Of a stretch of DNA of 64,000 nucleotides, positions 1 to 64,000 are shown piece by piece. Position numbers and translations under genes: made by a program. The stretch is from assembly GCA_003416985.1 (NCBI GenBank), contig QVIN01000015.1, positions 55,666-119,665 on the forward strand, given 5' to 3'. Position 1 is the first letter of the stretch. Every line of letters starts with the position of its first letter. This stretch comes from Duganella sp. BJB480. Its GTDB lineage: Bacteria; Pseudomonadota; Gammaproteobacteria; Burkholderiales; Burkholderiaceae_D. The notes beneath the pieces are model-generated. The model saw only the letters and a list, made by a program, of their open reading frames with translations, made no database searches and had not been told where the DNA came from.

Positions 1-95
1 GCGGACCTTTTTTATGGTCGTGGCTATTGCCCCGCACGCCGGTTCGGGGGATAATCTTCGATTACCCCAACATTGCCCGATTATTTCATTAACGC

Positions 96-125
96 TTGCT
101 GCTTCGCGGCAAAGCGCGCTATAAT
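96..125 (+). promoter_or_regulatory. Sigma-70 promoter of the rpsP operon
   Basis: A perfect -10 hexamer TATAAT lies at 120-125, with TTGCTG at 96-101 as -35 and an 18-base spacer. It ends 40 bases before the rpsP start. A strong promoter is expected for a ribosomal operon. The start of transcription is inferred. Confidence 0.65.
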
Positions 126-165
126 TTGCGGCTTTTTCCGTCCTAGCACACTTTTTGGAAATATT

Positions 166-411
166 ATGGTCGTTATTCGTTTAGCTCGTGGAGGCGCCAA
201 GAAGCGTCCGTTCTTCAACATCGTTGCAACCGACTCGCGCAATCGCCGCGATGGCCGTTTCATCGAGCGCATCGGTTTCTACAACCCGATGGCATCCGGT
301 GGTGAAGTCGCTCTGCGCATCACCGCTGACCGTCTGGCTCACTGGCAGTCGGTTGGCGCGCAGCTGTCGCCTACCGTGGCTCGCCTGGTCGCTTCGAACA
401 AAGCCGCCTAA
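166..411 (+). CDS. rpsP: 30S ribosomal protein S16
   Basis: This 81-residue protein starts [16 protein letters not shown] and carries the S16 signature with the ERIGFYNP motif. It is a structural and assembly protein of the small ribosomal subunit. The reading frame is open further upstream to 73, but the ATG at 166 gives the normal S16 N-terminus and length. It is the first gene of the conserved rpsP-rimM-trmD-rplS operon, with rimM starting 14 bases downstream. Confidence 0.97.
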
Positions 412-425
412 GTCTGGTTGCTGGT

Positions 426-986
426 TTGACCGATAAGAATGCATCCGGGGTGCAAGTCCCCGACGATCTGGCACAGGTAGGCTTTGTCTTCGGTGCCTAC
501 GGCGTCGCTGGCTGGGTGAGGATACGTCCTTTCTCGGAAGATGCGGATGCACTCCTCGCGGTGAAAACCTGGTGGATCGACAAGCCAGGCTTGCACGATG
601 TCGATGTCAAGCAGTGCAAACTGCATGGCGGCGACGTGGTGGCGCAGCTGGTGGGAGTGACCGACCGGAACGTCGCAGAAGCGCTCAAGGGCGCCGCTGT
701 CTCGATTCCGCGCAGTCGTTTCCCGGCCTTGTCCGACGATGAGTTTTACTGGGCCGAGTTGATCGGTCTGGATGTAGAGAATTTGCAAGGTGAGCACCTC
801 GGTACGGTGACTGACATGATGAGCAATGGTCCGCAGTCGATCTTGCGCATACAGCCAGCCCCGACGCCGGATGCCGACCCCGAGGTTGCGGCGCAGGAGC
901 GCCTGATTCCATTTGTGGACGCGTTTATCATCAAGGTAGACAAGGCCGCCAAGAAGATCACTGTCGACTGGGGCCTTGATTATTAA
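426..986 (+). CDS. rimM: 16S rRNA processing protein RimM
   Basis: This 186-residue protein has the RimM N-terminal beta-barrel (VGFVFGAYGVAGWVRIRPFS near residue 17) and a C-terminal PRC-barrel (FYWAELIGLDVEN, then LIPFVDAFI near the end). RimM binds S19 and helps maturation of the 30S head. The start is TTG at 426. No ATG upstream fits without running into rpsP, so translation may be modest compared with the ribosomal proteins on either side. It lies between rpsP and trmD in the usual order. Confidence 0.95.
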   Translation: MTDKNASGVQVPDDLAQVGFVFGAYGVAGWVRIRPFSEDADALLAVKTWWIDKPGLHDVDVKQCKLHGGDVVAQLVGVTDRNVAEALKGAAVSIPRSRFPALSDDEFYWAELIGLDVENLQGEHLGTVTDMMSNGPQSILRIQPAPTPDADPEVAAQERLIPFVDAFIIKVDKAAKKITVDWGLDY

Positions 987-1007
987 AGAACATAAGGGCG
1001 GCCCGCC

Positions 1008-1754
1008 ATGCAATTCGATGTCGTGACCCTGTTCCCTGAAATGTTCGCCGCACTGACGCAGTCGGGTGTCACCCGGCGCGCGTTTGAACAGAATAAATGT
1101 GGCTTGTCGTTGTGGAATCCGCGTGATTTCACCACGGACAATCACCGCACCGTGGATGACCGCCCGTATGGCGGCGGCCCCGGCATGGTGATGCTGGCCA
1201 AACCCCTGGAAGCGACGCTCAACGCGGCGAAGCAGCGCCAGACCGATGCCGGTCTGCCCGCGCCCCGCGTGGTGTTCATGTCGCCCCAGGGCAGGCAGTT
1301 GACGCACGAGCGTGTGATGCAGTTGAAGCAGGAGCCCGGCCTGGTGATCCTGTGCGGCCGCTACGAGGCGGTGGACCAGCGTTTGCTGGACCGCTGCGTC
1401 GATGAGGAAATCAGCCTGGGCGATTTCGTGCTGTCCGGCGGCGAGCTGCCGGCGATGGCCTTGATGGATGCCGTGATCCGCCAGATTCCCGGCGTGTTGA
1501 ACACGGATGCGTCGGCGGTCGAGGACAGCTTCGTCAACGGCCTGCTGGATTCGCCGCACTACACGCGGCCGGAAACGTACGAGGGTGTGGGCGTGCCGCC
1601 GGTGCTGATGGGCGGCAACCACGCCGAGATCGAGAAATGGCGCCGTCAGCGCATGCTGGAGGCGACCGCGCGCAAGCGCCCGGATTTGCTGGTCAAGGCG
1701 CGTGAGGCGGGGCTGCTCACCAAGCTTGATGAAAAGTTTTTGGCAGGTTTGTAA
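1008..1754 (+). CDS. trmD: tRNA (guanine-N1-)-methyltransferase
   Basis: This 248-residue SPOUT methyltransferase makes m1G37 in tRNA using S-adenosylmethionine, which prevents +1 frameshifting. It begins [13 protein letters not shown]. The deep trefoil knot region [14 protein letters not shown] and [13 protein letters not shown] is intact, and it ends with the typical C-terminal helical domain. Length is normal. It follows rimM by 21 bases and precedes rplS. Confidence 0.97.
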
Positions 1755-1868
1755 ACCTGTTGTAGTAGCTAGCGGGCATGTCGCCCGCGTGTGTTAACCC
1801 CATCCTCTACTGGGCAACGAGCTTCGGCTCACAGCGCGCCAGCATGATGGTTTATGGAGTCATTAAAA

Positions 1869-2255
1869 ATGAATCTGATTCAACAACTCGAGCAAGAAGA
1901 AATCGCTCGCCTGGGCAAAAGCATCCCTGACTTTGCACCTGGCGATACCGTGATCGTCAACGTTAACGTAGTCGAAGGCACCCGCAAGCGCGCCCAGGCT
2001 TACGAAGGCGTGGTCATCTCCCGTCGCAACCGTGGCCTGAACTCGAACTTCATCGTTCGTAAGATCTCGTCCGGCGAAGGCGTCGAGCGTACCTTCCAGC
2101 TGTACTCCCCGCTGATCGCTTCGATCGAAGTGAAACGCCGCGGTGACGTACGTCGCGCTAAACTGTACTACCTGCGTGATCGTTCCGGTAAATCGGCACG
2201 TATCAAGGAAAAACTGCCAAACCGTCGCCCAGTGGCGAAAGCAACCGCTGCTTAA
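1869..2255 (+). CDS. rplS: 50S ribosomal protein L19
   Basis: This 128-residue protein starts [17 protein letters not shown] and contains the L19 core [19 protein letters not shown] and [12 protein letters not shown]19 sits at the 30S-50S interface. The frame is open to an ATG at 1854, but 1869 gives the family N-terminus. It is the last gene of the operon. The gap from trmD is 114 bases and a strong terminator follows. Confidence 0.97.
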
Positions 2256-2296
2256 TAGCCGCGTTTGTGTTTGGATGGAAGGGGCGCATTGCCCCG

Positions 2297-2324
2297 AAAA
2301 GGGCGCCACTGGCGCCCTTTTCTT
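2297..2324 (+). terminator. Rho-independent terminator after rplS
   Basis: A GGGCGCC stem at 2301-2307 pairs with GGCGCCC at 2311-2317 around a three-base loop and is followed by TTTTC. It closes the rpsP-rplS operon about 45 bases after the rplS stop. Confidence 0.8.
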
Positions 2325-2341
2325 GCATGTGGAGGTAGCGT

Positions 2342-3010
2342 TTGGCCAAGCCTTTATTCGATCCGAAAGAACTGCCCGTGGACGCCATCGCCGGCGAGCC
2401 GGCGGTCGCGCCGGAGCGCCTGACGCCCGAGTGGCTGCGCGGCCGCTTCACGGCGCCGCCGCTGTGGACGCCCGAAGGCGCCGAGGAATCGCTGGGCAGC
2501 CTGTCGCAGCGGCCGACGCCGACGCCGGCCTCGGTGCTGATCCCGCTGGTGCCGCGCGCGGACGGCCTGACCATCCTGCTGACCCAGCGCACCGAACACC
2601 TGACCGACCACGCCGGCCAGATCAGCTTTCCCGGCGGCCGCGCCGAGGACTACGACAGCGACGCGGTCGACACCGCGCTGCGCGAGTCGGAGGAGGAGAT
2701 CGGGCTGGCGCGCCGCCATGTCGACGTGCTGGGCACCCTGCCGCGCTACCTGACCGGCACCGGCTATTGCGTGACGCCGGTGGTGGGGCTGGTGGCGCCG
2801 CCGTTCGAGCTGACCGCCGATCCGTCCGAGGTGGCGGAAATCTTCGAGGTGCCGCTGGCCTTCCTGATGGACGGCTTGAACCACCAGCGACTGTCGGTGC
2901 AGCTGCCGGGTGGGCGGCGCAGCTTTTATGCGATGCCGTACGGCGACTATTACATCTGGGGCGCAACAGCGGGCATGCTGCGCAACCTGTTCCATTTCTT
3001 GCGCGCATAG
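2342..3010 (+). CDS. CoA pyrophosphatase, Nudix family
   Basis: This 222-residue Nudix hydrolase probably cleaves CoA or a CoA-like nucleotide. The Nudix box is visible as GGRAEDYDSDAVDTALRESE followed by EEIGL (near residues 99-123), and the UPF0035-type LTQRTEHLTDHAGQISFPGG block, characteristic of the NudL/YeaB group, directly precedes it. The start is TTG at 2342, supported by GGAGGT six bases upstream. The substrate is inferred from family only. Confidence 0.88.
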   Translation: MAKPLFDPKELPVDAIAGEPAVAPERLTPEWLRGRFTAPPLWTPEGAEESLGSLSQRPTPTPASVLIPLVPRADGLTILLTQRTEHLTDHAGQISFPGGRAEDYDSDAVDTALRESEEEIGLARRHVDVLGTLPRYLTGTGYCVTPVVGLVAPPFELTADPSEVAEIFEVPLAFLMDGLNHQRLSVQLPGGRRSFYAMPYGDYYIWGATAGMLRNLFHFLRA

Positions 3011-3065
3011 AGACACTACGTTATCGTAGCGGGCATCAAGGCATCGCCGACTTAAAGGATCACTA

Positions 3066-4034
3066 ATGACTTTTCTTTCCATTCTATGCGCGCTGCTGAT
3101 CGAGCAGATGAAGCCGCTGCGCGCAGACAATCCGATCTACGCCGAAATCAAGCGCCTGGCGTTGCGGATGGAGACCTGGTTCAACGCCGGCGACTCGACC
3201 CACGGCCGCCTGGGCTGGTTCGTGATGATGGCGATCCTGATGGTGCCCACGGCCGTGATCTACTGGCTGCTGCGCCGCTACGGCTGGTTCGGCATGCCCT
3301 TCCTGTGGAACGTGCTGATCGTTTACCTGACGCTGGGCTTCCGCCACTACAGCCACTATTTCACCTCGATCCAGCTGGCCCTCAACGCCGGCGACGACGC
3401 CACCGCGCGCGCGCTGCTGGCCGAGTGGACCAAGCAGGACACGGTCGGCATGGAGACCTCCGAGATCGCCCGCATCGCGGTCGAGAAGTCGCTGATCACC
3501 ACGCACCGCAATGTGTTCGGGGTGTTCTTCTGGTTCCTGATGCCGCTGGGTCCGGCCTGTGCGGTGATGTACCGCGTGGCCGAGCACCTGGCGCGCGCCT
3601 GGAACGAGCCCGAGCACATGCGCAACGAGGCCTTCGGCCAGTTCGCCGCGCGCGCGTTCTACTGGATCGACTGGATTCCCGTGCGCCTGACCGCCGTGGC
3701 CTTCGCCGTGGTGGGCAACTTCGAGGACGCGATCTACGCCTGGCGCAACTTCGCCCACCGCTGGGCGGACGAGGCGATCGGCATCATCCTGTCGGCCGGC
3801 GGCGGCGCCATGGGCGTGCGCCTGGGCACGCCGGCGGAGAACGCGGCCAAGCTGCTGCCGGCGGACGCCGCCACGGTGGACCTCGGCGACGAGGAGCCGG
3901 ACATGCTGCCGGGCGAGGAGCCGAGCGTGCGCGCGCTGCAGAGCACGGTGGGCCTGGTGTGGCGCGCCTTGCTGCTGTGGATGATGTTGTTATTGCTGCT
4001 GTCCGGCGCGGTGTGGCTCGGAGCGACCCCTTAA
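3066..4034 (+). CDS. CobD/CbiB-like integral membrane protein
   Basis: This 322-residue membrane protein starts MTFLSILCALLIEQMKPLR, which is the AmpE/CobD-like N-terminus. Hydrophobic segments lie near residues 1-12, 50-68, 75-90, 150-170 and 298-318. It resembles the CobD/CbiB-family proteins of betaproteobacteria, which have no clear link to cobalamin. No cob genes are nearby, so a role in B12 synthesis is not supported. AmpE-like signalling is equally possible. It lies 55 bases after the Nudix gene. Confidence 0.75.
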   Translation: MTFLSILCALLIEQMKPLRADNPIYAEIKRLALRMETWFNAGDSTHGRLGWFVMMAILMVPTAVIYWLLRRYGWFGMPFLWNVLIVYLTLGFRHYSHYFTSIQLALNAGDDATARALLAEWTKQDTVGMETSEIARIAVEKSLITTHRNVFGVFFWFLMPLGPACAVMYRVAEHLARAWNEPEHMRNEAFGQFAARAFYWIDWIPVRLTAVAFAVVGNFEDAIYAWRNFAHRWADEAIGIILSAGGGAMGVRLGTPAENAAKLLPADAATVDLGDEEPDMLPGEEPSVRALQSTVGLVWRALLLWMMLLLLLSGAVWLGATP

Positions 4035-4059
4035 GCGGGTACAATAGCGGCATTGCTGT

Positions 4060-4086
4060 GGTGCGGAAAGATGATCTTTCTGCACC
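4060..4086. repeat. Short palindrome downstream of the CobD-like gene
   Basis: GGTGCGGAAAGAT at 4060-4072 is mirrored by ATCTTTCTGCACC at 4074-4086, with one G-T wobble pair. It lies 25 bases after the stop of the CobD-like gene. No T-run follows, so it may act as an RNA-stabilising hairpin rather than a classical terminator. Confidence 0.5.
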
Positions 4087-4127
4087 AAAGTGGTTAATCG
4101 CGCTGAAAACTGGATAGAAATCAATGA

Positions 4128-4166
4128 CTTACGTATTCAGGTCTTCTATAAGATATAATACGTAAG
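4128..4166 (+). promoter_or_regulatory. Promoter with inverted repeat upstream of the DUF3579 gene
   Basis: CTTACGTATT at 4128-4137 and its exact complement AATACGTAAG at 4157-4166 flank a TATAAT hexamer at 4154-4159, so the right arm overlaps the -10 box. The arrangement looks like a repressor operator over a promoter. The DUF3579 gene starts 92 bases downstream. No regulator can be named. Confidence 0.5.
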
Positions 4167-4257
4167 ATTCTTACAGAATGATATCCGCCCGAGCGACCAG
4201 TCGGGATTATTCACGCATTCTTGTTACCAACAAGTATCTACTCCTAAGCAGCCGCCC

Positions 4258-4593
4258 ATGGCAGAGTCAGCCCTCAAACCGTCAGAACAGCTGGATTCGT
4301 TCTTCATCCTTGGCCGCACCAGCAATGGCAGGCAGTTCCGTCCCAGCGACTGGGCCGAGCGCCTGTGCGGGGTGATGTCCTGCTTCAAGCCGGAAGGTTA
4401 CGGCGGCGGCCGCGACTCCCACCTGCAGTTCTCGCCCTACGTGACGCCGACCGTGATCGACGGCGTCAAGTCGGTGGTGGTGAACGGCAAGCTGCGCCAG
4501 CTGGAACCGCTGGCCTACCACTTCGTCATCTCCTTCGCCAAGGACAACGACCTGCAAATGGTCGACGCCTGCATCCTGCCCGAAAAGGCTTGA
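4258..4593 (+). CDS. DUF3579 domain protein
   Basis: This 111-residue cytoplasmic protein contains the core FILGRTSNGRQFRPSDWAER, MSCFKPEG and LEPLAYHFVISFAKDNDLQM, which I recognise as DUF3579, a small family restricted mainly to betaproteobacteria. Function is unknown. No signal peptide or membrane segment is visible. A plausible promoter with a dyad lies about 90 bases upstream. The next gene starts 91 bases downstream. Confidence 0.75.
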   Translation: MAESALKPSEQLDSFFILGRTSNGRQFRPSDWAERLCGVMSCFKPEGYGGGRDSHLQFSPYVTPTVIDGVKSVVVNGKLRQLEPLAYHFVISFAKDNDLQMVDACILPEKA

Positions 4594-4684
4594 TCTCCGT
4601 CATTTAAAATTCGCTTAATCCGCCACCCACGAGGGCGGGGTAGGGCGTATGCTGCCTGTTCCTCATTTTTTTTCGCGAGAGATC

Positions 4685-7435
<2,751 letters not shown>

Positions 7436-7460
7436 TCTGCCGGGGGATGCCCCGGCGGCG

Positions 7461-8060
7461 TCAGTGGATGTCGTCCAGCTGGTCGTGCGCGCGACGGTAG
7501 CGCGGCAGGCGGCGTTCCAGCGTGTTCTGCGACTGGTGGTTGGCGTGTTCGACCAGCGTCAGCGCAGTGCTCAATGCGGCGCTCATCGCTTTGGCGGCGG
7601 CTGCCATCGCTTCCGCCGGCGTCAGGGGCGCCTTGGCTGCCAGTTCGTTTTGGCGGGCGCGCAACTGGGCGGCCCTGGTCCAGTTCCTTTCGCCGGGGAA
7701 GCGTATCCAGAGTTCCAGCCAGGCGTTGCGGGCGTCGCCGCAGGTTTGTTGTACCATCTGATTCGGTGAGACCGCCTCGCCGCGGAAGATGAGGTCGTCG
7801 CCGATCACGTCGGCGCCCTGCCAAGTGTCGCCGCTGTGCACGCGCAGGCGCGTGCCGTCGGGCAGGAACAGCTGCTTCCATTGGTAGCCGCGCAACGGGG
7901 CCGCGTCTTCGCGGCTCTTTGTTATCCATAGTTTGATGGCGCCGGCGATGGCTTCGGCGGGTGTCAGCGGGCTGCCGCTCTGGTGCAGGAAATCGCAGAG
8001 CTCGTCGTATGCGGCGGGAGGGACCTTGGGGGACGTTTTTTGAGACCTTGTGGTATTCAT
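7461..8060 (-). CDS. Hypothetical protein with possible RAMA/DUF4357-like core
   Basis: I do not recognise a characterised family. The 199-residue protein has an N-terminal helical region (VPPAAYDELCDFLHQSGS), a beta-rich core YQWKQLFLPDGTRLRVHSGD then IFRGEAVSPNQMVQQTCGDA, and an alanine-rich helical C-terminus. The core is reminiscent of RAMA/DUF4357 domains, which bind modified DNA or accompany methylases, but that is weak. No restriction genes are near. Transcription converges with the M16 protease. Confidence 0.6.
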   Translation of the reverse strand: MNTTRSQKTSPKVPPAAYDELCDFLHQSGSPLTPAEAIAGAIKLWITKSREDAAPLRGYQWKQLFLPDGTRLRVHSGDTWQGADVIGDDLIFRGEAVSPNQMVQQTCGDARNAWLELWIRFPGERNWTRAAQLRARQNELAAKAPLTPAEAMAAAAKAMSAALSTALTLVEHANHQSQNTLERRLPRYRRAHDQLDDIH

Positions 8061-8243
8061 TACTGATTCTCCTGTCTGGTTTTTGCTGTCGCCTTCTATT
8101 TCTCTCTGTTGGACCAGCGCCCAAAAAAAGAGTTCGGAAATGACGAAAATAGAGCAAAGCAGAGAGCCAATTCAGTGAGGTCTGTCCAAGGGCCGTGCAG
8201 ATAGGACCCCACCCTGTATTCTGTTGGAAATTTTGGAGGTGTC

Positions 8244-8519
8244 GTGATTCGACTGATGATAGAGGGACGTGTGCAGGGTGTCGGCTATCGCGCTTCGTTT
8301 GCGGAGCGGGCGAAGGCGCTGGGTTTGGCCGGCTGGGTACGCAATCGGCGCGATGGGGCGGTGGAGGCGGCGGTGGAGGGCGAGGCGAAAGCCGTGGAGG
8401 CCATCATCGCCTGGGCCAGGCGCGGGCCTCCGGCCGCCATGGTGACGGATGTCGCCGTCGAGGAGACGATGGAGCGGGCCTCCCCGGACGGCGGGTTCAA
8501 GATCATGCCGACACTGTAG
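8244..8519 (+). CDS. acyP: Acylphosphatase
   Basis: This 91-residue enzyme hydrolyses acyl-phosphate bonds. It has the two signature blocks GRVQGVGYR (catalytic Arg) and [17 protein letters not shown] (catalytic Asn). The start is GTG at 8244, with GGAGGT three bases before it. Length is typical. It lies alone between two minus-strand genes. Confidence 0.93.
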
Positions 8520-8534
8520 GCCGGCCGCGCGGCG

Positions 8535-9548
8535 CTATTCGCTTGCCGCCAGCACGGCTTTCAGGATGTTTTCGGAGCGCAGTTGGCCGTAGCCTTTGCC
8601 GTACGCGCTGGAGGTGACCACCACCACCGACCGCAGCGCGGGAACGATATAAATCTTATTGCCGCCGTTGCCGGATGCGAAGTACACAGGGATCTGGCGG
8701 CCGCCCATGGACTGGGTTTTGGCGTACCAGAAATAGCCATAGCGATCGGCGTAGCGGTCCCCCGGGCCGATGTCCACATGCGGTGCCAGCATGGTTTCGA
8801 TCCACGCGGCGCTGAGCACTCGGTGGCCTTGGTAGACGCCTTTATCCAAAACCATCTGTCCTATCGCACCCAGGTCGCGCGTGCGCAGCGACAGGTTGCC
8901 TTGTCCCTTGACGTGGCCGGCCGCGTCGCGCCCCCAGCGCCAGTTTTGTATGCCGAGCGGAGCGAACAGGTTCACGCGCGCGAATTGTTCGAGGTCCGTG
9001 CCGGTCGCCTGTTCCACGGTCAGGCCGGCGAGGTAGGCGGTCATGGAGTTGTAGCGGTATTGCGTGCCCGGCGTGGTCTTCATCGGCGTGGCCAGGGTGA
9101 AGGCAACGGGATCGGCCGCTTCGTCCATCTTGTCTTCATTGCCGGACGAGGCGGGGTCGTCGTCGAACGCGTCCAATCCCGAGCGCATGGTCAGCACGTT
9201 ATCGAGCGTCACGCCGGCGAAGGCCGATTGGCCGGCGGCCTTCCAGTACTTGGAGACCTTGTCGGTCGTCGCGCCGATCTTGCCGCGGTCGACCGCCGCG
9301 CCCACCAGCAGCGCCGTGATGCTCTTGCCCGCCGACCGGACATCGTGCAGGGTGTCGGCGGTCTCGCCGTTGTAATAGCGCTCGGCGACGATGGCGCCGT
9401 CGCGCATCACCAGGATGCTGCGCAGGTCCGTGTGCTCGTCGTGGTCCCATGCCGCCAGGGCGCTCGCCGGCAGTTGCTGCGCCGCCGACTGGCCGGACAG
9501 GATGGCGGCCAGTACGAACAAGGCGCCCAGGTGCTTATTCAGGGTCAT
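8535..9548 (-). CDS. Serine hydrolase, beta-lactamase class C / esterase family, exported
   Basis: This 337-residue protein has a signal peptide (LFVLAAILSGQSAAQQ). The nucleophile motif S-A-G-K fits SxxK (SAGKSITALLVG, near residue 93), and YRYNSM fits the YxN motif. The domain resembles class C beta-lactamase-like esterases and D-aminopeptidases, so real beta-lactamase activity should not be assumed. Its start overlaps the end of the upstream cupin gene by 14 bases, which suggests translational coupling. Confidence 0.85.
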   Translation of the reverse strand: MTLNKHLGALFVLAAILSGQSAAQQLPASALAAWDHDEHTDLRSILVMRDGAIVAERYYNGETADTLHDVRSAGKSITALLVGAAVDRGKIGATTDKVSKYWKAAGQSAFAGVTLDNVLTMRSGLDAFDDDPASSGNEDKMDEAADPVAFTLATPMKTTPGTQYRYNSMTAYLAGLTVEQATGTDLEQFARVNLFAPLGIQNWRWGRDAAGHVKGQGNLSLRTRDLGAIGQMVLDKGVYQGHRVLSAAWIETMLAPHVDIGPGDRYADRYGYFWYAKTQSMGGRQIPVYFASGNGGNKIYIVPALRSVVVVTSSAYGKGYGQLRSENILKAVLAASE

Positions 9549-10527
9549 CGACTGCTCCAGTGGGCGCTTGCGGGCGGGCGTTGTGCAATACGCCTTGCTT
9601 GTGCGCGGGGATGTGGGCCGACGGGTCTTGCGCCGGATCGAACACGTAATGCTGGAAGATTGCGCCCCACGCGGCGCGCAGTTCCGGCGGCTGGTGCTTC
9701 ATGCTTTGCAGCGTGGCGACCAGCGCCTCGAAGGTGGTGCCGGCGTCCGGCGCCGGCTGCTCGTTCTTCCACCAGTAGTTGACCATCATGTTCAGGATGC
9801 CGTTCGATTGCACGTGGTGCCACCACAGCGGCGGGATGAACAGCGCGTCGCCCGGCAGCAGGTCGGCCACCAGCGCGGCCTCCATCGCCTGCCGGAAGCG
9901 CGGGTGGCGCGCGTGGTCCGGCGCGCGGAAGTCGACCATGCTGATGGGCGTGGGCGTCGGCGCGAAATCCAGCGGGCCGATATACAGGTTGCCGACCTGT
10001 TCGGGCGGGAACAGCGTGAAGCGCCGTTCGCCGCTGACCACGCAGGCCAGGTTGTACGATTCGTCGAAGTGCGCCGGCGTGGTGATGGTGTTGCCCAGCC
10101 AGAGGCGCGGCCGCACCGACGGCGGCAGCGCCGGCGCCACGTTGTGCGCCTCGAATCCCGGCAGGCATTCTTCGACCAGCGCGCTCTGGATCGCCACCGA
10201 CGGCGGCGCCTCGAACTGCGAGTAGCGCGCCAGCTGCTCGATCACCTTCGATACCGGCACCTTGTTGCGCACGAAGTTGAATCCCTCCATGTCCGGCTTG
10301 TAGAACAGCCGCCCGCGCTGGTCCGGTGGCGTCATCACAGCGTCCACTTCATGGCCGCTGTCGAACTCCATCAGGTATTGGCACAGCGCTTCCGGCGCCT
10401 GCCGCGCCTTGTGCACGGCCGGCCAGTTGCGCACGAAGCCGCGCAGGATGGCGGGCCGGTAGCCGCAGGCGATCTCGCTGTAAAAGCGCGCCGGGTCGAG
10501 GTCCAGGTATTCGGTGATCTGGTTCAT
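9535..10527 (-). CDS. Cupin-like / JmjC-type 2-oxoglutarate oxygenase domain protein
   Basis: This 330-residue protein has the Cupin_8/JmjC layout. An iron-binding H-x-D appears in TTPAHFDESYNL, the RFTLFPPEQVGNLY strand follows, and the distal histidine lies in GDALFIPPLWWHHV. Members hydroxylate proteins or small molecules with Fe(II) and 2-oxoglutarate. It begins PARFYSEIACGYRPAILRGF. It starts downstream of the TonB receptor terminator and is coupled to the serine hydrolase. Such cupins often neighbour TonB receptors in saccharolytic bacteria, but the substrate is unknown. Confidence 0.85.
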   Translation of the reverse strand: MNQITEYLDLDPARFYSEIACGYRPAILRGFVRNWPAVHKARQAPEALCQYLMEFDSGHEVDAVMTPPDQRGRLFYKPDMEGFNFVRNKVPVSKVIEQLARYSQFEAPPSVAIQSALVEECLPGFEAHNVAPALPPSVRPRLWLGNTITTPAHFDESYNLACVVSGERRFTLFPPEQVGNLYIGPLDFAPTPTPISMVDFRAPDHARHPRFRQAMEAALVADLLPGDALFIPPLWWHHVQSNGILNMMVNYWWKNEQPAPDAGTTFEALVATLQSMKHQPPELRAAWGAIFQHYVFDPAQDPSAHIPAHKQGVLHNARPQAPTGAVDDPE

Positions 10528-10542
10528 GATTCGTATGATGGC

Positions 10543-10582
10543 ATAAAAAAACCCGCCAGGGCCGGGAGCGGCCGTGGCGGGA
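10543..10582 (-). terminator. Terminator of the TonB-dependent receptor gene
   Basis: On the minus strand, CCCGCCA pairs with TGGCGGG (10575-10581 with 10552-10558), with an internal GC-rich loop, followed by a run of seven T. It separates the receptor from the cupin gene. Confidence 0.8.
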
Positions 10583-10610
10583 ACAGACTACACAATGAAA
10601 CGGTTACAGA

Positions 10611-13379
10611 TTAATACTTGATGTGCAGGCCGGCGTAGTACTGCGCGCCGTTGGCGTAGAAGCGCGCCGGCTGGTCCTTGTTGTAGATGTAGTTCTTCAG
10701 GATCGGGTTGTTCAGGTTCTGGCCACTGAGCGTCAGCACGATGTTCTTGCTGATGTTGTAGTTGAACGAGGCCGACAAGGTGCCCGAAGCGTCCTGGTAC
10801 AGCGGCGTGCCGCGGTCCTGGGCAGCCAGGAAGGCCGAACGCCATGCGTAGCTCAGGCGGACGTTGAACTTGTCGTTTTCGTAGTACACGCCGGCGTTGG
10901 CCGTGGTCTTCGAAGCGCCCAGCATGTCGCACGGATCGCCGGAGGTCGAGGTCTGCATCGCCGGGCAGGAGCCGAAGTCCAGGTGCGAGTCGGCGAAGGT
11001 GGCGTTGGCGTCGAAGCCGTAGCCCATGCCCACCGGTACCTGCGCCGCCAGTTCCAGACCCTTGACCTTGGCGCCGACGTTGATCGGCGAGGTGATGCTG
11101 TAGGTCGCGAACACGGGCTTCTTCTGCTCCTGCGAGGCGCGGCTGTCGATGAAGGTGCCGGTGCTGACGCCGTAGCCGACGTAGTCGTGCAGGTCCATGT
11201 AGAACACGCCGGCCGACAGCAGGGCGCGCGGCGCGAAGTACCATTGCAGGCTGGCGTCCAGGTTGTTCGACTTGACCGGTTTGAGCGCCGCGTTGCCGCC
11301 GTTGCCGGTGTGGGTCTCGTCGGTCAGCAGCACCGCGCCGCCCAGGGCGCCGTAGTCGGGACGGGTCATGGTGCGCGACAGGCCGACGCGGGCCACCAGG
11401 TCGGAGCGCAGGTCGAACTTCAGGTTCAGGCTAGGCAGCGGGATGGTGCTGTTGTTGTCGATCGCGGTCTTCTGGACGAAACCGCCCCATGGATAGGCCG
11501 GCAGCGTGCCGCCGGCCGGCTGGTTCTGCAGGATCTGGTAGCCGTTCGAGGTGCCCTCGGTGCGCACGACGCGCAGGCCGACGTTGCCGCTCCAGCCTTC
11601 GCCCTCCATCTCGCCCTGGACGTAGATCGCCTTGGTGTTTTCCTTCAGGTCGAACATGTCCTGGTAGTAGGTGCGCGAGACGTCGCGGTTCGAGTGCAGG
11701 TCGCCCCAGGCGTTGAGGATCGCCGGGTCCAGGATCCAGACGTTTTTAGGGAAGTCGCCGCCCAGGTCCTTGCCGAAGTTGCCCGGATAGGTGGTGCCGC
11801 TCCAGGCCGGGTTGGTGCTGCTGCCGCCGACGTCGGTGTTGGACCAGTTCGGGCCCTGCGCCACTTCGAAGTTGGCGCGGGTGTGGTGCGAGCCGCGCAC
11901 GCCGAACTTGATCTCGCGGAACACGCCGCTGTCGAGCGAGAAGGCGGCGTCGATCTGGCCGTAGGTTTCCTTGTCGTCGGTGGTGGCCGGCGAGACGCCG
12001 AACACCCAGTCCAGCGGGGTGCCGGTGAACTTGGAGACGTCGATGTTGGGGAACTTGACGTTGGCCGGGCTGCCCAGGCCGTTCAGCTGGTAGCTGGCGC
12101 CGGAGTTGTTGACGTCGCCCTCGAACACGCCCTGGCTGGGCGTGACGCCCTTGCCCTTGGTGGAGCCGGCCTTGGCGGTGAACACCAGCTTGTCGGTGGC
12201 GCGCCATTTGGCGTCCAGGTCGAAGAACTCGGTCTGGGCGTAGGCGCCTTCGCGCACGATGTCGTCGACGATGCCGTAGCGCAGCGGCTTGGCGGCCGTG
12301 CCCTTGTTGGCGAACGAGGCCGACACCAGCGTGCCGTTGCGGATCACGTAGCCGGGATCGGGCGCGACGCCCGAGCCGAGCATGCCGGAACCGTTCATGT
12401 CGGTCATGTAGTTGGTGTTGAAGTTGGACGCGTCCATCTTCGAACGGAAGTAGGTGGCCTCCAGGCTCAGGTCGCGGCTGGGCTTGAACTGCAGGTCGAT
12501 CAGGCCGCCCTTGCGCTTGCGCTCCTGCTGGAACAGCGAGGAGCCGATCAGGCGCGGGAACCAGACGTTGGCCAGGTCGGGATTGGTCTTGACGGCGGCG
12601 TTGGTCGGCGCCACCTGGGTCCACTGCAGCAGCTCCTGGCCGTCGCGGCGCAGGCTGCGTTTTTCCGAGAAGCCTTGCACCATCAGGCCCAGCGTGCCGG
12701 CCTCGTTCTTCCAGTTGAACAGCGCGCTCACCTGCGGATCGGTCTTCTCCGGCAACGTGGCGTACACCGCCTGCACCGTGGCCTCCATCGAGATCGGCTG
12801 CTTGAAGTCCAGCGGATGACGGGTGCGGATGTCGATCGAGCCGCTCGAGCCGCCTTCGATCTGGTCGGCGGTCGGCGATTTGTAGACCACCACCTGGCCG
12901 ACGATCTCGGATGGCAGCAGCGAGTACGAGGCCGAGCGGCCGACGGCGCCGCCCACCTGGTCCAGCACGAACCAGTCGCCCGAGGCGACGGCGTGGCCGT
13001 TGATCAGGGTCTGGGTCAGCGAGGGGGCGGTGCCGCGCATCGAAACGCGGTCGTTCTCGTCGAAGCCGCCCGAGCCGGCGCCCGAGGTCGAGATGTTCAC
13101 GCCCGGCACGCGCTGCAGCGAGTCGGCGACGTTCTTGTCCGGCATCTTGCCGACGTCTTCGGCGGTGATCACGTCGACGTTGCTCGACGCGTTGCGCTTG
13201 ACCGACAGCGATTGCTGCAGCGAACCGCGGATGCCGCTGACGACGACGACCTCCGGCTCCTTCTCCGCCGCGGCCTGTTGCGCCTGGGCGTTCATCGCGA
13301 CGCTCAGTGTCAGGATGGCCGCAGCCGTCGCGATAGGCGTCAGCTTGGACATTTTGGTGTTATTTGAATTGTGATACAT
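10611..13379 (-). CDS. TonB-dependent outer-membrane receptor, probable chito-oligosaccharide uptake
   Basis: This 922-residue protein has a signal peptide ending near AMNAQAQQ and a TonB-box-like EVVVVSGI. The plug has DVGKMPDKNVADSLQRVPGV and SMRGTAPSLTQTLINGH, and the beta-barrel ends in an aromatic residue (GLHIKY). This is the large oligosaccharide-type receptor class. The ATG at 13379 has GGGAGGG four bases upstream. The gene next to it, divergently read, encodes a GntR regulator with a chitinase, and the promoter carries a GlcNAc-type operator, so chitin oligomers are the likely cargo. That substrate is inferred. Confidence 0.88.
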   Translation of the reverse strand: MYHNSNNTKMSKLTPIATAAAILTLSVAMNAQAQQAAAEKEPEVVVVSGIRGSLQQSLSVKRNASSNVDVITAEDVGKMPDKNVADSLQRVPGVNISTSGAGSGGFDENDRVSMRGTAPSLTQTLINGHAVASGDWFVLDQVGGAVGRSASYSLLPSEIVGQVVVYKSPTADQIEGGSSGSIDIRTRHPLDFKQPISMEATVQAVYATLPEKTDPQVSALFNWKNEAGTLGLMVQGFSEKRSLRRDGQELLQWTQVAPTNAAVKTNPDLANVWFPRLIGSSLFQQERKRKGGLIDLQFKPSRDLSLEATYFRSKMDASNFNTNYMTDMNGSGMLGSGVAPDPGYVIRNGTLVSASFANKGTAAKPLRYGIVDDIVREGAYAQTEFFDLDAKWRATDKLVFTAKAGSTKGKGVTPSQGVFEGDVNNSGASYQLNGLGSPANVKFPNIDVSKFTGTPLDWVFGVSPATTDDKETYGQIDAAFSLDSGVFREIKFGVRGSHHTRANFEVAQGPNWSNTDVGGSSTNPAWSGTTYPGNFGKDLGGDFPKNVWILDPAILNAWGDLHSNRDVSRTYYQDMFDLKENTKAIYVQGEMEGEGWSGNVGLRVVRTEGTSNGYQILQNQPAGGTLPAYPWGGFVQKTAIDNNSTIPLPSLNLKFDLRSDLVARVGLSRTMTRPDYGALGGAVLLTDETHTGNGGNAALKPVKSNNLDASLQWYFAPRALLSAGVFYMDLHDYVGYGVSTGTFIDSRASQEQKKPVFATYSITSPINVGAKVKGLELAAQVPVGMGYGFDANATFADSHLDFGSCPAMQTSTSGDPCDMLGASKTTANAGVYYENDKFNVRLSYAWRSAFLAAQDRGTPLYQDASGTLSASFNYNISKNIVLTLSGQNLNNPILKNYIYNKDQPARFYANGAQYYAGLHIKY

Positions 13380-13479
13380 GTACCCTCCCGTTGATGAAGG
13401 CTCCGCCGAGCCAACTGATTGTTGATGTGTAATTCTTTTTTACTTCTTACCAAACCACCTACAAAACCAATCCAACGCC

Positions 13480-13513
13480 AATATACCCGTCTTTTAATAC
13501 CAGATCACTACCA
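13480..13513 (-). promoter_or_regulatory. TonB receptor promoter with direct-repeat operator
   Basis: On the minus strand, TGGTAGT-GATC-TGGTATT occupies 13513-13496, two 7-base repeats separated by 4. A TATATT -10 hexamer lies at 13485-13480, so the repeat covers the -35 region, as expected for a repressor. The same TGGTATT-N4-TGGTATT arrangement recurs at 13707 and 27740. The whole 13380-13762 gap is AT-rich and holds no gene that I can support. Confidence 0.65.
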
Positions 13514-13706
13514 CTTTAAAATTCTTTTTTGTTATGTTGTATGCGGCATACACAACGTGGCCTGGAAGGCAATCGAATACCGGCCATGTGGTGGTATGGC
13601 GGCCGCTTGTGTCAGGCTGCAACAGCCTGAAAGCCAGCATCCATGCGGGTTTTCGGCGGATGGTGCAAAATATTCGCGGTGCGCGCCGCGTGCGGTGGCG
13701 GCACGC

Positions 13707-13724
13707 TGGTCTTTTTTTGGTATT
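13707..13724 (+). promoter_or_regulatory. Direct-repeat operator upstream of GntR regulator and chitinase
   Basis: TGGTCTT-TTTT-TGGTATT matches the two-repeat, 4-base-spaced operator seen at the TonB receptor and at the nag operon. It lies 38 bases before the regulator start at 13763. Binding by one of the two GntR/UTRA proteins is inferred. Confidence 0.6.
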
Positions 13725-13762
13725 ATCGATTGACAACGACAAAACAGGATGGCCACTTCGTC

Positions 13763-14518
13763 ATGAGCAGCGATTCCACCACCGCACTGGTACACATCCG
13801 GGCGCACCTCAGTGAGACCAGTAACCTGCCGCTGTACCAGCGCCTGCAGCGGGCGCTGCGCTCGGCCATCGAGCAGCATCTGCTCAAGCCGGAGGACGCG
13901 CTGCCGGCCGAGCGCCAGCTGGCGGCCGACCTGGCGATCTCGCGCATCACCGTGCGCAAGGCCATCGACGGGCTGGTGGGCGAGGGCGTGCTGGTGCGCC
14001 GGCCCGGCTCGGGCAACTTCATCAACACCCGCATCGAGAAGAACTTCGCCAAGCTGACCTCGTTCTCCGAGGACATGCGGGCGCGCGGGCGCACGCCGCG
14101 CAGCGTGTGGCTCAAGCGCTCCGAGGGCACGGTCACGCCGGACGAGGCGATGCGGCTGCGGCTCAGCCCCGGCGCGGCGGTGTACCGCTTCCACCGCATG
14201 CGCTACGCCGACGACGTGCCGATGTGCCTGGAGTACGCGACCATCGTGGCGTCCTGCCTGCCGTCGCTGGAGGCGGTCGACGTGTCGATGTACGACGCGC
14301 TGGAGAAGGCCGGCAACCGCCCGGTGCGCGCGCTGCAGCGGCTGTCCGCGTTGCTGCTCAACGCCGAGCAGGCCGCGCTGCTGCAGGCGAAGGAGGGCGA
14401 TGCCGGCCTGGCGGTCGAGCGCCTGGGCTTTCTGCGCGACGGTCGCGCGGTGGAGTTCTGCCGCTCCTACTTCCGCGGCGACATGTACGACTTCGTGGCG
14501 GAACTGAACGCCGGCTAA
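13763..14518 (+). CDS. GntR/UTRA family transcriptional regulator of chitin utilisation
   Basis: This 251-residue regulator has a winged helix at about residues 25-90 (PLYQRLQRALRSAIEQHLLK, AERQLAADLAISRITVRKAI, GSGNFINTRIE) and a UTRA ligand domain ending EFCRSYFRGDMYDFVAEL. UTRA domains of this group sense amino-sugar phosphates. The frame is open from 13643, but the ATG at 13763 gives the normal N-terminus. The chitinase starts 14 bases downstream, so the two are likely co-transcribed. A TGGTATT operator lies 38 bases upstream. It is a paralogue of the regulator at 26057-26791. Confidence 0.9.
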   Translation: MSSDSTTALVHIRAHLSETSNLPLYQRLQRALRSAIEQHLLKPEDALPAERQLAADLAISRITVRKAIDGLVGEGVLVRRPGSGNFINTRIEKNFAKLTSFSEDMRARGRTPRSVWLKRSEGTVTPDEAMRLRLSPGAAVYRFHRMRYADDVPMCLEYATIVASCLPSLEAVDVSMYDALEKAGNRPVRALQRLSALLLNAEQAALLQAKEGDAGLAVERLGFLRDGRAVEFCRSYFRGDMYDFVAELNAG

Positions 14519-14532
14519 CCTTGCAAGGAACT

Positions 14533-15837
14533 ATGAACTCCCATCGCCTCAAACGCTGGACCCTGGCGGCCGCGCTGGCCGCCGCGCTGCCGGCCACCGC
14601 CACCGCCGGCGGCGCGCCGGAAATCGTCGGCTACTACCCCGGCTGGAAGTCGGACGCCTTCCCCGTCACCGCCGCCAACGTCGACGCCGGCCGGCTGACG
14701 ATGGCCTTGTACGCCTTCCTCGACGTCTGCTGGAACGGCAAGCATGGCAATCCCGAACCCTCGGTCAACTACGTGGCGCCATGCCAGGACGCGGCCGGCG
14801 ACGCGCAGTCGGCCAACGGCGCGCTGGTGTTCCGCGACGCCGCCAAGGACGGCGCCAACCTGCGCGCACTGGTGGCGATGAAGCGGCAGCATCCGCAATT
14901 CAAGGTGGTGGTGTCGGTCGGCGGGTGGGACTGGTCGAACCAGTTCTCCAACGTGGCCGACAGCGCCGGGGCGCGCGCCAACTTCGTCGCCTCGTCGGTG
15001 AAGCTGATGCGGCGCTTCGGCCTGGACGGCGTCGACATCGACTGGGAATACCCGACCGAGGCCGGCGTGCCTTGCGTGGCGGGCGCCGTGTGCGCGCGGC
15101 CGGCCGACAAGCGCAACTTCATCGCGCTGGCGCGCGAACTGCGCGCGGCCTTCGACGAGGCGGGGCGGCAGGACCGCAAGCACTACAGCATCACCATCGC
15201 CGCCGGCGGCAACGCCAACTACGTCAACGACGGCGCGGCGGGCGGCGGCTGGATCGCGGAGCTGGCGCAAAGCCTGGACTGGATCAACATCATGGCCTAC
15301 GACTTCCACATGCCGTGGGAGAAGCGCAGCGGCCACCACGCCGCGCTGTTCGCCGACCCCGCCGACCCGGCGACGGCCGACGGCCTTTACGCGGCGGCGT
15401 CGGTGCGGCGCTACCTGCGGGCGGGCGTGGCGGCGGACAAGCTGGTGATGGGCGTGCCGTTTTACGGCTACGGATGGAAGGGCTGCGCGCCCGGCGCGGG
15501 CGGCGACGGCCAGTACCAGGACTGCGACGGCGGTGCCGGCGGCGGCGTGGACGGCGGCAACGCGTACGGCTACGGCCTGCTGCTCAAGCTGGGATACCTG
15601 ACGCCGGGCCACGAGGGCGGGCAGGGCTTCACGCGCCACTGGAACGGCGCGGCCAAGGCGCCGTACCTGTACCGCGCGGCGGACGGCGTCTGGATCACGT
15701 ACGAGGATCCGGCCTCGCTCGGGGAGAAGGCCCGCCACGTCAGGGCGCAGGGCCTGCGCGGCGCGATGTTCTGGGAGCTGAGCGCCGACGGCGGCCAGCG
15801 GATGCTGCGCGCCCTGTCGGTGGCGATGCGCAAATAA
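14533..15837 (+). CDS. Secreted chitinase, glycoside hydrolase family 18
   Basis: This 434-residue protein has a signal peptide (about residues 1-26, ending ATATAGG) followed by a GH18 barrel starting IVGYYPGWKSDAFPV. The catalytic motif DGVDIDWEYP spans residues 165-174, with the acid/base E172. The SVGGWDWSNQF motif near residue 128 and MAYDFHMPW (strand 6) are intact. It hydrolyses chitin to oligomers outside the cytoplasm by substrate-assisted catalysis. No chitin-binding module is present. It lies directly behind the GntR gene and ends at a bidirectional terminator. Confidence 0.94.
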   Translation: MNSHRLKRWTLAAALAAALPATATAGGAPEIVGYYPGWKSDAFPVTAANVDAGRLTMALYAFLDVCWNGKHGNPEPSVNYVAPCQDAAGDAQSANGALVFRDAAKDGANLRALVAMKRQHPQFKVVVSVGGWDWSNQFSNVADSAGARANFVASSVKLMRRFGLDGVDIDWEYPTEAGVPCVAGAVCARPADKRNFIALARELRAAFDEAGRQDRKHYSITIAAGGNANYVNDGAAGGGWIAELAQSLDWINIMAYDFHMPWEKRSGHHAALFADPADPATADGLYAAASVRRYLRAGVAADKLVMGVPFYGYGWKGCAPGAGGDGQYQDCDGGAGGGVDGGNAYGYGLLLKLGYLTPGHEGGQGFTRHWNGAAKAPYLYRAADGVWITYEDPASLGEKARHVRAQGLRGAMFWELSADGGQRMLRALSVAMRK

Positions 15838-15863
15838 AAAAAACCGGCGCGAGGCCGGTTTTT
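15836..15863. terminator. Bidirectional terminator between chitinase and TPR gene
   Basis: AAACCGGC at 15841-15848 pairs with GCCGGTTT at 15854-15861 around GCGAG, with A-runs on the left and T-runs on the right. It serves both convergent genes. Confidence 0.8.
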
Positions 15864-15869
15864 GCTGGA

Positions 15870-17171
15870 TTACTTGGCTTCCGGCTGTGGCGCCGGCGGG
15901 TTCTGGAACATGATCCAGTAGCGCGCCAGGTCGCCGCGGCCGTCGTTGCCGGTGATGGTCTCGAGCAGCTTGACCGATTCGTCCTTCTTGCCGGCGATGG
16001 CCAGCGCGTAGGCCAGGCGCAGCTTGGCGTCCTCGGGATTCTTGGCCACGCCCTTGGCGACGCCCTGCTTCATCAACTCGATGCCCTTGTCCTTCTGGCC
16101 CAGGGTCACGTAGTTGTAGCCCAGGTTGACCAGGCCGACGCCGTCCTTGGACTTCTGCGCGGACTCGATGCCCTTGTCGATGTTCTTGGCATCGTCGGCG
16201 GCGCCCTTGTTGGCGCTGTCGCGGATCTTCTGCAGCGCGGCCTTGTTCTTGTCGGCCGGGATGGCGCCCGGGTAGCCCTTGTCCATGGCGATCTTGGCCT
16301 CGGTGAAGAAGCCGCCCAGCACCGCCAGCTCGGCGATTTCGGCGTAGTCTTCGGGCTCCATCTTGGACGGCGCGGCCAGCGCCTTCAGGCGGGCGATGTC
16401 CAGGTCCAGGCGCGGCGCGTAGCTCTTCTTGCCGCGGGTGCGGTTGAGCAGGTCGAACCAGTATTCCTCGGTCGCATAGTAGCGGGTCAGCTCCTCGACC
16501 GCCTGCAGATACAGCTCGGTGTCCTTGGTCTTGATGCCGACGTTGCCCAGCAGGTTCAGCTCATCCTTGGGCGGGGCGACGCCGGTTTTCTTGGCCGCCT
16601 CGATGTCCTTCAGCGCCTCGGCCTTGGCGGTGGCGAAGTCGTTCTTGAAGAAGTAGGAGCGCACGATGAACTGGCGCTGCTTGAGCGTGTCGCCCGACTC
16701 GGTGCCGTAGCGGGTGAACCAGGCGATGGCCTGGTCGTAGTCCTTGATGTTGCTGTAGTAGATGCCGCCGACGGCGTCGATGAAGCGCAGCTTGTCCTCC
16801 GGCTTGAGGCGGCCGGAGTCGATCATCTCGCCCAGCGCCTTGACGGTGGCCGGATAGTCGCCGGTGGCCTGGCCCAGCTGCACGCGCATCTGGTTCAGCA
16901 CGAAGGCCTCGTACGGCGTCACGTTCGGCATGGCGGCAGAGGTGTCGATGCGATTCTTGAATTCGGTGTAGTTCTTGGCCGCCAGCAGTTCCTTGGTCTG
17001 GGCCGGATCGATCAGCTTGTAGATCTCGGGACGCACGGCATCCTTCGGCGGCTCGGCCGGTTTGGCGGCTTCGGCGGCGTAGACGGGCGACATGCCCAAC
17101 ACGGCCGGTACGGCGTTCAGGCCGATGGCGGCCAGGATCAGGCTAATACGAGCGAGACGAATGTGGGACAT
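15870..17171 (-). CDS. Exported tetratricopeptide-repeat protein
   Basis: This 433-residue protein has a signal peptide ([16 protein letters not shown], cleavage near VYAAE). It is almost entirely helical repeats. TPR-like units are visible at [20 protein letters not shown] and near [20 protein letters not shown]. It is probably periplasmic. No enzymatic motif is seen. AAGGA precedes the ATG. It lies at the 3' end of the GlcNAc cluster, but the broken ABC ATPase frame runs 29 bases into its start. Whether it belongs functionally to that cluster is not known. Confidence 0.8.
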
Positions 17172-18102
17172 GAATTATCCTTCTATCAGACAAATTAGAG
17201 GGCCGGCGGGTAAGCCATGCCATCGCGACAGTGTAAACCCGCGTATTGTTACATAAAACGGGGCGAAACCACGAATTCAAGCGTGTAGCGGGGCGCGCGC
17301 CAGCGCCCGGCCTTCGGCGTCGAACAGCAGGCAGCACGCTGGCGCGGTCCGCCGACGCGGCGATGATTTCACCGGCGATGAAGTTCATCCTCGGCGTGCC
17401 GAGAAAGCCCGCCACGAACAGGTTGGCCGGATGGTTGTACAGTTCATGCGGCGTGCCGACCTGCTCGATGCGGCCGGCGTTGAACACGGCGATGCGCTGG
17501 CCCAGGGTCATCGCCTCGACCTGGTCGTGGGTGACGTAGATCATGGTGGTCTTCAGTTCCTGGTGCAGGCGGCTGATCTCCACCCGCATCTGCACGCGCA
17601 GGCTGGCGTCCAGGTTGGAGAGCGGCTCGTCGAACAGGAACACCTCCGGCGTGCGTACGATGGCGCGGCCGATGGCGACGCGCTGGCGCTGGCCGCCGGA
17701 CAGCTCCTTCGGCCGGCGCTTGAGCAGCGGCGCGATCTGCAGGATGGCCGCCGCGCGCTCCACCGCCGCCGCCACCTCGGCCGGCTTGCGGCCGGCCAGC
17801 TTGAGCGCGAAGGCCATGTTCTCGTACACCGTCATGTGCGGATACAGCGCGTAGGACTGGAACACCATGGCCAGCTTGCGCTGCGCCGGCGCGACGTCGT
17901 TGGCCAGCGCGCCGCCGATGTGCAGCGTGCCGCCGCCGATGTCCTCCAGACCCGCGATCATGCGCAGCAGCGTGGACTTGCCGCAGCCGGACGGGCCGAC
18001 GAAGACCATGAATTCGCCGTCGGCGATATCGAGGTCGACGCCGTGGATGACCGGCGTCTTGTCGTAGCTCTTGACGATTTGTTTGAGGCTGACGCTGGCC
18101 AT
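17143..18102 (-). CDS. Sugar ABC transporter ATP-binding protein with broken C-terminal TOBE region
   Basis: The first 250 or so residues are a complete MalK/UgpC-type ATPase: [39 protein letters not shown] and the [17 protein letters not shown] end of the nucleotide domain. The usual 100-residue TOBE domains are missing. After ASADRASVL the frame runs into nonsense ([14 protein letters not shown]) and overlaps the TPR gene. In another frame the typical family C-terminus CLLFDAEGR lies immediately next to the break, so the gene appears to have lost an internal segment not divisible by three. The ATPase core may still work with the permeases at 20926-22661; TOBE-dependent regulation would be lost. 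Confidence 0.8.
17277..17333 (-). other. Out-of-frame remnant of the ATPase C-terminus
   Basis: Shifted by one base relative to the ATPase gene, this stretch reads [18 protein letters not shown] and then a stop. The CxLFD(A/P)xG pattern is how MalK/UgpC-type ATPases normally end. It is evidence that about 80-90 residues of the TOBE region were deleted between about 17340 and 17333. Confidence 0.6.
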
Positions 18103-18106
18103 CCGC

Positions 18107-19411
18107 TCAACCCGCGCGCACGGCTTGCGGCGCCGGCGCTTCCTCGGGCTGCGGGCGCGCGGTCATCGGGATGAGCTGCGACAGCAACGCCACCGGGATC
18201 GCGCACAGCATCACCCACACGAAGAAGTGCTGGTAGCCGAGCGACAGCTGGATGTCGCCGCTGAACAGTTTAAACAGCACAAAGCCCAGCTGCATGATGC
18301 CGGTCGAGAAGGCGTAGTGGGCGGTCTGGTATTTACCCGGCGCGACCACCTGCATCATGTACAAAATCAGGCCGACGAAGCCGAAGCCGTAGCCGAACAT
18401 CTCCACGCTGAGCGCCACGCCGATCACCGACAGCTCGGTGGGCTGGAACACGGACAGCAGGTAGAAGGCGACGTTGGGCAGGTTGACCGCGAGGATCAGC
18501 CACAGGATGGCGCGCTTGAGGCTGAGCCACGAGGTGAAGTAGCCGCCGGCGATGCTGCCCACCACGAAGGCCACGGTGCCGACGGTGCCGTACACGGCGC
18601 CCACTTCGGCGGTGGTCAGCCCCAGGCCGCCGAGGTGGCGCGCCTCGCGCAGGAACAAGGGGCCGATCGACTGCACCTGCGCCTCGCCGGCGCGGAACAG
18701 GATGATGAACACGATCGACACCCAGATGCCGGGCTTCTTGAAGAATTCGACGATCACCTCCCACAGCGTGCGGGCGATGGCGCCGGCGTTGGTGTCGGCG
18801 GTGACGGCGTTCTTCGCGGTCGGTAGCGCCCAGCTGTTGTACAGGCCCAGCGCCACCATGATGGCGGCCAGGATGCAGAAGCTGATGGTCCATGCCGGCA
18901 CCACGCCCAGCGTCTTCTCGAAGTGGCCGGCCAAGAGCAGCAGGCCGCCGGTGGTGAAGAACTTGCCGGCGTTGAAGAAGGTGCCGGTCCAGCCGGCGTA
19001 CTTGGCCTGGCCTTTTTCATCGAGGCTGGCGATGTACAAGCCGTCGCACGAGATGTCGTGCGTGGCCGACGAGATGCCCACCAGCGCGAGCATCGCCATG
19101 CAGGCCGCGAACCAGAACGGCGCGTGCAGCGCCAGCGCCACGCCGCCCAGGCACAAGCCGCCGAAGATCTGGAAGCCGACCACCACCAGCTTCTTGCTGC
19201 TGGCCAGTTCCAGGAAGGGGCTCCACAGCGGCTTGAACACCCAGGCGAAGCCGATCAAGCCGGTCCAGTGATTGAGCTCGTCGTTGGGCACGCCCATGCT
19301 CTTCAACATCTGGTTGGCGACGATCGCCACCGCGAAGAACGGCAGGCCCTGCGCCAGGTACAGGCTGGGTACCCAGAACCTCGGGTCGCGTATTTTTTTG
19401 TTGTCCATCAT
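18107..19411 (-). CDS. MFS transporter, AmpG-like, probable (N-acetyl)glucosamine-saccharide permease
   Basis: This 434-residue inner-membrane protein has about 12 hydrophobic segments and the N-terminus [20 protein letters not shown] typical of AmpG-type permeases, which import GlcNAc-anhydro-muropeptides or related saccharides. [11 protein letters not shown] lies in the central part. The second codon (19408) is an alternative ATG. It lies 24 bases after the GH3 gene and 4 bases before the ATPase gene in the nag cluster, so chitobiose or a cell-wall disaccharide is the likely substrate. Confidence 0.82.
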
Positions 19412-19435
19412 TTTGCCTCCTCCCCGATTGAATTG

Positions 19436-20929
19436 TTATGCGAAGCCGGGAACCGGCGCGCAGCCGGTGGCTTCCAGCTCGCCGCACAGCCAGCTGTTGA
19501 CCGCGTCCAGCGCCGGCTGGGCGAAGCCGTAGGTCATCAGCGACGGCGACTGGATGTCCAGCGCCTGGTACGGATTCCACAGCGCCAGGTGCAGGTCCGG
19601 CTTCCACGTCGCGCGCGCGTGCTCGCCGTAGCGCAGGCGCGAGGTCGAGGCCAGGATGGTGAAGCGGCCGTCCTGCGGCAGCGCGTTCCAGTCGAAGGTG
19701 TCGGCGTCGGCGAAGGTGGTCAGTTCGACGTCGTACAGGCGGCGCAGCGAGGCCGCCACGCCCTCGGCCGGCACGCCGGCCTCGGACACGCCGTCGCTGA
19801 CCACGTCCTGGCGCACCACCAAGCGCACCTTCGCGCCCGGTGCCGGACGCACCGGCGCGCGGTGGGCGGTCAGGCTGCGGCGCCAGCCCTCGGCCATCAG
19901 TTCGCGGTCCGCCGCGTCCTCCTTGTAGGAGCGCGGCTTGCACGGATAGGCCAGCGCCAGCGCGGACAGGCGCGCCAGGCGCTGCTCGATCTCCGCCATC
20001 GGCACTTCGTTCGAGGCGATGGCGGCGGCGATGGCGTCCAGCGTTTCGTTCTGCGTTTCGGTGGTGCCGAGCGCCATCACCATGTCGGCGCCGGCGGCCA
20101 GCGCGCGCACGGCGGCGTTGCCCACGCCGTAGCGGCCGGCGATGGCGTGCATGTCCATGCCGTCGGTGATGACGATGCCCTTGTACTGCCACTCGTCGCG
20201 CAGAAGGCCGGTGAGGATGCGGCGCGACATGGTGGCCGGATAGTCAGGGTCCAGCGTCGGATAGACGATGTGCGCGGTCATCATCGCCGGCGCCGCGCCG
20301 GAGGCGATGCGGAACGGCGCCAGCTCCATGCGGTCCAGTTCCTCGACCGGCTTGTTCACGGTCGGCAGGTCGCGGTGCGAATCGACGTTGGTGTCGCCGT
20401 GGCCGGGGAAGTGCTTGACGCAGCAGGCCACGCCTTCCGCGTGGCTGCCGGCCATCCACGCCATCGCCAGCTCGGCGGCGCGTAGCGGCTCGGCGCCGAA
20501 GGAGCGCTCGGCGATCACCGGGTTGTGCGGGTTGTTGTTCAGGTCCAGCACCGGCGCGAAGTTCCAGTTGAAGCCCAGCGCCTTGACCGCGCGCGCCACG
20601 GCGGCGCCGGTGCGGCGGGCCAGGTCGGTGTCGTCGGCGGCGCCCAGGCCCATGGCGGCCGGCGGCGCCGGCACCCAGGTCGAGCGCACCACGGCGCCGC
20701 CTTCCTGGTCGATGGCGATCAGCGATTCGGGGCCCATCACGGCGCGCAGGTCGGCGGTCAGCTTGGCCAGCTGTTCGGAGTCGGTCATGTTCCCGCGGAA
20801 CAGGCAGACGGCGCGGATGCCGTTGGCCCGGATGAAGTCCGCGGTGGCGGCATCGAGCACGGTGCCGGGGAAGCGGATCATGATCAGTTGTCCGGCGAGT
20901 TTTCTGAGGTCGTTTTGGGTTGGGGTCAT
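19436..20929 (-). CDS. Glycoside hydrolase family 3 beta-N-acetylhexosaminidase
   Basis: This 497-residue protein has no signal peptide and so acts in the cytoplasm. The NagZ-type motif KHFPGHGDT lies at residues 172-180 with DSH just after it, giving the Asp-His acid/base loop of this subfamily. The nucleophile is D256 in ITDGMDM. A C-terminal extension of about 150 residues goes beyond NagZ. It should release GlcNAc from imported chitobiose or muropeptides for NagK and NagA. Its ATG overlaps the stop of the upstream permease (ATGA). Confidence 0.9.
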   Translation of the reverse strand: MTPTQNDLRKLAGQLIMIRFPGTVLDAATADFIRANGIRAVCLFRGNMTDSEQLAKLTADLRAVMGPESLIAIDQEGGAVVRSTWVPAPPAAMGLGAADDTDLARRTGAAVARAVKALGFNWNFAPVLDLNNNPHNPVIAERSFGAEPLRAAELAMAWMAGSHAEGVACCVKHFPGHGDTNVDSHRDLPTVNKPVEELDRMELAPFRIASGAAPAMMTAHIVYPTLDPDYPATMSRRILTGLLRDEWQYKGIVITDGMDMHAIAGRYGVGNAAVRALAAGADMVMALGTTETQNETLDAIAAAIASNEVPMAEIEQRLARLSALALAYPCKPRSYKEDAADRELMAEGWRRSLTAHRAPVRPAPGAKVRLVVRQDVVSDGVSEAGVPAEGVAASLRRLYDVELTTFADADTFDWNALPQDGRFTILASTSRLRYGEHARATWKPDLHLALWNPYQALDIQSPSLMTYGFAQPALDAVNSWLCGELEATGCAPVPGFA

Positions 20930-21732
20930 TTCACAGCTCCGTCCATGCCACGCATGAAGAATCGTTGGGTAAATAGGAAGGCTGCCAGCGTGGGCAGGAT
21001 GGTCAAGATGGTGCCGGCGGCGATCACGCGCGTGCTGCTGCCGAAGGTGCCGCGCAAATACAGCACGCCCACCGACAGCGGGAATTCGTCCGGCTTGCTC
21101 ATCACGATGGATGGCCAAATGTATTCGTTCCAGGCCTCGACCGCCGTCAGGATGCCGACCGTGGCCAGCCACGGGGCGATCAGCGGCAGCATGATCCTGC
21201 TGAAGATGGTCCACTCGGAGGCGCCGTCGACGCGGGCGGCGTCGATCAGGTCCTGCGGCACCTCCTCGAAGGCCTGCTTGAGCAGCAGGATGGCGACCGC
21301 CGTCACCACGTTGGGCAGGATCACGCCGGTGTAGGTGTCGACCAGGCTCAGTTTCGTCACCGTGATGAAGTTGACCAGGAAGTTCACTTCCGACGGCAGC
21401 ACCAGCGTGGCGAGGATCAGGCCGAACACCAGCTTGCGGCCCTTGAAGCGCATGCGCGCCAGCGGGTAGGCGGCGGCGGAGCACAGCGCCAGCTTCCAGA
21501 ACACGGTGCCGGCGGCGATGAGGACCGAGTTGCGGAAGAAGGACCAGATCGGGATCGCCTTGAACACTTCGATGAAGTTCTCGAACGACGGCTGCTGCGG
21601 CCAGAAGGTCGGCGGGAAGGCGAAGATGTTCCCCTCGGTGGAGATGGCCGTCACTAGCGTCCACCAGAACGGGAACACGCAGACGACCGCGATGGCGCAC
21701 AGCAGCAGGTAGTGGGCGGCGGTCTTCATCAT
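20926..21732 (-). CDS. Carbohydrate ABC transporter permease, MalG type
   Basis: This 268-residue inner-membrane protein has six hydrophobic segments and the EAA loop EEVPQDLIDAARVDGASEWTIF. It starts MMKTAAHYLLLCAIAVVCVF. The frame is open far upstream through the neighbour, but the ATG at 21732 overlaps the stop of the first permease as ATGA; the next ATG at 21729 is an alternative. With the permease upstream and the binding protein it forms a CUT1-type importer for GlcNAc or chito-oligosaccharides. Confidence 0.92.
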   Translation of the reverse strand: MMKTAAHYLLLCAIAVVCVFPFWWTLVTAISTEGNIFAFPPTFWPQQPSFENFIEVFKAIPIWSFFRNSVLIAAGTVFWKLALCSAAAYPLARMRFKGRKLVFGLILATLVLPSEVNFLVNFITVTKLSLVDTYTGVILPNVVTAVAILLLKQAFEEVPQDLIDAARVDGASEWTIFSRIMLPLIAPWLATVGILTAVEAWNEYIWPSIVMSKPDEFPLSVGVLYLRGTFGSSTRVIAAGTILTILPTLAAFLFTQRFFMRGMDGAVK

Positions 21733-22661
21733 CGGTGCTTGGGTTTTATGTAGCGCAGGCAGAGCAGGGCGATGCCGATGCAGAAGATGGACATGACGAA
21801 GCTGGCAGCCAATGCGCGCGGCAGCTTGAGGTGCTTGAGGCCCTGGTCGTAGGCGTAGTACAAGCCGGTGAAGGTGGAGTTCATCGGACCGCCCTGGGTC
21901 AGCACGTCCACTTCCTGGTAGGCCTTGAGCGCGGCCAGCACCGACAGGATGGAGCAGACCATGATGGTGGGGCGCAGCATCGGTACGGTGATTTGCCAGA
22001 AACGCTGCCAGCGGTTGGCGCCGTCGAGGATGGCCGCTTCCTGCATGTCGGCGGGGACGGCCTGCAGCGCGGCCAGGTACATCACCATGTACCAGCCAAG
22101 GCCGCGCCACAGTGTGACGAACATGATGGCGAACAGCGCCAGGCTGTCGTTGGAGAGCCAGCCGACCGGCGCGCCGACCAGCCGCATCGTCATCAGCACG
22201 TAATTGAGCGCGCCCTGTTCGTGGAACATGAAGCCCCACATGATGCCGACCACCGAGACCGTGGTCACCACCGGCACGTAGAAGGCGGCGCGGAAGTAGC
22301 GGATGCCGGTCAGCTGGTTGTTGACCAGCACCGCCAGGCCCAGCGCGCCGATCTGCACGAAGGGCACCATCAGCAGGAAGACCAGCGAGTTTTTCAGGCC
22401 GGTGACGAACATCTCGTTGTCGAAGATGTAGCGGAAGTTGTCCAGGCCGACCCAGTGCGTTTCGCGTATCAGGCTGTAGTCGGTGAAGGCCAGGAAGGAG
22501 CCGAAGGCCACCGGCCAGAAGGAGAACACGGCCAGCAGCGCCAGCGCGGGGGCGAGGAACAGCCAGGCGGTGAGGTTCGCGCGGCGCGCGGACGCGGGCT
22601 TGGCGGCGGGCGTCGTGGCGAGCGCGTTGGCCTGGGCCGGGGCGGGGTGGGCGTCGCGCAT
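21729..22661 (-). CDS. Carbohydrate ABC transporter permease, MalF type
   Basis: This 310-residue membrane protein has an N-terminal cytoplasmic tail rich in Ala/Pro and six membrane spans. Its EAA loop is ALQAVPADMQEAAILDGANR, and KAYQEVDVLTQGGPM is characteristic of CUT1 permeases. It starts one base after the end of the binding-protein gene and overlaps the next permease. Confidence 0.92.
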   Translation of the reverse strand: MRDAHPAPAQANALATTPAAKPASARRANLTAWLFLAPALALLAVFSFWPVAFGSFLAFTDYSLIRETHWVGLDNFRYIFDNEMFVTGLKNSLVFLLMVPFVQIGALGLAVLVNNQLTGIRYFRAAFYVPVVTTVSVVGIMWGFMFHEQGALNYVLMTMRLVGAPVGWLSNDSLALFAIMFVTLWRGLGWYMVMYLAALQAVPADMQEAAILDGANRWQRFWQITVPMLRPTIMVCSILSVLAALKAYQEVDVLTQGGPMNSTFTGLYYAYDQGLKHLKLPRALAASFVMSIFCIGIALLCLRYIKPKHR

Positions 22662-22662
22662 G

Positions 22663-23928
22663 TCAGTGGCTCCGCTGCGCGGCGAGTTTCTTGTTCCAGA
22701 TCGCCACCGCCTGGTCCAGCGCCTGCTTCACGTCCTGCTTGCCGGTGACGCCGGCTTCGACGGCCTTCACCAGGTAGCGGCGCAGTTCATCGTAGTCGGT
22801 GATGCCGGCCACGTACAGCGTGTGCGAGTGCGGCATCGACACGGCGCCCGCCGATACGGCCTTCTCGGCCGCGCCGGCGCCTGGCGGCACAGTAGTGAAG
22901 AAGGGATCATTGGCCGCCTGCGCCATCGCCGGGTACACGCTGGCCTGCTTGGCGAAGGCCAGCTGGTTGGCGTCGTTGGTGAGATAACGGGCGAACTTGC
23001 CGACCGCCGGCAGCAGTTTGGCGTCGACGTTCTTCGGCACGGCGAAGTGGATCAACCAGCCGCCGTCGGCGATGCCGGTGGGGCCGAGCGGCGCGGGGGC
23101 GACGTCGGTGATGGCGTAGATGTCTTTGGCGTCGGTCTCGATGCGCTTGACGGCCGTCGGTGGCGCCAGCAGCATGCCGAGGCGGCTGCCCTTGTAGGCG
23201 TCAATCGCGGCGGGGAAGTTATCCTCGGCGAACAGCGCGTCCTTCAGCAGGCCGCCGGCCTTGTAGGTCTCGGCCAGCTTGGCGATTAGCGCGATGTGGG
23301 CGGGCGAGTTGAACACAGCCTTGCCGTCGCGGATCACGGGCAGGCCTTGCTGCATCATCAGGCCGTCGATCTTGGACAGCGCGGGACACAGGCCGGCCTT
23401 GCCGGTGCGGGCGGCGATCTGGCGTGCGAACAGCAGTTGCTCGTCCAGGTCGCGCGGCGCGTGGGGGATGCCGGCGGCCTTGAAGATTTGCGTGTTGTAG
23501 GCGATGACGGCGACGTTGCTGTACATCGGGAAGCCGTAGGTCTTGCCGCCGAAGCGCAGGTCCTCCAGCGTGCTGGGAAGGTAGCGCGGGCGGGCGTCGC
23601 CGAGCAGCGCGTCGACCGGCGCGAGCAGGCCGTCGCGGGCGAATTCGTCGGCCCAGGGCACGTTCAGGTTGACCAGCGCGGGCGGGGTGCCGGCGACGAT
23701 GCGCGTCACCAGCTTGGTCTGGATCACGTCCCACGGGAAGTCGACCCACTCCACTTTCACGCCCGGATTGCCGGCTTCGTAGTTTTTCACCAGCGTCTCA
23801 AAGTAGGGAGTGAACTTGGGCTTCATGCTGAAGGTCCAGAATTCGATTTTCTCGGGCGCCGCCGCGAGGGCGGCGCCGCCCAGCAAGGCCTGCACCATCA
23901 ATGCCGTCAGCAATATGCGATTCTTCAT
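22663..23928 (-). CDS. Extracellular sugar-binding protein of the ABC importer
   Basis: This 421-residue family 1 solute-binding protein has a signal peptide (TALMVQALLGGAALAAA) and the mature start EKIEFWTFSMKPKF. WVDFPWDVIQTKLVTRIVAG and YGFPMYSNVAVIAYNTQIF are hallmark blocks of CUT1 binding proteins. No lipobox cysteine is seen, so it is periplasmic and soluble. Its position between the deaminase and the permeases points to an amino-sugar ligand, most likely GlcNAc or chitobiose. Confidence 0.9.
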   Translation of the reverse strand: MKNRILLTALMVQALLGGAALAAAPEKIEFWTFSMKPKFTPYFETLVKNYEAGNPGVKVEWVDFPWDVIQTKLVTRIVAGTPPALVNLNVPWADEFARDGLLAPVDALLGDARPRYLPSTLEDLRFGGKTYGFPMYSNVAVIAYNTQIFKAAGIPHAPRDLDEQLLFARQIAARTGKAGLCPALSKIDGLMMQQGLPVIRDGKAVFNSPAHIALIAKLAETYKAGGLLKDALFAEDNFPAAIDAYKGSRLGMLLAPPTAVKRIETDAKDIYAITDVAPAPLGPTGIADGGWLIHFAVPKNVDAKLLPAVGKFARYLTNDANQLAFAKQASVYPAMAQAANDPFFTTVPPGAGAAEKAVSAGAVSMPHSHTLYVAGITDYDELRRYLVKAVEAGVTGKQDVKQALDQAVAIWNKKLAAQRSH

Positions 23929-23943
23929 TGATGGTGCCGCTGC

Positions 23944-24966
23944 TTAGTTGGTCTTGGTGACTTTGCTCAGGTGGCGCGGCGCGTCCGGGTCCATGCCGCG
24001 CGCGGCCGACAGCTGGGCCGCCATCACGTAGAAGGCCTGGATCGCCACGATCGGGTCCAGGTCCGGCGTGGCGGCGACCGGCAACGTCAGGTCGCGTTCG
24101 GCCACGTCGGCCGGCGCGGCCAGCAGCACGCGCGCGCCACGGCCGCGCATCTCGGACGCCAGCTGCAGCAGGCTCGTCTGCGTCGGGCCACGGGTGGCGA
24201 AGATCACCAGCGGGTAGCCTTCCTCGATCAGCGCCATCGGGCCGTGCTTGATCTCCGCGCCGCTGAAGGCTTCCGCCTGCAGCGCCGAGGTCTCCTTGAA
24301 CTTCAGCGACGCCTCCAGCGCCACCGGGAAGCTGATGCCGCGTCCCACCACCATGATGTTGCGGGCCGGCGCCAGCACTTCGATGGCCGAGGTCCAGTCC
24401 TCCTTGGTGGCCGCGCGCAGCGAATCGGGCAGGGCCTCCAGGCCGGCCAGCAGCTCCGGATCGTTCTGCCACGCGGCCACCAGGCGCGCGCCGGCCACCA
24501 TGCTGGTGATGAAGCTCTTGGTGGCGGCCACGCTCTGCTCTTTGCCGGCGCGCAGCGGGATCGCCCATTCGGCGGCATGCGCCAGCGGCGAGTCGATGTC
24601 GTTGACCAGCGCGATGGTGGTGGCGCCGCCGTCGCGGAAGTACTTGATCGGCTCGACCACGTCAGGGCTCTGGCCCGACTGCGAGATCGAGATCGCCAAG
24701 GTGTCGCGGGTGATCAGCGGCGACTTGTTCAGGGTGACCAGCGACATCGGCAGCGACGCCACCACGCGGCCCAGGCGCGCCATGATCAGGTAGGCCGCGT
24801 AGGCGCAGGCGTGGTCCGAGCTGCCGCGCGCGATGGTCAGCGCGGTCGAGAAGGACGTGCTCCTCAATTTGCGGCCCAGCTCCGCGTAACGGTCTCCATC
24901 GCTGGCCAGCTGCAGGGCTACGCAATCAGCGGCGGACAGGGCTTCTTTCAACATCATTGAGGTCAC
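23944..24966 (-). CDS. nagB-II: SIS-domain glucosamine-6-phosphate deaminase (NagB-II type)
   Basis: This 340-residue protein has two SIS domains and no glutaminase domain, like the isomerase half of GlmS. ARGSSDHACAYAAYLI and SISQSGQSPDVVEPI form the first sugar-phosphate site, and GRGISFPVALEASLKFKETS with EIKHGPMALIEEG forms the second. In GlcNAc clusters lacking classical NagB, this protein converts GlcN-6-P to fructose-6-P and ammonia. It overlaps the end of nagA by four bases. Deaminase rather than amidotransferase activity follows from the missing glutaminase part and the context. Confidence 0.9.
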   Translation of the reverse strand: MTSMMLKEALSAADCVALQLASDGDRYAELGRKLRSTSFSTALTIARGSSDHACAYAAYLIMARLGRVVASLPMSLVTLNKSPLITRDTLAISISQSGQSPDVVEPIKYFRDGGATTIALVNDIDSPLAHAAEWAIPLRAGKEQSVAATKSFITSMVAGARLVAAWQNDPELLAGLEALPDSLRAATKEDWTSAIEVLAPARNIMVVGRGISFPVALEASLKFKETSALQAEAFSGAEIKHGPMALIEEGYPLVIFATRGPTQTSLLQLASEMRGRGARVLLAAPADVAERDLTLPVAATPDLDPIVAIQAFYVMAAQLSAARGMDPDAPRHLSKVTKTN

Positions 24967-26060
24967 AACAATTCTCCTTCGATATAGACGGCTTTGAGAT
25001 TCAGGTCACGGTCGAGCACCACGAAGTCGGCGTAGGCGCCGGGGGCCAGGCGGCCCCGCTCTTGCAGGCCGAGATAATCGGCCGCATACGTTGAGACCCG
25101 TGCCGAGGCATCCGCCAGATCGAGGCCGAGTCCGACCAGGTTGCGCAGCGCCTGGTCCATGGTGAGGGTGCTGCCGGCCAGCGTGCCGTCGGGCAGGCGC
25201 ACGCCGCCCATGCACTTCATGACGGTGTGGCGGCCCAGCATGTACTCGCCGTCCGGCATGCCGGTGGCGGCGGTCGAATCGGTCACGCAGTACAGCTGCG
25301 GGATGCAGCGCAGCGCGGTGCGGATGGCGCCGGGGTGCACGTGCAGCAGGTCGGGAATGAATTCGGCGTACTGCGCGTGGGCCAGCGCGGCGCCGACCAT
25401 GCCGGGCTCGCGGTGGTGCAGGCCGGTCATGGCGTTGAACAGGTGGGTGAAGCCGTGCGCGCCGTGCGCCAGCGCGGCCACGCCGTCCTCGTAGCTGCCG
25501 AGGGTGTGGCCGATCTGCACGCGCATGCCGGCGTCGGACAGTTCGCGCACCAGTTCCAGGTGGCCGCCGATTTCCGGCGCCACGGTGATCAGTTTGATCG
25601 GTGCGATCGCCTCCAGGCGCTCGACGTCGGCCAGCTTGGCGGTGCGCGCGAACGGCGGCTGCGCCCCCAGCTTGCCGGAGTTGATGAACGGTCCTTCCAG
25701 ATGCACGCCCAGCACGCGCGCCTCGCCCTTGCCGCGTTGGGCGGCGGCCTTGCCGATGCCCTGCAGCGCGAGGTCGATGTCCTCCGGCGGCGCGGTCATC
25801 GTGGTGGCCAGCATGCTGGTGGTGCCGTGCTTCGCGTGGATGGCGGCGATGGTGCGGACCGCGTCGCCGCCCTCCATCACGTCCTTGCCGCCGCCGCCGT
25901 GCACGTGCAGGTCGATAAAGCCAGGCAGGATATAGGCTTCTTCGTTTTTCGACGGGTCGGTGCTGCTGCCGTGGATGGCGGCGATGCGGTCGCTGAAGGT
26001 GATCTCGCCGCGGACCCAGCCCGCCGACGTCAGGATATTGCCTTGGATTGCACTGCTCAT
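24963..26060 (-). CDS. nagA: N-acetylglucosamine-6-phosphate deacetylase
   Basis: This 365-residue amidohydrolase has metal and catalytic motifs DLHVHGGGG, VHLEGPFI, GHTLGSYEDG, THLFNAMTGLHHREPG and CVTDSTAATGMPDG (catalytic Asp). It removes the acetyl group from GlcNAc-6-P in the cytoplasm. Length and motifs are normal. It overlaps the regulator upstream and the deaminase downstream by four bases each, showing tight translational coupling. Confidence 0.95.
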   Translation of the reverse strand: MSSAIQGNILTSAGWVRGEITFSDRIAAIHGSSTDPSKNEEAYILPGFIDLHVHGGGGKDVMEGGDAVRTIAAIHAKHGTTSMLATTMTAPPEDIDLALQGIGKAAAQRGKGEARVLGVHLEGPFINSGKLGAQPPFARTAKLADVERLEAIAPIKLITVAPEIGGHLELVRELSDAGMRVQIGHTLGSYEDGVAALAHGAHGFTHLFNAMTGLHHREPGMVGAALAHAQYAEFIPDLLHVHPGAIRTALRCIPQLYCVTDSTAATGMPDGEYMLGRHTVMKCMGGVRLPDGTLAGSTLTMDQALRNLVGLGLDLADASARVSTYAADYLGLQERGRLAPGAYADFVVLDRDLNLKAVYIEGELL

Positions 26061-26791
26061 CTGCGCGACTCCGCTACGAATTCATAATAATCACTGCGGC
26101 AATACGAGTGGGTCAGTTCCACCGCCGCGCCGTTGTCGAGATAACTGACGCGGGTGATGTGCAGCATGGCGGCACCCGCGGGGATATTGGCCAGGCGCGC
26201 CTGCTCGGCGCTGGCGTTGACGGCGCGGATGTGCTGCAGCGCGCGCATCGGGATGGTGCCGTTGGCTTCCAAATAGCCGTACAGCGAATCGGTGACGCTG
26301 TGCGGGTTCGGCATGTATTGCGCCGGGATGGTGGTGGTCTCGATCGCCATCACCACGTCGTCGGCGGTGCGCAGGCGCTTCAGGCGCGCCACCGGCATGT
26401 TGGGCGACAGGCCGAGCGAGAGCAGCTCCACCGGCGAGGCGATGCCGATGTCGCGCTGCAGCCAGCGCGAGCCGGCCGTGAAGCCGCGCTCGCGCAGCTC
26501 TTCGGAAAAGCTGGTCAGGCGCGACAAGGGCTGCTCCAGCTTGGGCGTGATGTAGGTGCCGGAGCCGCGCTTGCGGGTCAGCATGCCGCGCTCGCACAGC
26601 ATGTCGATCGCCTTGCGGGCGGTCACGCGCGAGATGTGCAGCATGTCCGACAGCACGCGCTCGGACGGCAGGGCCTCGTTGGCGCGCCAGTCGCCGGCGG
26701 CGATCCCGTCGGACAGCTTGTTGGCAAGCTGCATGTAGAGCGGGGTGTCGCTGTCGGCATCGGGCTGGAAATCGCTCAACTGGGCTAGCAC
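26057..26791 (-). CDS. GntR/UTRA family regulator of GlcNAc utilisation
   Basis: This 244-residue regulator has a winged helix (PLYMQLANKLSDGI, SERVLSDMLHISRVTARKAI, RKRGSGTYITPKLEQPLSRL) and a UTRA effector domain ending THSYCRSDYYEFVAESRR. It is related to the NagQ/NagR regulators that respond to GlcNAc-6-P or GlcN-6-P. It sits second in the nag operon, so it is probably autoregulated through the TGGTATT direct repeat at 27740. A paralogue is encoded at 13763. Confidence 0.9.
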   Translation of the reverse strand: MLAQLSDFQPDADSDTPLYMQLANKLSDGIAAGDWRANEALPSERVLSDMLHISRVTARKAIDMLCERGMLTRKRGSGTYITPKLEQPLSRLTSFSEELRERGFTAGSRWLQRDIGIASPVELLSLGLSPNMPVARLKRLRTADDVVMAIETTTIPAQYMPNPHSVTDSLYGYLEANGTIPMRALQHIRAVNASAEQARLANIPAGAAMLHITRVSYLDNGAAVELTHSYCRSDYYEFVAESRR

Positions 26792-26795
26792 GGGC

Positions 26796-27665
26796 TTACT
26801 CCTTCAGGCGTTGTTGGATCAGCCGCAGCGCGCCTGCCGCGGAATCGCCCTGCGGCGTGACGATCCGCTTCAACATCGAGACCGGCAGGTAGGGGCGCAA
26901 CGGCGCCGCCAGTCCGCCGCACAGCGCGATCGGCAGCTGGCCGCCGGCGTCGAGCGCGTTGCCCATCAATTCCACCTGGCGTCCGGCCTCCTGCAGGATG
27001 GCGCGCGCGGTGTCGTTCGACTCGCCGTGCTGCAGCACGATGCGCGCCAGCTGCGCGTATTGCGTCTGCGTGGCCTTGGCCAGCCAGTTCTGCAGCGCGT
27101 CGCGGCCGCCGCCGCAGGCCTGCGCCAGGTCGGCGCTGAAGGCGTTGGCCGGCACGCGGCCGTCGAGCACCTGCTGCACGTGGTTGACGGCGCGCAGGCC
27201 GATCCAGGCGCCGCCGGCCTCGTCGCCGGCCGGGAAGCCCCAGCCGCCGACCTCGACGTGGACACCGTCCATGCGCTTGATCTCGCCGACGCTGCCGGTG
27301 CCCAGCGCGATGATGGCGCCGGGCTGGCCGCGGTGGGCGCCGAGCACGGTGGTATGGCCGTCGGTCTCCAGCGCCACGCGGGCGTAGCCGGGATTGGCCG
27401 CGACGAACTCGGCGGCCCAGGCGCGGTTGTGCACGCCGGCCAGGCCGAGGCCGATGGCGATGGTGTCCTTGGCCGGGAAGTCGATGCAGGCGGCGCGGAA
27501 GGCCATGCCGGCCGCGTCCTCGACCGAGGCCCAGGCGTTGGCGATGCCGTGTATCAGGCCGGACGGGCCGCTGACGCCTTCGGCCAGTTCCATGCCGTCG
27601 ATGCGCGCCAGGCGCACCCTGGTGCCGGTGCCGCCGCCGTCAACGCCGATTAAAAAGTCGATCAT
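26796..27665 (-). CDS. nagK: N-acetylglucosamine kinase, BadF/BcrA ATPase family
   Basis: This 289-residue protein starts MIDFLIGVDGGGTGTRVRLA, the ASKHA phosphate-binding loop of BadF/BadG-type sugar kinases. TDGHTTVLGAHRGQPGAIIALG and GGWGFPAGDEAGGAWIG are typical of GlcNAc kinases. It should phosphorylate GlcNAc before NagA acts, which fits an operon with ABC and MFS importers and no PTS. An in-frame upstream start at 27725 would lie inside the promoter, so 27665 is preferred. First gene of the cluster. Confidence 0.9.
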   Translation of the reverse strand: MIDFLIGVDGGGTGTRVRLARIDGMELAEGVSGPSGLIHGIANAWASVEDAAGMAFRAACIDFPAKDTIAIGLGLAGVHNRAWAAEFVAANPGYARVALETDGHTTVLGAHRGQPGAIIALGTGSVGEIKRMDGVHVEVGGWGFPAGDEAGGAWIGLRAVNHVQQVLDGRVPANAFSADLAQACGGGRDALQNWLAKATQTQYAQLARIVLQHGESNDTARAILQEAGRQVELMGNALDAGGQLPIALCGGLAAPLRPYLPVSMLKRIVTPQGDSAAGALRLIQQRLKE

Positions 27666-27708
27666 GATTATCCGAGAATGCTGTGCCGGGATGCCCCGTG
27701 TTGAGGGC

Positions 27709-27757
27709 ACTATATGGGCAGGCAAACCAGCTTGTCAACAGGTATTTAACTGGTATT
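27709..27757 (-). promoter_or_regulatory. Promoter and operator of the nag operon
   Basis: On the minus strand, TTGACA (27738-27733) and TATAGT (27714-27709) form a near-consensus promoter with an 18-base spacer. Right upstream, the plus strand reads AGGTATT-TAAC-TGGTATT at 27740-27757, the same 7-4-7 direct repeat seen at the TonB receptor and regulator/chitinase promoters. Control by the GntR/UTRA proteins is inferred. The remaining gap up to 27947 is AT-rich and without other clear sites. Confidence 0.7.
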
Positions 27758-27947
27758 AAAAAATATTGAAGTGGACTTGCGTTGTCGACTTGGAATGTAT
27801 TTGTAAGTACTTGTTTTAATTGGTAATTGCTGGTTTTTGCGGCAACTGGTCCGGTGTCGCATTTGCATGCCACTTTGGTCTGGTTTTGGTAGGGAAGGAG
27901 GCCGAGGGAGTACACTATGGCTTTAGTGCACTTTTGAAGGCAAGATG

Positions 27948-28214
27948 ATGAACGATTACTGGGACGACTGGCAGAAGGAAGCGTTGGCTGCCGGCGTGAA
28001 GGCGCCGCTGGCCAAGCTGGGGATGGAAGTGATGAAGGCCAACCGCAAGAACCGCTGGCCCAAGCACTTCATCGGGCGGATGGAGGACGGCCCGATGATG
28101 CTGGCGATGTGCCTGGAGGAGCCGGACGAGACGGAGCTGCTGTTCATCGAAAACCTGCATCCGTACGACGCCAAGCTGATCGCCGCCACCAAGAAGCGCC
28201 TCTGCTTCGATTAA
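27948..28214 (+). CDS. Small hypothetical protein
   Basis: I do not recognise the family. It is an 88-residue, acidic-to-neutral soluble protein starting MNDYWDDWQKEALAAGV, with a helix-rich first half and a short beta-like segment MMLAMCLEEPDETELLFIEN. An ATG one codon earlier (27945) is equally possible. It is read divergently from the nag operon, has normal high-GC codon use, and is followed by the 90-base palindrome. Confidence 0.65.
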   Translation: MNDYWDDWQKEALAAGVKAPLAKLGMEVMKANRKNRWPKHFIGRMEDGPMMLAMCLEEPDETELLFIENLHPYDAKLIAATKKRLCFD

Positions 28215-28220
28215 ACAACT

Positions 28221-28310
28221 TTGGGGTCAAGTCTGACATTCGGACACGAGCTCTGCTGTAAGTACGTGCTTACAGCAGAGCTCGTGTCCGAATGTCAGAC
28301 TTGACCCCAA
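28221..28310. repeat. 90-bp near-perfect palindrome (REP-like)
   Basis: The sequence reads the same on both strands from 28221 to 28310 except for one base pair near the centre: 44 of 45 pairs match. The arm starts TTGGGGTCAAGTCTGACATT. It lies between two convergent genes, seven bases after one stop and two bases before the other. It could fold into a huge hairpin that terminates transcription from both sides. The GGGGTCA outer motif resembles REP-type or transposase-associated repeats. Confidence 0.85.
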
Positions 28311-28312
28311 TT

Positions 28313-29638
28313 TTATTTGGTGCTTTTGCGGTCGTAGGTGACGGTTTTGTCGGCGACGTTGACGGTGGCGTTGCCGGGGCCGCTGACGTGGACGTCGGCC
28401 TGGCCGGTCCACAGCTGGCGCCCGTGCAGGCTGCCCGAGCCGCTCAGTTGCGCGACCAAGGTGTCGGTCTTGCCTTCGAGTTTGACCTCGCCCGGACCGT
28501 GCATGTTGAGCTTGACGTTCTTGCAGGCGGTGGTGGCGCTCAGGTCGCCTGAGCCGCTGAGCTCGGCGTCGAGCGCGTCGCTGACCTTGTTCAGGATGAT
28601 GTTGCCCGGCCCGCGGCTGCGCGTGACCGCGCGCGCCACCTGCAGCGCCTGCCCCTCCAGATCCCCCGAGCCGCTCACTTCCGCGCTGAGCACGCCCACG
28701 CTGCCCGACAGGTTCATATTGCCCGGCCCGCTGAGCAGGGCGCGCGCGCTCGGCGCCATCAGGCCGCGCACGGTCAGGTCGCCCGAGCCGTGCACCTCGG
28801 CGTCGAATTTCTTGATGGCGCCGGACAGGCAGGCTTCGCCGGGACCGTGCAGGATGGCGCTGGCCGCCTCGATGTTGAGCGCGCAGGCCTCGAGGTCGCC
28901 CGAACCGGCGATCTCGACGCGGATTTCCTTGGCCGCGCCGTGCAGCGACACCGAACCCGGCCCGTGCATCGAGGTGTTGATCTTGTTGGCGTGCAGGTCG
29001 TCGAGGTCGAGGTCGCCCGAGCCGGTGACCGACAGGTTCACGTCCTGCGTCATGCCGCCGGCGCTGACGTCGCCCGGACCGCTCATGGTCAGGTTCAGGC
29101 TGGCCGCCTTGAGCGTGCGCAGGTCGAGGTCGCCGCTGCCGGAGGCCTCGACCGTCAGATCGCGCACGCTGCCGCTGGCGTGCACGTCGCCGGGGCCTTC
29201 CGAGGCCAGCGTCAGTTGTTGCCCCTGGAATTGTTGCAGATCAACGTCACCGCTGCCGGAGTTGCGTAGGCTCTTCAGACCGGCCGCGCTGATGCGGATG
29301 GTCATCGGCGGCTTGTTGTCCTTGCCCCAGCTGAAATTGAAGGTCCAGCCCTTGATTTTCGTGCGCGGCTGGCGCACGGTGAGGGTGTCGCCGCTGACCG
29401 AGGTTTCGATGTCGGCGAACTGGCGGCGCAGGCCGGACAATTCGATCGTGTTGCCCGGCTGCGCCGTGACGATCACCCGGAACGGGCCGCTGATGGCGAG
29501 CTTGCTGAAGGCCGCGACGGTGCGCGTTTCGGTGCCGGTGCTGTCGTCCTGCTTGGTGTCGGCCAAGGCGGCGGTGCCGGCCAGCGATGCCAGCAACAGG
29601 GCGGAAACCAGCGCGGTGTGTTTGATCGTCTGCTTCAT
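28313..29638 (-). CDS. Exported DUF2807 (GIN-domain) protein with alternating GSGD/GPG repeats
   Basis: This 441-residue protein has a signal peptide (TALVSALLLASLAGTAALAD). From about residue 130 onward 16 short motifs alternate strictly, GSGD (or GSGS) then GPG, roughly every 20 residues, which predicts a long right-handed beta-helix of the DUF2807 type. The N-terminal block AFSKLAISGPFRVIVTAQPG is the classic start of that domain. The start at 29638 fits the signal peptide better than 29743. Probably periplasmic or surface located; the biochemical role of the family is unknown. Confidence 0.85.
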   Translation of the reverse strand: MKQTIKHTALVSALLLASLAGTAALADTKQDDSTGTETRTVAAFSKLAISGPFRVIVTAQPGNTIELSGLRRQFADIETSVSGDTLTVRQPRTKIKGWTFNFSWGKDNKPPMTIRISAAGLKSLRNSGSGDVDLQQFQGQQLTLASEGPGDVHASGSVRDLTVEASGSGDLDLRTLKAASLNLTMSGPGDVSAGGMTQDVNLSVTGSGDLDLDDLHANKINTSMHGPGSVSLHGAAKEIRVEIAGSGDLEACALNIEAASAILHGPGEACLSGAIKKFDAEVHGSGDLTVRGLMAPSARALLSGPGNMNLSGSVGVLSAEVSGSGDLEGQALQVARAVTRSRGPGNIILNKVSDALDAELSGSGDLSATTACKNVKLNMHGPGEVKLEGKTDTLVAQLSGSGSLHGRQLWTGQADVHVSGPGNATVNVADKTVTYDRKSTK

Positions 29639-29854
29639 ATTGTTCTCGATGATGGGAAGTGGCGAGGATTGAACGATATGACAATTGCCGCCCGGCGGCG
29701 CGCGGAATGGGACGGACGCGCGTAACAGGGGGATCAGCTGCAAAATATCGGTGGTGAACCGTGATTCAACTTCGGCCCGGCGACGCCGTTAAATGTCATA
29801 ATGGACGCCAGCATGTATTGCCGGGGAATACCTGTGCGGATCAAGGGAGTACAC

Positions 29855-30040
29855 ATGATCAGATATATGGGAACCAAAAATACAGAGGATGGCTCGGTGC
29901 TGTATATTTTTTTGATTAACGGCTTGCAGAAGGAAATTCGGGAAAGCGCCTTGAAACAATATCCTGGCTGTTACGAAGCCCTTCCGGCCACGGCCAAGGC
30001 GCGCATCAGCGCCAACCGCTCCTGGCTGTCGAAACTATAA
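29855..30040 (+). CDS. Small hypothetical protein
   Basis: A 61-residue protein starting MIRYMGTKNTEDGSVLYIF and ending SANRSWLSKL. The ATG at 29855 is preceded by AAGGGAG; an in-frame ATG at 29801 lacks such a site. Its stop overlaps the start of the next gene (TAATG), so the two are probably made together. No family is recognised. Confidence 0.6.
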   Translation: MIRYMGTKNTEDGSVLYIFLINGLQKEIRESALKQYPGCYEALPATAKARISANRSWLSKL

Positions 30041-30555
30041 TGCCGTCCTTTCCGGGTGTGCTGCGCGGCGCCCTGGCCGCCGGGCTGGCGGCCGCCTGCT
30101 GCGCGGCCGGCGCTCAGTCGGTGCCGACCACCTTCGGCACCATCATCGGCAACGGCCTGCTGTGCCGCGACCAGACCGACAACCTGTATTTCTACGACTA
30201 TCTGCTCAAGGCCTTCGGCCCGGCGTACAAGCACGACGGCGGCGCCTACTGGTTCAAGACCGACGGCGCCAGCCTGTGGGGCACGCCGATTTCCGAGGTC
30301 ATGGTCAGCGACGACACCAGCACCTATATCTTCGTCGGCGCCGTGGCCGAGGCCACGCCGGAGGAGCTGGAGCGCGCCATCATTGCCCAGGTCGGCCTGC
30401 ATTATGCGAGAATCGACAGTTCGGCGTATCCGGTGCGCGAGGCCAAGCCGGCCAGCCGCATCGTCTACTTCGACACCAAATCCAAGATTTACTGCGCCAA
30501 GTTCAAGCCCTTGCCGCCGGTGCAGCCGCCGCCGGTGCGCCAGCGCTTGAAGTAG
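30040..30555 (+). CDS. Hypothetical exported protein
   Basis: This 171-residue protein has a signal peptide (GALAAGLAAACCAAGAQS). The mature part has NGLLCRDQTDNLYFYDYLLK and a second cysteine near YCAKFK that could form a disulfide. It ends with a proline-rich tail. I do not recognise the family. It starts one base before the end of the small gene upstream, and gspA follows 18 bases later, so the three may form an operon. Confidence 0.65.
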   Translation: MPSFPGVLRGALAAGLAAACCAAGAQSVPTTFGTIIGNGLLCRDQTDNLYFYDYLLKAFGPAYKHDGGAYWFKTDGASLWGTPISEVMVSDDTSTYIFVGAVAEATPEELERAIIAQVGLHYARIDSSAYPVREAKPASRIVYFDTKSKIYCAKFKPLPPVQPPPVRQRLK

Positions 30556-30573
30556 CGCATCGCCAGGGTCTTC

Positions 30574-32283
30574 ATGTACACGCATTTTTTCAATCTGAAA
30601 CAGTCGCCGTTCTCCATCGCGCCCGATCCCCGCTACCTGTTCATGAGCGAACGCCATCGCGAGGCGCTGGCGCATCTGTTGTACGGCGTCGGCAGCGGCG
30701 GCGGCTTCGTGCTGCTGACCGGCGAGATCGGCGCCGGCAAGACCACCGTGTGCCGCTGCTTCATGGAGCAGATCCCGGACAATTGCAAGCTGGCCTATAT
30801 CTTCAATCCCAAGCTGTCGGTGGAGGAGCTGCTGCTGTCGATCTGCGACGAGTTCGGCATCGCGCTGGCGCCGCAGGGGCGGATCAGCGTCAAGGGCTAT
30901 GTGGACGCGATCAACGCCTACCTGCTCGACAGCCACGCGCAGGGCCGCAACAACGTGCTGATCATCGACGAGGCGCAGAACCTGTCGGCCGAGGTGCTGG
31001 AGCAGCTGCGCCTGCTGACCAACCTGGAGACCAGCGAGCGCAAGCTGCTGCAGATCATCCTGATCGGCCAGCCGGAGCTGCGCGCGATGGTGGCGCGGCC
31101 GGAGCTGGAGCAGCTGGCGCAGCGGGTGATCGCGCGCTATCACCTGGGCTCGCTGAGCGAGGCGGAGACCGGGGCGTATATCGAGCACCGGCTGGCGGTG
31201 GCGGGCGCGGCGGCGATCGCGCCGTTTCCGCGCCGGCTGATGGGGCTGGTGCACAGCCTGGCCAAGGGCGTGCCGCGCCGTATCAATCTGCTGTGCGACC
31301 GGGCGCTGCTGGGGGCGTATGTCGAGAACCAGCCGCAGGTGACGCGCAACATCCTGCGCAAGGCTGCGGCGGAGGTGTTCGCCCGGCCCGACGGCGTGGC
31401 GGGCGGCGAGGGCGGCAGGACCGGCGCGGCGCGCTGGCCCTGGGTGGCGGCCGGCGTGCTGGGCGGGGTGATCCTCAGCGTGGCGGGCTGGCAGCTGGCG
31501 GCGCGCGACGCCAAGCCGGCCTTGCCGGGCGCGCAGGCCGCTTCGGCGCCGGTGGCGGCGCCCAGGGCGACGCTGGCCGTGGCCGCGCCGGGGGCTGTGT
31601 CTCGGGCGGCGCCTGCTGGTTCCGCGACTGTGCCGGCAGCCAAGGTGGCGCTGGCCGGTTCCGCGTCCGCATTGGGTGGAGAGGGAGCGCAGGGCGGCAG
31701 CGCGGCGGCCTTGCGCCAACTGGCGGCGATCTGGGGGCTGGCGCTGCCGGACGGCGAGCCTTGTCCGACGGCGGCGCGCCTGAATCTGCGCTGCCTGCAG
31801 GTCAAGGGCGGCATGGCGGAGTTGCGGCTGCTGGACCGTCCGGCGATGCTGACGCTGCACGACGATCCGACCGCGCCCAACTATGTGCTGCTGACGGCCA
31901 TCGACGACGGCGGCGCGACCATCGTCGCGCCCGGCGGCAAGCCGCAGCGCATCGGCCTGGACGCGCTGACGGCGCGCTTCGACGGCGAGTTCACCACCTT
32001 CTGGCGCGCGCCGCGCAGCTGGCGCGACGAGGTCTCGGGCGGCGATCACGGTCCCGACGTGGACTGGCTGGCGCGGCGCCTGGCCCAGATCTACGGGCTG
32101 AAGAAGCCGCTGGACGATCAGCCGCTGAGCGCCGGCCTGCGCGCGCGCCTGGTCGATTTCCAGACCGAGCAGCATCTCAAGGCGGACGGCGTGGCCGGTC
32201 CGAAAACTTTCATCCGGCTGTATCAGCTGGGCGGCGTGCAGGAGCCGCGCCTGTTGGCGGCCGGCGCCGGGGCGGGGAAATAA
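30574..32283 (+). CDS. gspA: GspA/ExeA-type AAA ATPase of type II secretion
   Basis: This 569-residue protein starts MYTHFFNLKQSPFSIAPDPR, as in ExeA. It has a Walker A GEIGAGKT at residues 50-57 and Walker B NVLIIDEAQN near 127-136. A membrane segment (WPWVAAGVLGGVILSVAGWQ) near residue 290 and an Ala/Pro-rich periplasmic linker precede a C-terminal peptidoglycan-binding domain (near GLRARLVDFQTEQHLKADGV). ExeA with ExeB helps insert the secretin ring through peptidoglycan. gspB follows at once. No other secretion genes are in the window. Confidence 0.9.
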   Translation: MYTHFFNLKQSPFSIAPDPRYLFMSERHREALAHLLYGVGSGGGFVLLTGEIGAGKTTVCRCFMEQIPDNCKLAYIFNPKLSVEELLLSICDEFGIALAPQGRISVKGYVDAINAYLLDSHAQGRNNVLIIDEAQNLSAEVLEQLRLLTNLETSERKLLQIILIGQPELRAMVARPELEQLAQRVIARYHLGSLSEAETGAYIEHRLAVAGAAAIAPFPRRLMGLVHSLAKGVPRRINLLCDRALLGAYVENQPQVTRNILRKAAAEVFARPDGVAGGEGGRTGAARWPWVAAGVLGGVILSVAGWQLAARDAKPALPGAQAASAPVAAPRATLAVAAPGAVSRAAPAGSATVPAAKVALAGSASALGGEGAQGGSAAALRQLAAIWGLALPDGEPCPTAARLNLRCLQVKGGMAELRLLDRPAMLTLHDDPTAPNYVLLTAIDDGGATIVAPGGKPQRIGLDALTARFDGEFTTFWRAPRSWRDEVSGGDHGPDVDWLARRLAQIYGLKKPLDDQPLSAGLRARLVDFQTEQHLKADGVAGPKTFIRLYQLGGVQEPRLLAAGAGAGK

Positions 32284-32284
32284 T

Positions 32285-32983
32285 ATGTCGTATATTTTGG
32301 AAGCATTGAAGAAGGCGCAGGCGGAGCGTCAGCTGGGCAACGCGCCCACGCTGCACGCGCCGACCTTGCACGGGACGGAGCGCGAGGCGGCCGGCGGCAT
32401 GTTAAAGAAGCCGCTGGTGCTGGCGCTGCTGGCGATGGGCGCGGCGGTCGTGGTGTTGCTGGTTCTGGTGCTGCGCCCGGCACAGCAGCCGGCAGGCATG
32501 CCGCCGGCCACGCCTGCGCCGATGCCGGCGCCGACAGCGGCGGCGCCGGCCGTCGCCCCAGCGCCAGCGCCTGCGCAGATGCCGGCTGCCCAGGCCGTCA
32601 ACGTTCAGCCGGCAGCCAGCGCACCGCAGGCGGCGCCCTTGCCGCCGCCGGTGGCGACCGTGACGCCGGCGCCGCGCCCACATCCATCGGCGCAGCCCGC
32701 CGAGCAGGCAGCCGTGGCCGACCAGGCCGCCAAGCCGGCCGCCGCGCCGGAAGAGCCGGTCCAGAACCTGCGCGACCTGCCGGAACCGATACAGCGTTCC
32801 ATTCCGCACATCGCGGTCGGCGGCTACATTTATTCCAAGAATCCGGCCGACCGCCTGCTGTTGATCGACAAGATCCTGCGCCATGAGGGCGAGGAGGTCG
32901 CTCCCGGCCTGGTCCTCGAGAAACTGCAGCCGCGCGAGGCGGTGTTCAATTTCAAGGGCTATCGCTACCGCGTTCCGTATTAA
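32285..32983 (+). CDS. gspB: General secretion pathway protein GspB
   Basis: This 232-residue protein has the diagnostic N-terminus MSYILEALKKAQAERQLG, one membrane span near residues 42-62, a long Ala/Pro linker, and the conserved GspB domain at the end (IAVGGYIYSKNPADRLLLID, then FNFKGYRYRVPY). It partners GspA in secretin assembly. It starts two bases after gspA ends. Confidence 0.9.
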   Translation: MSYILEALKKAQAERQLGNAPTLHAPTLHGTEREAAGGMLKKPLVLALLAMGAAVVVLLVLVLRPAQQPAGMPPATPAPMPAPTAAAPAVAPAPAPAQMPAAQAVNVQPAASAPQAAPLPPPVATVTPAPRPHPSAQPAEQAAVADQAAKPAAAPEEPVQNLRDLPEPIQRSIPHIAVGGYIYSKNPADRLLLIDKILRHEGEEVAPGLVLEKLQPREAVFNFKGYRYRVPY

Positions 32984-33052
32984 AAGCTGTCATCCGCCCG
33001 TCATGTGGAAATGATATTTTTCTATCATTGAAATTCATGCACGGGAAATACG

Positions 33053-33247
33053 ATGAAACACCTGAAATTGCTGCCGCTGCTGATCGCCGCCGCCTTCGCC
33101 GTTCCACGCGCCCACGCCGCCGACCAACAGCCATCCACGCAACAGGAGACCAGCACCCATGTCGCCGGTCTCATCTGCATCGGCTTGCTGATGCTGGGCG
33201 CGCGCGGCGCCCGCAGCGAACGCTTCAAGGCCCTGAACGAGGAGTAA
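33053..33247 (+). CDS. Small exported or membrane hypothetical protein
   Basis: A 64-residue protein with a signal peptide (LLPLLIAAAFAVPRAHAAD), a short hydrophilic stretch rich in Gln/Thr and a second hydrophobic segment VAGLICIGLLMLGARGAR with basic residues after it. It could span the inner membrane with its middle in the periplasm. No PEP-CTERM motif is present. Family not recognised. Confidence 0.55.
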   Translation: MKHLKLLPLLIAAAFAVPRAHAADQQPSTQQETSTHVAGLICIGLLMLGARGARSERFKALNEE

Positions 33248-33317
33248 GGCCCTGCCGTGCCCGCGCCGATGTTGCTGCGTATAATGGCGGCGACGAGATG
33301 CTGTGGAGAGACAGGCA

Positions 33318-33863
33318 ATGCAACAAGACATACCGGCGCGTGAGCGCACTGTACTGGCCGTGGTCGGAACCTCGGGCAGCGGCAAGACCACGCTGCTGGA
33401 GGTGCTCATCGCCGGCCTGGCCGCACGCGGGCTGAAGGTCAACGTCGTCAAGCACAGCCACCACGACCTGGAGCTCGAGCCGCCGCACAAGGACAGCGCG
33501 CGCCTGCGCATGGCCGGCGCGGCCGAGGTGATGGTGGCGTCGCCGTTCCGGTTCGCCATCGTGCGCGAGCTGCGCGGTGCGCCGGAGCCGTCGCTGGATG
33601 AGCAACTGGACCGCCTCGCGCCCGCCGACCTGATCCTGCTGGAAGGCTTCAAGTCCTATCCGGTCGCCAAGCTGGAGGTGTATCGCGCCGCCGCCGGCAA
33701 GCCGCCGCTGTATCCGGACGACGGACGCGTGATCGCGGTCGCCTCCGACCAGCCGGCGCCGGCGGACCTGCGGCCGGGCGTGGACTGGCTGGATGTGAAC
33801 CAGCCCCCGGCGGTACAGGCCTGGCTGGAGGCCTATTTGAAAAAAGTTTCGTCCCACACCTAA
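33318..33863 (+). CDS. mobB: Molybdopterin-guanine dinucleotide biosynthesis protein MobB
   Basis: This 181-residue GTP-binding protein has a P-loop GTSGSGKT at residues 17-24, the [12 protein letters not shown] switch and [11 protein letters not shown], all typical of MobB, which assists MobA in attaching GMP to molybdopterin. The ATG at 33318 is preceded by GAGAG; an in-frame GTG at 33303 is less likely. No other molybdenum cofactor genes are in the window. Confidence 0.92.
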
Positions 33864-33916
33864 AGTTGGCCGCAGAACGTCCGTAAAAGAAGTGATACGC
33901 CTTATTGGAGGATCAC

Positions 33917-34117
33917 ATGGACATTTCAGGTATTGCTCAAGCGGCAACCACGATCGCGGACACCGGCACCAAGCAGGCGGTCGGCGTGGCGGTGTTGAAG
34001 AAGGCCCAGGACATCCAGGCGTCCAGCGCCGCGGCCCTGATCGAGGCGATTCCTCCGGTGCCGTCGGCGCCGAACCTGCCTTCGCACCTCGGCAACACGA
34101 TCAACACGACAGCCTGA
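33917..34117 (+). CDS. YjfB family putative motility protein
   Basis: This 66-residue protein reads [20 protein letters not shown], followed by [25 protein letters not shown], which matches the small YjfB family. The ATG at 33917 follows GGAGG closely. The family is linked to motility in some bacteria by regulation only. It lies 53 bases after mobB. Confidence 0.75.
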
Positions 34118-34308
34118 GCGGCGTCGTTGCGGCCCGCCCGGCGCCGCCTTACCGTCCTGCGCGCCGCCCGGTGCGCAGCGTGCCGGGGCGTTCCTGCGTC
34201 CGGCGTAGTTTCCCGATGTGAACCCGGTCAACAGAATGATGCGTAGTCGCGTTATTGCTGGTACGCTGCGTCTGCTCGGCAGTGTTGAAAAAAATCGGAA
34301 AAAAAACT

Positions 34309-34334
34309 GTAAGGCCGGCCCGCCATTGGCCGAC
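34309..34334 (+). promoter_or_regulatory. Candidate ECF-sigma promoter of the bufferin operon
   Basis: GTAAGG at 34309-34314 and CGAC at 34331-34334 are separated by exactly 16 bases and end 62 bases before the bufA1 start. As I recall, bufferin operons of Caulobacter are driven by the ECF sigma factor SigF at GTAACC-N16-CGAA sites. The match is by eye and the sigma factor is not in the window. The rest of the 34118-34396 gap shows nothing else that I can support. Confidence 0.45.
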
Positions 34335-34396
34335 TACCGTACAGTTGCAGACGATTTGCGTTGCACAACCTAACTTCATCCTTGAGGAGACTTACC

Positions 34397-34669
34397 ATGA
34401 ACAAACGTCAAGCCCTGATCGCCGCCGCCCTGGCCACCGTCTGCGCCGCATCCGCCGCCACCGCTTCGGCCGCGACCGCGTCGGCCTCGGCTGAAAAAGA
34501 GAAGTGCTTCGGCATCGCCAAGGCCGGCCAGAACGATTGCGCCGCCGCCAACGGTTCGCACTCCTGCGCCGGCCAGTCCAAGACCGACAACGGCGCCGCC
34601 GAGTGGAAATACGTGGCCAAGGGCACCTGCGAAAAAGCCGGCGGCAAGACTGCTGCGCCAGCCAAGTAA
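34397..34669 (+). CDS. bufA1: Bufferin precursor BufA1 (DUF2282), RiPP metallophore
   Basis: This 90-residue precursor has a signal peptide ([20 protein letters not shown]) and a core with four cysteines: [27 protein letters not shown] and GTCEKAGGK. This is the BufA1/DUF2282 pattern, whose cysteines are modified by a BufB enzyme into thiooxazole-type rings and which bind copper in the periplasm. The ATG at 34397 is preceded by GAGGAG. The modifying enzyme fusion and DoxX follow on the same strand. Confidence 0.88.
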
Positions 34670-34691
34670 TCGCGCGGCCGGTCGCGGAGCC

Positions 34692-36338
34692 ATGTCCTCG
34701 CCAGGTCCAGCGCAGCCGATGCCGGGCGTGGGCGTGGGGCTGAGGGCTCCGCATTACCGGCAATTCATCGAGCAGCGGCCGCGCGCCGCGTGGCTCGAAG
34801 TCCACACCGAGAATTATCTCGATCAAGCCGGCTGGGACTGGCACGTGCTGCAGCAATTGCGGCGCGATTATCCGATCAGCCTGCATGGCGTCGGCCTGGG
34901 ACTGGGCTCGGCGCGCGGCTACTCCGAACAGCATCTTGACCGCGTGCGCGCCCTGGTGGAGCGGGTGGAGCCCATGCTGGTGTCCGAACATCTGTGCTGG
35001 AGCGCCGTCGGCGACCGGCAACTCAACGATTTACTCCCGTTGACCTTGGACCTGGCCGCGCTCGACCTGCTGTGCGCGCGCGTGGGTCGGGTGCAGGATG
35101 TGCTCAAGCGCCAGCTGCTGCTGGAAAACGTGTCGACCTATGTGCGCTTCCACGCGGACGCGATGAGCGAGGCGGAGTTCATGGCGGCACTGGCGGCGCG
35201 CACCGGCTGCGGCCTGCTGCTCGACATTAACAATCTCTACGTCAACCAGTGCAACCACGGCGAGGACGCGCTGGCCGCGATCGCCGCGATCCGGCCCGGC
35301 ATGGTGGGCGAGATGCATCTGGCCGGCCATCTGGTGACGCCGGAAGCGGTGATCGACCATCACGGCGACACTGTGGCCGAGCCGGTCTGGCGGCTGTACG
35401 AGGCGGCGTTGCGGCGCTTCGGCGCGCTGCCGACCCTGATCGAATGGGATACCGACATCCCCGAGCTGAGCGTGTTGCTGGGCGAGGCGGAGAAGGCCGA
35501 TGCGCTGCATCGCCAATACGCCGCCGTCACCGTGGCCGATGCGCCGCGCCCGGCCGTGAAGACGGCGACCGACAATCAGGCGCTGGCCGCCACCCAGCAG
35601 ACCTTCGCCAGCGCGCTGTTCGATGCGCGCCAGACGCCGGCCGCGCTGGCGTTGTTCAAGGGCGAGCACAACGAGCACTGTTACGCGCTGTATCGCGGCA
35701 ACCTCAGCGCCACCTGGAGCAAGACGCTGGGCGCGGCCTATCCGGTGATCCAGCAGTTGGTGGGCGAGGAATTCTTCGGCGGCCTGGCGCAGGCGTACGG
35801 ACGCGCCCATCCCTCCGATAGCGGCGACCTGAACCGCTTTGGCGCGCACTTCGCCGTCTTCCTGCGCGCCTTCCCGCACGTGGCCGACTACCCGTACCTG
35901 CCGGACATGGCGACGTTGGAGTGGACCCTGCACCGCGCCCACTACGCGCCGTCGGCGGACGGCGTGACCGCGCAGCAGATGGCGGCGCTGACGCCGGAGC
36001 AGGTCGAGACGGCGCGGCTGACGCTGCATCCGGCCTGCACGCTGCTGGCGTCGGAGTGGGCGACGATACCGCTGTGGCAGGCGCACCAAGCCGGCAGCGG
36101 CGTGCCGTTCCCGGCCGAGCTGGCGGCGCCGGATTACGGGCTGGTCACGCGGCCGCGCTGGAAAACCCAGGTGCTGCCGCTGACGGCGGCCAGCCACGCG
36201 GCCTTGTCGGTGCTGGCGGCGGGCGGCGCGTTCGGCGCGGCGCTGGACGCGGCCTTCGAGCGCGACGACGACTACGACATCGCCGCCAATTTGCAGCAAT
36301 GGATAGATCACGCATTGATTGTCAGGATAGACGCCTAG
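34692..36338 (+). CDS. Fused BufB-BufC: MNIO (DUF692) enzyme plus DUF2063 partner
   Basis: This 548-residue protein joins two proteins that are normally separate. Residues 1 to about 280 are the multinuclear iron-dependent oxidase BufB ([67 protein letters not shown]), with conserved His/Glu/Asp ligands. Residues from about 295 are BufC/DUF2063 ([33 protein letters not shown]). There is no stop or frameshift at the join. It should bind BufA1 and modify its cysteines in the cytoplasm. It lies 22 bases after bufA1; doxX follows 27 bases later. Confidence 0.9.
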
Positions 36339-36365
36339 TGGCGACTAACTAATTTTGAAAGCGCA

Positions 36366-36833
36366 ATGATGAAAACTATCCTCGGCTGGCACCAACACAT
36401 TTCCCGCTACGACGCGGCACTGACCGCGTGGGGCGGTTCCCTTATGAGCCTGGCGTTGCGCTGGTACGTGGGCTGGCAATTCTTCAAGGCCGGCCTGGTC
36501 AAGGTCGGCGACTGGGGCGCGACGCTGGCGCTGTTCCATGACGAATACAAGGTGCCGCTGCTGCCGCCGGACTTGGCGGCCTACTTCGGCGCTGCCGGCG
36601 AGCTGGCGCTGCCGGTGCTGTTGTGCGTGGGATTGGTGTCGCGGCCGGCGGCGCTGGCGCTGTTCCTGGTGAACGCGATGGCGGTGATTTCCTACCCGCA
36701 GTTGCTGACCTTCGAGTGCCCGGCCGCGATCAATGACCACTTCTACTGGGGCGCGATGCTGCTGGTGCTGGTGGCCTACGGTCCGGGCAAGTTGTCGCTG
36801 GACGCCTGGCTGGCCGGGCGCCGCGCCGCTTAA
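36366..36833 (+). CDS. DoxX family inner-membrane protein
   Basis: This 155-residue protein has four hydrophobic segments and the DoxX pattern LRWYVGWQFFKAGLVKVGDW near residue 30, then LPPDLAAYFGAAGELALPVL. DoxX members are frequent partners of DUF2282/DUF692 (bufferin) operons. The role there is not established; electron transfer or membrane support has been suggested. An ATG one codon later (36369) is possible. Confidence 0.85.
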   Translation: MMKTILGWHQHISRYDAALTAWGGSLMSLALRWYVGWQFFKAGLVKVGDWGATLALFHDEYKVPLLPPDLAAYFGAAGELALPVLLCVGLVSRPAALALFLVNAMAVISYPQLLTFECPAAINDHFYWGAMLLVLVAYGPGKLSLDAWLAGRRAA

Positions 36834-37120
36834 GAAGGGCGGAAGGCGCGCAGCAGCTTGGCCTCGCCGGTCAGGTCCTGGTGCAGGCGGTTGGCGGCGG
36901 CGGTGAGTTCCATCATGCGGTTGAGCTGGACATCCTCGAAGCGCGCCAGTTCCTCGGTGGCGGTGAGCAGCGCCTGCGCCAGCTTGGCGCGCGCCGCCTG
37001 ATACAGCAGGCCGTGGTGCTGGCCGGTGTTCTTGAGCAGTTCCTCGGCGTTTTCGATCACTTGCCGCAGGTCGTCGAGCAGTCGTTCCTGTGTTTGCATA
37101 TTGTGTGCAGGATCGTCCAT
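36830..37120 (-). CDS. ElaB/DUF883-like soluble helical protein
   Basis: This 96-residue protein contains QERLLDDLRQVIENAEELLK, which is the N-terminal helix of the ElaB/YqjD (DUF883) family of ribosome- and membrane-associated stress proteins. The C-terminal membrane anchor of that family is missing; the end is ANRLHQDLTGEAKLLRAFRPS. The ATG at 37120 follows AGGGG; a longer frame to 37237 lacks support. Its 3' end overlaps doxX by four bases, tail to tail. Confidence 0.65.
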   Translation of the reverse strand: MDDPAHNMQTQERLLDDLRQVIENAEELLKNTGQHHGLLYQAARAKLAQALLTATEELARFEDVQLNRMMELTAAANRLHQDLTGEAKLLRAFRPS

Positions 37121-37276
37121 GACGTTCCCCTGGTCATAAGTGAAACTGGTTGAACAAGCCGGGCTGCGGGCCATTTCAATATATCGGCGAGCGGTGCCGC
37201 CGGTTTGCGCTGCGTCAAACTGGCCTCCCCGCCACACGCTTCAGCTTAGCCTGTTATTGCCCAAATGCAAGACAAA

Positions 37277-37495
37277 TTACACGCCATCGACGCTGATGCA
37301 CACGTCGCCGACGCGCACTTGCTGGCCGGCGCGGATCTTGGCGGTCTTGCGCAACTCCTGCTTGCCGTCGACCTTGACGCCGCCTTCGGCGACCATCATC
37401 TTGCCGGCGCCGCCGCTGTCGCACAGGCCCACCAGCTTGAGCAACTGATTCAGCTCAACGAATTCGCCGCTCAATTCAAAACTTACTTTCTGCAT
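37277..37495 (-). CDS. S4-domain RNA-binding protein, YbcJ type
   Basis: This 72-residue protein is almost entirely an S4 fold: FVELNQLLKLVGLCDSGGAG, then EGGVKVDGKQELRKTAKIRA and GQQVRVGDV. Similar YbcJ-like proteins bind structured RNA. It lies between the ElaB-like gene and a plus-strand gene and is probably transcribed alone. Confidence 0.85.
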   Translation of the reverse strand: MQKVSFELSGEFVELNQLLKLVGLCDSGGAGKMMVAEGGVKVDGKQELRKTAKIRAGQQVRVGDVCISVDGV

Positions 37496-37686
37496 TTTAT
37501 CCTCTGTTGCTATGATGTGAAATCGGTGCCGTTGCCAGCTTTCGATAGTGTAGCGGCATTCCGACAGGGCCGCAGTTTACTCGACGTTTGCCTCATGGTT
37601 GAGGTTGCTGTTGAGAAAAAAAGTTGCTATTCTGAGTTAACTGCTGAATTTTTACGCAGCATGGTTTGCCCTCAGCGAGTTGCACC

Positions 37687-38607
37687 ATGAACAAGTATCT
37701 CTGGCCAGTCGCAGTCTTGATGTGCCCGCTTTCCGGCTTGGCGGGCGCCGCCACATCCGATCCCTTCGCTCCGCAAAAACCGCCGCCCGCGTTTGAAAAA
37801 CGGGCCAATTCGTTGTTGCTGTTCGACGCGGCGGACCGCCAGTCCGCGCTCAGCGAGCAGCTGCAGGGCGATGGCGCGGCGCGCTACGGCGCCATCTTCA
37901 GCGGCGGGCCGCGCCTGCATGTCGGCGCCTTGCCGGACAACCTGGCCTTGCTCGATCCGCTCGGCCCCATGCTCAACGAGCACAGCAAGCGTTTCCTCAC
38001 CAGCGCGGATTTTGAAAAGAAAATGGGGCGCGCGGTCGGCATCCTGACCGTCGGCATCTTGCGCGAGACCGGCTCGGCGCTGGGTTCGCAGCAGGCGCCG
38101 GCGCTGGCGATGAACACCCGGCCCACCACCACCTTCACGTCGGCCTCGCTGGGCTACGCGCTCAGTTCGCGCAGCGCGCTGATGCTGATGGCGTCGTACG
38201 GCCGCACCGAGGGCATCGGCAATCCGGACAGTTTGATCGCCCAGGTGTCGTCGGTACGCACGATGGCGTTCAGCGTGGGGCTCTCGACGCGCCAGCTGTT
38301 CAACAGCCACGACCGTTTCGCCGTGACCTTGTCGGTGCCGGCCAAGGTGCGGGCCGGCACGCTGCAATACAGCGGCGCGGCGCCGCAGAGCGGCGACCCC
38401 GGCGCCCCGGCCTTCGGCGCGCCGACGCTGAACCTGCGGCCGACCGCGACCGAGCGCGACCTGGAATTCGGCTACACCACCACCTTCGGCCGCGACGGCC
38501 GCCTGGGCAAGCTGACCGGCGCCGTCATGTGGCGGGTCAACCCCGGCCACGACGCCGGCGCCAAGCCGGACTGGCTGACCGGCGTGCGCTATTCCCGGGG
38601 CTTCTGA
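37687..38607 (+). CDS. Exported hypothetical protein, beta-barrel-like
   Basis: This 306-residue protein has a signal peptide (WPVAVLMCPLSGLAGAAT). The second half has alternating strands (FTSASLGYALSSRSALMLMA, MAFSVGLSTRQLFNSHDRFA, RDLEFGYTTTFGRDG) and ends in Phe (GVRYSRGF), as outer-membrane barrels do. It resembles the C-terminal region of S8-peptidase autotransporters, without any protease domain. It may be a stand-alone barrel or the remnant of a longer protein. It converges on fumC with five bases between. Confidence 0.6.
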   Translation: MNKYLWPVAVLMCPLSGLAGAATSDPFAPQKPPPAFEKRANSLLLFDAADRQSALSEQLQGDGAARYGAIFSGGPRLHVGALPDNLALLDPLGPMLNEHSKRFLTSADFEKKMGRAVGILTVGILRETGSALGSQQAPALAMNTRPTTTFTSASLGYALSSRSALMLMASYGRTEGIGNPDSLIAQVSSVRTMAFSVGLSTRQLFNSHDRFAVTLSVPAKVRAGTLQYSGAAPQSGDPGAPAFGAPTLNLRPTATERDLEFGYTTTFGRDGRLGKLTGAVMWRVNPGHDAGAKPDWLTGVRYSRGF

Positions 38608-38612
38608 GCTTG

Positions 38613-40010
38613 CTAGCCCTTGGCGCCGGGACGGGTCATATCCAGCGGCACGATCCACTGCTCGAACTGCTCGGCGCTGACGTAGCCCAGCGCCAGCGCG
38701 GCCTCCTTCAACGTGCTTCCCTCGTGCTGCGCCCGCTTGGCGATGGCGGCCGCCTTGTCGTAGCCGATGTGCGGCGCCAGCGCCGTCACCAGCATCAGCG
38801 AACGCTCCATCAGCTCGGCGATGCGCGCGCGGTTGGGCTCGATGCCGTGCACGCAGTGCTCGTCGAAGCTGCGCATGCCGTCGGCCAGCAGGCGCGCGCT
38901 TTGCAGGAAGTTGTGGGCGATCAGCGGCTTGTAGACGTTGAGCTCGAAGTTGCCGGAGGCGCCGCCCACGGTGATGGCGACGTCGTTGCCGAACACCTGG
39001 CAGCACAGCATGGTCAGCGCCTCGCACTGGGTCGGGTTGACCTTGCCCGGCATGATCGAGCTTCCCGGCTCGTTTTCCGGGATGGTGATCTCGCCCAGGC
39101 CGGAGCGCGGACCGGACGCCATCCAGCGCACGTCGTTGGCGATCTTCATCAGCGCGGCGGCCAGCGTCTTGAGCGCGCCGTGCGCCGACAGCAGGGCGTC
39201 ATGGCCGGCCAGCGCGGCGAACTTGTTGTCGGCGCTGCGGAAGGGCAGGGCCAGCGTGTGCTCCAGCTCGGCGGCGATGCGGTGCGCGTACTCGGGGTGG
39301 GCGTTGAGGCCGGTGCCGACCGCCGTGCCGCCGGCCGCCAGCTGCAGCACGCCGGGCAGGGCGGTGCCGATGGCGCGCTCGGCGAAGTCGAGGTGGGCCA
39401 CGTAGCCGGAGAACTCCTGGCCCAGCGTCAGCGGGGTGGCGTCCTGCAGGTGGGTGCGGCCGATCTTGACGATGTCGGCGAAGGCTTCGGCCTTGGCGTG
39501 CAGCTGGTCGCGCAGCTGGCGCAGCGCTGGCAGCACGTTGTTGGCCAGCGCCTGCGCGGCGGCCACGTGGATGGCGGTGGGGAAGATGTCGTTCGACGAC
39601 TGGCCCTTGTTGACGTCGTCGTTGGGGTGCAGCTTGCGGGCCTCGCCGCGCACGCCGCCCATCAGCTCGGAGCCGCGGTTGGCCAGCACCTCGTTCATGT
39701 TCATGTTGGACTGGGTGCCGGAGCCGGTCTGCCACACGGCCAGCGGGAATTCGGTCGGATGCTTGCCGGCCAACACCTCGTCGGCGGCTTGGGTGATGGC
39801 GATGGCCTTGGCGCCCTCCAGCAGGCCCAGGTCCAGGTTGACGCGGGCGGCGGCGCGCTTGACGCTGGCCAAGGCGTGGATCAGCTCGGGCGGCATGCGC
39901 TCCGTGGAGATGCGGAAATGCTCCAGCGAGCGCTGGGTTTGCGCGCCCCACAGCTGGTGGTCGGGGACGTCGATCGGGCCGAAACTGTCACGTTCACTTC
40001 TGGTGTTCAT
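38613..40010 (-). CDS. fumC: Fumarate hydratase class II
   Basis: This 465-residue enzyme interconverts fumarate and malate in the citric acid cycle and is the oxygen-stable, iron-free class. Motifs are [56 protein letters not shown] and the signature [13 protein letters not shown] with the catalytic Ser loop. The ATG at 40010 ([16 protein letters not shown]) is the family start, nine codons inside the longest frame. Confidence 0.96.
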
Positions 40011-40165
40011 GGTTTTTCCTTTGCACGGGAATGGCAATCATGTGTATTTGCCAAGGTCCATCCAGTGTAGCGCAGTCTGGAAAAATTAACCTAGGGCTAC
40101 AAAACCGGGAAAATCAGCCGTTATAGCTGATACACTTTAAGAATTCGCGGCCAAGCGACCCCAAC

Positions 40166-41725
40166 ATGCAGCGCAACACTCTCCTGACCTCGATCCTTGC
40201 CGGCGCCGGCGCCTTATTGCTGGCCACCGCCGCCCCGGCGGCGGAACTGGGCGATATCGCCGTGCGATCCTACATCGGCCAGCCGCTGGCGGCCGATATC
40301 GAGCTGGTGCAGCTGGCGCCGGACGAGGTGTCGGCGTTGCAGGTGCGCTTGGCGCAGCAGGACGTGTATCGCGGCGCCAACATCAGCATGAATCCGGCGC
40401 TGGGCTCGCTGCACATGGCCGTGGTGCGGCGCGACGGCCGCCAGTTCCTGCATCTGACCACCACCCGCGCCATCGATGCCGAGTATGTCCATTTGTTCCT
40501 GGAGCTGAGCGCGGCCGGGCGCCAGGATGTGCGCGCGGCGACCGTGTGGCTCCAGGCCGACCCGAATCCGGCGCCGCCGCCGTTGCCGCCCGTGACGGCG
40601 GCGCAGGCGGCGCTGCTGGCGCGGGCGGAACGGGCGGTTCAGGCGACTGCTCCGGCCCCGGCGCCGTCAACGGCCCCGGTTGCTCCGGTCGCCGCGCCAG
40701 TGCGGGACAGGACGCGGCCGGCGCCAATGCCGGCCGCGCATGAATCGGAAGTGGGCGAGCCGGGTGGCTTGCGGTCGTCGGCGGGATCGATGGCGCCGGT
40801 GCGGCGGCCGGCGCCGCTGCCTGCACGTCGGCCGACTTCCGACAAGACGGGGGGCGGCGAGGCGGATCAGGCTGGCGGCGCGGTGCCACTGGGCGTGGCG
40901 CAGGCTCTGCTGCCCTTGCCGCCGCTGCCGCTGCCCAAGGGCGTGAAGCGGCCGGCGGCGCCGGCGGCGTGCGCGCCGTCGGGCATGAGCGCGAAGGAAT
41001 GCGCGGCGCTCGATACGCATAGCATGGAGTTGTCCAGCAAGCTGGTCGAGCTGGAGGGCAGGGTCAAGCTGCTGCAAGGCGCGTTGGGCGCGAAGGGCGG
41101 GGCGGCCAGCGCGGCAGCGTCTGCTGCCTCCGGCGTCCAGGCCGGCGCGGCATCCGGGCATCTGGGTGCGGCGGCGGGGTATGAAAACGCCGTATCCGGG
41201 CATGGCGGCGCGGCATCGGTACACGGCAACGCGGCGGCGGGACAGGACGGGGCGGCGTCGGCTGCGCGGGCGGGCTCGGCACCCGTGATGGCTGCGACGG
41301 CGAGCGCCGGCGCGCACGCCAGCGGCAGCGGCGCGGGACACGGGGAGGCGCAAAGCGCTGCGGCTTCGGCGCCGGCATCGGCATTGGCATCGGCTTCTGC
41401 GGCGGCTGGCGGGGGAGAATCGGCCTCGGCCGAAGCGGACGTGCCGGTCAAGAAGGTGCGCGTGCTGCCCAAGCTGAAGTACAAGAAGGAAAAACCGCCG
41501 GAGCCGGCCGCCAGCAACTGGCCGCTGATCGCGGGCGGGGCCGGGGCGCTGGCGTTGTTGCTGGGGGCGGGCGGCTACTTCTATCTGCGCAAGAAACGCG
41601 GCAGCGGGCCGCTGAAGATCTGGCAGGGATTCCGCAAGAAGAAGCCGGCCGCCGAGGGCGAAACGCCGATGGAGGCGCCGCCGCTGCACGAGGTCACGCC
41701 GGAATCCATGATGGAAAAACAATAA
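40166..41725 (+). CDS. FimV-like protein, short form
   Basis: This 519-residue protein has a signal peptide (LLTSILAGAGALLLATAAPA) and the FimV N-terminal domain (ELGDIAVRSYIGQPLAADIE, RGANISMNPALGSLHMAVVR, FLHLTTTRAIDAEYVHLFLE). A very long Ala/Gly/Ser/Pro low-complexity linker leads to one membrane span (WPLIAGGAGALALLLGAGGY) and a basic cytoplasmic tail. Classic FimV proteins are longer, have a LysM and TPR parts and act at cell poles in type IV pilus assembly and polarity. Those C-terminal parts are absent here. GC-rich repeats of AAS and GHG codons make length variation likely. Confidence 0.78.
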   Translation: MQRNTLLTSILAGAGALLLATAAPAAELGDIAVRSYIGQPLAADIELVQLAPDEVSALQVRLAQQDVYRGANISMNPALGSLHMAVVRRDGRQFLHLTTTRAIDAEYVHLFLELSAAGRQDVRAATVWLQADPNPAPPPLPPVTAAQAALLARAERAVQATAPAPAPSTAPVAPVAAPVRDRTRPAPMPAAHESEVGEPGGLRSSAGSMAPVRRPAPLPARRPTSDKTGGGEADQAGGAVPLGVAQALLPLPPLPLPKGVKRPAAPAACAPSGMSAKECAALDTHSMELSSKLVELEGRVKLLQGALGAKGGAASAAASAASGVQAGAASGHLGAAAGYENAVSGHGGAASVHGNAAAGQDGAASAARAGSAPVMAATASAGAHASGSGAGHGEAQSAAASAPASALASASAAAGGGESASAEADVPVKKVRVLPKLKYKKEKPPEPAASNWPLIAGGAGALALLLGAGGYFYLRKKRGSGPLKIWQGFRKKKPAAEGETPMEAPPLHEVTPESMMEKQ

Positions 41726-41825
41726 AAAGGTAATAAGCTTATAACAAGCTCGCTCTTATCGGGCTCAGGCGATCTGGGTTATAGTGTTCGACGCCCACCG
41801 TCTTCCCCATTCCTGAAAGAGCCTT

Positions 41826-43052
41826 ATGACCGCAGCAGATTTTCAGTCTCAGCATCACGAGCAATACCAAACTTTCAAACAACTTGGCCTGAAGCTGGAC
41901 ATGTCCCGCGGCAAGCCAGCCCCCGAACAGCTGGACCTGTCGAACGCCCTGATGGCGTCGCTGGACACCTACAAGGCCGCCGACGGCACCGATTGCCGCA
42001 ACTACGGCGGCACCATCGGCCTGCCGGAAGCGCGCGCGCTGTTCGGCCAGCTGCTGGACGTGCCGGCCGCGCAGGTCGTGGTCGACAGCAGCGCCAGCCT
42101 GTCGCTGATGCATGACGTGATCGTCTACAGCCTGCTCAACGGCACGCCCGGCAACGCGCCGTGGGTGCGCGAGCCGGTGACCTTCCTGTGCCCGGTGCCG
42201 GGCTACGACCGCCATTTCGCCATCTGCGAAGCGCGCGGCATCAAGATGATCAACATCCCGATGACCGAAAACGGCCTGGACATGGACCTGGTGGAAAAAC
42301 TGGTGGCCGAGGACGCCAGCATCAAGGGCATGTGGTGTGTGCCGAAGTACAGCAATCCGGGTGGCGTGGTGTATTCGGACGAGGTGGTGGCCCGCCTGGC
42401 GGCCATGAAGACGGCGGCGCCGGACTTCCGCCTGATGTGGGACGACGCTTACCGCTTCCACCATCTGGGCGAGCAGAAGCTGGCCGTGGCCAACATCCTG
42501 GCCGCGTGCGCGCAGGCCGGCAACCCGGACCGCGCGATCGTGTTCGCGTCGTCGTCCAAGGTGAGCTGGGCTGGTTCGGGCGTCGCCGCGCTGGCGGCCT
42601 CGCCGGCCAACATCGCCTGGTGGACCAAGCACGCCGGCATCCGCAGCATCGGCCCGGACAAGATCAACCAGCTGCGCCATGTGCAACTGCTGAAGGACCT
42701 GCCGACGGTGGAAGCGTTGATGGAACAGCATCGCCTGCTGCTCAAGCCGAAGTTCGACGCGGTGCTGGAACAATTCGAGCGCCACCTGGCCGACGTGCCG
42801 GGCGTGTCGTGGACGCGTCCGCTGGGCGGCTATTTCATCGACCTGGTGACGCCGCCGGGTTCGGCCAAGCGCACGGTGGCGCTGGCCAAGGAGGCCGGCA
42901 TCACGCTGACGCCGGCCGGCGCGGCTTTCCCTTACGGTAACGATCCGAAGGATAGCCATATCCGCATCGCGCCGAGCTTCCCGTCGCTGGACGAGATCAC
43001 CCAAGCGGCGCAGGGCATCGCGCTGTCGCTGCGCGTGGCGCTGGCGAGCTGA
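41826..43052 (+). CDS. PLP-dependent aminotransferase, probable aspartate aminotransferase
   Basis: This 408-residue class I aminotransferase is of the type starting LGLKLDMSRGKPAPEQLDLS, with NYGGTIGLPEARALFGQLLD, PVPGYDRHF, CVPKYSNPGG and the PLP lysine in FASSSKVSWAGSG. This block order fits the Asp_aminotransf family found in corynebacterial and proteobacterial aspartate aminotransferases. It is cytoplasmic and monocistronic with a strong terminator behind it. The amino donor is inferred. Confidence 0.88.
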   Translation: MTAADFQSQHHEQYQTFKQLGLKLDMSRGKPAPEQLDLSNALMASLDTYKAADGTDCRNYGGTIGLPEARALFGQLLDVPAAQVVVDSSASLSLMHDVIVYSLLNGTPGNAPWVREPVTFLCPVPGYDRHFAICEARGIKMINIPMTENGLDMDLVEKLVAEDASIKGMWCVPKYSNPGGVVYSDEVVARLAAMKTAAPDFRLMWDDAYRFHHLGEQKLAVANILAACAQAGNPDRAIVFASSSKVSWAGSGVAALAASPANIAWWTKHAGIRSIGPDKINQLRHVQLLKDLPTVEALMEQHRLLLKPKFDAVLEQFERHLADVPGVSWTRPLGGYFIDLVTPPGSAKRTVALAKEAGITLTPAGAAFPYGNDPKDSHIRIAPSFPSLDEITQAAQGIALSLRVALAS

Positions 43053-43065
43053 TCGCCGTGCGGAC

Positions 43066-43095
43066 GTAAAAAAAGCGCCCTCGGGCGCTTTTTTA
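43066..43095. terminator. Terminator after the aminotransferase gene
   Basis: AAAAAAAGCGCCC pairs with GGGCGCTTTTTT around a short TC-containing loop. A and T runs flank the stem on both sides, so it can also end the convergent fliT transcript. Confidence 0.9.
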
Positions 43096-43112
43096 CATTG
43101 GGGCGGCGGTTT

Positions 43113-43391
43113 TTATTGACGCGCCATGCCCGGCACGTTGTTCAGCCAAGGCTCGGTGACGTCGCGGATGGCGCGGTCGTTGGCCAGGATCTGCTTGAGC
43201 AGGTCGATCTTGCGCAGGCGCGGGGCGCCGCTCAGGCTGGGCACGCCGGCATCGGCCGGGCGGGCGGCGTTGGCGCATTGCGCTTCCAGGCGGCTCAGGC
43301 CGTCCCAATCCCCCAGACGCGCGGCGGCAGCCATTTGATTGGACAGGCCGGCAATGTTTTCGTACATCGAGAGGACTTCGGTGGAGGTCAT
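43113..43391 (-). CDS. fliT: Flagellar protein FliT
   Basis: This 92-residue helical protein has the FliT pattern: VLSMYENIAGLSNQMAAAAR, GDWDGLSRLEAQCANAAR and a C-terminal helix RKIDLLKQILANDRAIRDVT. FliT chaperones the filament cap protein FliD and inhibits FlhDC. No fliD or fliS lies near it, which is unusual, since fliT normally follows fliS. Distance from the HDOD gene upstream is 161 bases, with a terminator between. Confidence 0.78.
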   Translation of the reverse strand: MTSTEVLSMYENIAGLSNQMAAAARLGDWDGLSRLEAQCANAARPADAGVPSLSGAPRLRKIDLLKQILANDRAIRDVTEPWLNNVPGMARQ

Positions 43392-43492
43392 GTTCTCACC
43401 CTGGTTTAGTTAAAACGGATTACCGCATGTCCTGATTAACGTCGTCTTAAACGCGAACTTTAGGGTGTTTTGAAAAAATATTTAAAAAAAGT

Positions 43493-43528
43493 CGAAAAAA
43501 AAGCCGCGCGGCGTAAAACCGGCGGCTT
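43493..43528 (-). terminator. Terminator after the HDOD gene
   Basis: On the minus strand, AAGCCGC (43528-43522) pairs with GCGGCTT (43507-43501), followed by eight T. It ends HDOD transcription 25 bases after the stop and separates it from fliT. Confidence 0.75.
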
Positions 43529-43552
43529 CCATGGTTTTTTAGATAAGCTGGA

Positions 43553-44380
43553 TTATTTGACCAGCTCCTCCAAACCGGCGCTCAGTTCGTCCGGCGACGG
43601 CATTTCATCGATCAGGGCGTTGTCGTCCAGGCCCAGTTCCTCGGCCAGGTCGGCCGGGTAGCAGGCTTCGATTTCATCGTCGCTCAGCTGGGCCTGCTCG
43701 ACGCGGGCGCGCCAGGCGGCCAGCGAGACCACGGCGGCCAAGCGGTTCAGTTCGCCGTTGTGGTGCGGCTCGGGGAAGGCCAGGATGGTTTCCGAGAAGG
43801 TCAGCGGGAACTTCCAGCGCTTGGCCAATTCTGCGCCGACGTCGGCGAAGGTGAAGCCGAACGAGGCTTGCTCGGCGTCCAGGCGGCGCGGGTCCAGCGG
43901 GCCGGCCACCTTGTCGAGCGCCATCGCCTGCTCGGCCATCGCCGAGTGGATCACCAGCTGGCCGATGGCGTGCATCATGCCGATGGTGAAGGCGAGGTCG
44001 GTGTTTTCCTTGGTCTTCTTGGCGATCCATTTGGCCGACACCGCGGTGTGCAGGCTGTAGCGCCAGAATTGTTTGAGGTCGAGGCCGGGCACGGTCTTGA
44101 AACCGCTGACCAGGCCGGAGCTGATGACCAGCGTGCGGACGGTGACGAAGCCGAGCATCAGCACCGCATCCTCCACGGTGCCGATGCTGCGCGAGACGTG
44201 GTAGTAGGCCGAGTTGGCCAGGCGCAGCAGCTTGGCGCTCAGCACCGGATCCGTCGACAGTTTTTTCGCGATCTCTTCGGTCGAGACGCTGGCCTTGTCG
44301 AAACTGCTGATCAGCTCTTCCACGACTTTAGGCGCGGTGGGCAACGCAGTTGGATTCTGGAACAGGGCATCAAGTTTCAT
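43553..44380 (-). CDS. HDOD-domain signalling protein
   Basis: This 275-residue protein has an HDOD domain over most of its length: LPTAPKVVEELISSFDKASV, LSTDPVLSAKLLRLANSAYY, IGTVEDAVLMLGFVTVRTLV and the degenerate HD block TIGMMHAIGQLVIH. HDOD proteins are non-hydrolysing relatives of HD-GYP and act in regulation of motility or stress. A short acidic C-terminal extension follows. It has its own start and terminator. Confidence 0.88.
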   Translation of the reverse strand: MKLDALFQNPTALPTAPKVVEELISSFDKASVSTEEIAKKLSTDPVLSAKLLRLANSAYYHVSRSIGTVEDAVLMLGFVTVRTLVISSGLVSGFKTVPGLDLKQFWRYSLHTAVSAKWIAKKTKENTDLAFTIGMMHAIGQLVIHSAMAEQAMALDKVAGPLDPRRLDAEQASFGFTFADVGAELAKRWKFPLTFSETILAFPEPHHNGELNRLAAVVSLAAWRARVEQAQLSDDEIEACYPADLAEELGLDDNALIDEMPSPDELSAGLEELVK

Positions 44381-44520
44381 ATTTATCTCCTGGGTAATTA
44401 GCGCGTTGCTATAGGCTAACTATATAGCGATTCCCAGAATGTATGAAACAATTTTGCGGGGCGAGCGTCTCTTTTCTGAGTCAGTAATCGCCGACATGAG
44501 CCGGCGTATATACTGGCGGC

Positions 44521-45141
44521 ATGGAACCCGACCCTATCGAGCAGATCACGCAAACCACGCTGCAGCATTACGAGCGCAACGCCGAGCAGTTTTTCGCCGG
44601 CACCATCGACCACGATGTCAGCCAAAACATCGCGGCCTTGCTGGACGCGCTGCAAGGCCCCGCACCATACCGCCTGCTGGACCTGGGCTGCGGCCCCGGC
44701 CGCGACTTGAAGGCCTTCAGGGAGCTGGGCCACGAAGCGATCGGCGTCGACGGCTCGGCGCGATTCGTCGAGATGGCGCGCGCCTACAGCGGTTGCGAAA
44801 CGTGGCGGCAGGACTTCGTCCAACTTGACCTGCCTGCTGGTTTTTTCGACGGCATCTACGCCAACGCCTCCTTGTTCCACGTGCCCAGCGCCGCGCTGCC
44901 GAAGGTGCTGCGCGACCTGCACGCCGCGCTGAAAACCGGCGGCGTGCTGTTCAGTTCCAACCCGCGCGGCGACAACCGCGAAGGCTGGAACGGCCCGCGC
45001 TACGGCAGCTACTACGACTACGAAACCTGGGAACGCTACCTGCTGGCGGCGGGCTTCATCGCGCTCCAGCATTACTACCGCCCGCAAGGCTTGCCGCGCG
45101 ACCAGCAGCCCTGGCTGGCCAGCGTCTGGCGCAAGGTTTGA
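44521..45141 (+). CDS. Class I SAM-dependent methyltransferase
   Basis: This 206-residue protein has the SAM motif I LLDLGCGPGRDLKAF near residue 50, acidic motif II AIGVDGSARFVEMA, and motif IV FDGIYANASLFHVP. The substrate is unknown. The fold matches small-molecule methyltransferases of the UbiE/MT11 type. It is alone on its strand. Confidence 0.85.
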   Translation: MEPDPIEQITQTTLQHYERNAEQFFAGTIDHDVSQNIAALLDALQGPAPYRLLDLGCGPGRDLKAFRELGHEAIGVDGSARFVEMARAYSGCETWRQDFVQLDLPAGFFDGIYANASLFHVPSAALPKVLRDLHAALKTGGVLFSSNPRGDNREGWNGPRYGSYYDYETWERYLLAAGFIALQHYYRPQGLPRDQQPWLASVWRKV

Positions 45142-45260
45142 TTGCGGCCTTAGGTGCGCAAGCGCACGGAACGCCAGCCGGCGTCTGCCTATAGTGGGGA
45201 CCTCGCATGCGGCACAACGCCGCGTGTCCTGTAGCTTCATCACCCACCAAGGAGTGCATC

Positions 45261-45452
45261 ATGAACAAGGATCAAGTGAAGGGTACGGCGAAAGACATCG
45301 GCGGCAAAATCCAGGAAGAGGCCGGCAAGCTGGTCGGCAGCTCGGAGCAGCAAGCCAAGGGCCTGAACAAGCAAGCCGAAGGCAAACTGCAAAAAGGCCT
45401 GGGCGACGCCAAGGAAGCCGTCAAGGACATCACCAAAGGCAACCGCAACTAA
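45261..45452 (+). CDS. CsbD family stress protein
   Basis: This 63-residue protein reads MNKDQVKGTAKDIGGKIQEE, then AKGLNKQAEGKLQKGLGDAK, the CsbD/YjbJ repeat pattern. These highly hydrophilic proteins accumulate under general stress; the mechanism is unknown. The ATG at 45261 is preceded by AAGGAG. The longer frame from 45207 is unlikely. Confidence 0.92.
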   Translation: MNKDQVKGTAKDIGGKIQEEAGKLVGSSEQQAKGLNKQAEGKLQKGLGDAKEAVKDITKGNRN

Positions 45453-45465
45453 GATCGTTGCGGGA

Positions 45466-45525
45466 CGAAAAAGCCGCGTGCGCTGAAGACGGCCAAGGCC
45501 GTCGCTAGCCACGCGGCTTGTTTCA
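45466..45525. terminator. Nested bidirectional terminator between csbD and hcp
   Basis: AAGCCGCGTG at 45471-45480 pairs with CACGCGGCTT at 45510-45519, and inside it GACGGCC (45488-45494) pairs with GGCCGTC (45497-45503). The A-run on the left gives a U-run on the minus transcript, and TTGTTTC follows on the right. It serves two convergent genes. Confidence 0.7.
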
Positions 45526-45540
45526 TTGGCGCGCCCGAGC

Positions 45541-46035
45541 TCACGCCGCGATGCGGTTGGTGCTCAAGTCCCAGCCGCCGGCGGTGTTGCCGCCCGCGCC
45601 GCCGCTGATCTTCTGCTGCGTGTAGCGCCACTTCACCTTCGAGAACTTCAGCGACACATGCTCGGTCAGGATGTCGCCCTCCTGCACGCTGGGCGAGACC
45701 GCGCCGATCAATACGTTCTCCAGTTCGATCTCGTAGTACTTGACGCGTTCGCCCTGGCCGTCCGCGCGCATGAATTCAAACTTGGCCTTGGGGATGGTCT
45801 TGCCCGACGAGCAGGTCTGCAGCAGCACCGGCGAGGCCAGGTCGGCCAGCTTCATCAGGGTGATGTCGTGGTGTTCGCAGCGCTCGGCGGTGTGGCCGCC
45901 GCCGGTCGACGCGGTGGCCGATTTGGGCTGGCTGACCGCCCAGCTGACCGACTTGCATTCGATCCAGTCCTTGTGTTTGTCGTCGGCCGATTCGCCGCGG
46001 ATTCCGTCAATTTGCAGGTAGACATCGATAGCCAT
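45541..46035 (-). CDS. hcp: Hcp family type VI secretion tube protein, orphan
   Basis: This 164-residue protein has the Hcp1 pattern: MAIDVYLQIDGIRGESADDK, CKSVSWAVSQPKSA, CEHHDITLMKLADLASPVLL and YYEIELENVLIGAVSPSV. Hcp forms the inner tube of the type VI secretion system and may also carry effectors. No other type VI gene lies in the window, so it is an orphan copy. AGGAGG precedes the ATG. Confidence 0.93.
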   Translation of the reverse strand: MAIDVYLQIDGIRGESADDKHKDWIECKSVSWAVSQPKSATASTGGGHTAERCEHHDITLMKLADLASPVLLQTCSSGKTIPKAKFEFMRADGQGERVKYYEIELENVLIGAVSPSVQEGDILTEHVSLKFSKVKWRYTQQKISGGAGGNTAGGWDLSTNRIAA

Positions 46036-46132
46036 AATTCCTCCTGGAATGTAAGTGCGGCGGTGCGGAATGCACCGCAGCGGGCATTATCGAATGGTCA
46101 ACAAATCGCCTCTTGTGGCCGCTCAATCAAGG

Positions 46133-46160
46133 CAAAAAAAAGAGGGCCCGAAGGCCCCCG
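46133..46160 (-). terminator. Terminator with UUCG tetraloop after the S9 peptidase gene
   Basis: On the minus strand, GGGGGCC-TTCG-GGCCCTC forms a 7-bp stem with an exceptionally stable UUCG loop, followed by eight T. The stop of the peptidase is 17 bases upstream. Confidence 0.85.
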
Positions 46161-46176
46161 AAAACACTGAAACGGT

Positions 46177-48390
46177 TTATTTCGTTTCCGGCATCAAATT
46201 CTTCTTGAAGAAGGCTTCGATGTTGCCGTACACATGGCGTTGCGGCGCGCGGCCCGAGATGCCGTGCTTGGCGCCCGGATAGGTCATCAGCTCGAAGTGC
46301 ACATTGCGCTGGACCAGCGCGTCGATCATGCGCGTGGTGTTGGTGAACAGCACGTTGTCGTCGGCCATGCCGTGCATCAGCAGCAGCGGCGACTTCAGGC
46401 CGTCCAGGTGCGAGTACACGCCGCCCGATGCATAGCCGGCCGCGTTCTCTTTCGGCGTGCCCATGAACTGCTCGGTGTAGTGGGTGTCGTACAGCGACCA
46501 GTCGGTCACCGGCGCCACCGACACGCCCATCGCGATCTTGTCCGACGCCTCGGCCAGCAGACGCAAGGTCATGAAACCGCCGTAGCTCCAGCCGAACACG
46601 CCCACGCGCTTGGCGTCGACGAAGCTCTGCTTGCCCAGCCACTCGATGCCGGTGATCTGGTCTTCGACCTCCACCTTGCCCAGGTTGTGGTAGTTGGCGT
46701 CGGTGAACGCGCGCTCGCGGCGCGAGGCGCCGCGATTATCCAGGCGCCACACCACGAAGCCTTGCTGCGCCATGTACTGGTCGAAGAAGTTGCCCCAGCG
46801 GCGGGCCACGTGCTGCGAGTGCGGGCCGCCGTAGGTCGACAGGTAGACCGGGTATTTCTTCGACGCGTCAAAGCCGCTCGGCTTGATCATCGAGTAGTAC
46901 AGCGTCTGGCCGTCCTTGGCCTTGAGCGTGCCGTATTCGGTGTGCAGGTGGGCGTCCAGGTATTTGCCGTACGGGTGCGAGGCGTTCAGCTCGTTGTGCT
47001 CCAGCCAGCTGATCATCGCGCCGTCCGGACGGCGGATGCTCACCTGCGGCGGCGTGTCCGGATCCGAGTAGGTGTCGACGAACACCTCGCCGTTGCGGGC
47101 GAACGAGGAATCGTGCCAGCCGTCGCCCTGGGTGATGCGCTGCGGCTTGTCGGCCGTGCTGCCGTCGAGCTTGAGCGCGTAGGTCTGGCTGTCGATCACC
47201 GCGTCGCGGTTCGACTGCACGAACACGCGGCCGCCTTTCTCGTCGACCGCCAGCACGCGGTCGATGCCCCATTCGCCCTTGGTGATGGCGTGCTGCAGCT
47301 TGCCCTGCATGTCGTACAGGTACAGGTGCTTGCGGCCGCTGCGCTCGGACGACCAGATGAAACCCTTGTCGTTGGCCAGGAAGCGCAGGTCGTCGAAGAT
47401 GCTGACCCAGGTCGGCGAGGTCTCGGTGACCAGGACCTTCTGCGCCAGCGTGGCGGCGTCCACCGACACCAGCTCCAGCTTCTTCTGGTCGCGGCTCTGG
47501 CGCTGGAACAGCAAGGCCTTGGCGTTGGCGCTCCAGTCGGCGCGCACCAGGTAGATGTCCTGGTTGGCGCCGAGGTCGACGTTGCGGATCTCGCCGCTGA
47601 CCGGCGAGACGATCTTCAGCTGCACCAGCACGTTCGGATCGCCGGCGGCAGGGTAGCGCTGCTCGACCACGTCGGTGCGGTCGGCGAAGATCTCAAAGCG
47701 GCGCACCACCGGCACCGGCGCCTCGTCGTAGCGCTTGTAGGCGATGGCGGAATCGTCCGGCGCCCAGAAGTAGCCGCTGGTCTGGCTCATCTCTTCCTGC
47801 GCCACGAACTCGGCCTCGCCGTTGTGGATGGTGCCCTGGCCGTCGGTGGTCAGCTGCTTTTCCTTGCCGGTGCTCAGGTCCAGCACCACCAGGTTCTGGT
47901 CGCGCACGAAGGAGACGTAGCGGCCCTTGGGCGAGATCTTGGGATCGAGCACGTTGCCCGAGGCGACCAGGCGCGCGGCGTCCGGCTTGCCGGCGTCGAT
48001 CAGGTACAGCTTGCCGGCGATCGGCACCAGCAGCTGCTTGCCGTCCGGCGACCAGCTGTAGCTGAGGATGCCCTTCAGGCTGGCGGTGCGCTCGCGCTCG
48101 CGGCGCGCCTTCTCGGCGTCCGACAGGTTCTCCTCCGGCACCAGGATTTTCGAGTCGACCAGACGGTGCGTGGTCTTGTCCTTGAGGTTGTATTCCCACA
48201 GGTCGAGCTGGAACTGGTTGTCGTCGCGGCCGCGCAGGAAGGTCACGCGGGCGCCGTCCGGCGACACCTTCAGGCTGCGCACGCCGGGACCGCTCAGCGA
48301 CGGGTCGGCATGCAGGCGGTCCAGGGGCAGTTTTTCGGCGGAGGCGTTGGCGCCGGCCAGCAGGGCGAGGAAGCAGAGGATAAAGCGCAT
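46177..48390 (-). CDS. S9 family dipeptidyl-peptidase IV-like peptidase, exported
   Basis: This 737-residue serine peptidase has a signal peptide (ILCFLALLAGANASA), an N-terminal beta-propeller of the DPPIV type (about residues 40-480, with AEFVAQEEMSQTSGYFWAPD, whose EE motif binds the substrate N-terminus) and a C-terminal alpha/beta hydrolase. The catalytic triad is Ser in GWSYGGFM, Asp in HGMADDNV and His in GAKHGI. It trims N-terminal dipeptides in the periplasm or outside. Confidence 0.92.
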   Translation of the reverse strand: MRFILCFLALLAGANASAEKLPLDRLHADPSLSGPGVRSLKVSPDGARVTFLRGRDDNQFQLDLWEYNLKDKTTHRLVDSKILVPEENLSDAEKARRERERTASLKGILSYSWSPDGKQLLVPIAGKLYLIDAGKPDAARLVASGNVLDPKISPKGRYVSFVRDQNLVVLDLSTGKEKQLTTDGQGTIHNGEAEFVAQEEMSQTSGYFWAPDDSAIAYKRYDEAPVPVVRRFEIFADRTDVVEQRYPAAGDPNVLVQLKIVSPVSGEIRNVDLGANQDIYLVRADWSANAKALLFQRQSRDQKKLELVSVDAATLAQKVLVTETSPTWVSIFDDLRFLANDKGFIWSSERSGRKHLYLYDMQGKLQHAITKGEWGIDRVLAVDEKGGRVFVQSNRDAVIDSQTYALKLDGSTADKPQRITQGDGWHDSSFARNGEVFVDTYSDPDTPPQVSIRRPDGAMISWLEHNELNASHPYGKYLDAHLHTEYGTLKAKDGQTLYYSMIKPSGFDASKKYPVYLSTYGGPHSQHVARRWGNFFDQYMAQQGFVVWRLDNRGASRRERAFTDANYHNLGKVEVEDQITGIEWLGKQSFVDAKRVGVFGWSYGGFMTLRLLAEASDKIAMGVSVAPVTDWSLYDTHYTEQFMGTPKENAAGYASGGVYSHLDGLKSPLLLMHGMADDNVLFTNTTRMIDALVQRNVHFELMTYPGAKHGISGRAPQRHVYGNIEAFFKKNLMPETK

Positions 48391-48509
48391 GGAGTGAGTG
48401 TCTCTTGGTTATCGGAACCCATGACGATACCAGAGCGGCCCGCTTGTGGCGAGACGGCAATGTTCTGAATCCACGGCGGAAAACCGTTTTTCCTTCGGCG
48501 CCCGCCGTC

Positions 48510-49919
48510 TCAGGCGTGCGCGGCGCCCGCGTGCGCGCCGGCCCGCGCCCGCTCCAGCGTCAGGCGCTGCAGCGCCCAGCTCAACAGCACCGCCGCCACC
48601 GTCAGCCCGACCACCAGCCCGATCCAGAAGCCGGCCGCCGCCATCGGCTGCGCCGGCGCCCACGGCAGCCATTGCGGGGCCAGCCCCAGCCAGCAGCCCA
48701 GCGGCAGAGCGAAGCCCCAGAACGCCAGCAGCTGGATCTGCATCGGCTGGCGCGACACCTTGTAGCCGCGGATCGCGCACGAGGTCGCGACCTGGGTGGC
48801 GTCCGACAGCTGGAACAGCGCGGCGAACAGCAGCAGCTGCACGCACAGTTCCTGCACCGCCGGGTCGGAGGTGTAGGCGGCGGCGATCTGCCGGCGGCAC
48901 AGCACGATGAACAGCGCCGACAGCACGGCGAACGCCAGCGACATGCCCACCCCGGTCCAGGCCACGTAGCGGGCCCGCGCCGGCCGGCCTTCGCCCACCG
49001 CCTGGCCGACGCGGGTGATCAGCGCGATGCCAAAGCTGAGCGGCACCATGAACACCAGCGAGGAGAAATTCAGCGCGATCTGGTGCGCCGAGATCTGCAC
49101 CACGCCGTAGCGCGCGATCAGCAGGCTGACCGCGCCGAACGCGCTGACCTCGGCGAAATAGGTGACCCCGATCGGCAGCCCCAGCCGCAGCATCGAGCGG
49201 ATCTCCGGCCAGTGCGGCCACTCCCAGTGGGTGAACGGATAGGTGGCGCGGTAGGCCGGCGCGACGCGCATCCAGGCCAGCATGGCGGCCAGCATCAGCC
49301 ACATGCACAGGCCGGTGGCGACCGCGCAGCCGACCCCGCCCAGCCTGGGCAGGCCCCAGTGGCCGAACACCAGCAGCCAGTTGACGAACACGTTGAAGCA
49401 CAGGCCCAGGATGGCGATCAGCATCACCGGCTTGGTCTGGTTGATGCTGGTGCTGTAGCCGTACAGCGCGCGGTAGGCGGCGAACGGCGGCAGGCCGATG
49501 CTGATCGCGTGCACGAACAGCGTGGCCTGGCCCTGCACATAGGGCGTCAGGTGCAGGTGGCCGAACAGCACGGTGGCCAGGTTGGCCAGCAGCATGGCCA
49601 GCACGCCCACGCCCAGCGCCTTCCACAGCGACTGCCGCACCGCGTGTGGAATCTTGCCCAGCTCGCCGGCGCCGACATCGTGCGCCACCACGCTGTTAAT
49701 CGCCATCATGGTGCCGCTGACCGTGACCAGCACGATCGACCAGATCGACGCCCCCAGCGACACGGCGGCCAGCTCGTCGGCGCTGGCGTGGCCGGTCATC
49801 GCCACATCGGCCACGCCCATGCCCACCGTGGCCAGCTGGCCGATCAGCATCGGCCAGGCCAGGCGCCACAGGGCTGCCGCTTCGCGGCGGAGGGAGTGGG
49901 GAGGAGACGGGTCTGGCAT
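48510..49919 (-). CDS. MATE family efflux transporter
   Basis: This 469-residue inner-membrane protein has about 12 spans and the MATE features RREAAALWRLAWPMLIGQLA, GVADVAMTGHASADELAAVS and GIALITRVGQAVGEGRPARA. It exports cationic drugs or metabolites in exchange for Na+ or H+. The frame extends to 50012, but the ATG at 49919 gives the normal start directly before the first membrane helix. Confidence 0.9.
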   Translation of the reverse strand: MPDPSPPHSLRREAAALWRLAWPMLIGQLATVGMGVADVAMTGHASADELAAVSLGASIWSIVLVTVSGTMMAINSVVAHDVGAGELGKIPHAVRQSLWKALGVGVLAMLLANLATVLFGHLHLTPYVQGQATLFVHAISIGLPPFAAYRALYGYSTSINQTKPVMLIAILGLCFNVFVNWLLVFGHWGLPRLGGVGCAVATGLCMWLMLAAMLAWMRVAPAYRATYPFTHWEWPHWPEIRSMLRLGLPIGVTYFAEVSAFGAVSLLIARYGVVQISAHQIALNFSSLVFMVPLSFGIALITRVGQAVGEGRPARARYVAWTGVGMSLAFAVLSALFIVLCRRQIAAAYTSDPAVQELCVQLLLFAALFQLSDATQVATSCAIRGYKVSRQPMQIQLLAFWGFALPLGCWLGLAPQWLPWAPAQPMAAAGFWIGLVVGLTVAAVLLSWALQRLTLERARAGAHAGAAHA

Positions 49920-50097
49920 GTGCGGCGGTCGTGAATGGATGGGCAATAATTCTACCCCGGCCCGGACCGGTCCGCCGCGCTGTATCATTACATTTTCTTG
50001 CAAATTAGCCATATTGCCTTGTCGGCCAACGCGCTAGCATAAGCGTTGTCCGTGCATGGCACCGGCTGTTCAACTTTTTACCTGAGCGATATTCATC

Positions 50098-50739
50098 ATG
50101 AAACCATTCCTGCACCGTCTGACCCGCGCCGCCCTTGTCCTGGCCGCCGCGGCCGCCGCCACCGCGCACGCGGGCGAGCTGACGCTGTTCACCCACTCCA
50201 ACTTCGCCGGCCCGCCGCTGACGCTGCGCGGCAGCGTGCCGGACCTGGACCAGCTGGGCTTCAACGACCGCGCCTCCAGCGTGGTGGTGCGCTCCGGCAC
50301 CTGGCAGCTGTGCGAGCATTCCGAATACCGCGGCCGCTGCATGGTGGTCGAGCGCGGCGAGTATCCGGTGCTGGACGGTTTCAACGACGTCATCTCGTCG
50401 GTGCGCGAGATCAGCAACGGCGGCGGCCGCGACTACCGCGACGACGACCGCCGTGGCGACCGCGACGGCGACCGTGGCTACGGCCACCACCGCGAACCGA
50501 TCGTGCTGTTCTCCAAGTCCGGCTTCGGCGGCGCCAAGCTGGGCCTGCGCGACGCGGTGCGTACGCTGGACCAGTACGACTTCAACGACCAGGCCAGCTC
50601 GGTCATCGTCAACGAGGGCCGCTGGGAGTTGTGCGAGCACGCCGACTATGGCGGCCAGTGCATCGTGCTGGAGCCGGGCCGCTACGAATACCTGGACAAT
50701 ATGAACAACCGCATTTCGTCGCTGCGCCGGATACGTTGA
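50098..50739 (+). CDS. Exported protein with two beta/gamma-crystallin domains
   Basis: This 213-residue protein has a signal peptide (LVLAAAAAATAHAG) and two crystallin domains: residues 27-104 (LTLFTHSNFAGPPLTLRGS, SSVVVRSGTWQLCEHSEYRG) and 135-213 (IVLFSKSGFGGAKLGLRDAV, SSVIVNEGRWELCEHADYGG). A very acidic/basic linker rich in Asp/Arg (DYRDDDRRGDRDGDRG) joins them. Bacterial domains of this type often bind calcium through N/D-N/D-x-x-S/T-S motifs; NDRASS and NDQASS fit. Periplasmic or surface role unknown. Confidence 0.88.
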   Translation: MKPFLHRLTRAALVLAAAAAATAHAGELTLFTHSNFAGPPLTLRGSVPDLDQLGFNDRASSVVVRSGTWQLCEHSEYRGRCMVVERGEYPVLDGFNDVISSVREISNGGGRDYRDDDRRGDRDGDRGYGHHREPIVLFSKSGFGGAKLGLRDAVRTLDQYDFNDQASSVIVNEGRWELCEHADYGGQCIVLEPGRYEYLDNMNNRISSLRRIR

Positions 50740-50788
50740 CCGCCATGCGCTATCATGCAGGCCACCATCCCGATTTGGAGACCCTGTC

Positions 50789-51124
50789 ATGAAACGACTT
50801 GTCTGCGCCACCCTGCTGGGCGCCGCCGCGGCGGCGCAGGCGGGCGACATCACGCTCTACACGCGTACGCATTTCGGCGGGCCGGCGCTGCAGCTGCACG
50901 GCTCGGAGCCCGACCTGGACAAGCTGGGCTTCAACGACAAGACCTCCAGCGTGGTCGTGCAAAGCGGCACCTGGGAGGTGTGCGAGAACAAGCACTACAA
51001 GGGCCGCTGCCTGGTGCTGGAAAAGGGCGAATACGCCGAGCTGAAGAATTTCAACGACATGATGTCCTCGGTGCGCGAGCTCGAAGCGCGGCCGCCCGCC
51101 AAGGACAAACGCGTACAGAAGTGA
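50789..51124 (+). CDS. Exported protein with one beta/gamma-crystallin domain
   Basis: This 111-residue protein is a shorter paralogue of the gene 50 bases upstream, with a signal peptide (CATLLGAAAAAQAG) and one domain, ITLYTRTHFGGPALQLHGSE and NDKTSSVVVQSGTWEVCENK. The putative calcium motif NDKTSS is kept. The tail is basic (PPAKDKRVQK). It probably arose by tandem duplication. Confidence 0.88.
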   Translation: MKRLVCATLLGAAAAAQAGDITLYTRTHFGGPALQLHGSEPDLDKLGFNDKTSSVVVQSGTWEVCENKHYKGRCLVLEKGEYAELKNFNDMMSSVRELEARPPAKDKRVQK

Positions 51125-51190
51125 CAAACGGATGCCGCCGATCAGCGATCGGCGCTAGACTGTGACGGACGCAAGACGGGAGCGCGCAAC

Positions 51191-52117
51191 GTGGAATACA
51201 AGGATTACTACCAGACCCTGGGCGTGCCGAAGACGGCCACCGAGGAGGAGATCAAGAAGGCCTACCGCAAGCTGGTCCGGAAATACCATCCGGACGTCAG
51301 CAAGGAGGCCGACGCCCAGCACAAGACCCAGGAGCTGAACGAGGCCTACGGCGTGCTGGGCGACGCCGAGAAGCGCGCCGCCTACGACGAGCTCGGACGC
51401 GGCCACCAGTACCGCGCCGGCCAGGAGTTCCGCCCGCCGCCGGACTGGGGGCGCGGCTTCGGCAACGGCAATGGCGGCGGCTTCGGCGGCGACGCCATGG
51501 GCAGCGACTTCTTCGCCGACCTGTTCGCCAACCTGGGCGGCGGCCGCCGGCGTCAGGCGCCCCGGCGCGGCGAGGACAGCCACGCCAGCATCAGCATCGA
51601 CCTGGCCGACAGCTACCACGGCGCCACCCGCACCATCGGCCTGACGGTGGCCGAGCGCGACGCCCAGGACCGCATCCTCACGCGCGAGCGCAACCTCAGC
51701 GTCAACATCCCCAAGGGCGTGACGGCCGGCCAGCAGCTGCGCCTGTCGGGCCAGGGTCAGCCGGGCGCGGCCGGGCCGGGCGACCTGTACCTGGAAATCC
51801 AGTTCCGCCCCAACGCCCGCTACCGCATCGACGGCCGCGACGTCTACGAGACGGTGCCGGTGGCGCCGTGGGAGCTGGCGCTGGGCGGCGAGATCGACGT
51901 CGACACACCGTCCGGCAAGGTCACCGTCACGGTGCCGGCCGGCTCGCAGAGCGGGCGCAAGCTGCGCCTGCGCGGGCGCGGCATCCCCGGCAAGACGGCC
52001 GGCGACCTGTACCTGCTGCTGGAGGTGGTGCTGCCGCCGGCCACCACCGACAAGGCACGCGAACTGTATCGAACGATGGCGCGCGAACTGGCGTTCAATC
52101 CGCGCGCGGGAGGATGA
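51191..52117 (+). CDS. cbpA: Curved DNA-binding protein CbpA, DnaJ homologue
   Basis: This 308-residue co-chaperone has an N-terminal J domain (YYQTLGVPKTATEEEIKKAY, with HPD at about residue 35 in KYHPDVS), a Gly-rich linker and two C-terminal DnaJ beta domains. The zinc-finger region of DnaJ is absent, as in CbpA. It stimulates DnaK and binds DNA. The start is GTG at 51191. The stop overlaps the start of cbpM. Confidence 0.92.
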   Translation: MEYKDYYQTLGVPKTATEEEIKKAYRKLVRKYHPDVSKEADAQHKTQELNEAYGVLGDAEKRAAYDELGRGHQYRAGQEFRPPPDWGRGFGNGNGGGFGGDAMGSDFFADLFANLGGGRRRQAPRRGEDSHASISIDLADSYHGATRTIGLTVAERDAQDRILTRERNLSVNIPKGVTAGQQLRLSGQGQPGAAGPGDLYLEIQFRPNARYRIDGRDVYETVPVAPWELALGGEIDVDTPSGKVTVTVPAGSQSGRKLRLRGRGIPGKTAGDLYLLLEVVLPPATTDKARELYRTMARELAFNPRAGG

Positions 52118-52428
52118 ACATGGGACAAGCGATCCTGGACGCGGTGTTGATCGACGACGCCGCGCTGACCGTGGAGGAACTGGCGCAGGCCTGCGCCGTG
52201 GAGCCGGACTGGGTGGTGCAGCGGGTACGCACCGGCATCCTGCTCGACAGCGCCGACGGCGACCACGTGGCCTGGCGCTTCACCAGCGCCGACCTGGTGC
52301 GCGCGCGCCGGCTGTGCCAGATCGAGCGCGACTTCGACGCCAACGACGACGTCGCCGCGTTGGTGGTCGACCTGTCGGAAGAGATCCGCCGCCTGCGCGT
52401 CAAGCTCAGCGCCGCCGGAGTGAAATAG
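52114..52428 (+). CDS. cbpM: Chaperone modulatory protein CbpM
   Basis: This 104-residue protein of the MerR-like helix-turn-helix CbpM family (LTVEELAQACAVEPDWVVQR, then ADLVRARRLCQIERDFDAND) binds the J domain of CbpA and blocks its activity. The ATG at 52114 overlaps the cbpA stop (ATGA), matching the usual cbpAM operon. Its last 23 bases overlap the end of the LysR gene on the other strand. Confidence 0.88.
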   Translation: MNMGQAILDAVLIDDAALTVEELAQACAVEPDWVVQRVRTGILLDSADGDHVAWRFTSADLVRARRLCQIERDFDANDDVAALVVDLSEEIRRLRVKLSAAGVK

Positions 52429-53494
52429 GGGCCGGCGCCGCCACGCCGGGCGGGGACGCGCCCAGCGGCGGCGGCCCCGGCTTGTTCGACGGCTTGGCCT
52501 CCCTGGGCGGATCGCTCAGGCGGTGATACATGTGGCTGACGCCCGGATCGCCCGCCACCGGCGCCGGCCGCATGTCGTGGTTGGGCGGCGGCACGGCCGG
52601 CTGCTCGGCGTCGAGGAACTGCTGCATCAGCCAGCGCGTGGCCGGGCCCGGCTCCTCGTCGCCGCGCCGTATCACGTACAGCGGGAAGCTGAACGCGCTG
52701 CCCTCGCTGATCTGCAGCTGCACCAGCCGCCCCGCATCCAGGTCCCACTGCACGAACTCGACCGGCATATTGCCCCAGCCGATGCCGCTGCGCAGCAGCG
52801 CGTGCTTGGAGCTGAGGTCGCCCAGCCGCCAGTCGCGCAAGGCCAGCACGCCGAAGTCCTGACCCTTGGTCAGCGTGCTGCGGTCGGTCAGCACCAGCTG
52901 GGTGTGCTCGCGCAGCACCGCGCTCGGGATCACGCCCTCGATCTGCGCCAGCGGATGGTCGGGCGCGGCCACCGGCACCATGGTCACGTAGCCGCAGCTC
53001 TGGCGCTCGACGACGTCCTGCGTGCCCGGCATCCAGCCGCTGATGCCGATGTGGCATTCGCGCTCGAGCACCAGCTGGGTGACGGCGCCCAGCGCCTCGG
53101 TGCGCAGGCGCATCGCCACGGTCGGGAACTCCTGCTGGAAGGCGTGCAGGATACGCACCAGCTTGCAGGTCGAGAACATCACGTCCACCACCACCGACAC
53201 CTCCGCCTCCAGCCCGGCCGACAGCGCCTTGGCGCGCGCCCGCATGCCGTCCACCTTGAGCGAGACCGCGCGGGCGTCGGCCAGCAGCGCCTTGCCGGCC
53301 TCGGTCAGCACCGGCTTGCGCTTGCTGCGGTCCAGCAGCGCGACGTTGAGCTGCTCCTCCAGGTTGGCGATGGTGTAGCTGATCACCGACTGCGTGCGGT
53401 GCAGCGCCCGCGCCGCGTGGGCGAAGCCGCCGTGGTCGATGACGGCGATGAACACACGCAGCTGGTCGAGGGAGGGGAGGCCGGGGTCGCGCAT
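52406..53494 (-). CDS. LysR family transcriptional regulator with proline-rich tail
   Basis: This 362-residue protein has an N-terminal HTH (LPSLDQLRVFIAVIDHGGFA, then QSVISYTIANLEEQLNVALL) and a LysR substrate-binding domain. After the domain end (near WLMQQFLDAE) it carries about 65 extra residues, rich in Pro, which read on through the end of cbpM. The frame is open to 54310, but the ATG at 53494 is the family start. It is divergent from azoR and probably controls it, as is common for LysR-azoreductase pairs. Confidence 0.85.
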   Translation of the reverse strand: MRDPGLPSLDQLRVFIAVIDHGGFAHAARALHRTQSVISYTIANLEEQLNVALLDRSKRKPVLTEAGKALLADARAVSLKVDGMRARAKALSAGLEAEVSVVVDVMFSTCKLVRILHAFQQEFPTVAMRLRTEALGAVTQLVLERECHIGISGWMPGTQDVVERQSCGYVTMVPVAAPDHPLAQIEGVIPSAVLREHTQLVLTDRSTLTKGQDFGVLALRDWRLGDLSSKHALLRSGIGWGNMPVEFVQWDLDAGRLVQLQISEGSAFSFPLYVIRRGDEEPGPATRWLMQQFLDAEQPAVPPPNHDMRPAPVAGDPGVSHMYHRLSDPPREAKPSNKPGPPPLGASPPGVAAPAPISLRRR

Positions 53495-53617
53495 ACGTTG
53501 CCTTGTGAGGGATATCGAATATATCGATAGGTAGGATTTAAATTTAACCAGTTTCATCGATATTAATCCCGATCTATGATGATTGCAATCACTCCCCACA
53601 CGAAAGGTAATGACATC
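53495..53617. promoter_or_regulatory. LysR-azoR divergent intergenic region
   Basis: ATCGATA occurs at 53523-53529 and again at 53556-53562, 33 bases apart (three helical turns), and ATATCGA lies at 53512-53518. The region is AT-rich compared with its flanks and fits a LysR-type control site, but no single consensus can be fixed by eye. Confidence 0.4.
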
Positions 53618-54229
53618 ATGGCAAGCATCCTTCACATCAACAGCAGTGTTCGTCAAAACGGTTCCCTGTCGCGCCAGCTGGGCGGCGAGTACGTGGCCAA
53701 GTGGCAGGCCGCCCATCCGACCGGCACCGTGGTCACCCGCGACCTGGCCAGCAGCCCCGTGCCGCACCTGACCGAGCAGATGATGGGCGCCTACTTCACC
53801 CCGGCCGAGCAGCGCAACGCCGACCAGGCCCACACCATCAAGACCTCCGACGCGCTGGTGGATGAACTGCTGGCCGCCGACACCATCGTCATCGGCGCGC
53901 CGATGTACAACTTCTCCGTCACCTCCGGCCTGAAGGCGTGGATCGACCACGTGGCGCGCGCCGGCCGCACCTTCCAGTACGGCGCCAATGGCCCCGAGGG
54001 CCTGGTGCACGGCAAGAAAGTGATCGTGTTCGTCGCCAGCGGCGGCGTCTACAGCGAAGGCCCCGCCGCCGGCTACGACCACGTGACCACCTACCTGCGC
54101 GCCGTGCTGGGCTTCCTCGGCATGACCGACGTCACCTTCGTGGTGGCCGAGGGCGTGGCCATGGGCGAGGAAGCGGTGGCCGCCGCCGTCGCCAAGGGCC
54201 GCAGCAAGATCGAGGCGCTGGCCGCCTAA
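53618..54229 (+). CDS. azoR: FMN-dependent NADH:quinone oxidoreductase / azoreductase
   Basis: This 203-residue flavodoxin-like protein starts MASILHINSSVRQNGSLSRQ and has the FMN loop IGAPMYNFSVTSGLKAWIDH and FVASGGVYSEGP. AzoR reduces quinones, which protects against thiol stress, and azo dyes in vitro. The ATG at 53618 follows AAGGT; the frame open from 53576 is not needed. A strong terminator follows. Confidence 0.93.
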   Translation: MASILHINSSVRQNGSLSRQLGGEYVAKWQAAHPTGTVVTRDLASSPVPHLTEQMMGAYFTPAEQRNADQAHTIKTSDALVDELLAADTIVIGAPMYNFSVTSGLKAWIDHVARAGRTFQYGANGPEGLVHGKKVIVFVASGGVYSEGPAAGYDHVTTYLRAVLGFLGMTDVTFVVAEGVAMGEEAVAAAVAKGRSKIEALAA

Positions 54230-54248
54230 GCCGCGCCGCTCCGCGTGC

Positions 54249-54289
54249 AAACTCCCCGTCGGCCGGTGCCGGCGGGGAGTTTTTTTTCG
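54249..54289 (+). terminator. Terminator after azoR
   Basis: ACTCCCCG pairs with CGGGGAGT (second arm followed by eight T), with an inner GGCCGGTGCC segment. The stop of azoR is 20 bases before it. Confidence 0.85.
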
Positions 54290-54398
54290 CCCCCGGCGGC
54301 CGGGTTGCACAAATTCACGCGGCTTGGCAGATAATCATCACTGTCGGCCCGCGCTATCGGGCAAAATCATATACAGTGAAGCAAGCATCGGAGCTCCA

Positions 54399-55289
54399 AT
54401 GAAACGTAACCTGCACCTGCTGGTGATCGATCCGCAAAACGACTTTTGCGACCTGCCGGCCAGCCACCTGCCGCTCGACCCGGCCACCCGCGCGCCGCGC
54501 GCGCCGGCCTTGCCGGTGCCCGGTGCCCACCAGGACATGCTGCGCCTGGCCGGCCTGATCAACCGCGGCCGCGCCGGCCTGACCGCCATCAGCATCACGC
54601 TCGACTCGCACCACCGCTTCGACATCGCCCACCCGACCTTCTGGATCGCCCGCGACGGCGCGCCGGTGGCGCCGTTCACCGAGATCGGCGCGGCCGACGT
54701 GCGCGCCGAAAAATACCTGCCGCGCCATCCGGCCGCCCTGCCGCTGGCGCTGAACTACCTCGACAAACTGGAGGCCGCAGGCCGCTACCGGCTGATGGTG
54801 TGGCCGGTGCACTGCGAGATCGGCACCTGGGGCAACAACGTGCACGACGACGTGCGCGCCGCCTACGGCGCCTGGGAGGAGGCCGCGCTGGGCATCGTCG
54901 CCAAGCTGGCCAAGGGCTCCAACCCGTGGACCGAGCACTATTCGGCCGTCATGGCCGAGGTGCCGGACGCCGACGACCCCGACACCCAGCTCAACACCAA
55001 GTTCATCGCCTCGCTGGCCGAGGCCGACCAGGTCTACATCGCCGGCGAGGCCGGCAGCCACTGCGTCAAGGCCACGGTCGAGCACATCGTCGAGCATTTC
55101 GGCGACCAGCCGCTGTCCAAGCTGGTGCTGCTGACCGATTGCATCAGCCCGGTCGCCGGCTTCGAGCCGCAATACCAGGCCTTCCTGCAGGCGATGCAGG
55201 CGCGCGGCGTGCAGCTGCGGCAGGCGGCCGACGTGCTGCCCGAGCTGCTGGCCAACGCCGGCCGCGCGCTGGGAATGGACGACGCATGA
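54399..55289 (+). CDS. pncA: Cysteine hydrolase, probable nicotinamidase (long form)
   Basis: This 296-residue isochorismatase-like hydrolase has the aspartate block [12 protein letters not shown], a central [12 protein letters not shown] and the catalytic Cys in [20 protein letters not shown]. It is longer than the usual 210-residue PncA because of an insertion after the first strand. It would turn nicotinamide into nicotinate, the substrate of PncB encoded directly behind it with an ATGA overlap; this context is the main reason for the assignment. Confidence 0.85.
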
Positions 55290-56479
55290 GCCAGCCCATC
55301 GTCCGCAGCCTGCTGGAAACCGACCTGTACAAGTTCACCATGTGGCAGGCGCTGCTGCACGGCCATCCGAACTCGCACACCGAATACGAATTCGTCTGCC
55401 GCAACGCCACCGCCTATCCGCTGGCCGAGCTGCTGCCCGAGGTCGAGCGCGAGCTCGACCACCTGTGCTCGATGAGCTTCACCGACGACGAGCTGGCCTA
55501 CCTGCGCTCGCTGCGCTACATCAAGAGCGACTTCGTCGACTTCCTCACGGTGTTCCGTTTCCAGCGCAAATTCATCGACGTGCGCGCCGACGGCGACACC
55601 CTGGTGATCCATGCCGCCGGCCCGCAGGTGCACGTGATGGGCTTCGAGATCTACGTGCTGTACATCGTCAACGAGCTGTACTTCCGCCGCTTCGACCGCG
55701 AGGCCGCGCTGGCCGAGGGCCGCGCGCGCCTGGACGAGAAGATCTCCGCGCTGAAAGCCTTCGGCGCCGAGCCGGCGCGGCGCAATCCGTTCGAGTTCTC
55801 CGACTTCGGCACCCGCCGCCGCTACTCCAGCGCCTGGCACGACGAAGTGGTGCAGCGCCTGGCGCGCGAAGTGCCGCAGTACTTCAAGGGCACCTCCAAC
55901 GTCTACCTGGCGATGAAGTTCGGCCTGGTCCCGATCGGCACCATGGCGCACGAATACATGCAATCGTTCCAGGCCTTCGGCGTGCGGCTGCGCGATTTCC
56001 AGAAGGCCTCGCTGGAGGCCTGGGTGCAGGAATACCGGGGCGACCTCGGCGTGGCCCTGACCGACGTGGTCGGCATGGACGCCTTCCTCGACGACTTCGA
56101 CCTGTACTTCGCCAAGCTGTTCGACGGCCTGCGCCACGACTCCGGCGACCCGGTGGTGTGGGGCGAGAAGGCGCTGGCCCACTACGGCGCGCTGCGCATC
56201 GACGCCAACACCAAGCGCCTGGTGTTCTCGGACGGCCTGAACCTGCAGAGCGCGATCGCGCTGTACCGCCACTTCGCCGACCGCATCATGACCGGCTTCG
56301 GCATCGGCACCCACCTGACCAACGACGTCGGCCTGAAGCCGCTGAACATCGTCATGAAGCTGGTGTGCTGCAACGGCCAGTCGGTGGCCAAGCTGTCCGA
56401 CTCGCCGGGCAAGACCCTGTGCAAGGACGAAACCTTCCTGGCCTATCTGCGCCAGGTGTTCAACCACCCGGCGGCCTGA
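55286..56479 (+). CDS. pncB: Nicotinate phosphoribosyltransferase
   Basis: This 397-residue enzyme joins nicotinate and PRPP to nicotinate mononucleotide in NAD salvage. It has [33 protein letters not shown] (with the autophosphorylated-His region in the family nearby at [15 protein letters not shown]), [10 protein letters not shown] and [11 protein letters not shown]. Length is normal. It is coupled to pncA upstream, and the GGDEF/EAL gene begins two bases after its stop. Confidence 0.94.
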
Positions 56480-56480
56480 C

Positions 56481-58772
56481 ATGGACGGCCTGCGCTACCT
56501 CTATCTGACCAACGCCGCGATGCTGGTCGTGATCGGGGTGGGGCTGCTGCTGGTCTGGCGCCGCCACCGCGGCCAGGTCCACTTGCGCGACATGAGCGGC
56601 TCGATGCTGTGCGCCGCGCTGCTGTCGGCCGGCTACCTGATGCGCGACGCCGCGCCGGCGCCGTACGCCATGCTGGGGCCGGTGCTAATGCTGGCCGGCG
56701 CCATCCCCAACCTGCTGCTGCTGGCCGTCAGCGTGAGCGGGCTGGCCGGGCGCCGCCTGCCGCGCGCGGCCGCCGCGCTGATCGCGCTGGGCACCGCCGC
56801 CGCCGTGCTGGCGCCCGAGCCGGCCGGCCAGCTGCGCTGGTGGCCGCTGTGGGACCTGGCCGTGCTGGCCGTCCTGGGCGCGCTGGCCGCGCGCTGGCTG
56901 TGGCGCAGCCACCGGCTGGAACGGTGGCTGGGGCCGCAGCTGATCCTGCTCGGCCTGAGCCAGCTGCTGCTGGTGGTGTACGGTGACGCCGGCATGGCGC
57001 CCAATCTGTGCGCCGCCGTGCTGCTGCGGGCCGGCATCGGCATCTTGTACGGGCTGTCCGCGCTGGAGGGCGGGCTGCGCGAGGCCGGCAAGCTGGCGGC
57101 CCGCTTCCAGCTGCTGACCGAGCACTCGGTGCAGGGCGTGGTGGTCACCGACGGCAAGCGCATCCTGTATGCCAATCCGGCGGTGCGCGCCATCTACGGC
57201 CTGCCGCTGGGGCAGGGCAACTTCACGGTGATCGCCGACCTGCCGCCGGAGAGCTTCAGCGACGAACAGCTGCTGCGCCAGCACCGCCTGCTGCAGGAGG
57301 GCAAAGTCGACATCGCCAGCTGGGAAGGGCGGCGCGAGGTGGCCGGCGGGCGCGAGCTGGAGCTGCGCTTCGAAGCATGGCGGGTCGAATGGGACGGGGT
57401 GGGCGCCACCCAGATCCTGATCACCGACGACACCGAGCGCAACGCCAGCGCCCGCGCGCTGGTGCACCAGGCCACGCACGACAAGCTCACCGGCCTGCCC
57501 AATCGCACCGTGCTGATCCAGCGCCTGAAGGAATACTGCTACCTGGCCGACGGCTCGCTGCACTGCACGCTGGTGGTGCTCAACATCGACCGCTTCAAAT
57601 TGTTCAACCAGAGCCAGGGCCACGTGACGGGCGACCACGTGCTCAAGGCCTTCGCCGCCAAGCTCAAGGAGGCGCTCGGCGCGCGGGCCGAGCTGATGCG
57701 GCTGGGCGGCGACGAATTCGCCATCGTCGACCCCGACGAGGGCAACGCCGACGACATCGCCGAGCGCCTGCACAACGCCTGCCTGCAGGCGGTCAAGGTG
57801 CCGGCCGGCGAATACTTCATCGACGCCTCGATGGGCATGGCGGTGTTCCCCGACAACGCCGGCAACGCCGAAGCGCTGCTGCGCGCCGCCAACGCCGCCA
57901 TGTACCAGGCCAAGCGCACGCCAGGCACCGCGCTGGCGATGGCCGAGCAGCGCTTCGAGCAGATGTCGAGCAAGAGCCTGGACAACGAGCAGGCGCTGCG
58001 CAAGGGCATCCGCAACCGCGAGATCTACCTGGACTACCAGCCCAAGATCGATGCCGTCAGCGGCCGGCTGCTGGGCTTCGAGGCGCTGGCGCGCTGGCTG
58101 CGGCCGGGCGTGGGCACGGTCAGCCCGGTGGAGTTCATCGCCATCGCCGAGCGCACCGGGCTGATCCCGGAGTTGGGCGGCATGCTGCTGGAACAGGCCT
58201 GCCGCCAGATCGCCATCTGGTGCGCCGAGCTGGGCGACTGCGTGCCGGTGGCGGTCAACGTCTCGCCGATGCAGCTGCTCAACCGGGGGTTTCTGGAGTT
58301 GGTCGAGCGCATCCTGGTCGACACCGGCATCCCGCCGCGTTGCCTGACGCTGGAGATCACCGAAAGCGCGGCGGTCGACAACCTCGACGACACGCGGCTG
58401 CAGCTGCAGCAATTGAGCGCGTTGGGCATCGACGTCGCGATGGACGATTTCGGCACCGGCTTCTCGTCGCTGAGCATGCTGCGCCAGCTACCGCTCAGCG
58501 CGGTCAAGATCGACCGTGGCCTGATCGACCCGCTGCCGGCGCCGGACGCGGTGGCGGTGGTCAAGGCGATCTGCCAGCTGGCCGCCGCGCTCGACCTGCA
58601 GGTGGTGGCCGAAGGCATCGAAACGCTGGAGCAGGCGGTGTCCGCGCGCGACTGCGGCTGTCACGCGCTGCAAGGCTTCTTCTACGCCCGGCCGCTGACC
58701 GTGGCCGACGCCGGCGAATGGATGCGCCGCGAGCAGGCCGAAGCGGCCGCCGGCGGCGCGCTGGCCGGCTAA
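56481..58772 (+). CDS. Membrane PAS-GGDEF-EAL cyclic di-GMP protein
   Basis: This 763-residue protein has about six N-terminal membrane segments (residues 10-190), a PAS domain (FQLLTEHSVQGVVVTDGKRI and ILYANPAVRAIYGLP), a GGDEF domain with the intact active site GGDEF at 409-413, and an EAL domain with EAL at 534-536 and DDFGTGFSSLSML. Both catalytic signatures are intact, so it could make or degrade cyclic di-GMP. It starts two bases after pncB, although NAD salvage and c-di-GMP have no obvious link; co-transcription is inferred. Confidence 0.92.
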   Translation: MDGLRYLYLTNAAMLVVIGVGLLLVWRRHRGQVHLRDMSGSMLCAALLSAGYLMRDAAPAPYAMLGPVLMLAGAIPNLLLLAVSVSGLAGRRLPRAAAALIALGTAAAVLAPEPAGQLRWWPLWDLAVLAVLGALAARWLWRSHRLERWLGPQLILLGLSQLLLVVYGDAGMAPNLCAAVLLRAGIGILYGLSALEGGLREAGKLAARFQLLTEHSVQGVVVTDGKRILYANPAVRAIYGLPLGQGNFTVIADLPPESFSDEQLLRQHRLLQEGKVDIASWEGRREVAGGRELELRFEAWRVEWDGVGATQILITDDTERNASARALVHQATHDKLTGLPNRTVLIQRLKEYCYLADGSLHCTLVVLNIDRFKLFNQSQGHVTGDHVLKAFAAKLKEALGARAELMRLGGDEFAIVDPDEGNADDIAERLHNACLQAVKVPAGEYFIDASMGMAVFPDNAGNAEALLRAANAAMYQAKRTPGTALAMAEQRFEQMSSKSLDNEQALRKGIRNREIYLDYQPKIDAVSGRLLGFEALARWLRPGVGTVSPVEFIAIAERTGLIPELGGMLLEQACRQIAIWCAELGDCVPVAVNVSPMQLLNRGFLELVERILVDTGIPPRCLTLEITESAAVDNLDDTRLQLQQLSALGIDVAMDDFGTGFSSLSMLRQLPLSAVKIDRGLIDPLPAPDAVAVVKAICQLAAALDLQVVAEGIETLEQAVSARDCGCHALQGFFYARPLTVADAGEWMRREQAEAAAGGALAG

Positions 58773-58779
58773 TCCCGGT

Positions 58780-59082
58780 TCAGGCCGGATTGGCGCCGAA
58801 CTCGCCCATGATGGCGTCCGCCTTCGCGCCCTCGTCCGCATCGTAGATATCGATGGTCAGCATGGCGCCGCTGCGTTCGCGCGCGTGCGCGGCAGCGGCC
58901 GGCCCGCCCGGCGTGAGCGAATCGAGCAGGTTGCCGACCATGCTGGTCGACACGCTCGGCGGCAGCGTCACATGCTTGGTCAGCTTGACGCAGGACGGCG
59001 GGAAGCCGCTCGCCAGCAGCGCGCTGCGGGCGCTTTCGGCGTCGGTCACCTGCTCGAAATTGCGGTGGATGGTACGTGTCAT
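58780..59082 (-). CDS. Hypothetical stress-type protein
   Basis: This 100-residue protein starts MTRTIHRNFEQVTDAESARS and has VGNLLDSLTPGG and MLTIDIYDADEGAKADAIM. A ferredoxin-like alternation of strand and helix is likely, resembling small proteins common in Oxalobacteraceae that look like general-stress or heavy-metal-type folds. No function is known. It lies last of three minus-strand genes that start with the TetR regulator. Confidence 0.6.
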   Translation of the reverse strand: MTRTIHRNFEQVTDAESARSALLASGFPPSCVKLTKHVTLPPSVSTSMVGNLLDSLTPGGPAAAAHARERSGAMLTIDIYDADEGAKADAIMGEFGANPA

Positions 59083-59121
59083 GATTAGCCTCCGTCTTGA
59101 GACTGCACAGTCGTGTTGGCG

Positions 59122-59421
59122 TTAAAAGCCGGCCACCACGGTTTCAAAATGTTCCACTTTCGGTGGCTGGGCGAAATGGCTGCCCACCAGTCCGCGCCAG
59201 ACCAGGAAGCCCTCGCTGCCGCGGAAATCGACCACATGGTTGTCCAGCGTCTGCCAGCCCACCACCAGATGATACGTGTCCGGCGTTTCGATGTCGCGGT
59301 CCAGGCGCATCGACAGGCAGCCGGTGGCGGCCTTGAACACGGGGACCGCCTCGGCCACCGCGGCCTGGAAAGCGGTATGGGATTCGGGCTTGATGTACAA
59401 CTCGGCGATTTCATAGATCAT
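59122..59421 (-). CDS. Antibiotic biosynthesis monooxygenase (ABM) domain protein
   Basis: This 99-residue protein has the ABM fold: MIYEIAELYIKPESHTAFQA, AVPVFKAATGCLSMRLDRDI and YHLVVGWQTLDNHVVDF. Such proteins act as cofactor-free monooxygenases or as small quinol-binding dimers. It lies 29 bases after the TetR gene, so that regulator may control it. Confidence 0.85.
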   Translation of the reverse strand: MIYEIAELYIKPESHTAFQAAVAEAVPVFKAATGCLSMRLDRDIETPDTYHLVVGWQTLDNHVVDFRGSEGFLVWRGLVGSHFAQPPKVEHFETVVAGF

Positions 59422-59450
59422 AGTAGGGGCATTCCTTTCAAGATACGCCT

Positions 59451-60089
59451 CTATTGTGCCTCAAGCGCGGCCGGCGTGCGCAAGATGAACAGCATTGCCT
59501 GCTGGGCCAGTTGCTTGACGTCGACGCCGCTGCCCGGTTTGTACCATTGCACGGTCCAGTTCAGCGCGCCGAAGATCAGCAGGCGGTCGAACTGCGAAGG
59601 CATGGCCCAGTCGCCGGAGCGGTGCAGGGCGGCGATGGCCTCGTCCCACACCGCCTCGTAGCGGTCCTTGAGGGCGACGATGCGATCGCGCGCGGGCTGG
59701 TCCAGCGAGCGCCATTCGTACAGCAGCACGGCGATGAAATGATGGTCGGGCGCCAGCAGCGTATGCAGATGGGCCTCGACCAGCTGGCGCAGCAGGTCGC
59801 GCGGCGGCAGCGGCTGGCTGGCGATGGCCTCGATCTCGGCCAGCGAGCGGGCCAGGCCTTGTTCCATGATGGCGGTCAGGATGTCCTGTTTCGACTTGAA
59901 ATGGTAGAACCAGCTGCCGGCCTGGATGCCGGCGGCGGCCGCGATCTCGCGCACGGTGGTGTTGTCGTAGCCTTTGGTGCGGAACAGCAAGGCCGACTTT
60001 TCCAGCAACTCCGCGCGCAAGCCGCCGCCTTCCCCTTTCTGGGGCCGACCGCGTTTCTTCGGGGCGGGAGCGGCTAGGGCGTCGGACAT
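59451..60089 (-). CDS. TetR family transcriptional regulator
   Basis: This 212-residue regulator has an N-terminal HTH (LLEKSALLFRTKGYDNTTVR, then IAAAAGIQAGSWFYHFKSKQ) and a helical ligand domain with a TetR_C-type end (NWTVQWYKPGSGVDVKQLAQ). The N-terminus carries a basic KKRGRPQKG arm. It heads a minus-strand group with the ABM protein and the small protein at 58780. Confidence 0.9.
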   Translation of the reverse strand: MSDALAAPAPKKRGRPQKGEGGGLRAELLEKSALLFRTKGYDNTTVREIAAAAGIQAGSWFYHFKSKQDILTAIMEQGLARSLAEIEAIASQPLPPRDLLRQLVEAHLHTLLAPDHHFIAVLLYEWRSLDQPARDRIVALKDRYEAVWDEAIAALHRSGDWAMPSQFDRLLIFGALNWTVQWYKPGSGVDVKQLAQQAMLFILRTPAALEAQ

Positions 60090-60277
60090 GATGTGGATCA
60101 GGTTCGGGGAGTGTGGCTTTCATTTTAATGCAGCGTCCGCTTCGCACCGAGAAAAACCGTGCGGAGCGGGTGGTTTGTGCTGCGTTGCAACAACGCTGCG
60201 CAAGGAGGGGCTTGAGGCAGATCAGTAGTGTGGCTTGGAGGCGGCATTAAGCTATCCGGACAGGGTAGGGCCGTGTG

Positions 60278-61084
60278 ATGAAGGCGAAAAATATCGTGTT
60301 AGCTCAGCTTGACAATGGCGATCGCGGTATCGAGGATAAGGATATGGAACCGGGGATAGAGACGTTGAGGCAGGAGCTGGGCTTGGGCTTCAAGGAAGTC
60401 AATACCCGGATAGATGAGACGCGTCGCGACGTCAGCGTGCGGATTGACGAGTTGCGCAAGGAGACTGCCGACAATTTCAAGATGGTGGATGCCAAGATTG
60501 AGCAGGTCAGAAAGGAAGCAAAGGACAATTTTGAGCAGGTTCGCAAGGAAACAGCGGACAATTTCAGGTTAGTCGATTCCAAAATTGAACAGGTTCGTAA
60601 GGAAAGTGCTGACAATTTCAAGCTGGTTGAAGTCAAGATTGAGCAGGTCCGTAAGGAAATGGCGGACAATTTCAAGCATGTCGACGCCAAAATTGAGCAG
60701 GTCCGTAAGGAAATGGCGGACAATTTCAAGCATGTCGACGCCAAAATTGAGCAGGTCCGCAAGGAAGCCGCTGATAATTTCAAGCTCGTCGATGTCAAGT
60801 TTGAACAGGTCCGTAGGGAAACCGCAGATCACTTCTTGGCAGTGGACGCAAAAATCCACGAGTGGCAGAGAGACTCCACTGCGCGGCTGGACGGCATGCA
60901 TAGGGATATCAGCAGTCGCATTGACAATATGCACAGGGAGACCAACGCCCGTATCGACACATTGATCTACGAAAGCCAGAAGCGCATGGATCGCAGCGAT
61001 GCCCAGTTCCGTTGGCTGGTCGCGCTGATCATCTCTAGCTTCCTGGGAATTTTCGGTCTGCTGGCCAGGACCGGGGTTCTTTAG
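60278..61084 (+). CDS. Tail-anchored coiled-coil protein with 18-residue repeats
   Basis: This 268-residue protein is one long coiled coil. From about 60455 to 60865 it is made of seven 18-residue units of the type RKExADNFKxVDxKIEQV plus one shortened 11-residue unit (RKEAKDNFEQV). The C-terminus is one membrane span (WLVALIISSFLGIFGLLART), so it is probably anchored by its tail. A GTG one codon upstream (60275) is possible. GC content is lower than in the neighbours. No enzyme domain is visible; function unknown. Confidence 0.8.
   Translation: MKAKNIVLAQLDNGDRGIEDKDMEPGIETLRQELGLGFKEVNTRIDETRRDVSVRIDELRKETADNFKMVDAKIEQVRKEAKDNFEQVRKETADNFRLVDSKIEQVRKESADNFKLVEVKIEQVRKEMADNFKHVDAKIEQVRKEMADNFKHVDAKIEQVRKEAADNFKLVDVKFEQVRRETADHFLAVDAKIHEWQRDSTARLDGMHRDISSRIDNMHRETNARIDTLIYESQKRMDRSDAQFRWLVALIISSFLGIFGLLARTGVL
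60641..60748 (+). repeat. Two identical 54-bp tandem units in the coiled-coil gene
   Basis: 60641-60694 and 60695-60748 are identical in all 54 bases (each encodes EQVRKEMADNFKHVDAKI), and the first part of a further unit follows. Identity at silent positions shows a recent duplication. Confidence 0.95.
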
Positions 61085-61257
61085 CGAATGGGGGTGTTGG
61101 TGCCGGTATATTTCCCGACCGCCGGCGCCGGTAGTAGCCGCCTCTGGGAGGCGCTAAATGGTCGTTCTGTGTGAGAACTGCGCTCATCATAACGGGCAAA
61201 TATGACCGGCGTTTGACGTCTCGTCGAGCGGGGTGCGCGCGGTCGGGGAAAGTGCGG

Positions 61258-61263
61258 TAGAAT
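61258..61263 (+). promoter_or_regulatory. -10 element of the tmRNA gene
   Basis: TAGAAT lies ten bases before the first base of tmRNA, the usual distance. I see no good -35 hexamer at 17 bases upstream. The remaining part of 61085-61257 shows no other feature that I can support. Confidence 0.45.
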
Positions 61264-61273
61264 GGAGTTCTGT

Positions 61274-61633
61274 GGGGTCGACCTGGTTTCGACGTGGGTT
61301 GCAAAGCAGAGCAGGGCATACCGAGGGCTGGTTACCTCGTAAATACACCCAGAAAAACTTAACTGCAAACGATAACTCGTACGCACTGGCAGCTTAATTG
61401 CTGTTAGCTCCTAAACGCTTCTTCCCTGGGGCGGACCGTTAAAAGTCATGGAGTCATTTACAGGGAATCGCGCTGCAACGGGTCACTTGAAGCGGCGTTA
61501 AATCTAAGGTGAATCGCTAGTCCAAAACGTGCACGTCCGTGTTGTACTGGTTAAATTAAATGATAGTGCTAAGTATGTAGAACTGTCTGTAGAGTGCTTG
61601 CGGACGCGGGTTCGATTCCCGCCGACTCCACCA
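61274..61633 (+). ncRNA. ssrA: Transfer-messenger RNA
   Basis: The 360-base RNA begins GGGGTCGACCTGGTTTCGAC and ends with CGACTCC-A-CCA; the ends pair as a tRNA-like acceptor stem, and GGTTCGATTCC forms the T arm. The tag frame at 61365-61397 reads ANDNSYALAA and a stop, the usual betaproteobacterial proteolysis tag. It rescues stalled ribosomes with SmpB, which is not in this window. The 3' end is the insertion site of the following island. Confidence 0.95.
61605..61633. mobile_element. Likely attachment site (left end) of the ssrA-integrated island
   Basis: The last 29 bases of ssrA (T arm and acceptor stem) directly precede the integrase region. Tyrosine integrases of this kind usually recombine inside the 3' end of tRNA or tmRNA genes and leave them intact. 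The other copy would lie outside the window, so the core cannot be delimited. Confidence 0.55.
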
Positions 61634-61794
61634 CTGAACAATGCAAGACCTTCCAACGCCGTCCTCGTGACGGCGTTTTTCTTTGGGTCTCCCTCTGGGA
61701 GACGTCTCCGGGCATACCTAGTTTTCCTGTGCCAGCTCAAAACTGCGGGGGGCTTAGTGGGGGTATTCTCCAAAAACAGATGGAGGGTCGTAGC

Positions 61795-63057
61795 ATGCGC
61801 GGGGGTATTGCGACAGGGAAATTGACTGACAAGGCGATAAAGGCTTTTGTTGCCAGAGCTGAAATTGGCCGGAAGTTAGCCGACGGCGGCGGCCTGTATC
61901 TGTTCATCACGCCAGCCGGCAATCCGACCTGGCGCATCAAGTATCGGCTGGACGGCAAGGAGAAAGTTTATTCCATCGGTCCGTACCCGCTGATATCGCT
62001 TGCCGCCGCTCGGCTGGAATGGGGCGAGGTCAAGGCAAAAATTTTGTCAGGCAAAGATCCCGTTGATAGCCGTCGCCTGGCGCGCGTATCCCGCGCCACT
62101 GCCGCCGGCCATACCGTCGAAGTGGTGGCTGGAGATTGGCTGAACATGAAACGGACGGAGTGGAGCGAGACACACCACGTCAAGTCCGCTCGTGCGTTCG
62201 AGCGCGACGTTTTTCCCTTGCTGGGCAAACTACCGATTAGCGCCGTCACCCCGGCCATGGTTGCGACGACCATTCAGACGATCCAGAATCGGGATGTGTT
62301 GGAAACAGCCTCTCGTATCCTGCAGCATCTCAACGGCGTATTTCGCTATGCGCAGGCAAAAGGGCTATGCCGCGACAACCCGGCCGCACCGGTCAAAGAG
62401 ATCCTGCCGCGCAAGAAGAACGCCTGCCATATGGCTACCTTGCTTGATTGGCCATCGCTTGGGGATGTCCTGCGTCGTGCAGAACTGGCCCGGCTGTCGA
62501 ACGCCGTGCGTCTGGCCCACAGGCTATGCGCCTTCACTGCCGCGCGCATCGGAAATATCGTTGAGGCAGAGTGGAGCGAATTTCATCTCGACGATGAACA
62601 GCCGACGTGGATAATTCCGCGTTCTAAAATGAAGGTAGTCAGCAGGGCGATCGATCATCGCATCCCGCTGTGCACGCAGATCGCTGAAGAGATGCGCCAG
62701 TGGCAGACCATGACGTGCTCGCGCAAAAATCTCTACGTGTTCACGTCACCAACGGGAGCACGTCATATAGGCCGTGAATCCGTCGAGAAGGTCTACCGTG
62801 TGACACTTGGCCTGGCTGGCAAGCATTCGCCGCATGGCTGGCGCAGCGCCTTCTCTACACTGGCGCGCGACAACGGCTTTGAGCGCGATGTAGTGGAGCT
62901 GGCGCTGGATCACGCCCACGACAACGAAGTTGTACGCGCCTACGACCGGGGCGAACGTTTCGCGCAGCGGGTTCTGCTCTATCGTTGGTGGGGCGATATG
63001 CTGCACGCCGCGCAAAGTGGTGCTCGGATTATCCCGCTCGACGCCGCACGCCACTAG
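61795..63057 (+). CDS. Tyrosine-type site-specific integrase
   Basis: This 420-residue integrase has the DUF4102 arm-binding domain (LADGGGLYLFITPAGNPTWR, YSIGPYPLISLAAARLEW), a core-binding domain and a catalytic domain with R in TAARIGNI, the H-x-x-R in SPHGWRSAFSTLARDNG, H in ELALDHAHDNEVV and the Tyr in VVRAYDRGERFAQR. The ATG at 61795 is preceded by GGAGGG; 61780 is a second option. It lies 162 bases after ssrA and should drive integration there. Confidence 0.94.
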   Translation: MRGGIATGKLTDKAIKAFVARAEIGRKLADGGGLYLFITPAGNPTWRIKYRLDGKEKVYSIGPYPLISLAAARLEWGEVKAKILSGKDPVDSRRLARVSRATAAGHTVEVVAGDWLNMKRTEWSETHHVKSARAFERDVFPLLGKLPISAVTPAMVATTIQTIQNRDVLETASRILQHLNGVFRYAQAKGLCRDNPAAPVKEILPRKKNACHMATLLDWPSLGDVLRRAELARLSNAVRLAHRLCAFTAARIGNIVEAEWSEFHLDDEQPTWIIPRSKMKVVSRAIDHRIPLCTQIAEEMRQWQTMTCSRKNLYVFTSPTGARHIGRESVEKVYRVTLGLAGKHSPHGWRSAFSTLARDNGFERDVVELALDHAHDNEVVRAYDRGERFAQRVLLYRWWGDMLHAAQSGARIIPLDAARH

Positions 63058-63254
63058 GGCCCACGATTTGCGCGAACACGGCTCTCGACCCATGCCTGCA
63101 CTTCCTCTTTCACCCATCCCGCTTCATTGGGTGTGATCTTGATCTGGCTCGGGAATTGCCCGCGCTTGGCGTAAGCGTAGACCGTGCTGCGCGAAAGCCC
63201 GCAGATCGCGAGCACTTCGGGTAAGCGTATCAGGTGCATATTCGTAGGTTCCAT
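63054..63254 (-). CDS. AlpA family phage regulatory / excision protein
   Basis: This 66-residue protein has a MerR-like helix-turn-helix: IRLPEVLAICGLSRSTVYAY, then KRGQFPSQIKITPNEAGWVK and EEVQAWVESRVRA. AlpA proteins control integrase expression and excision of prophages and islands. An ATG at 63239 is an alternative start. Its stop overlaps the integrase stop (CTAG), so the genes are convergent. Confidence 0.92.
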   Translation of the reverse strand: MEPTNMHLIRLPEVLAICGLSRSTVYAYAKRGQFPSQIKITPNEAGWVKEEVQAWVESRVRANRGP

Positions 63255-64000
63255 GATTACCTCCTTCGTTTGTTTGGATACGATACGATGCGCCGTTGTC
63301 CGTGCAAGTGCCAGTCGAAATGAGCGGGTTTATCGCGGGCCTTTTCCCATCAGCGTTCGACAAATAAATCGGCGAATATTTTATACCGGTGATGCCGGCA
63401 CGGTGCCAGGTGGAGGACAATATGCTTTTCGACGCGAAGGGATCGCCCTTCGCGCAACTTGGCATCACGCCAAGCGTCTGCGCTCGTCACGCGCCCTTAG
63501 ATAATGCATTCGTGCATAGCTTCATCTTAGATCGGCTTCGCCTTTGAGCGAGCCCGCGATCAGCCTGGATAGGCTGCATCCCTATTGCGCATCCTTCCAT
63601 CGAGGACGATGCGCGTCACATCGTGCGCATTCACGCACCGTCCCCACCTCACGCGGCGATCTGCCGCCGCGTGCATGTCGATACGCCGCCATAGTCTGCG
63701 GCGCAAATCGCGCGTCGTTACTGGCGGCCTGCTGCCAGTGACGACGCGCTAGCAACCAAGCGCTATATGGGCTCCGTCGCTGTTTTCTCAGTGACGGCGG
63801 CCAGTGACAGCGGATCTACCGCTATCAGCGCAGCAGAACGCTGCTTGCCAATCATGCCCCTCGTGGGCCGACGACGTGTGCGAGGCACACCCCATGGACC
63901 CTGGGTAACTGGTCCCACCGCGATCAGGCTTCTACAAGGAGCGGATCGCGGCGCCATACGCGCATGCGGCGCGGGCAAGCAGTGAACATACCGCATACAC
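63255..64000. other. Hairpin-rich island DNA without a credible gene
   Basis: I see no open frame with normal coding character here. The short frames at 63544-63741 and 63767-63985 have unlikely composition. The stretch is full of dyads, the largest being 63710-63749, and the motif CCAGTGAC recurs (63735, 63810 area). Such sequences occur in P4-type satellites next to alpA, where they can be regulatory RNA or replication sites. The window ends inside it. Confidence 0.5.
63710..63749. repeat. Large stem-loop in the mobile island
   Basis: GCGCGTCGTTACTGGC at 63710-63725 pairs with GCCAGTGACGACGCGC at 63734-63749, one wobble pair, with an eight-base loop (GGCCTGCT). No T-run follows. It may be an RNA structure or a protein-binding site. 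Confidence 0.75.

Follow-up and report, generated by a model that had tools for sequence, protein, structure and literature searches.

Three copies of a direct repeat in the Duganella sp. BJB480 genome lie before a TonB-dependent receptor gene, a GntR regulator gene followed by a chitinase gene, and a nag operon, all within one stretch of 64,000 nucleotides (the window). They raise the question of whether a single operator word joins these promoters into a chitin/GlcNAc regulon, and which of the encoded regulators reads which copy.

Direct repeats at three promoters

A motif scan placed the TGGTATT-N4-TGGTATT repeat at all three positions and strands given in a preliminary description of this DNA (Table 1). 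The 7-base half-sites, 4-bp spacer and 11-bp period proposed there fit each box, at the cost of one mismatch; none of the three is perfect, and the mismatch always falls in the first half. The window contains six sites with at most three mismatches against 0.62 expected, a number reached in 0 of 100 shuffles. Three of the five sites with at most one mismatch in the whole genome are in the window, and the reversed pattern has none. Sites with at most two mismatches number 88 in a set of 80 named related loci (0.80 Mb), where the reversed pattern gives 5. When direct pairs in these loci were scanned over spacers 0–40, spacer 4 gave 88 and the next highest 22: the 4-bp spacer is specific. Inverted spacings reached at most 26 and 19, far below this peak, and one or two conserved places next to the nag promoter account for most of these pairs; the secondary peaks (direct 5, convergent 16, divergent 21) likewise trace mainly to the vicinity of that promoter. 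Neither the nag alignment (A2) nor the spacer scan revealed a conserved inverted partner inside the boxes such as the palindromic operators of NagR and DasR would have, whereas the spacer-4 peak and the conservation of the boxes agree with the direct-repeat TGGTATT operator of a NagQ-type regulon. Genomes without a regulator also show an excess of boxes, 110 against 30 reversed-pattern controls.

Table 1. Operators, promoter elements and genes in the window
Feature	Position	Strand	Remarks
Receptor operator box 1, TGGTAGT-GATC-TGGTATT	13496..13513	-	over -35 region of TonB receptor promoter
Receptor operator box 2, TGGCGTT-GGAT-TGGTTTT	13463..13480	-	3 mismatches; around expected transcription start
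Putative receptor -10, TATATT	13480..13485	-	between boxes, last base common with box 2; predicted promoter role
gntR1 operator, TGGTCTT-TTTT-TGGTATT	13707..13724	+	motif scan; weakest of three boxes
nag operator, AGGTATT-TAAC-TGGTATT	27740..27757	+	motif scan, alignment A2, model R2; 1 bp upstream of -35
nag promoter -35, TTGACA	27733..27738	-	exact; 19/20 rows of A2
nag promoter -10, TATAGT	27709..27714	-	16/20 rows of A2; TAAAGT or TACAGT in 4
Beta-lactamase-fold hydrolase, downstream of receptor	8535..9548	-	PF00144
Cupin_8 protein, downstream of receptor	9535..10527	-	domain search
TonB-dependent receptor	10611..13379	-	TIGR01782 TonB-Xanth-Caul type
GntR1, GntR/UTRA regulator	13763..14518	+	45% identical to GntR2
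GH18 chitinase-family enzyme	14533..15837	+	starts 14 bp past gntR1
ABC transporter ATPase	17143..18102	-	domain search
MFS permease, AmpG-like	18107..19411	-	domain search
GH3 beta-N-acetylhexosaminidase-type enzyme	19436..20929	-	start inferred from translation
ABC sugar transporter	20926..23928	-	solute-binding protein 22663-23928; permeases 21729-22661 and about 20926-21720
NagB-II-type GlcN-6-P deaminase	23944..24966	-	SIS domains; best NCBIfam match under cut-off
NagA, GlcNAc-6-P deacetylase	24963..26060	-	TIGR00221 above cut-off
GntR2, GntR/UTRA regulator, second nag operon gene	26057..26791	-	domain search
NagK-type GlcNAc kinase, first nag operon gene	26796..27665	-	NCBIfam NagK_SO3507, 177 bits, under its 370 cut-off

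The idea of a NagQ-type regulon at chitin, GlcNAc and TonB-receptor promoters is strongly supported by conservation in relatives, but the regulon is small. A genome-wide concentration of boxes at such genes was also anticipated in the preliminary description: the repeat is more frequent than its reversal at one mismatch, and among the 22 sites with at most two mismatches six have chitin, nag or regulator targets (three in the window, one before gntR3 and two before a GH18-CBM5/12 chitinase gene). The other 16 have no such link as judged from flanking ORFs and from Pfam searches of 10 ORFs at 7 loci, the chitinase locus included. Of the two further one-mismatch sites (C11, L004 and L005), one precedes an FlxA-like gene and the other overlaps the 5' end of an ORF for a solute-binding protein. 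The GH18-CBM5/12 chitinase and a GntR3–receptor pair also bear boxes, outside the window. TGGTAGTCAAGTGGTTTT, either exact or with a single change, is found at the chitinase gene and at 8 of its 14 orthologues; a box of this type is absent from the other six, two of which have a form with three mismatches.

Promoter architecture

The nag box adjoins the -35 element, as first described, at a distance of 1 bp; the hexamer, taken to be near-consensus, is exactly TTGACA and lies on the minus strand, 18 bp from TATAGT. Transcription of the operon runs along the minus strand, so that the plus-strand box is oriented against it. Relatives show the form AGGTATTTAA[CG]TGGTATT in alignment A2, and the first base of the box is C rather than A in 5 of 54 named loci. 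A model of the nag operator and promoter (R2), scanned over the own genome, matched the nag promoter and nothing else. The operon behind the box appears to combine nagA and nagB functions with GlcNAc uptake, the targets typical of NagQ.

At the receptor promoter, box 1 does cover the -35 region, although no recognisable -35 is found there, and a second conserved box had escaped notice (box 2). Box 1 was matched in 19 loci; the receptor alignment (A1), with 15 distinct sequences, gives the form TGGTAGT....CTGGTATT. Invariant in A1 are TGGC, A47 and TGGTT of box 2, and TATATTGG at the putative -10. The boxes are 33 bp apart here and 32 bp (15 loci), 33 bp (3) or 34 bp (2) apart in 20 loci.

The second half of the gntR1 box together with the following AT (13718–13726) reads as an extended -10, TGGTATTAT. 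With spacer 4 the box is complete in 10 of the 22 GntR1 loci, and the spacer slips in relatives; 19 of the 22 retain GGTAT[TC]AT. We abandoned a reading of the gntR1 T-run as a terminator, since by eye the GC hairpin before it is not conserved in the upstream sequences of relatives.

Regulators and contact residues

PF00392 and PF07702 are present in both window regulators, which places them in the GntR/HutC (UTRA) group. The preliminary description counted these two paralogues; the whole genome encodes four regulators of the group. One sequence search returned YvoA and DasR as the closest solved relatives, with a best E of about 1e-58. With residue roles taken from the description of NagR in PMC4333415, the counterparts of the DNA-contacting Arg38, Arg48 and Gly69 are invariant in 73/73 regulators, as are those of the phosphosugar-contacting Arg133, Arg135, Glu145, Ser165 and Tyr167. 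The equivalent of the sugar contact Tyr228 is conserved in 0/73, being Phe in GntR1 and mostly Cys in GntR2, so the effectors may differ. GntR3 boxes have drifted further (TGGTACT and TGGTAGC/TGGTATC). No box with up to three mismatches was found in the 19.5-kb stretch surrounding gntR4 (contig C31). Some relatives have a box just past gntR4, which in G126 precedes murQ.

Co-occurrence of operator and regulator

We scanned R2 over 145 family genomes and scored regulators as present at E <= 1e-30. R2 matched 53 genomes, exactly those with a regulator of the group, and 0 of the 92 others; as both R2 and R1 (the receptor promoter model) derive from loci in these same genomes, and related genomes are not independent, such matches are partly circular, and with regulator and operon linked in many genomes the co-occurrence is partly co-inheritance. 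In 51 of these genomes a match falls 0–700 bp before the NagK match, on its upstream side, and in 50 it covers the box. The exceptions are G130, which has GntR2 and where R2 matches only the promoter part at nagK, with no box, and has other matches elsewhere; G014, with matches at the receptor side and none at the NagK match; and G091, whose contigs are broken. Relatives of NagK occur in 69 genomes, 16 of which have no regulator, and R2 is found in 0 of the 16. In a congeneric genome with no regulator found (G040), TTGACA-N18-TATAGT is kept and the operator is absent, which argues for repression. The nagK promoters of regulator-less G060 and G027 (TTGACA-N17-TACAGT/TAAAGT) also have no box.

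The box upstream of nagK is present in 19/19 genomes with both GntR1 and GntR2, 17/19 with GntR2 without GntR1, 3/3 with GntR1 without GntR2 and 11/12 with GntR4 only. For co-occurrence, the GntR4-only genomes without linkage give the cleaner evidence. In G139 and G056, both of one genus, gntR1 is beside nag and gntR2 near the receptor, and the box types are unchanged. The persistence of the nag operator with any of three clades, and with swapped linkage in two genomes, makes the repressors look interchangeable across clades. The receptor promoter model fits full interchange less well: R1 matches are confined to genomes with both GntR1 and GntR2 (19/19, and 0/126 others). Within the BJB480 genome R1 matches no promoters other than those of the receptor in the window and of the GntR3 receptor, and over 399 genomes of the order it is strong only in G000 and G056 and weaker in 10 others.

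The named loci are a set overlapping the 145 genomes. Identity to GntR2 is 70% or more in 56 of them; an upstream box with at most two mismatches accompanies 54 of these (53 at about 0.95–1.35 kb, one at 106 bp), and the remaining two have one with three mismatches. Among the 24 loci below 70%, 10 of the Roseateles/Mitsuaria type carry a box about 1 kb upstream, two have one just past the gene, and 12 have none with up to two mismatches. A search of 369 genomes of the class found a GntR2 relative in four besides G000, two of them with a perfect box just upstream.

Discussion

From the boxes and promoter elements, their conservation, the co-occurring regulators and the conserved contact residues, we infer binding, repression, a phosphosugar inducer and interchangeability. 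The boxes are likely operators at which NagQ-type GntR/HutC repressors act in response to an amino-sugar 6-phosphate, with GntR1 and GntR2 sharing the operator word. In the absence of GlcNAc-6-P or GlcN-6-P, repressors would sit on TGGTATT-N4-TGGTATT, with half-sites one helical turn apart, and keep RNA polymerase off the three promoters: against the -35 at nag, on both sides of the -10 at the receptor, and over the extended -10 at gntR1–chitinase. Inducer produced through NagK and NagA would free them, so that import, chitin cleavage and catabolism would be switched on together. GntR1 and GntR2 would use one word, and the choice of promoter in this strain would not be fixed by box sequence; the preliminary question of which regulator binds which box probably has no one-to-one answer, given the persistence of the nag operator with any of three clades and the swapped linkage in two genomes.

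Under a strict division GntR1 would bind only the receptor and gntR1 boxes and GntR2 only the nag box, insulated by small differences in the first half-site and spacer. Receptor-type and nag-type boxes do differ fairly consistently, each regulator adjoins its putative target in the BJB480 genome, R1 is absent without GntR1 (0/123 genomes), and the GntR3 boxes have drifted. We regard such a division as unlikely in view of the nag box in genomes with GntR1 but not GntR2 or with GntR4 only, the constant box types under swapped linkage in G139 and G056, and the identity of DNA-contact residues across clades. A more speculative extension, which we put forward with considerable doubt, makes the double-box receptor promoter a two-input or cooperative array, with GntR1 and GntR2 head-to-tail on boxes three helical turns apart, and makes the word common to three paralogous repressor clades that replace or swap with one another in evolution; the restriction of R1 to genomes with both regulators speaks for it.

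Activation would suit the nag box, which lies directly before the -35 element, where an activator might reach RNA polymerase, and the receptor boxes of genomes with GntR2 and without GntR1, where one base and then TTGACA follow in 8 of the 9 listed. It is nevertheless improbable: the nag promoter has a consensus -35, the promoter is retained in G040, G060 and G027 although regulator and box are absent, core promoter positions lie under the receptor and gntR1 boxes, and NagR and DasR are described as repressors (PMC4333415, PMC4918961). Nor are the repeats likely to be mere promoter elements (an extended -10, the context of a -35 or, at gntR1, a T-run past a hairpin), a reading we rate marginally lower still. 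The extended -10 at gntR1 with its conserved GGTAT[TC]AT, the GC hairpin upstream of the T-run and a TTGACT on the gene strand inside the chitinase box would fit it, but the nag box lies outside -35 and -10, G040 has the promoter with neither box nor regulator, and by eye the hairpin stem is not kept in the listed upstream sequences of relatives. Chance matches, to which the mismatch in every box and the 16 of 22 weaker, seemingly unrelated genome sites might point, are practically discounted by the shuffles, the reversed-pattern controls and the conservation in relatives.

The operator type is already known. NagQ is described as a GntR/HutC repressor of GlcNAc genes that acts on TGGTATT direct (tandem) repeats (PMC4494728, PMC5343134; Yang et al. 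2006 as cited in PMC4494728). According to the same two accounts its targets are nagA, nagB and genes for GlcNAc transport, joined in many genomes by chitin genes, and it is reported in alpha-, beta- and some gammaproteobacteria; in two Xanthomonas species, PMC5343134 assigns TonB receptors and the kinase to NagR, not NagQ. Our system resembles the published description of NagQ in regulator family, repeats and nag/GlcNAc/chitin targets. It differs in that the word seems to be used in common by three regulator clades (this genome has four such genes), in the two receptor boxes 32–34 bp apart, and in its putative targets, among them two GH18 enzymes, an ABC transporter and a TonB receptor. The Bacillus regulator NagR/YvoA and the Streptomyces regulator DasR belong to the same family, with DNA-contact and most phosphosugar-contact residues conserved; unlike the direct repeats here, their dre-sites are palindromic, and NagR/YvoA was solved on the palindrome GTGGTCTAGACCAC (PMC4333415). 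E. coli NanR is also a GntR-type repressor on direct repeats, of GGTATA, with one domain of the dimer on the repeat, the other on adjacent non-consensus DNA, and cooperating dimers (PMC8012715); it is assigned to the FadR subfamily (PMC4494728), responds to sialic acid and places its dimers about half a turn apart, in contrast to the full-turn period here.

To this the present comparison adds the co-occurrence of operator and regulator over 145 genomes and the persistence of the operator with several clades, which suggests that sister repressors can share one word. Another question is how direct repeats one helical turn apart are recognised by a dimer of the HutC family; YvoA, with DasR the closest solved relative in our sequence search, was solved on a palindrome. 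These bacteria are a natural example in which the operator is fixed and the repressors appear exchangeable, and this makes the sharing or dividing of one DNA word among paralogues directly testable.

Probable operator sites and controls

The putative operator word TGGTATT-N4-TGGTATT (the box) occurs, with one mismatch each time, at the three positions in the window where the preliminary description had placed it (table below). Box searches were controlled with a shuffled window and with the reversed pattern in the same genome and in 80 named loci. The 7.27-Mb genome holds five sites at up to one mismatch against none for the reversed pattern, and the 80 loci hold 88 against 5 at up to two mismatches. 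Among 145 genomes of the family, those bearing a regulator contain 185 sites (mean 3.5; reversed control 27) and those without one contain 110 (mean 1.2; control 30), so the excess extends to the latter but is smaller there.

Features of the window and of compared loci
Feature	Coordinates	Strand	Remarks
TonB receptor	10611-13379	-	Cupin_8 gene and PF00144 hydrolase come next on the same strand
Cupin_8 gene	9535-10527		after boxed receptor; another Cupin_8 gene (L106:439-1455) likewise after boxed GH18-CBM5/12 chitinase
Receptor box	13496-13513	-
GC hairpin	13688-13706		followed by T-run of gntR1 box; terminator-like
gntR1 box	13707-13724	+
gntR1 (GntR/UTRA) and GH18 gene			divergent from TonB receptor
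433-aa protein	15870-17171		weak TPR matches; adjoins nag genes in many annotated relatives
nag gene row		-	nagK-type kinase, gntR2, nagA, nagB-II type, ABC transporter, GH3, AmpG-like MFS, ABC ATPase
nag box	27740-27757	+
ATGCCA[CA]TTT element	27860-27879		upstream of nag box, beside divergent small ORF; kept in many relatives
GntR3-receptor pair, same genome, outside the window	G000:C2 (L054:7876-11567)		boxes TGGTACT-AAAT-TGGTACT and TGGTAGC-GCTT-TGGTATC; second TonB receptor next, same strand
Overlapping boxes, another genome	G009:C531:4090-4129		three boxes, i.e. four successive half-sites of period 11 bp
Paired boxes, another family (G892)	L371:1408-1458		33 bp apart, as at window receptor; upstream of 53%-identical regulator

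Promoter architecture

The nag genes would, from their spacing and strand, form a single operon. Across 20 distinct aligned sequences the nag box begins 1 bp upstream of the -35, an exact TTGACA in 19, which agrees with the abutment noted earlier; 16 have TATAGT as the -10 and the other 4 have TAAAGT or TACAGT, and the spacer measures 17 in 17 sequences and 18 in three, including the window. In six relatives (one present twice) a weak box accompanies the nag box at a distance of exactly 103 bp; no such box is present at that place in the window at up to three mismatches. This box or the ATGCCA[CA]TTT element is a possible auxiliary site.

The receptor promoter, aligned from 19 loci (15 distinct sequences), runs from box 1 through TATATT to a second, degenerate box, which starts 32-34 bp from box 1 in 20 loci, G056 included. 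At gntR1 the second half of the box doubles as an extended -10. The box is complete with a spacer of 4 in 10 of 22 loci, and the same expression finds a spacer of 3 in one and of 5 in another; in the remaining ten the first half is degenerate or, in two (L043, L044), nothing resembles one. The GC hairpin preceding the T-run was not seen in the relatives' upstream sequences compared.

Genomes with GntR2 and without GntR1 carry a nag-type box at a TonB receptor beside the nag genes. TTGACA follows one base after eight of nine such boxes from eight genomes (the exception is in G065), and four of the nine have an extra ATACCA half-site 21-22 bp upstream; the fetched stretch of the ninth genome, G130, has no box at up to two mismatches.

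The genome encodes four GH18 proteins (PF00704, E <= 1e-10). One, a GH18-CBM5/12 gene beyond the window, has two upstream boxes with two mismatches each. One of these, TGGTAGTCAAGTGGTTTT, is exact in 7 of 14 orthologues (identity 68-87%) and one base off in another; two have a 3-mismatch form of it, one an unlike 3-mismatch site, and three no box at up to three mismatches. Five remoter homologues (47-48% identity) have no box.

Regulators and their co-occurrence with the putative operator

The two GntR/UTRA paralogues described earlier, GntR1 and GntR2, are indeed both in the window, but the genome holds four members of the group. GntR3 is 74% identical to GntR1 and has its own divergent receptor with drifted boxes; gntR4 shares an operon with a gene of SIS/murQ type. 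In a tree built from 73 sequences, three clades have high support, GntR1/3 (21 rows), GntR2 (32) and GntR4 (20); the other fetched homologues were assigned by best match, and three of them, L324, L325 and L326 (in G091 and G045), are not close to any clade. The closest named relatives of GntR2 (identity up to 99%) are from Rugamonas and Duganella, which we take to be Oxalobacteraceae.

With up to 18 regulator candidates scored per genome and model searches run under Infernal's stricter filters, the model of the nag operator and promoter, R2, matches 53 of 53 regulator-bearing genomes and 0 of 92 others, the models having been trained on part of these same loci and the genomes being mutually related. 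In 51 genomes a match lies up to 700 bp upstream of, and on the opposite strand to, the NagK match, and the box itself is present there in 50: all 19 with GntR1 and GntR2, all 3 with GntR1 without GntR2, 17 of 19 with GntR2 without GntR1, and 11 of 12 with GntR4 only (a fragmentary GntR1 interrupted by a stop, in G072, was left out of the counts). The exceptions are G130, whose match spans promoter positions only, G014, where R2 matches near the receptor, and G091, with broken contigs. R1, the receptor counterpart, matches all 19 genomes that have GntR1 together with GntR2, and no others.

NagK matches (E <= 1e-40) occur in 69 genomes, 16 of them without a regulator, and R2 matches none of these 16; five of these 16 NagK matches, at just 44-46% identity, may be non-orthologous. 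Six loci fetched from the 16 genomes yielded five nagK promoters, the G120 contig stopping within nagK: three (G040, G060, G027) are of TTGACA type without a box, and no clear consensus promoter was seen in G134 or G096. G040 and G120 (L364, L365), of the same genus as the window, keep nagK, nagA, GH3 and the TPR gene; a search for a regulator of the group found none.

Proposed operator recognition

Direct repeats bound by NagQ are already known, as several reports describe (PMC4494728, PMC5343134, PMC13055268, PMC4333415, PMC4918961, PMC8012715). In NagR structures, Arg38 and Arg48 read both half-site G, a wing glycine enters the minor groove, and effector binding greatly shifts the DNA-binding domains (PMC4333415). 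Equivalents of all three residues are conserved in the regulators here, which makes the usual mode of half-site reading probable, with only the arrangement different. Given the full-turn period, either a single dimer would span the box or two dimers would sit side by side on one face. NanR offers a direct-repeat precedent, in which one domain binds the repeat and its partner neighbouring DNA, and dimers cooperate (PMC8012715). No report of a chitin/GlcNAc box regulon in Oxalobacteraceae was found in the literature searched, most subscription journals being outside its scope.

Regulators and boxes might form fixed pairs, or the regulators might have one operator word in common. The nag box is retained with GntR1 and no GntR2 in three genomes (G018, G125, G098), and with GntR4 only, whose gene is on a different contig or lies megabases away, in three more (G070, G003, G011). 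G139 and G056 invert the linkage seen in the window: gntR1 stands beside nag, and gntR2 within a few kilobases of a receptor with an R1-type promoter (in G056 a receptor only 40% identical to that of the window). The box types are unchanged in both; in G113, another member of the same genus, the genes are arranged as usual. The retention of the nag box with differing regulators and under swapped linkage therefore favours, from gene content, one operator word common to the regulators over fixed regulator-box pairs.
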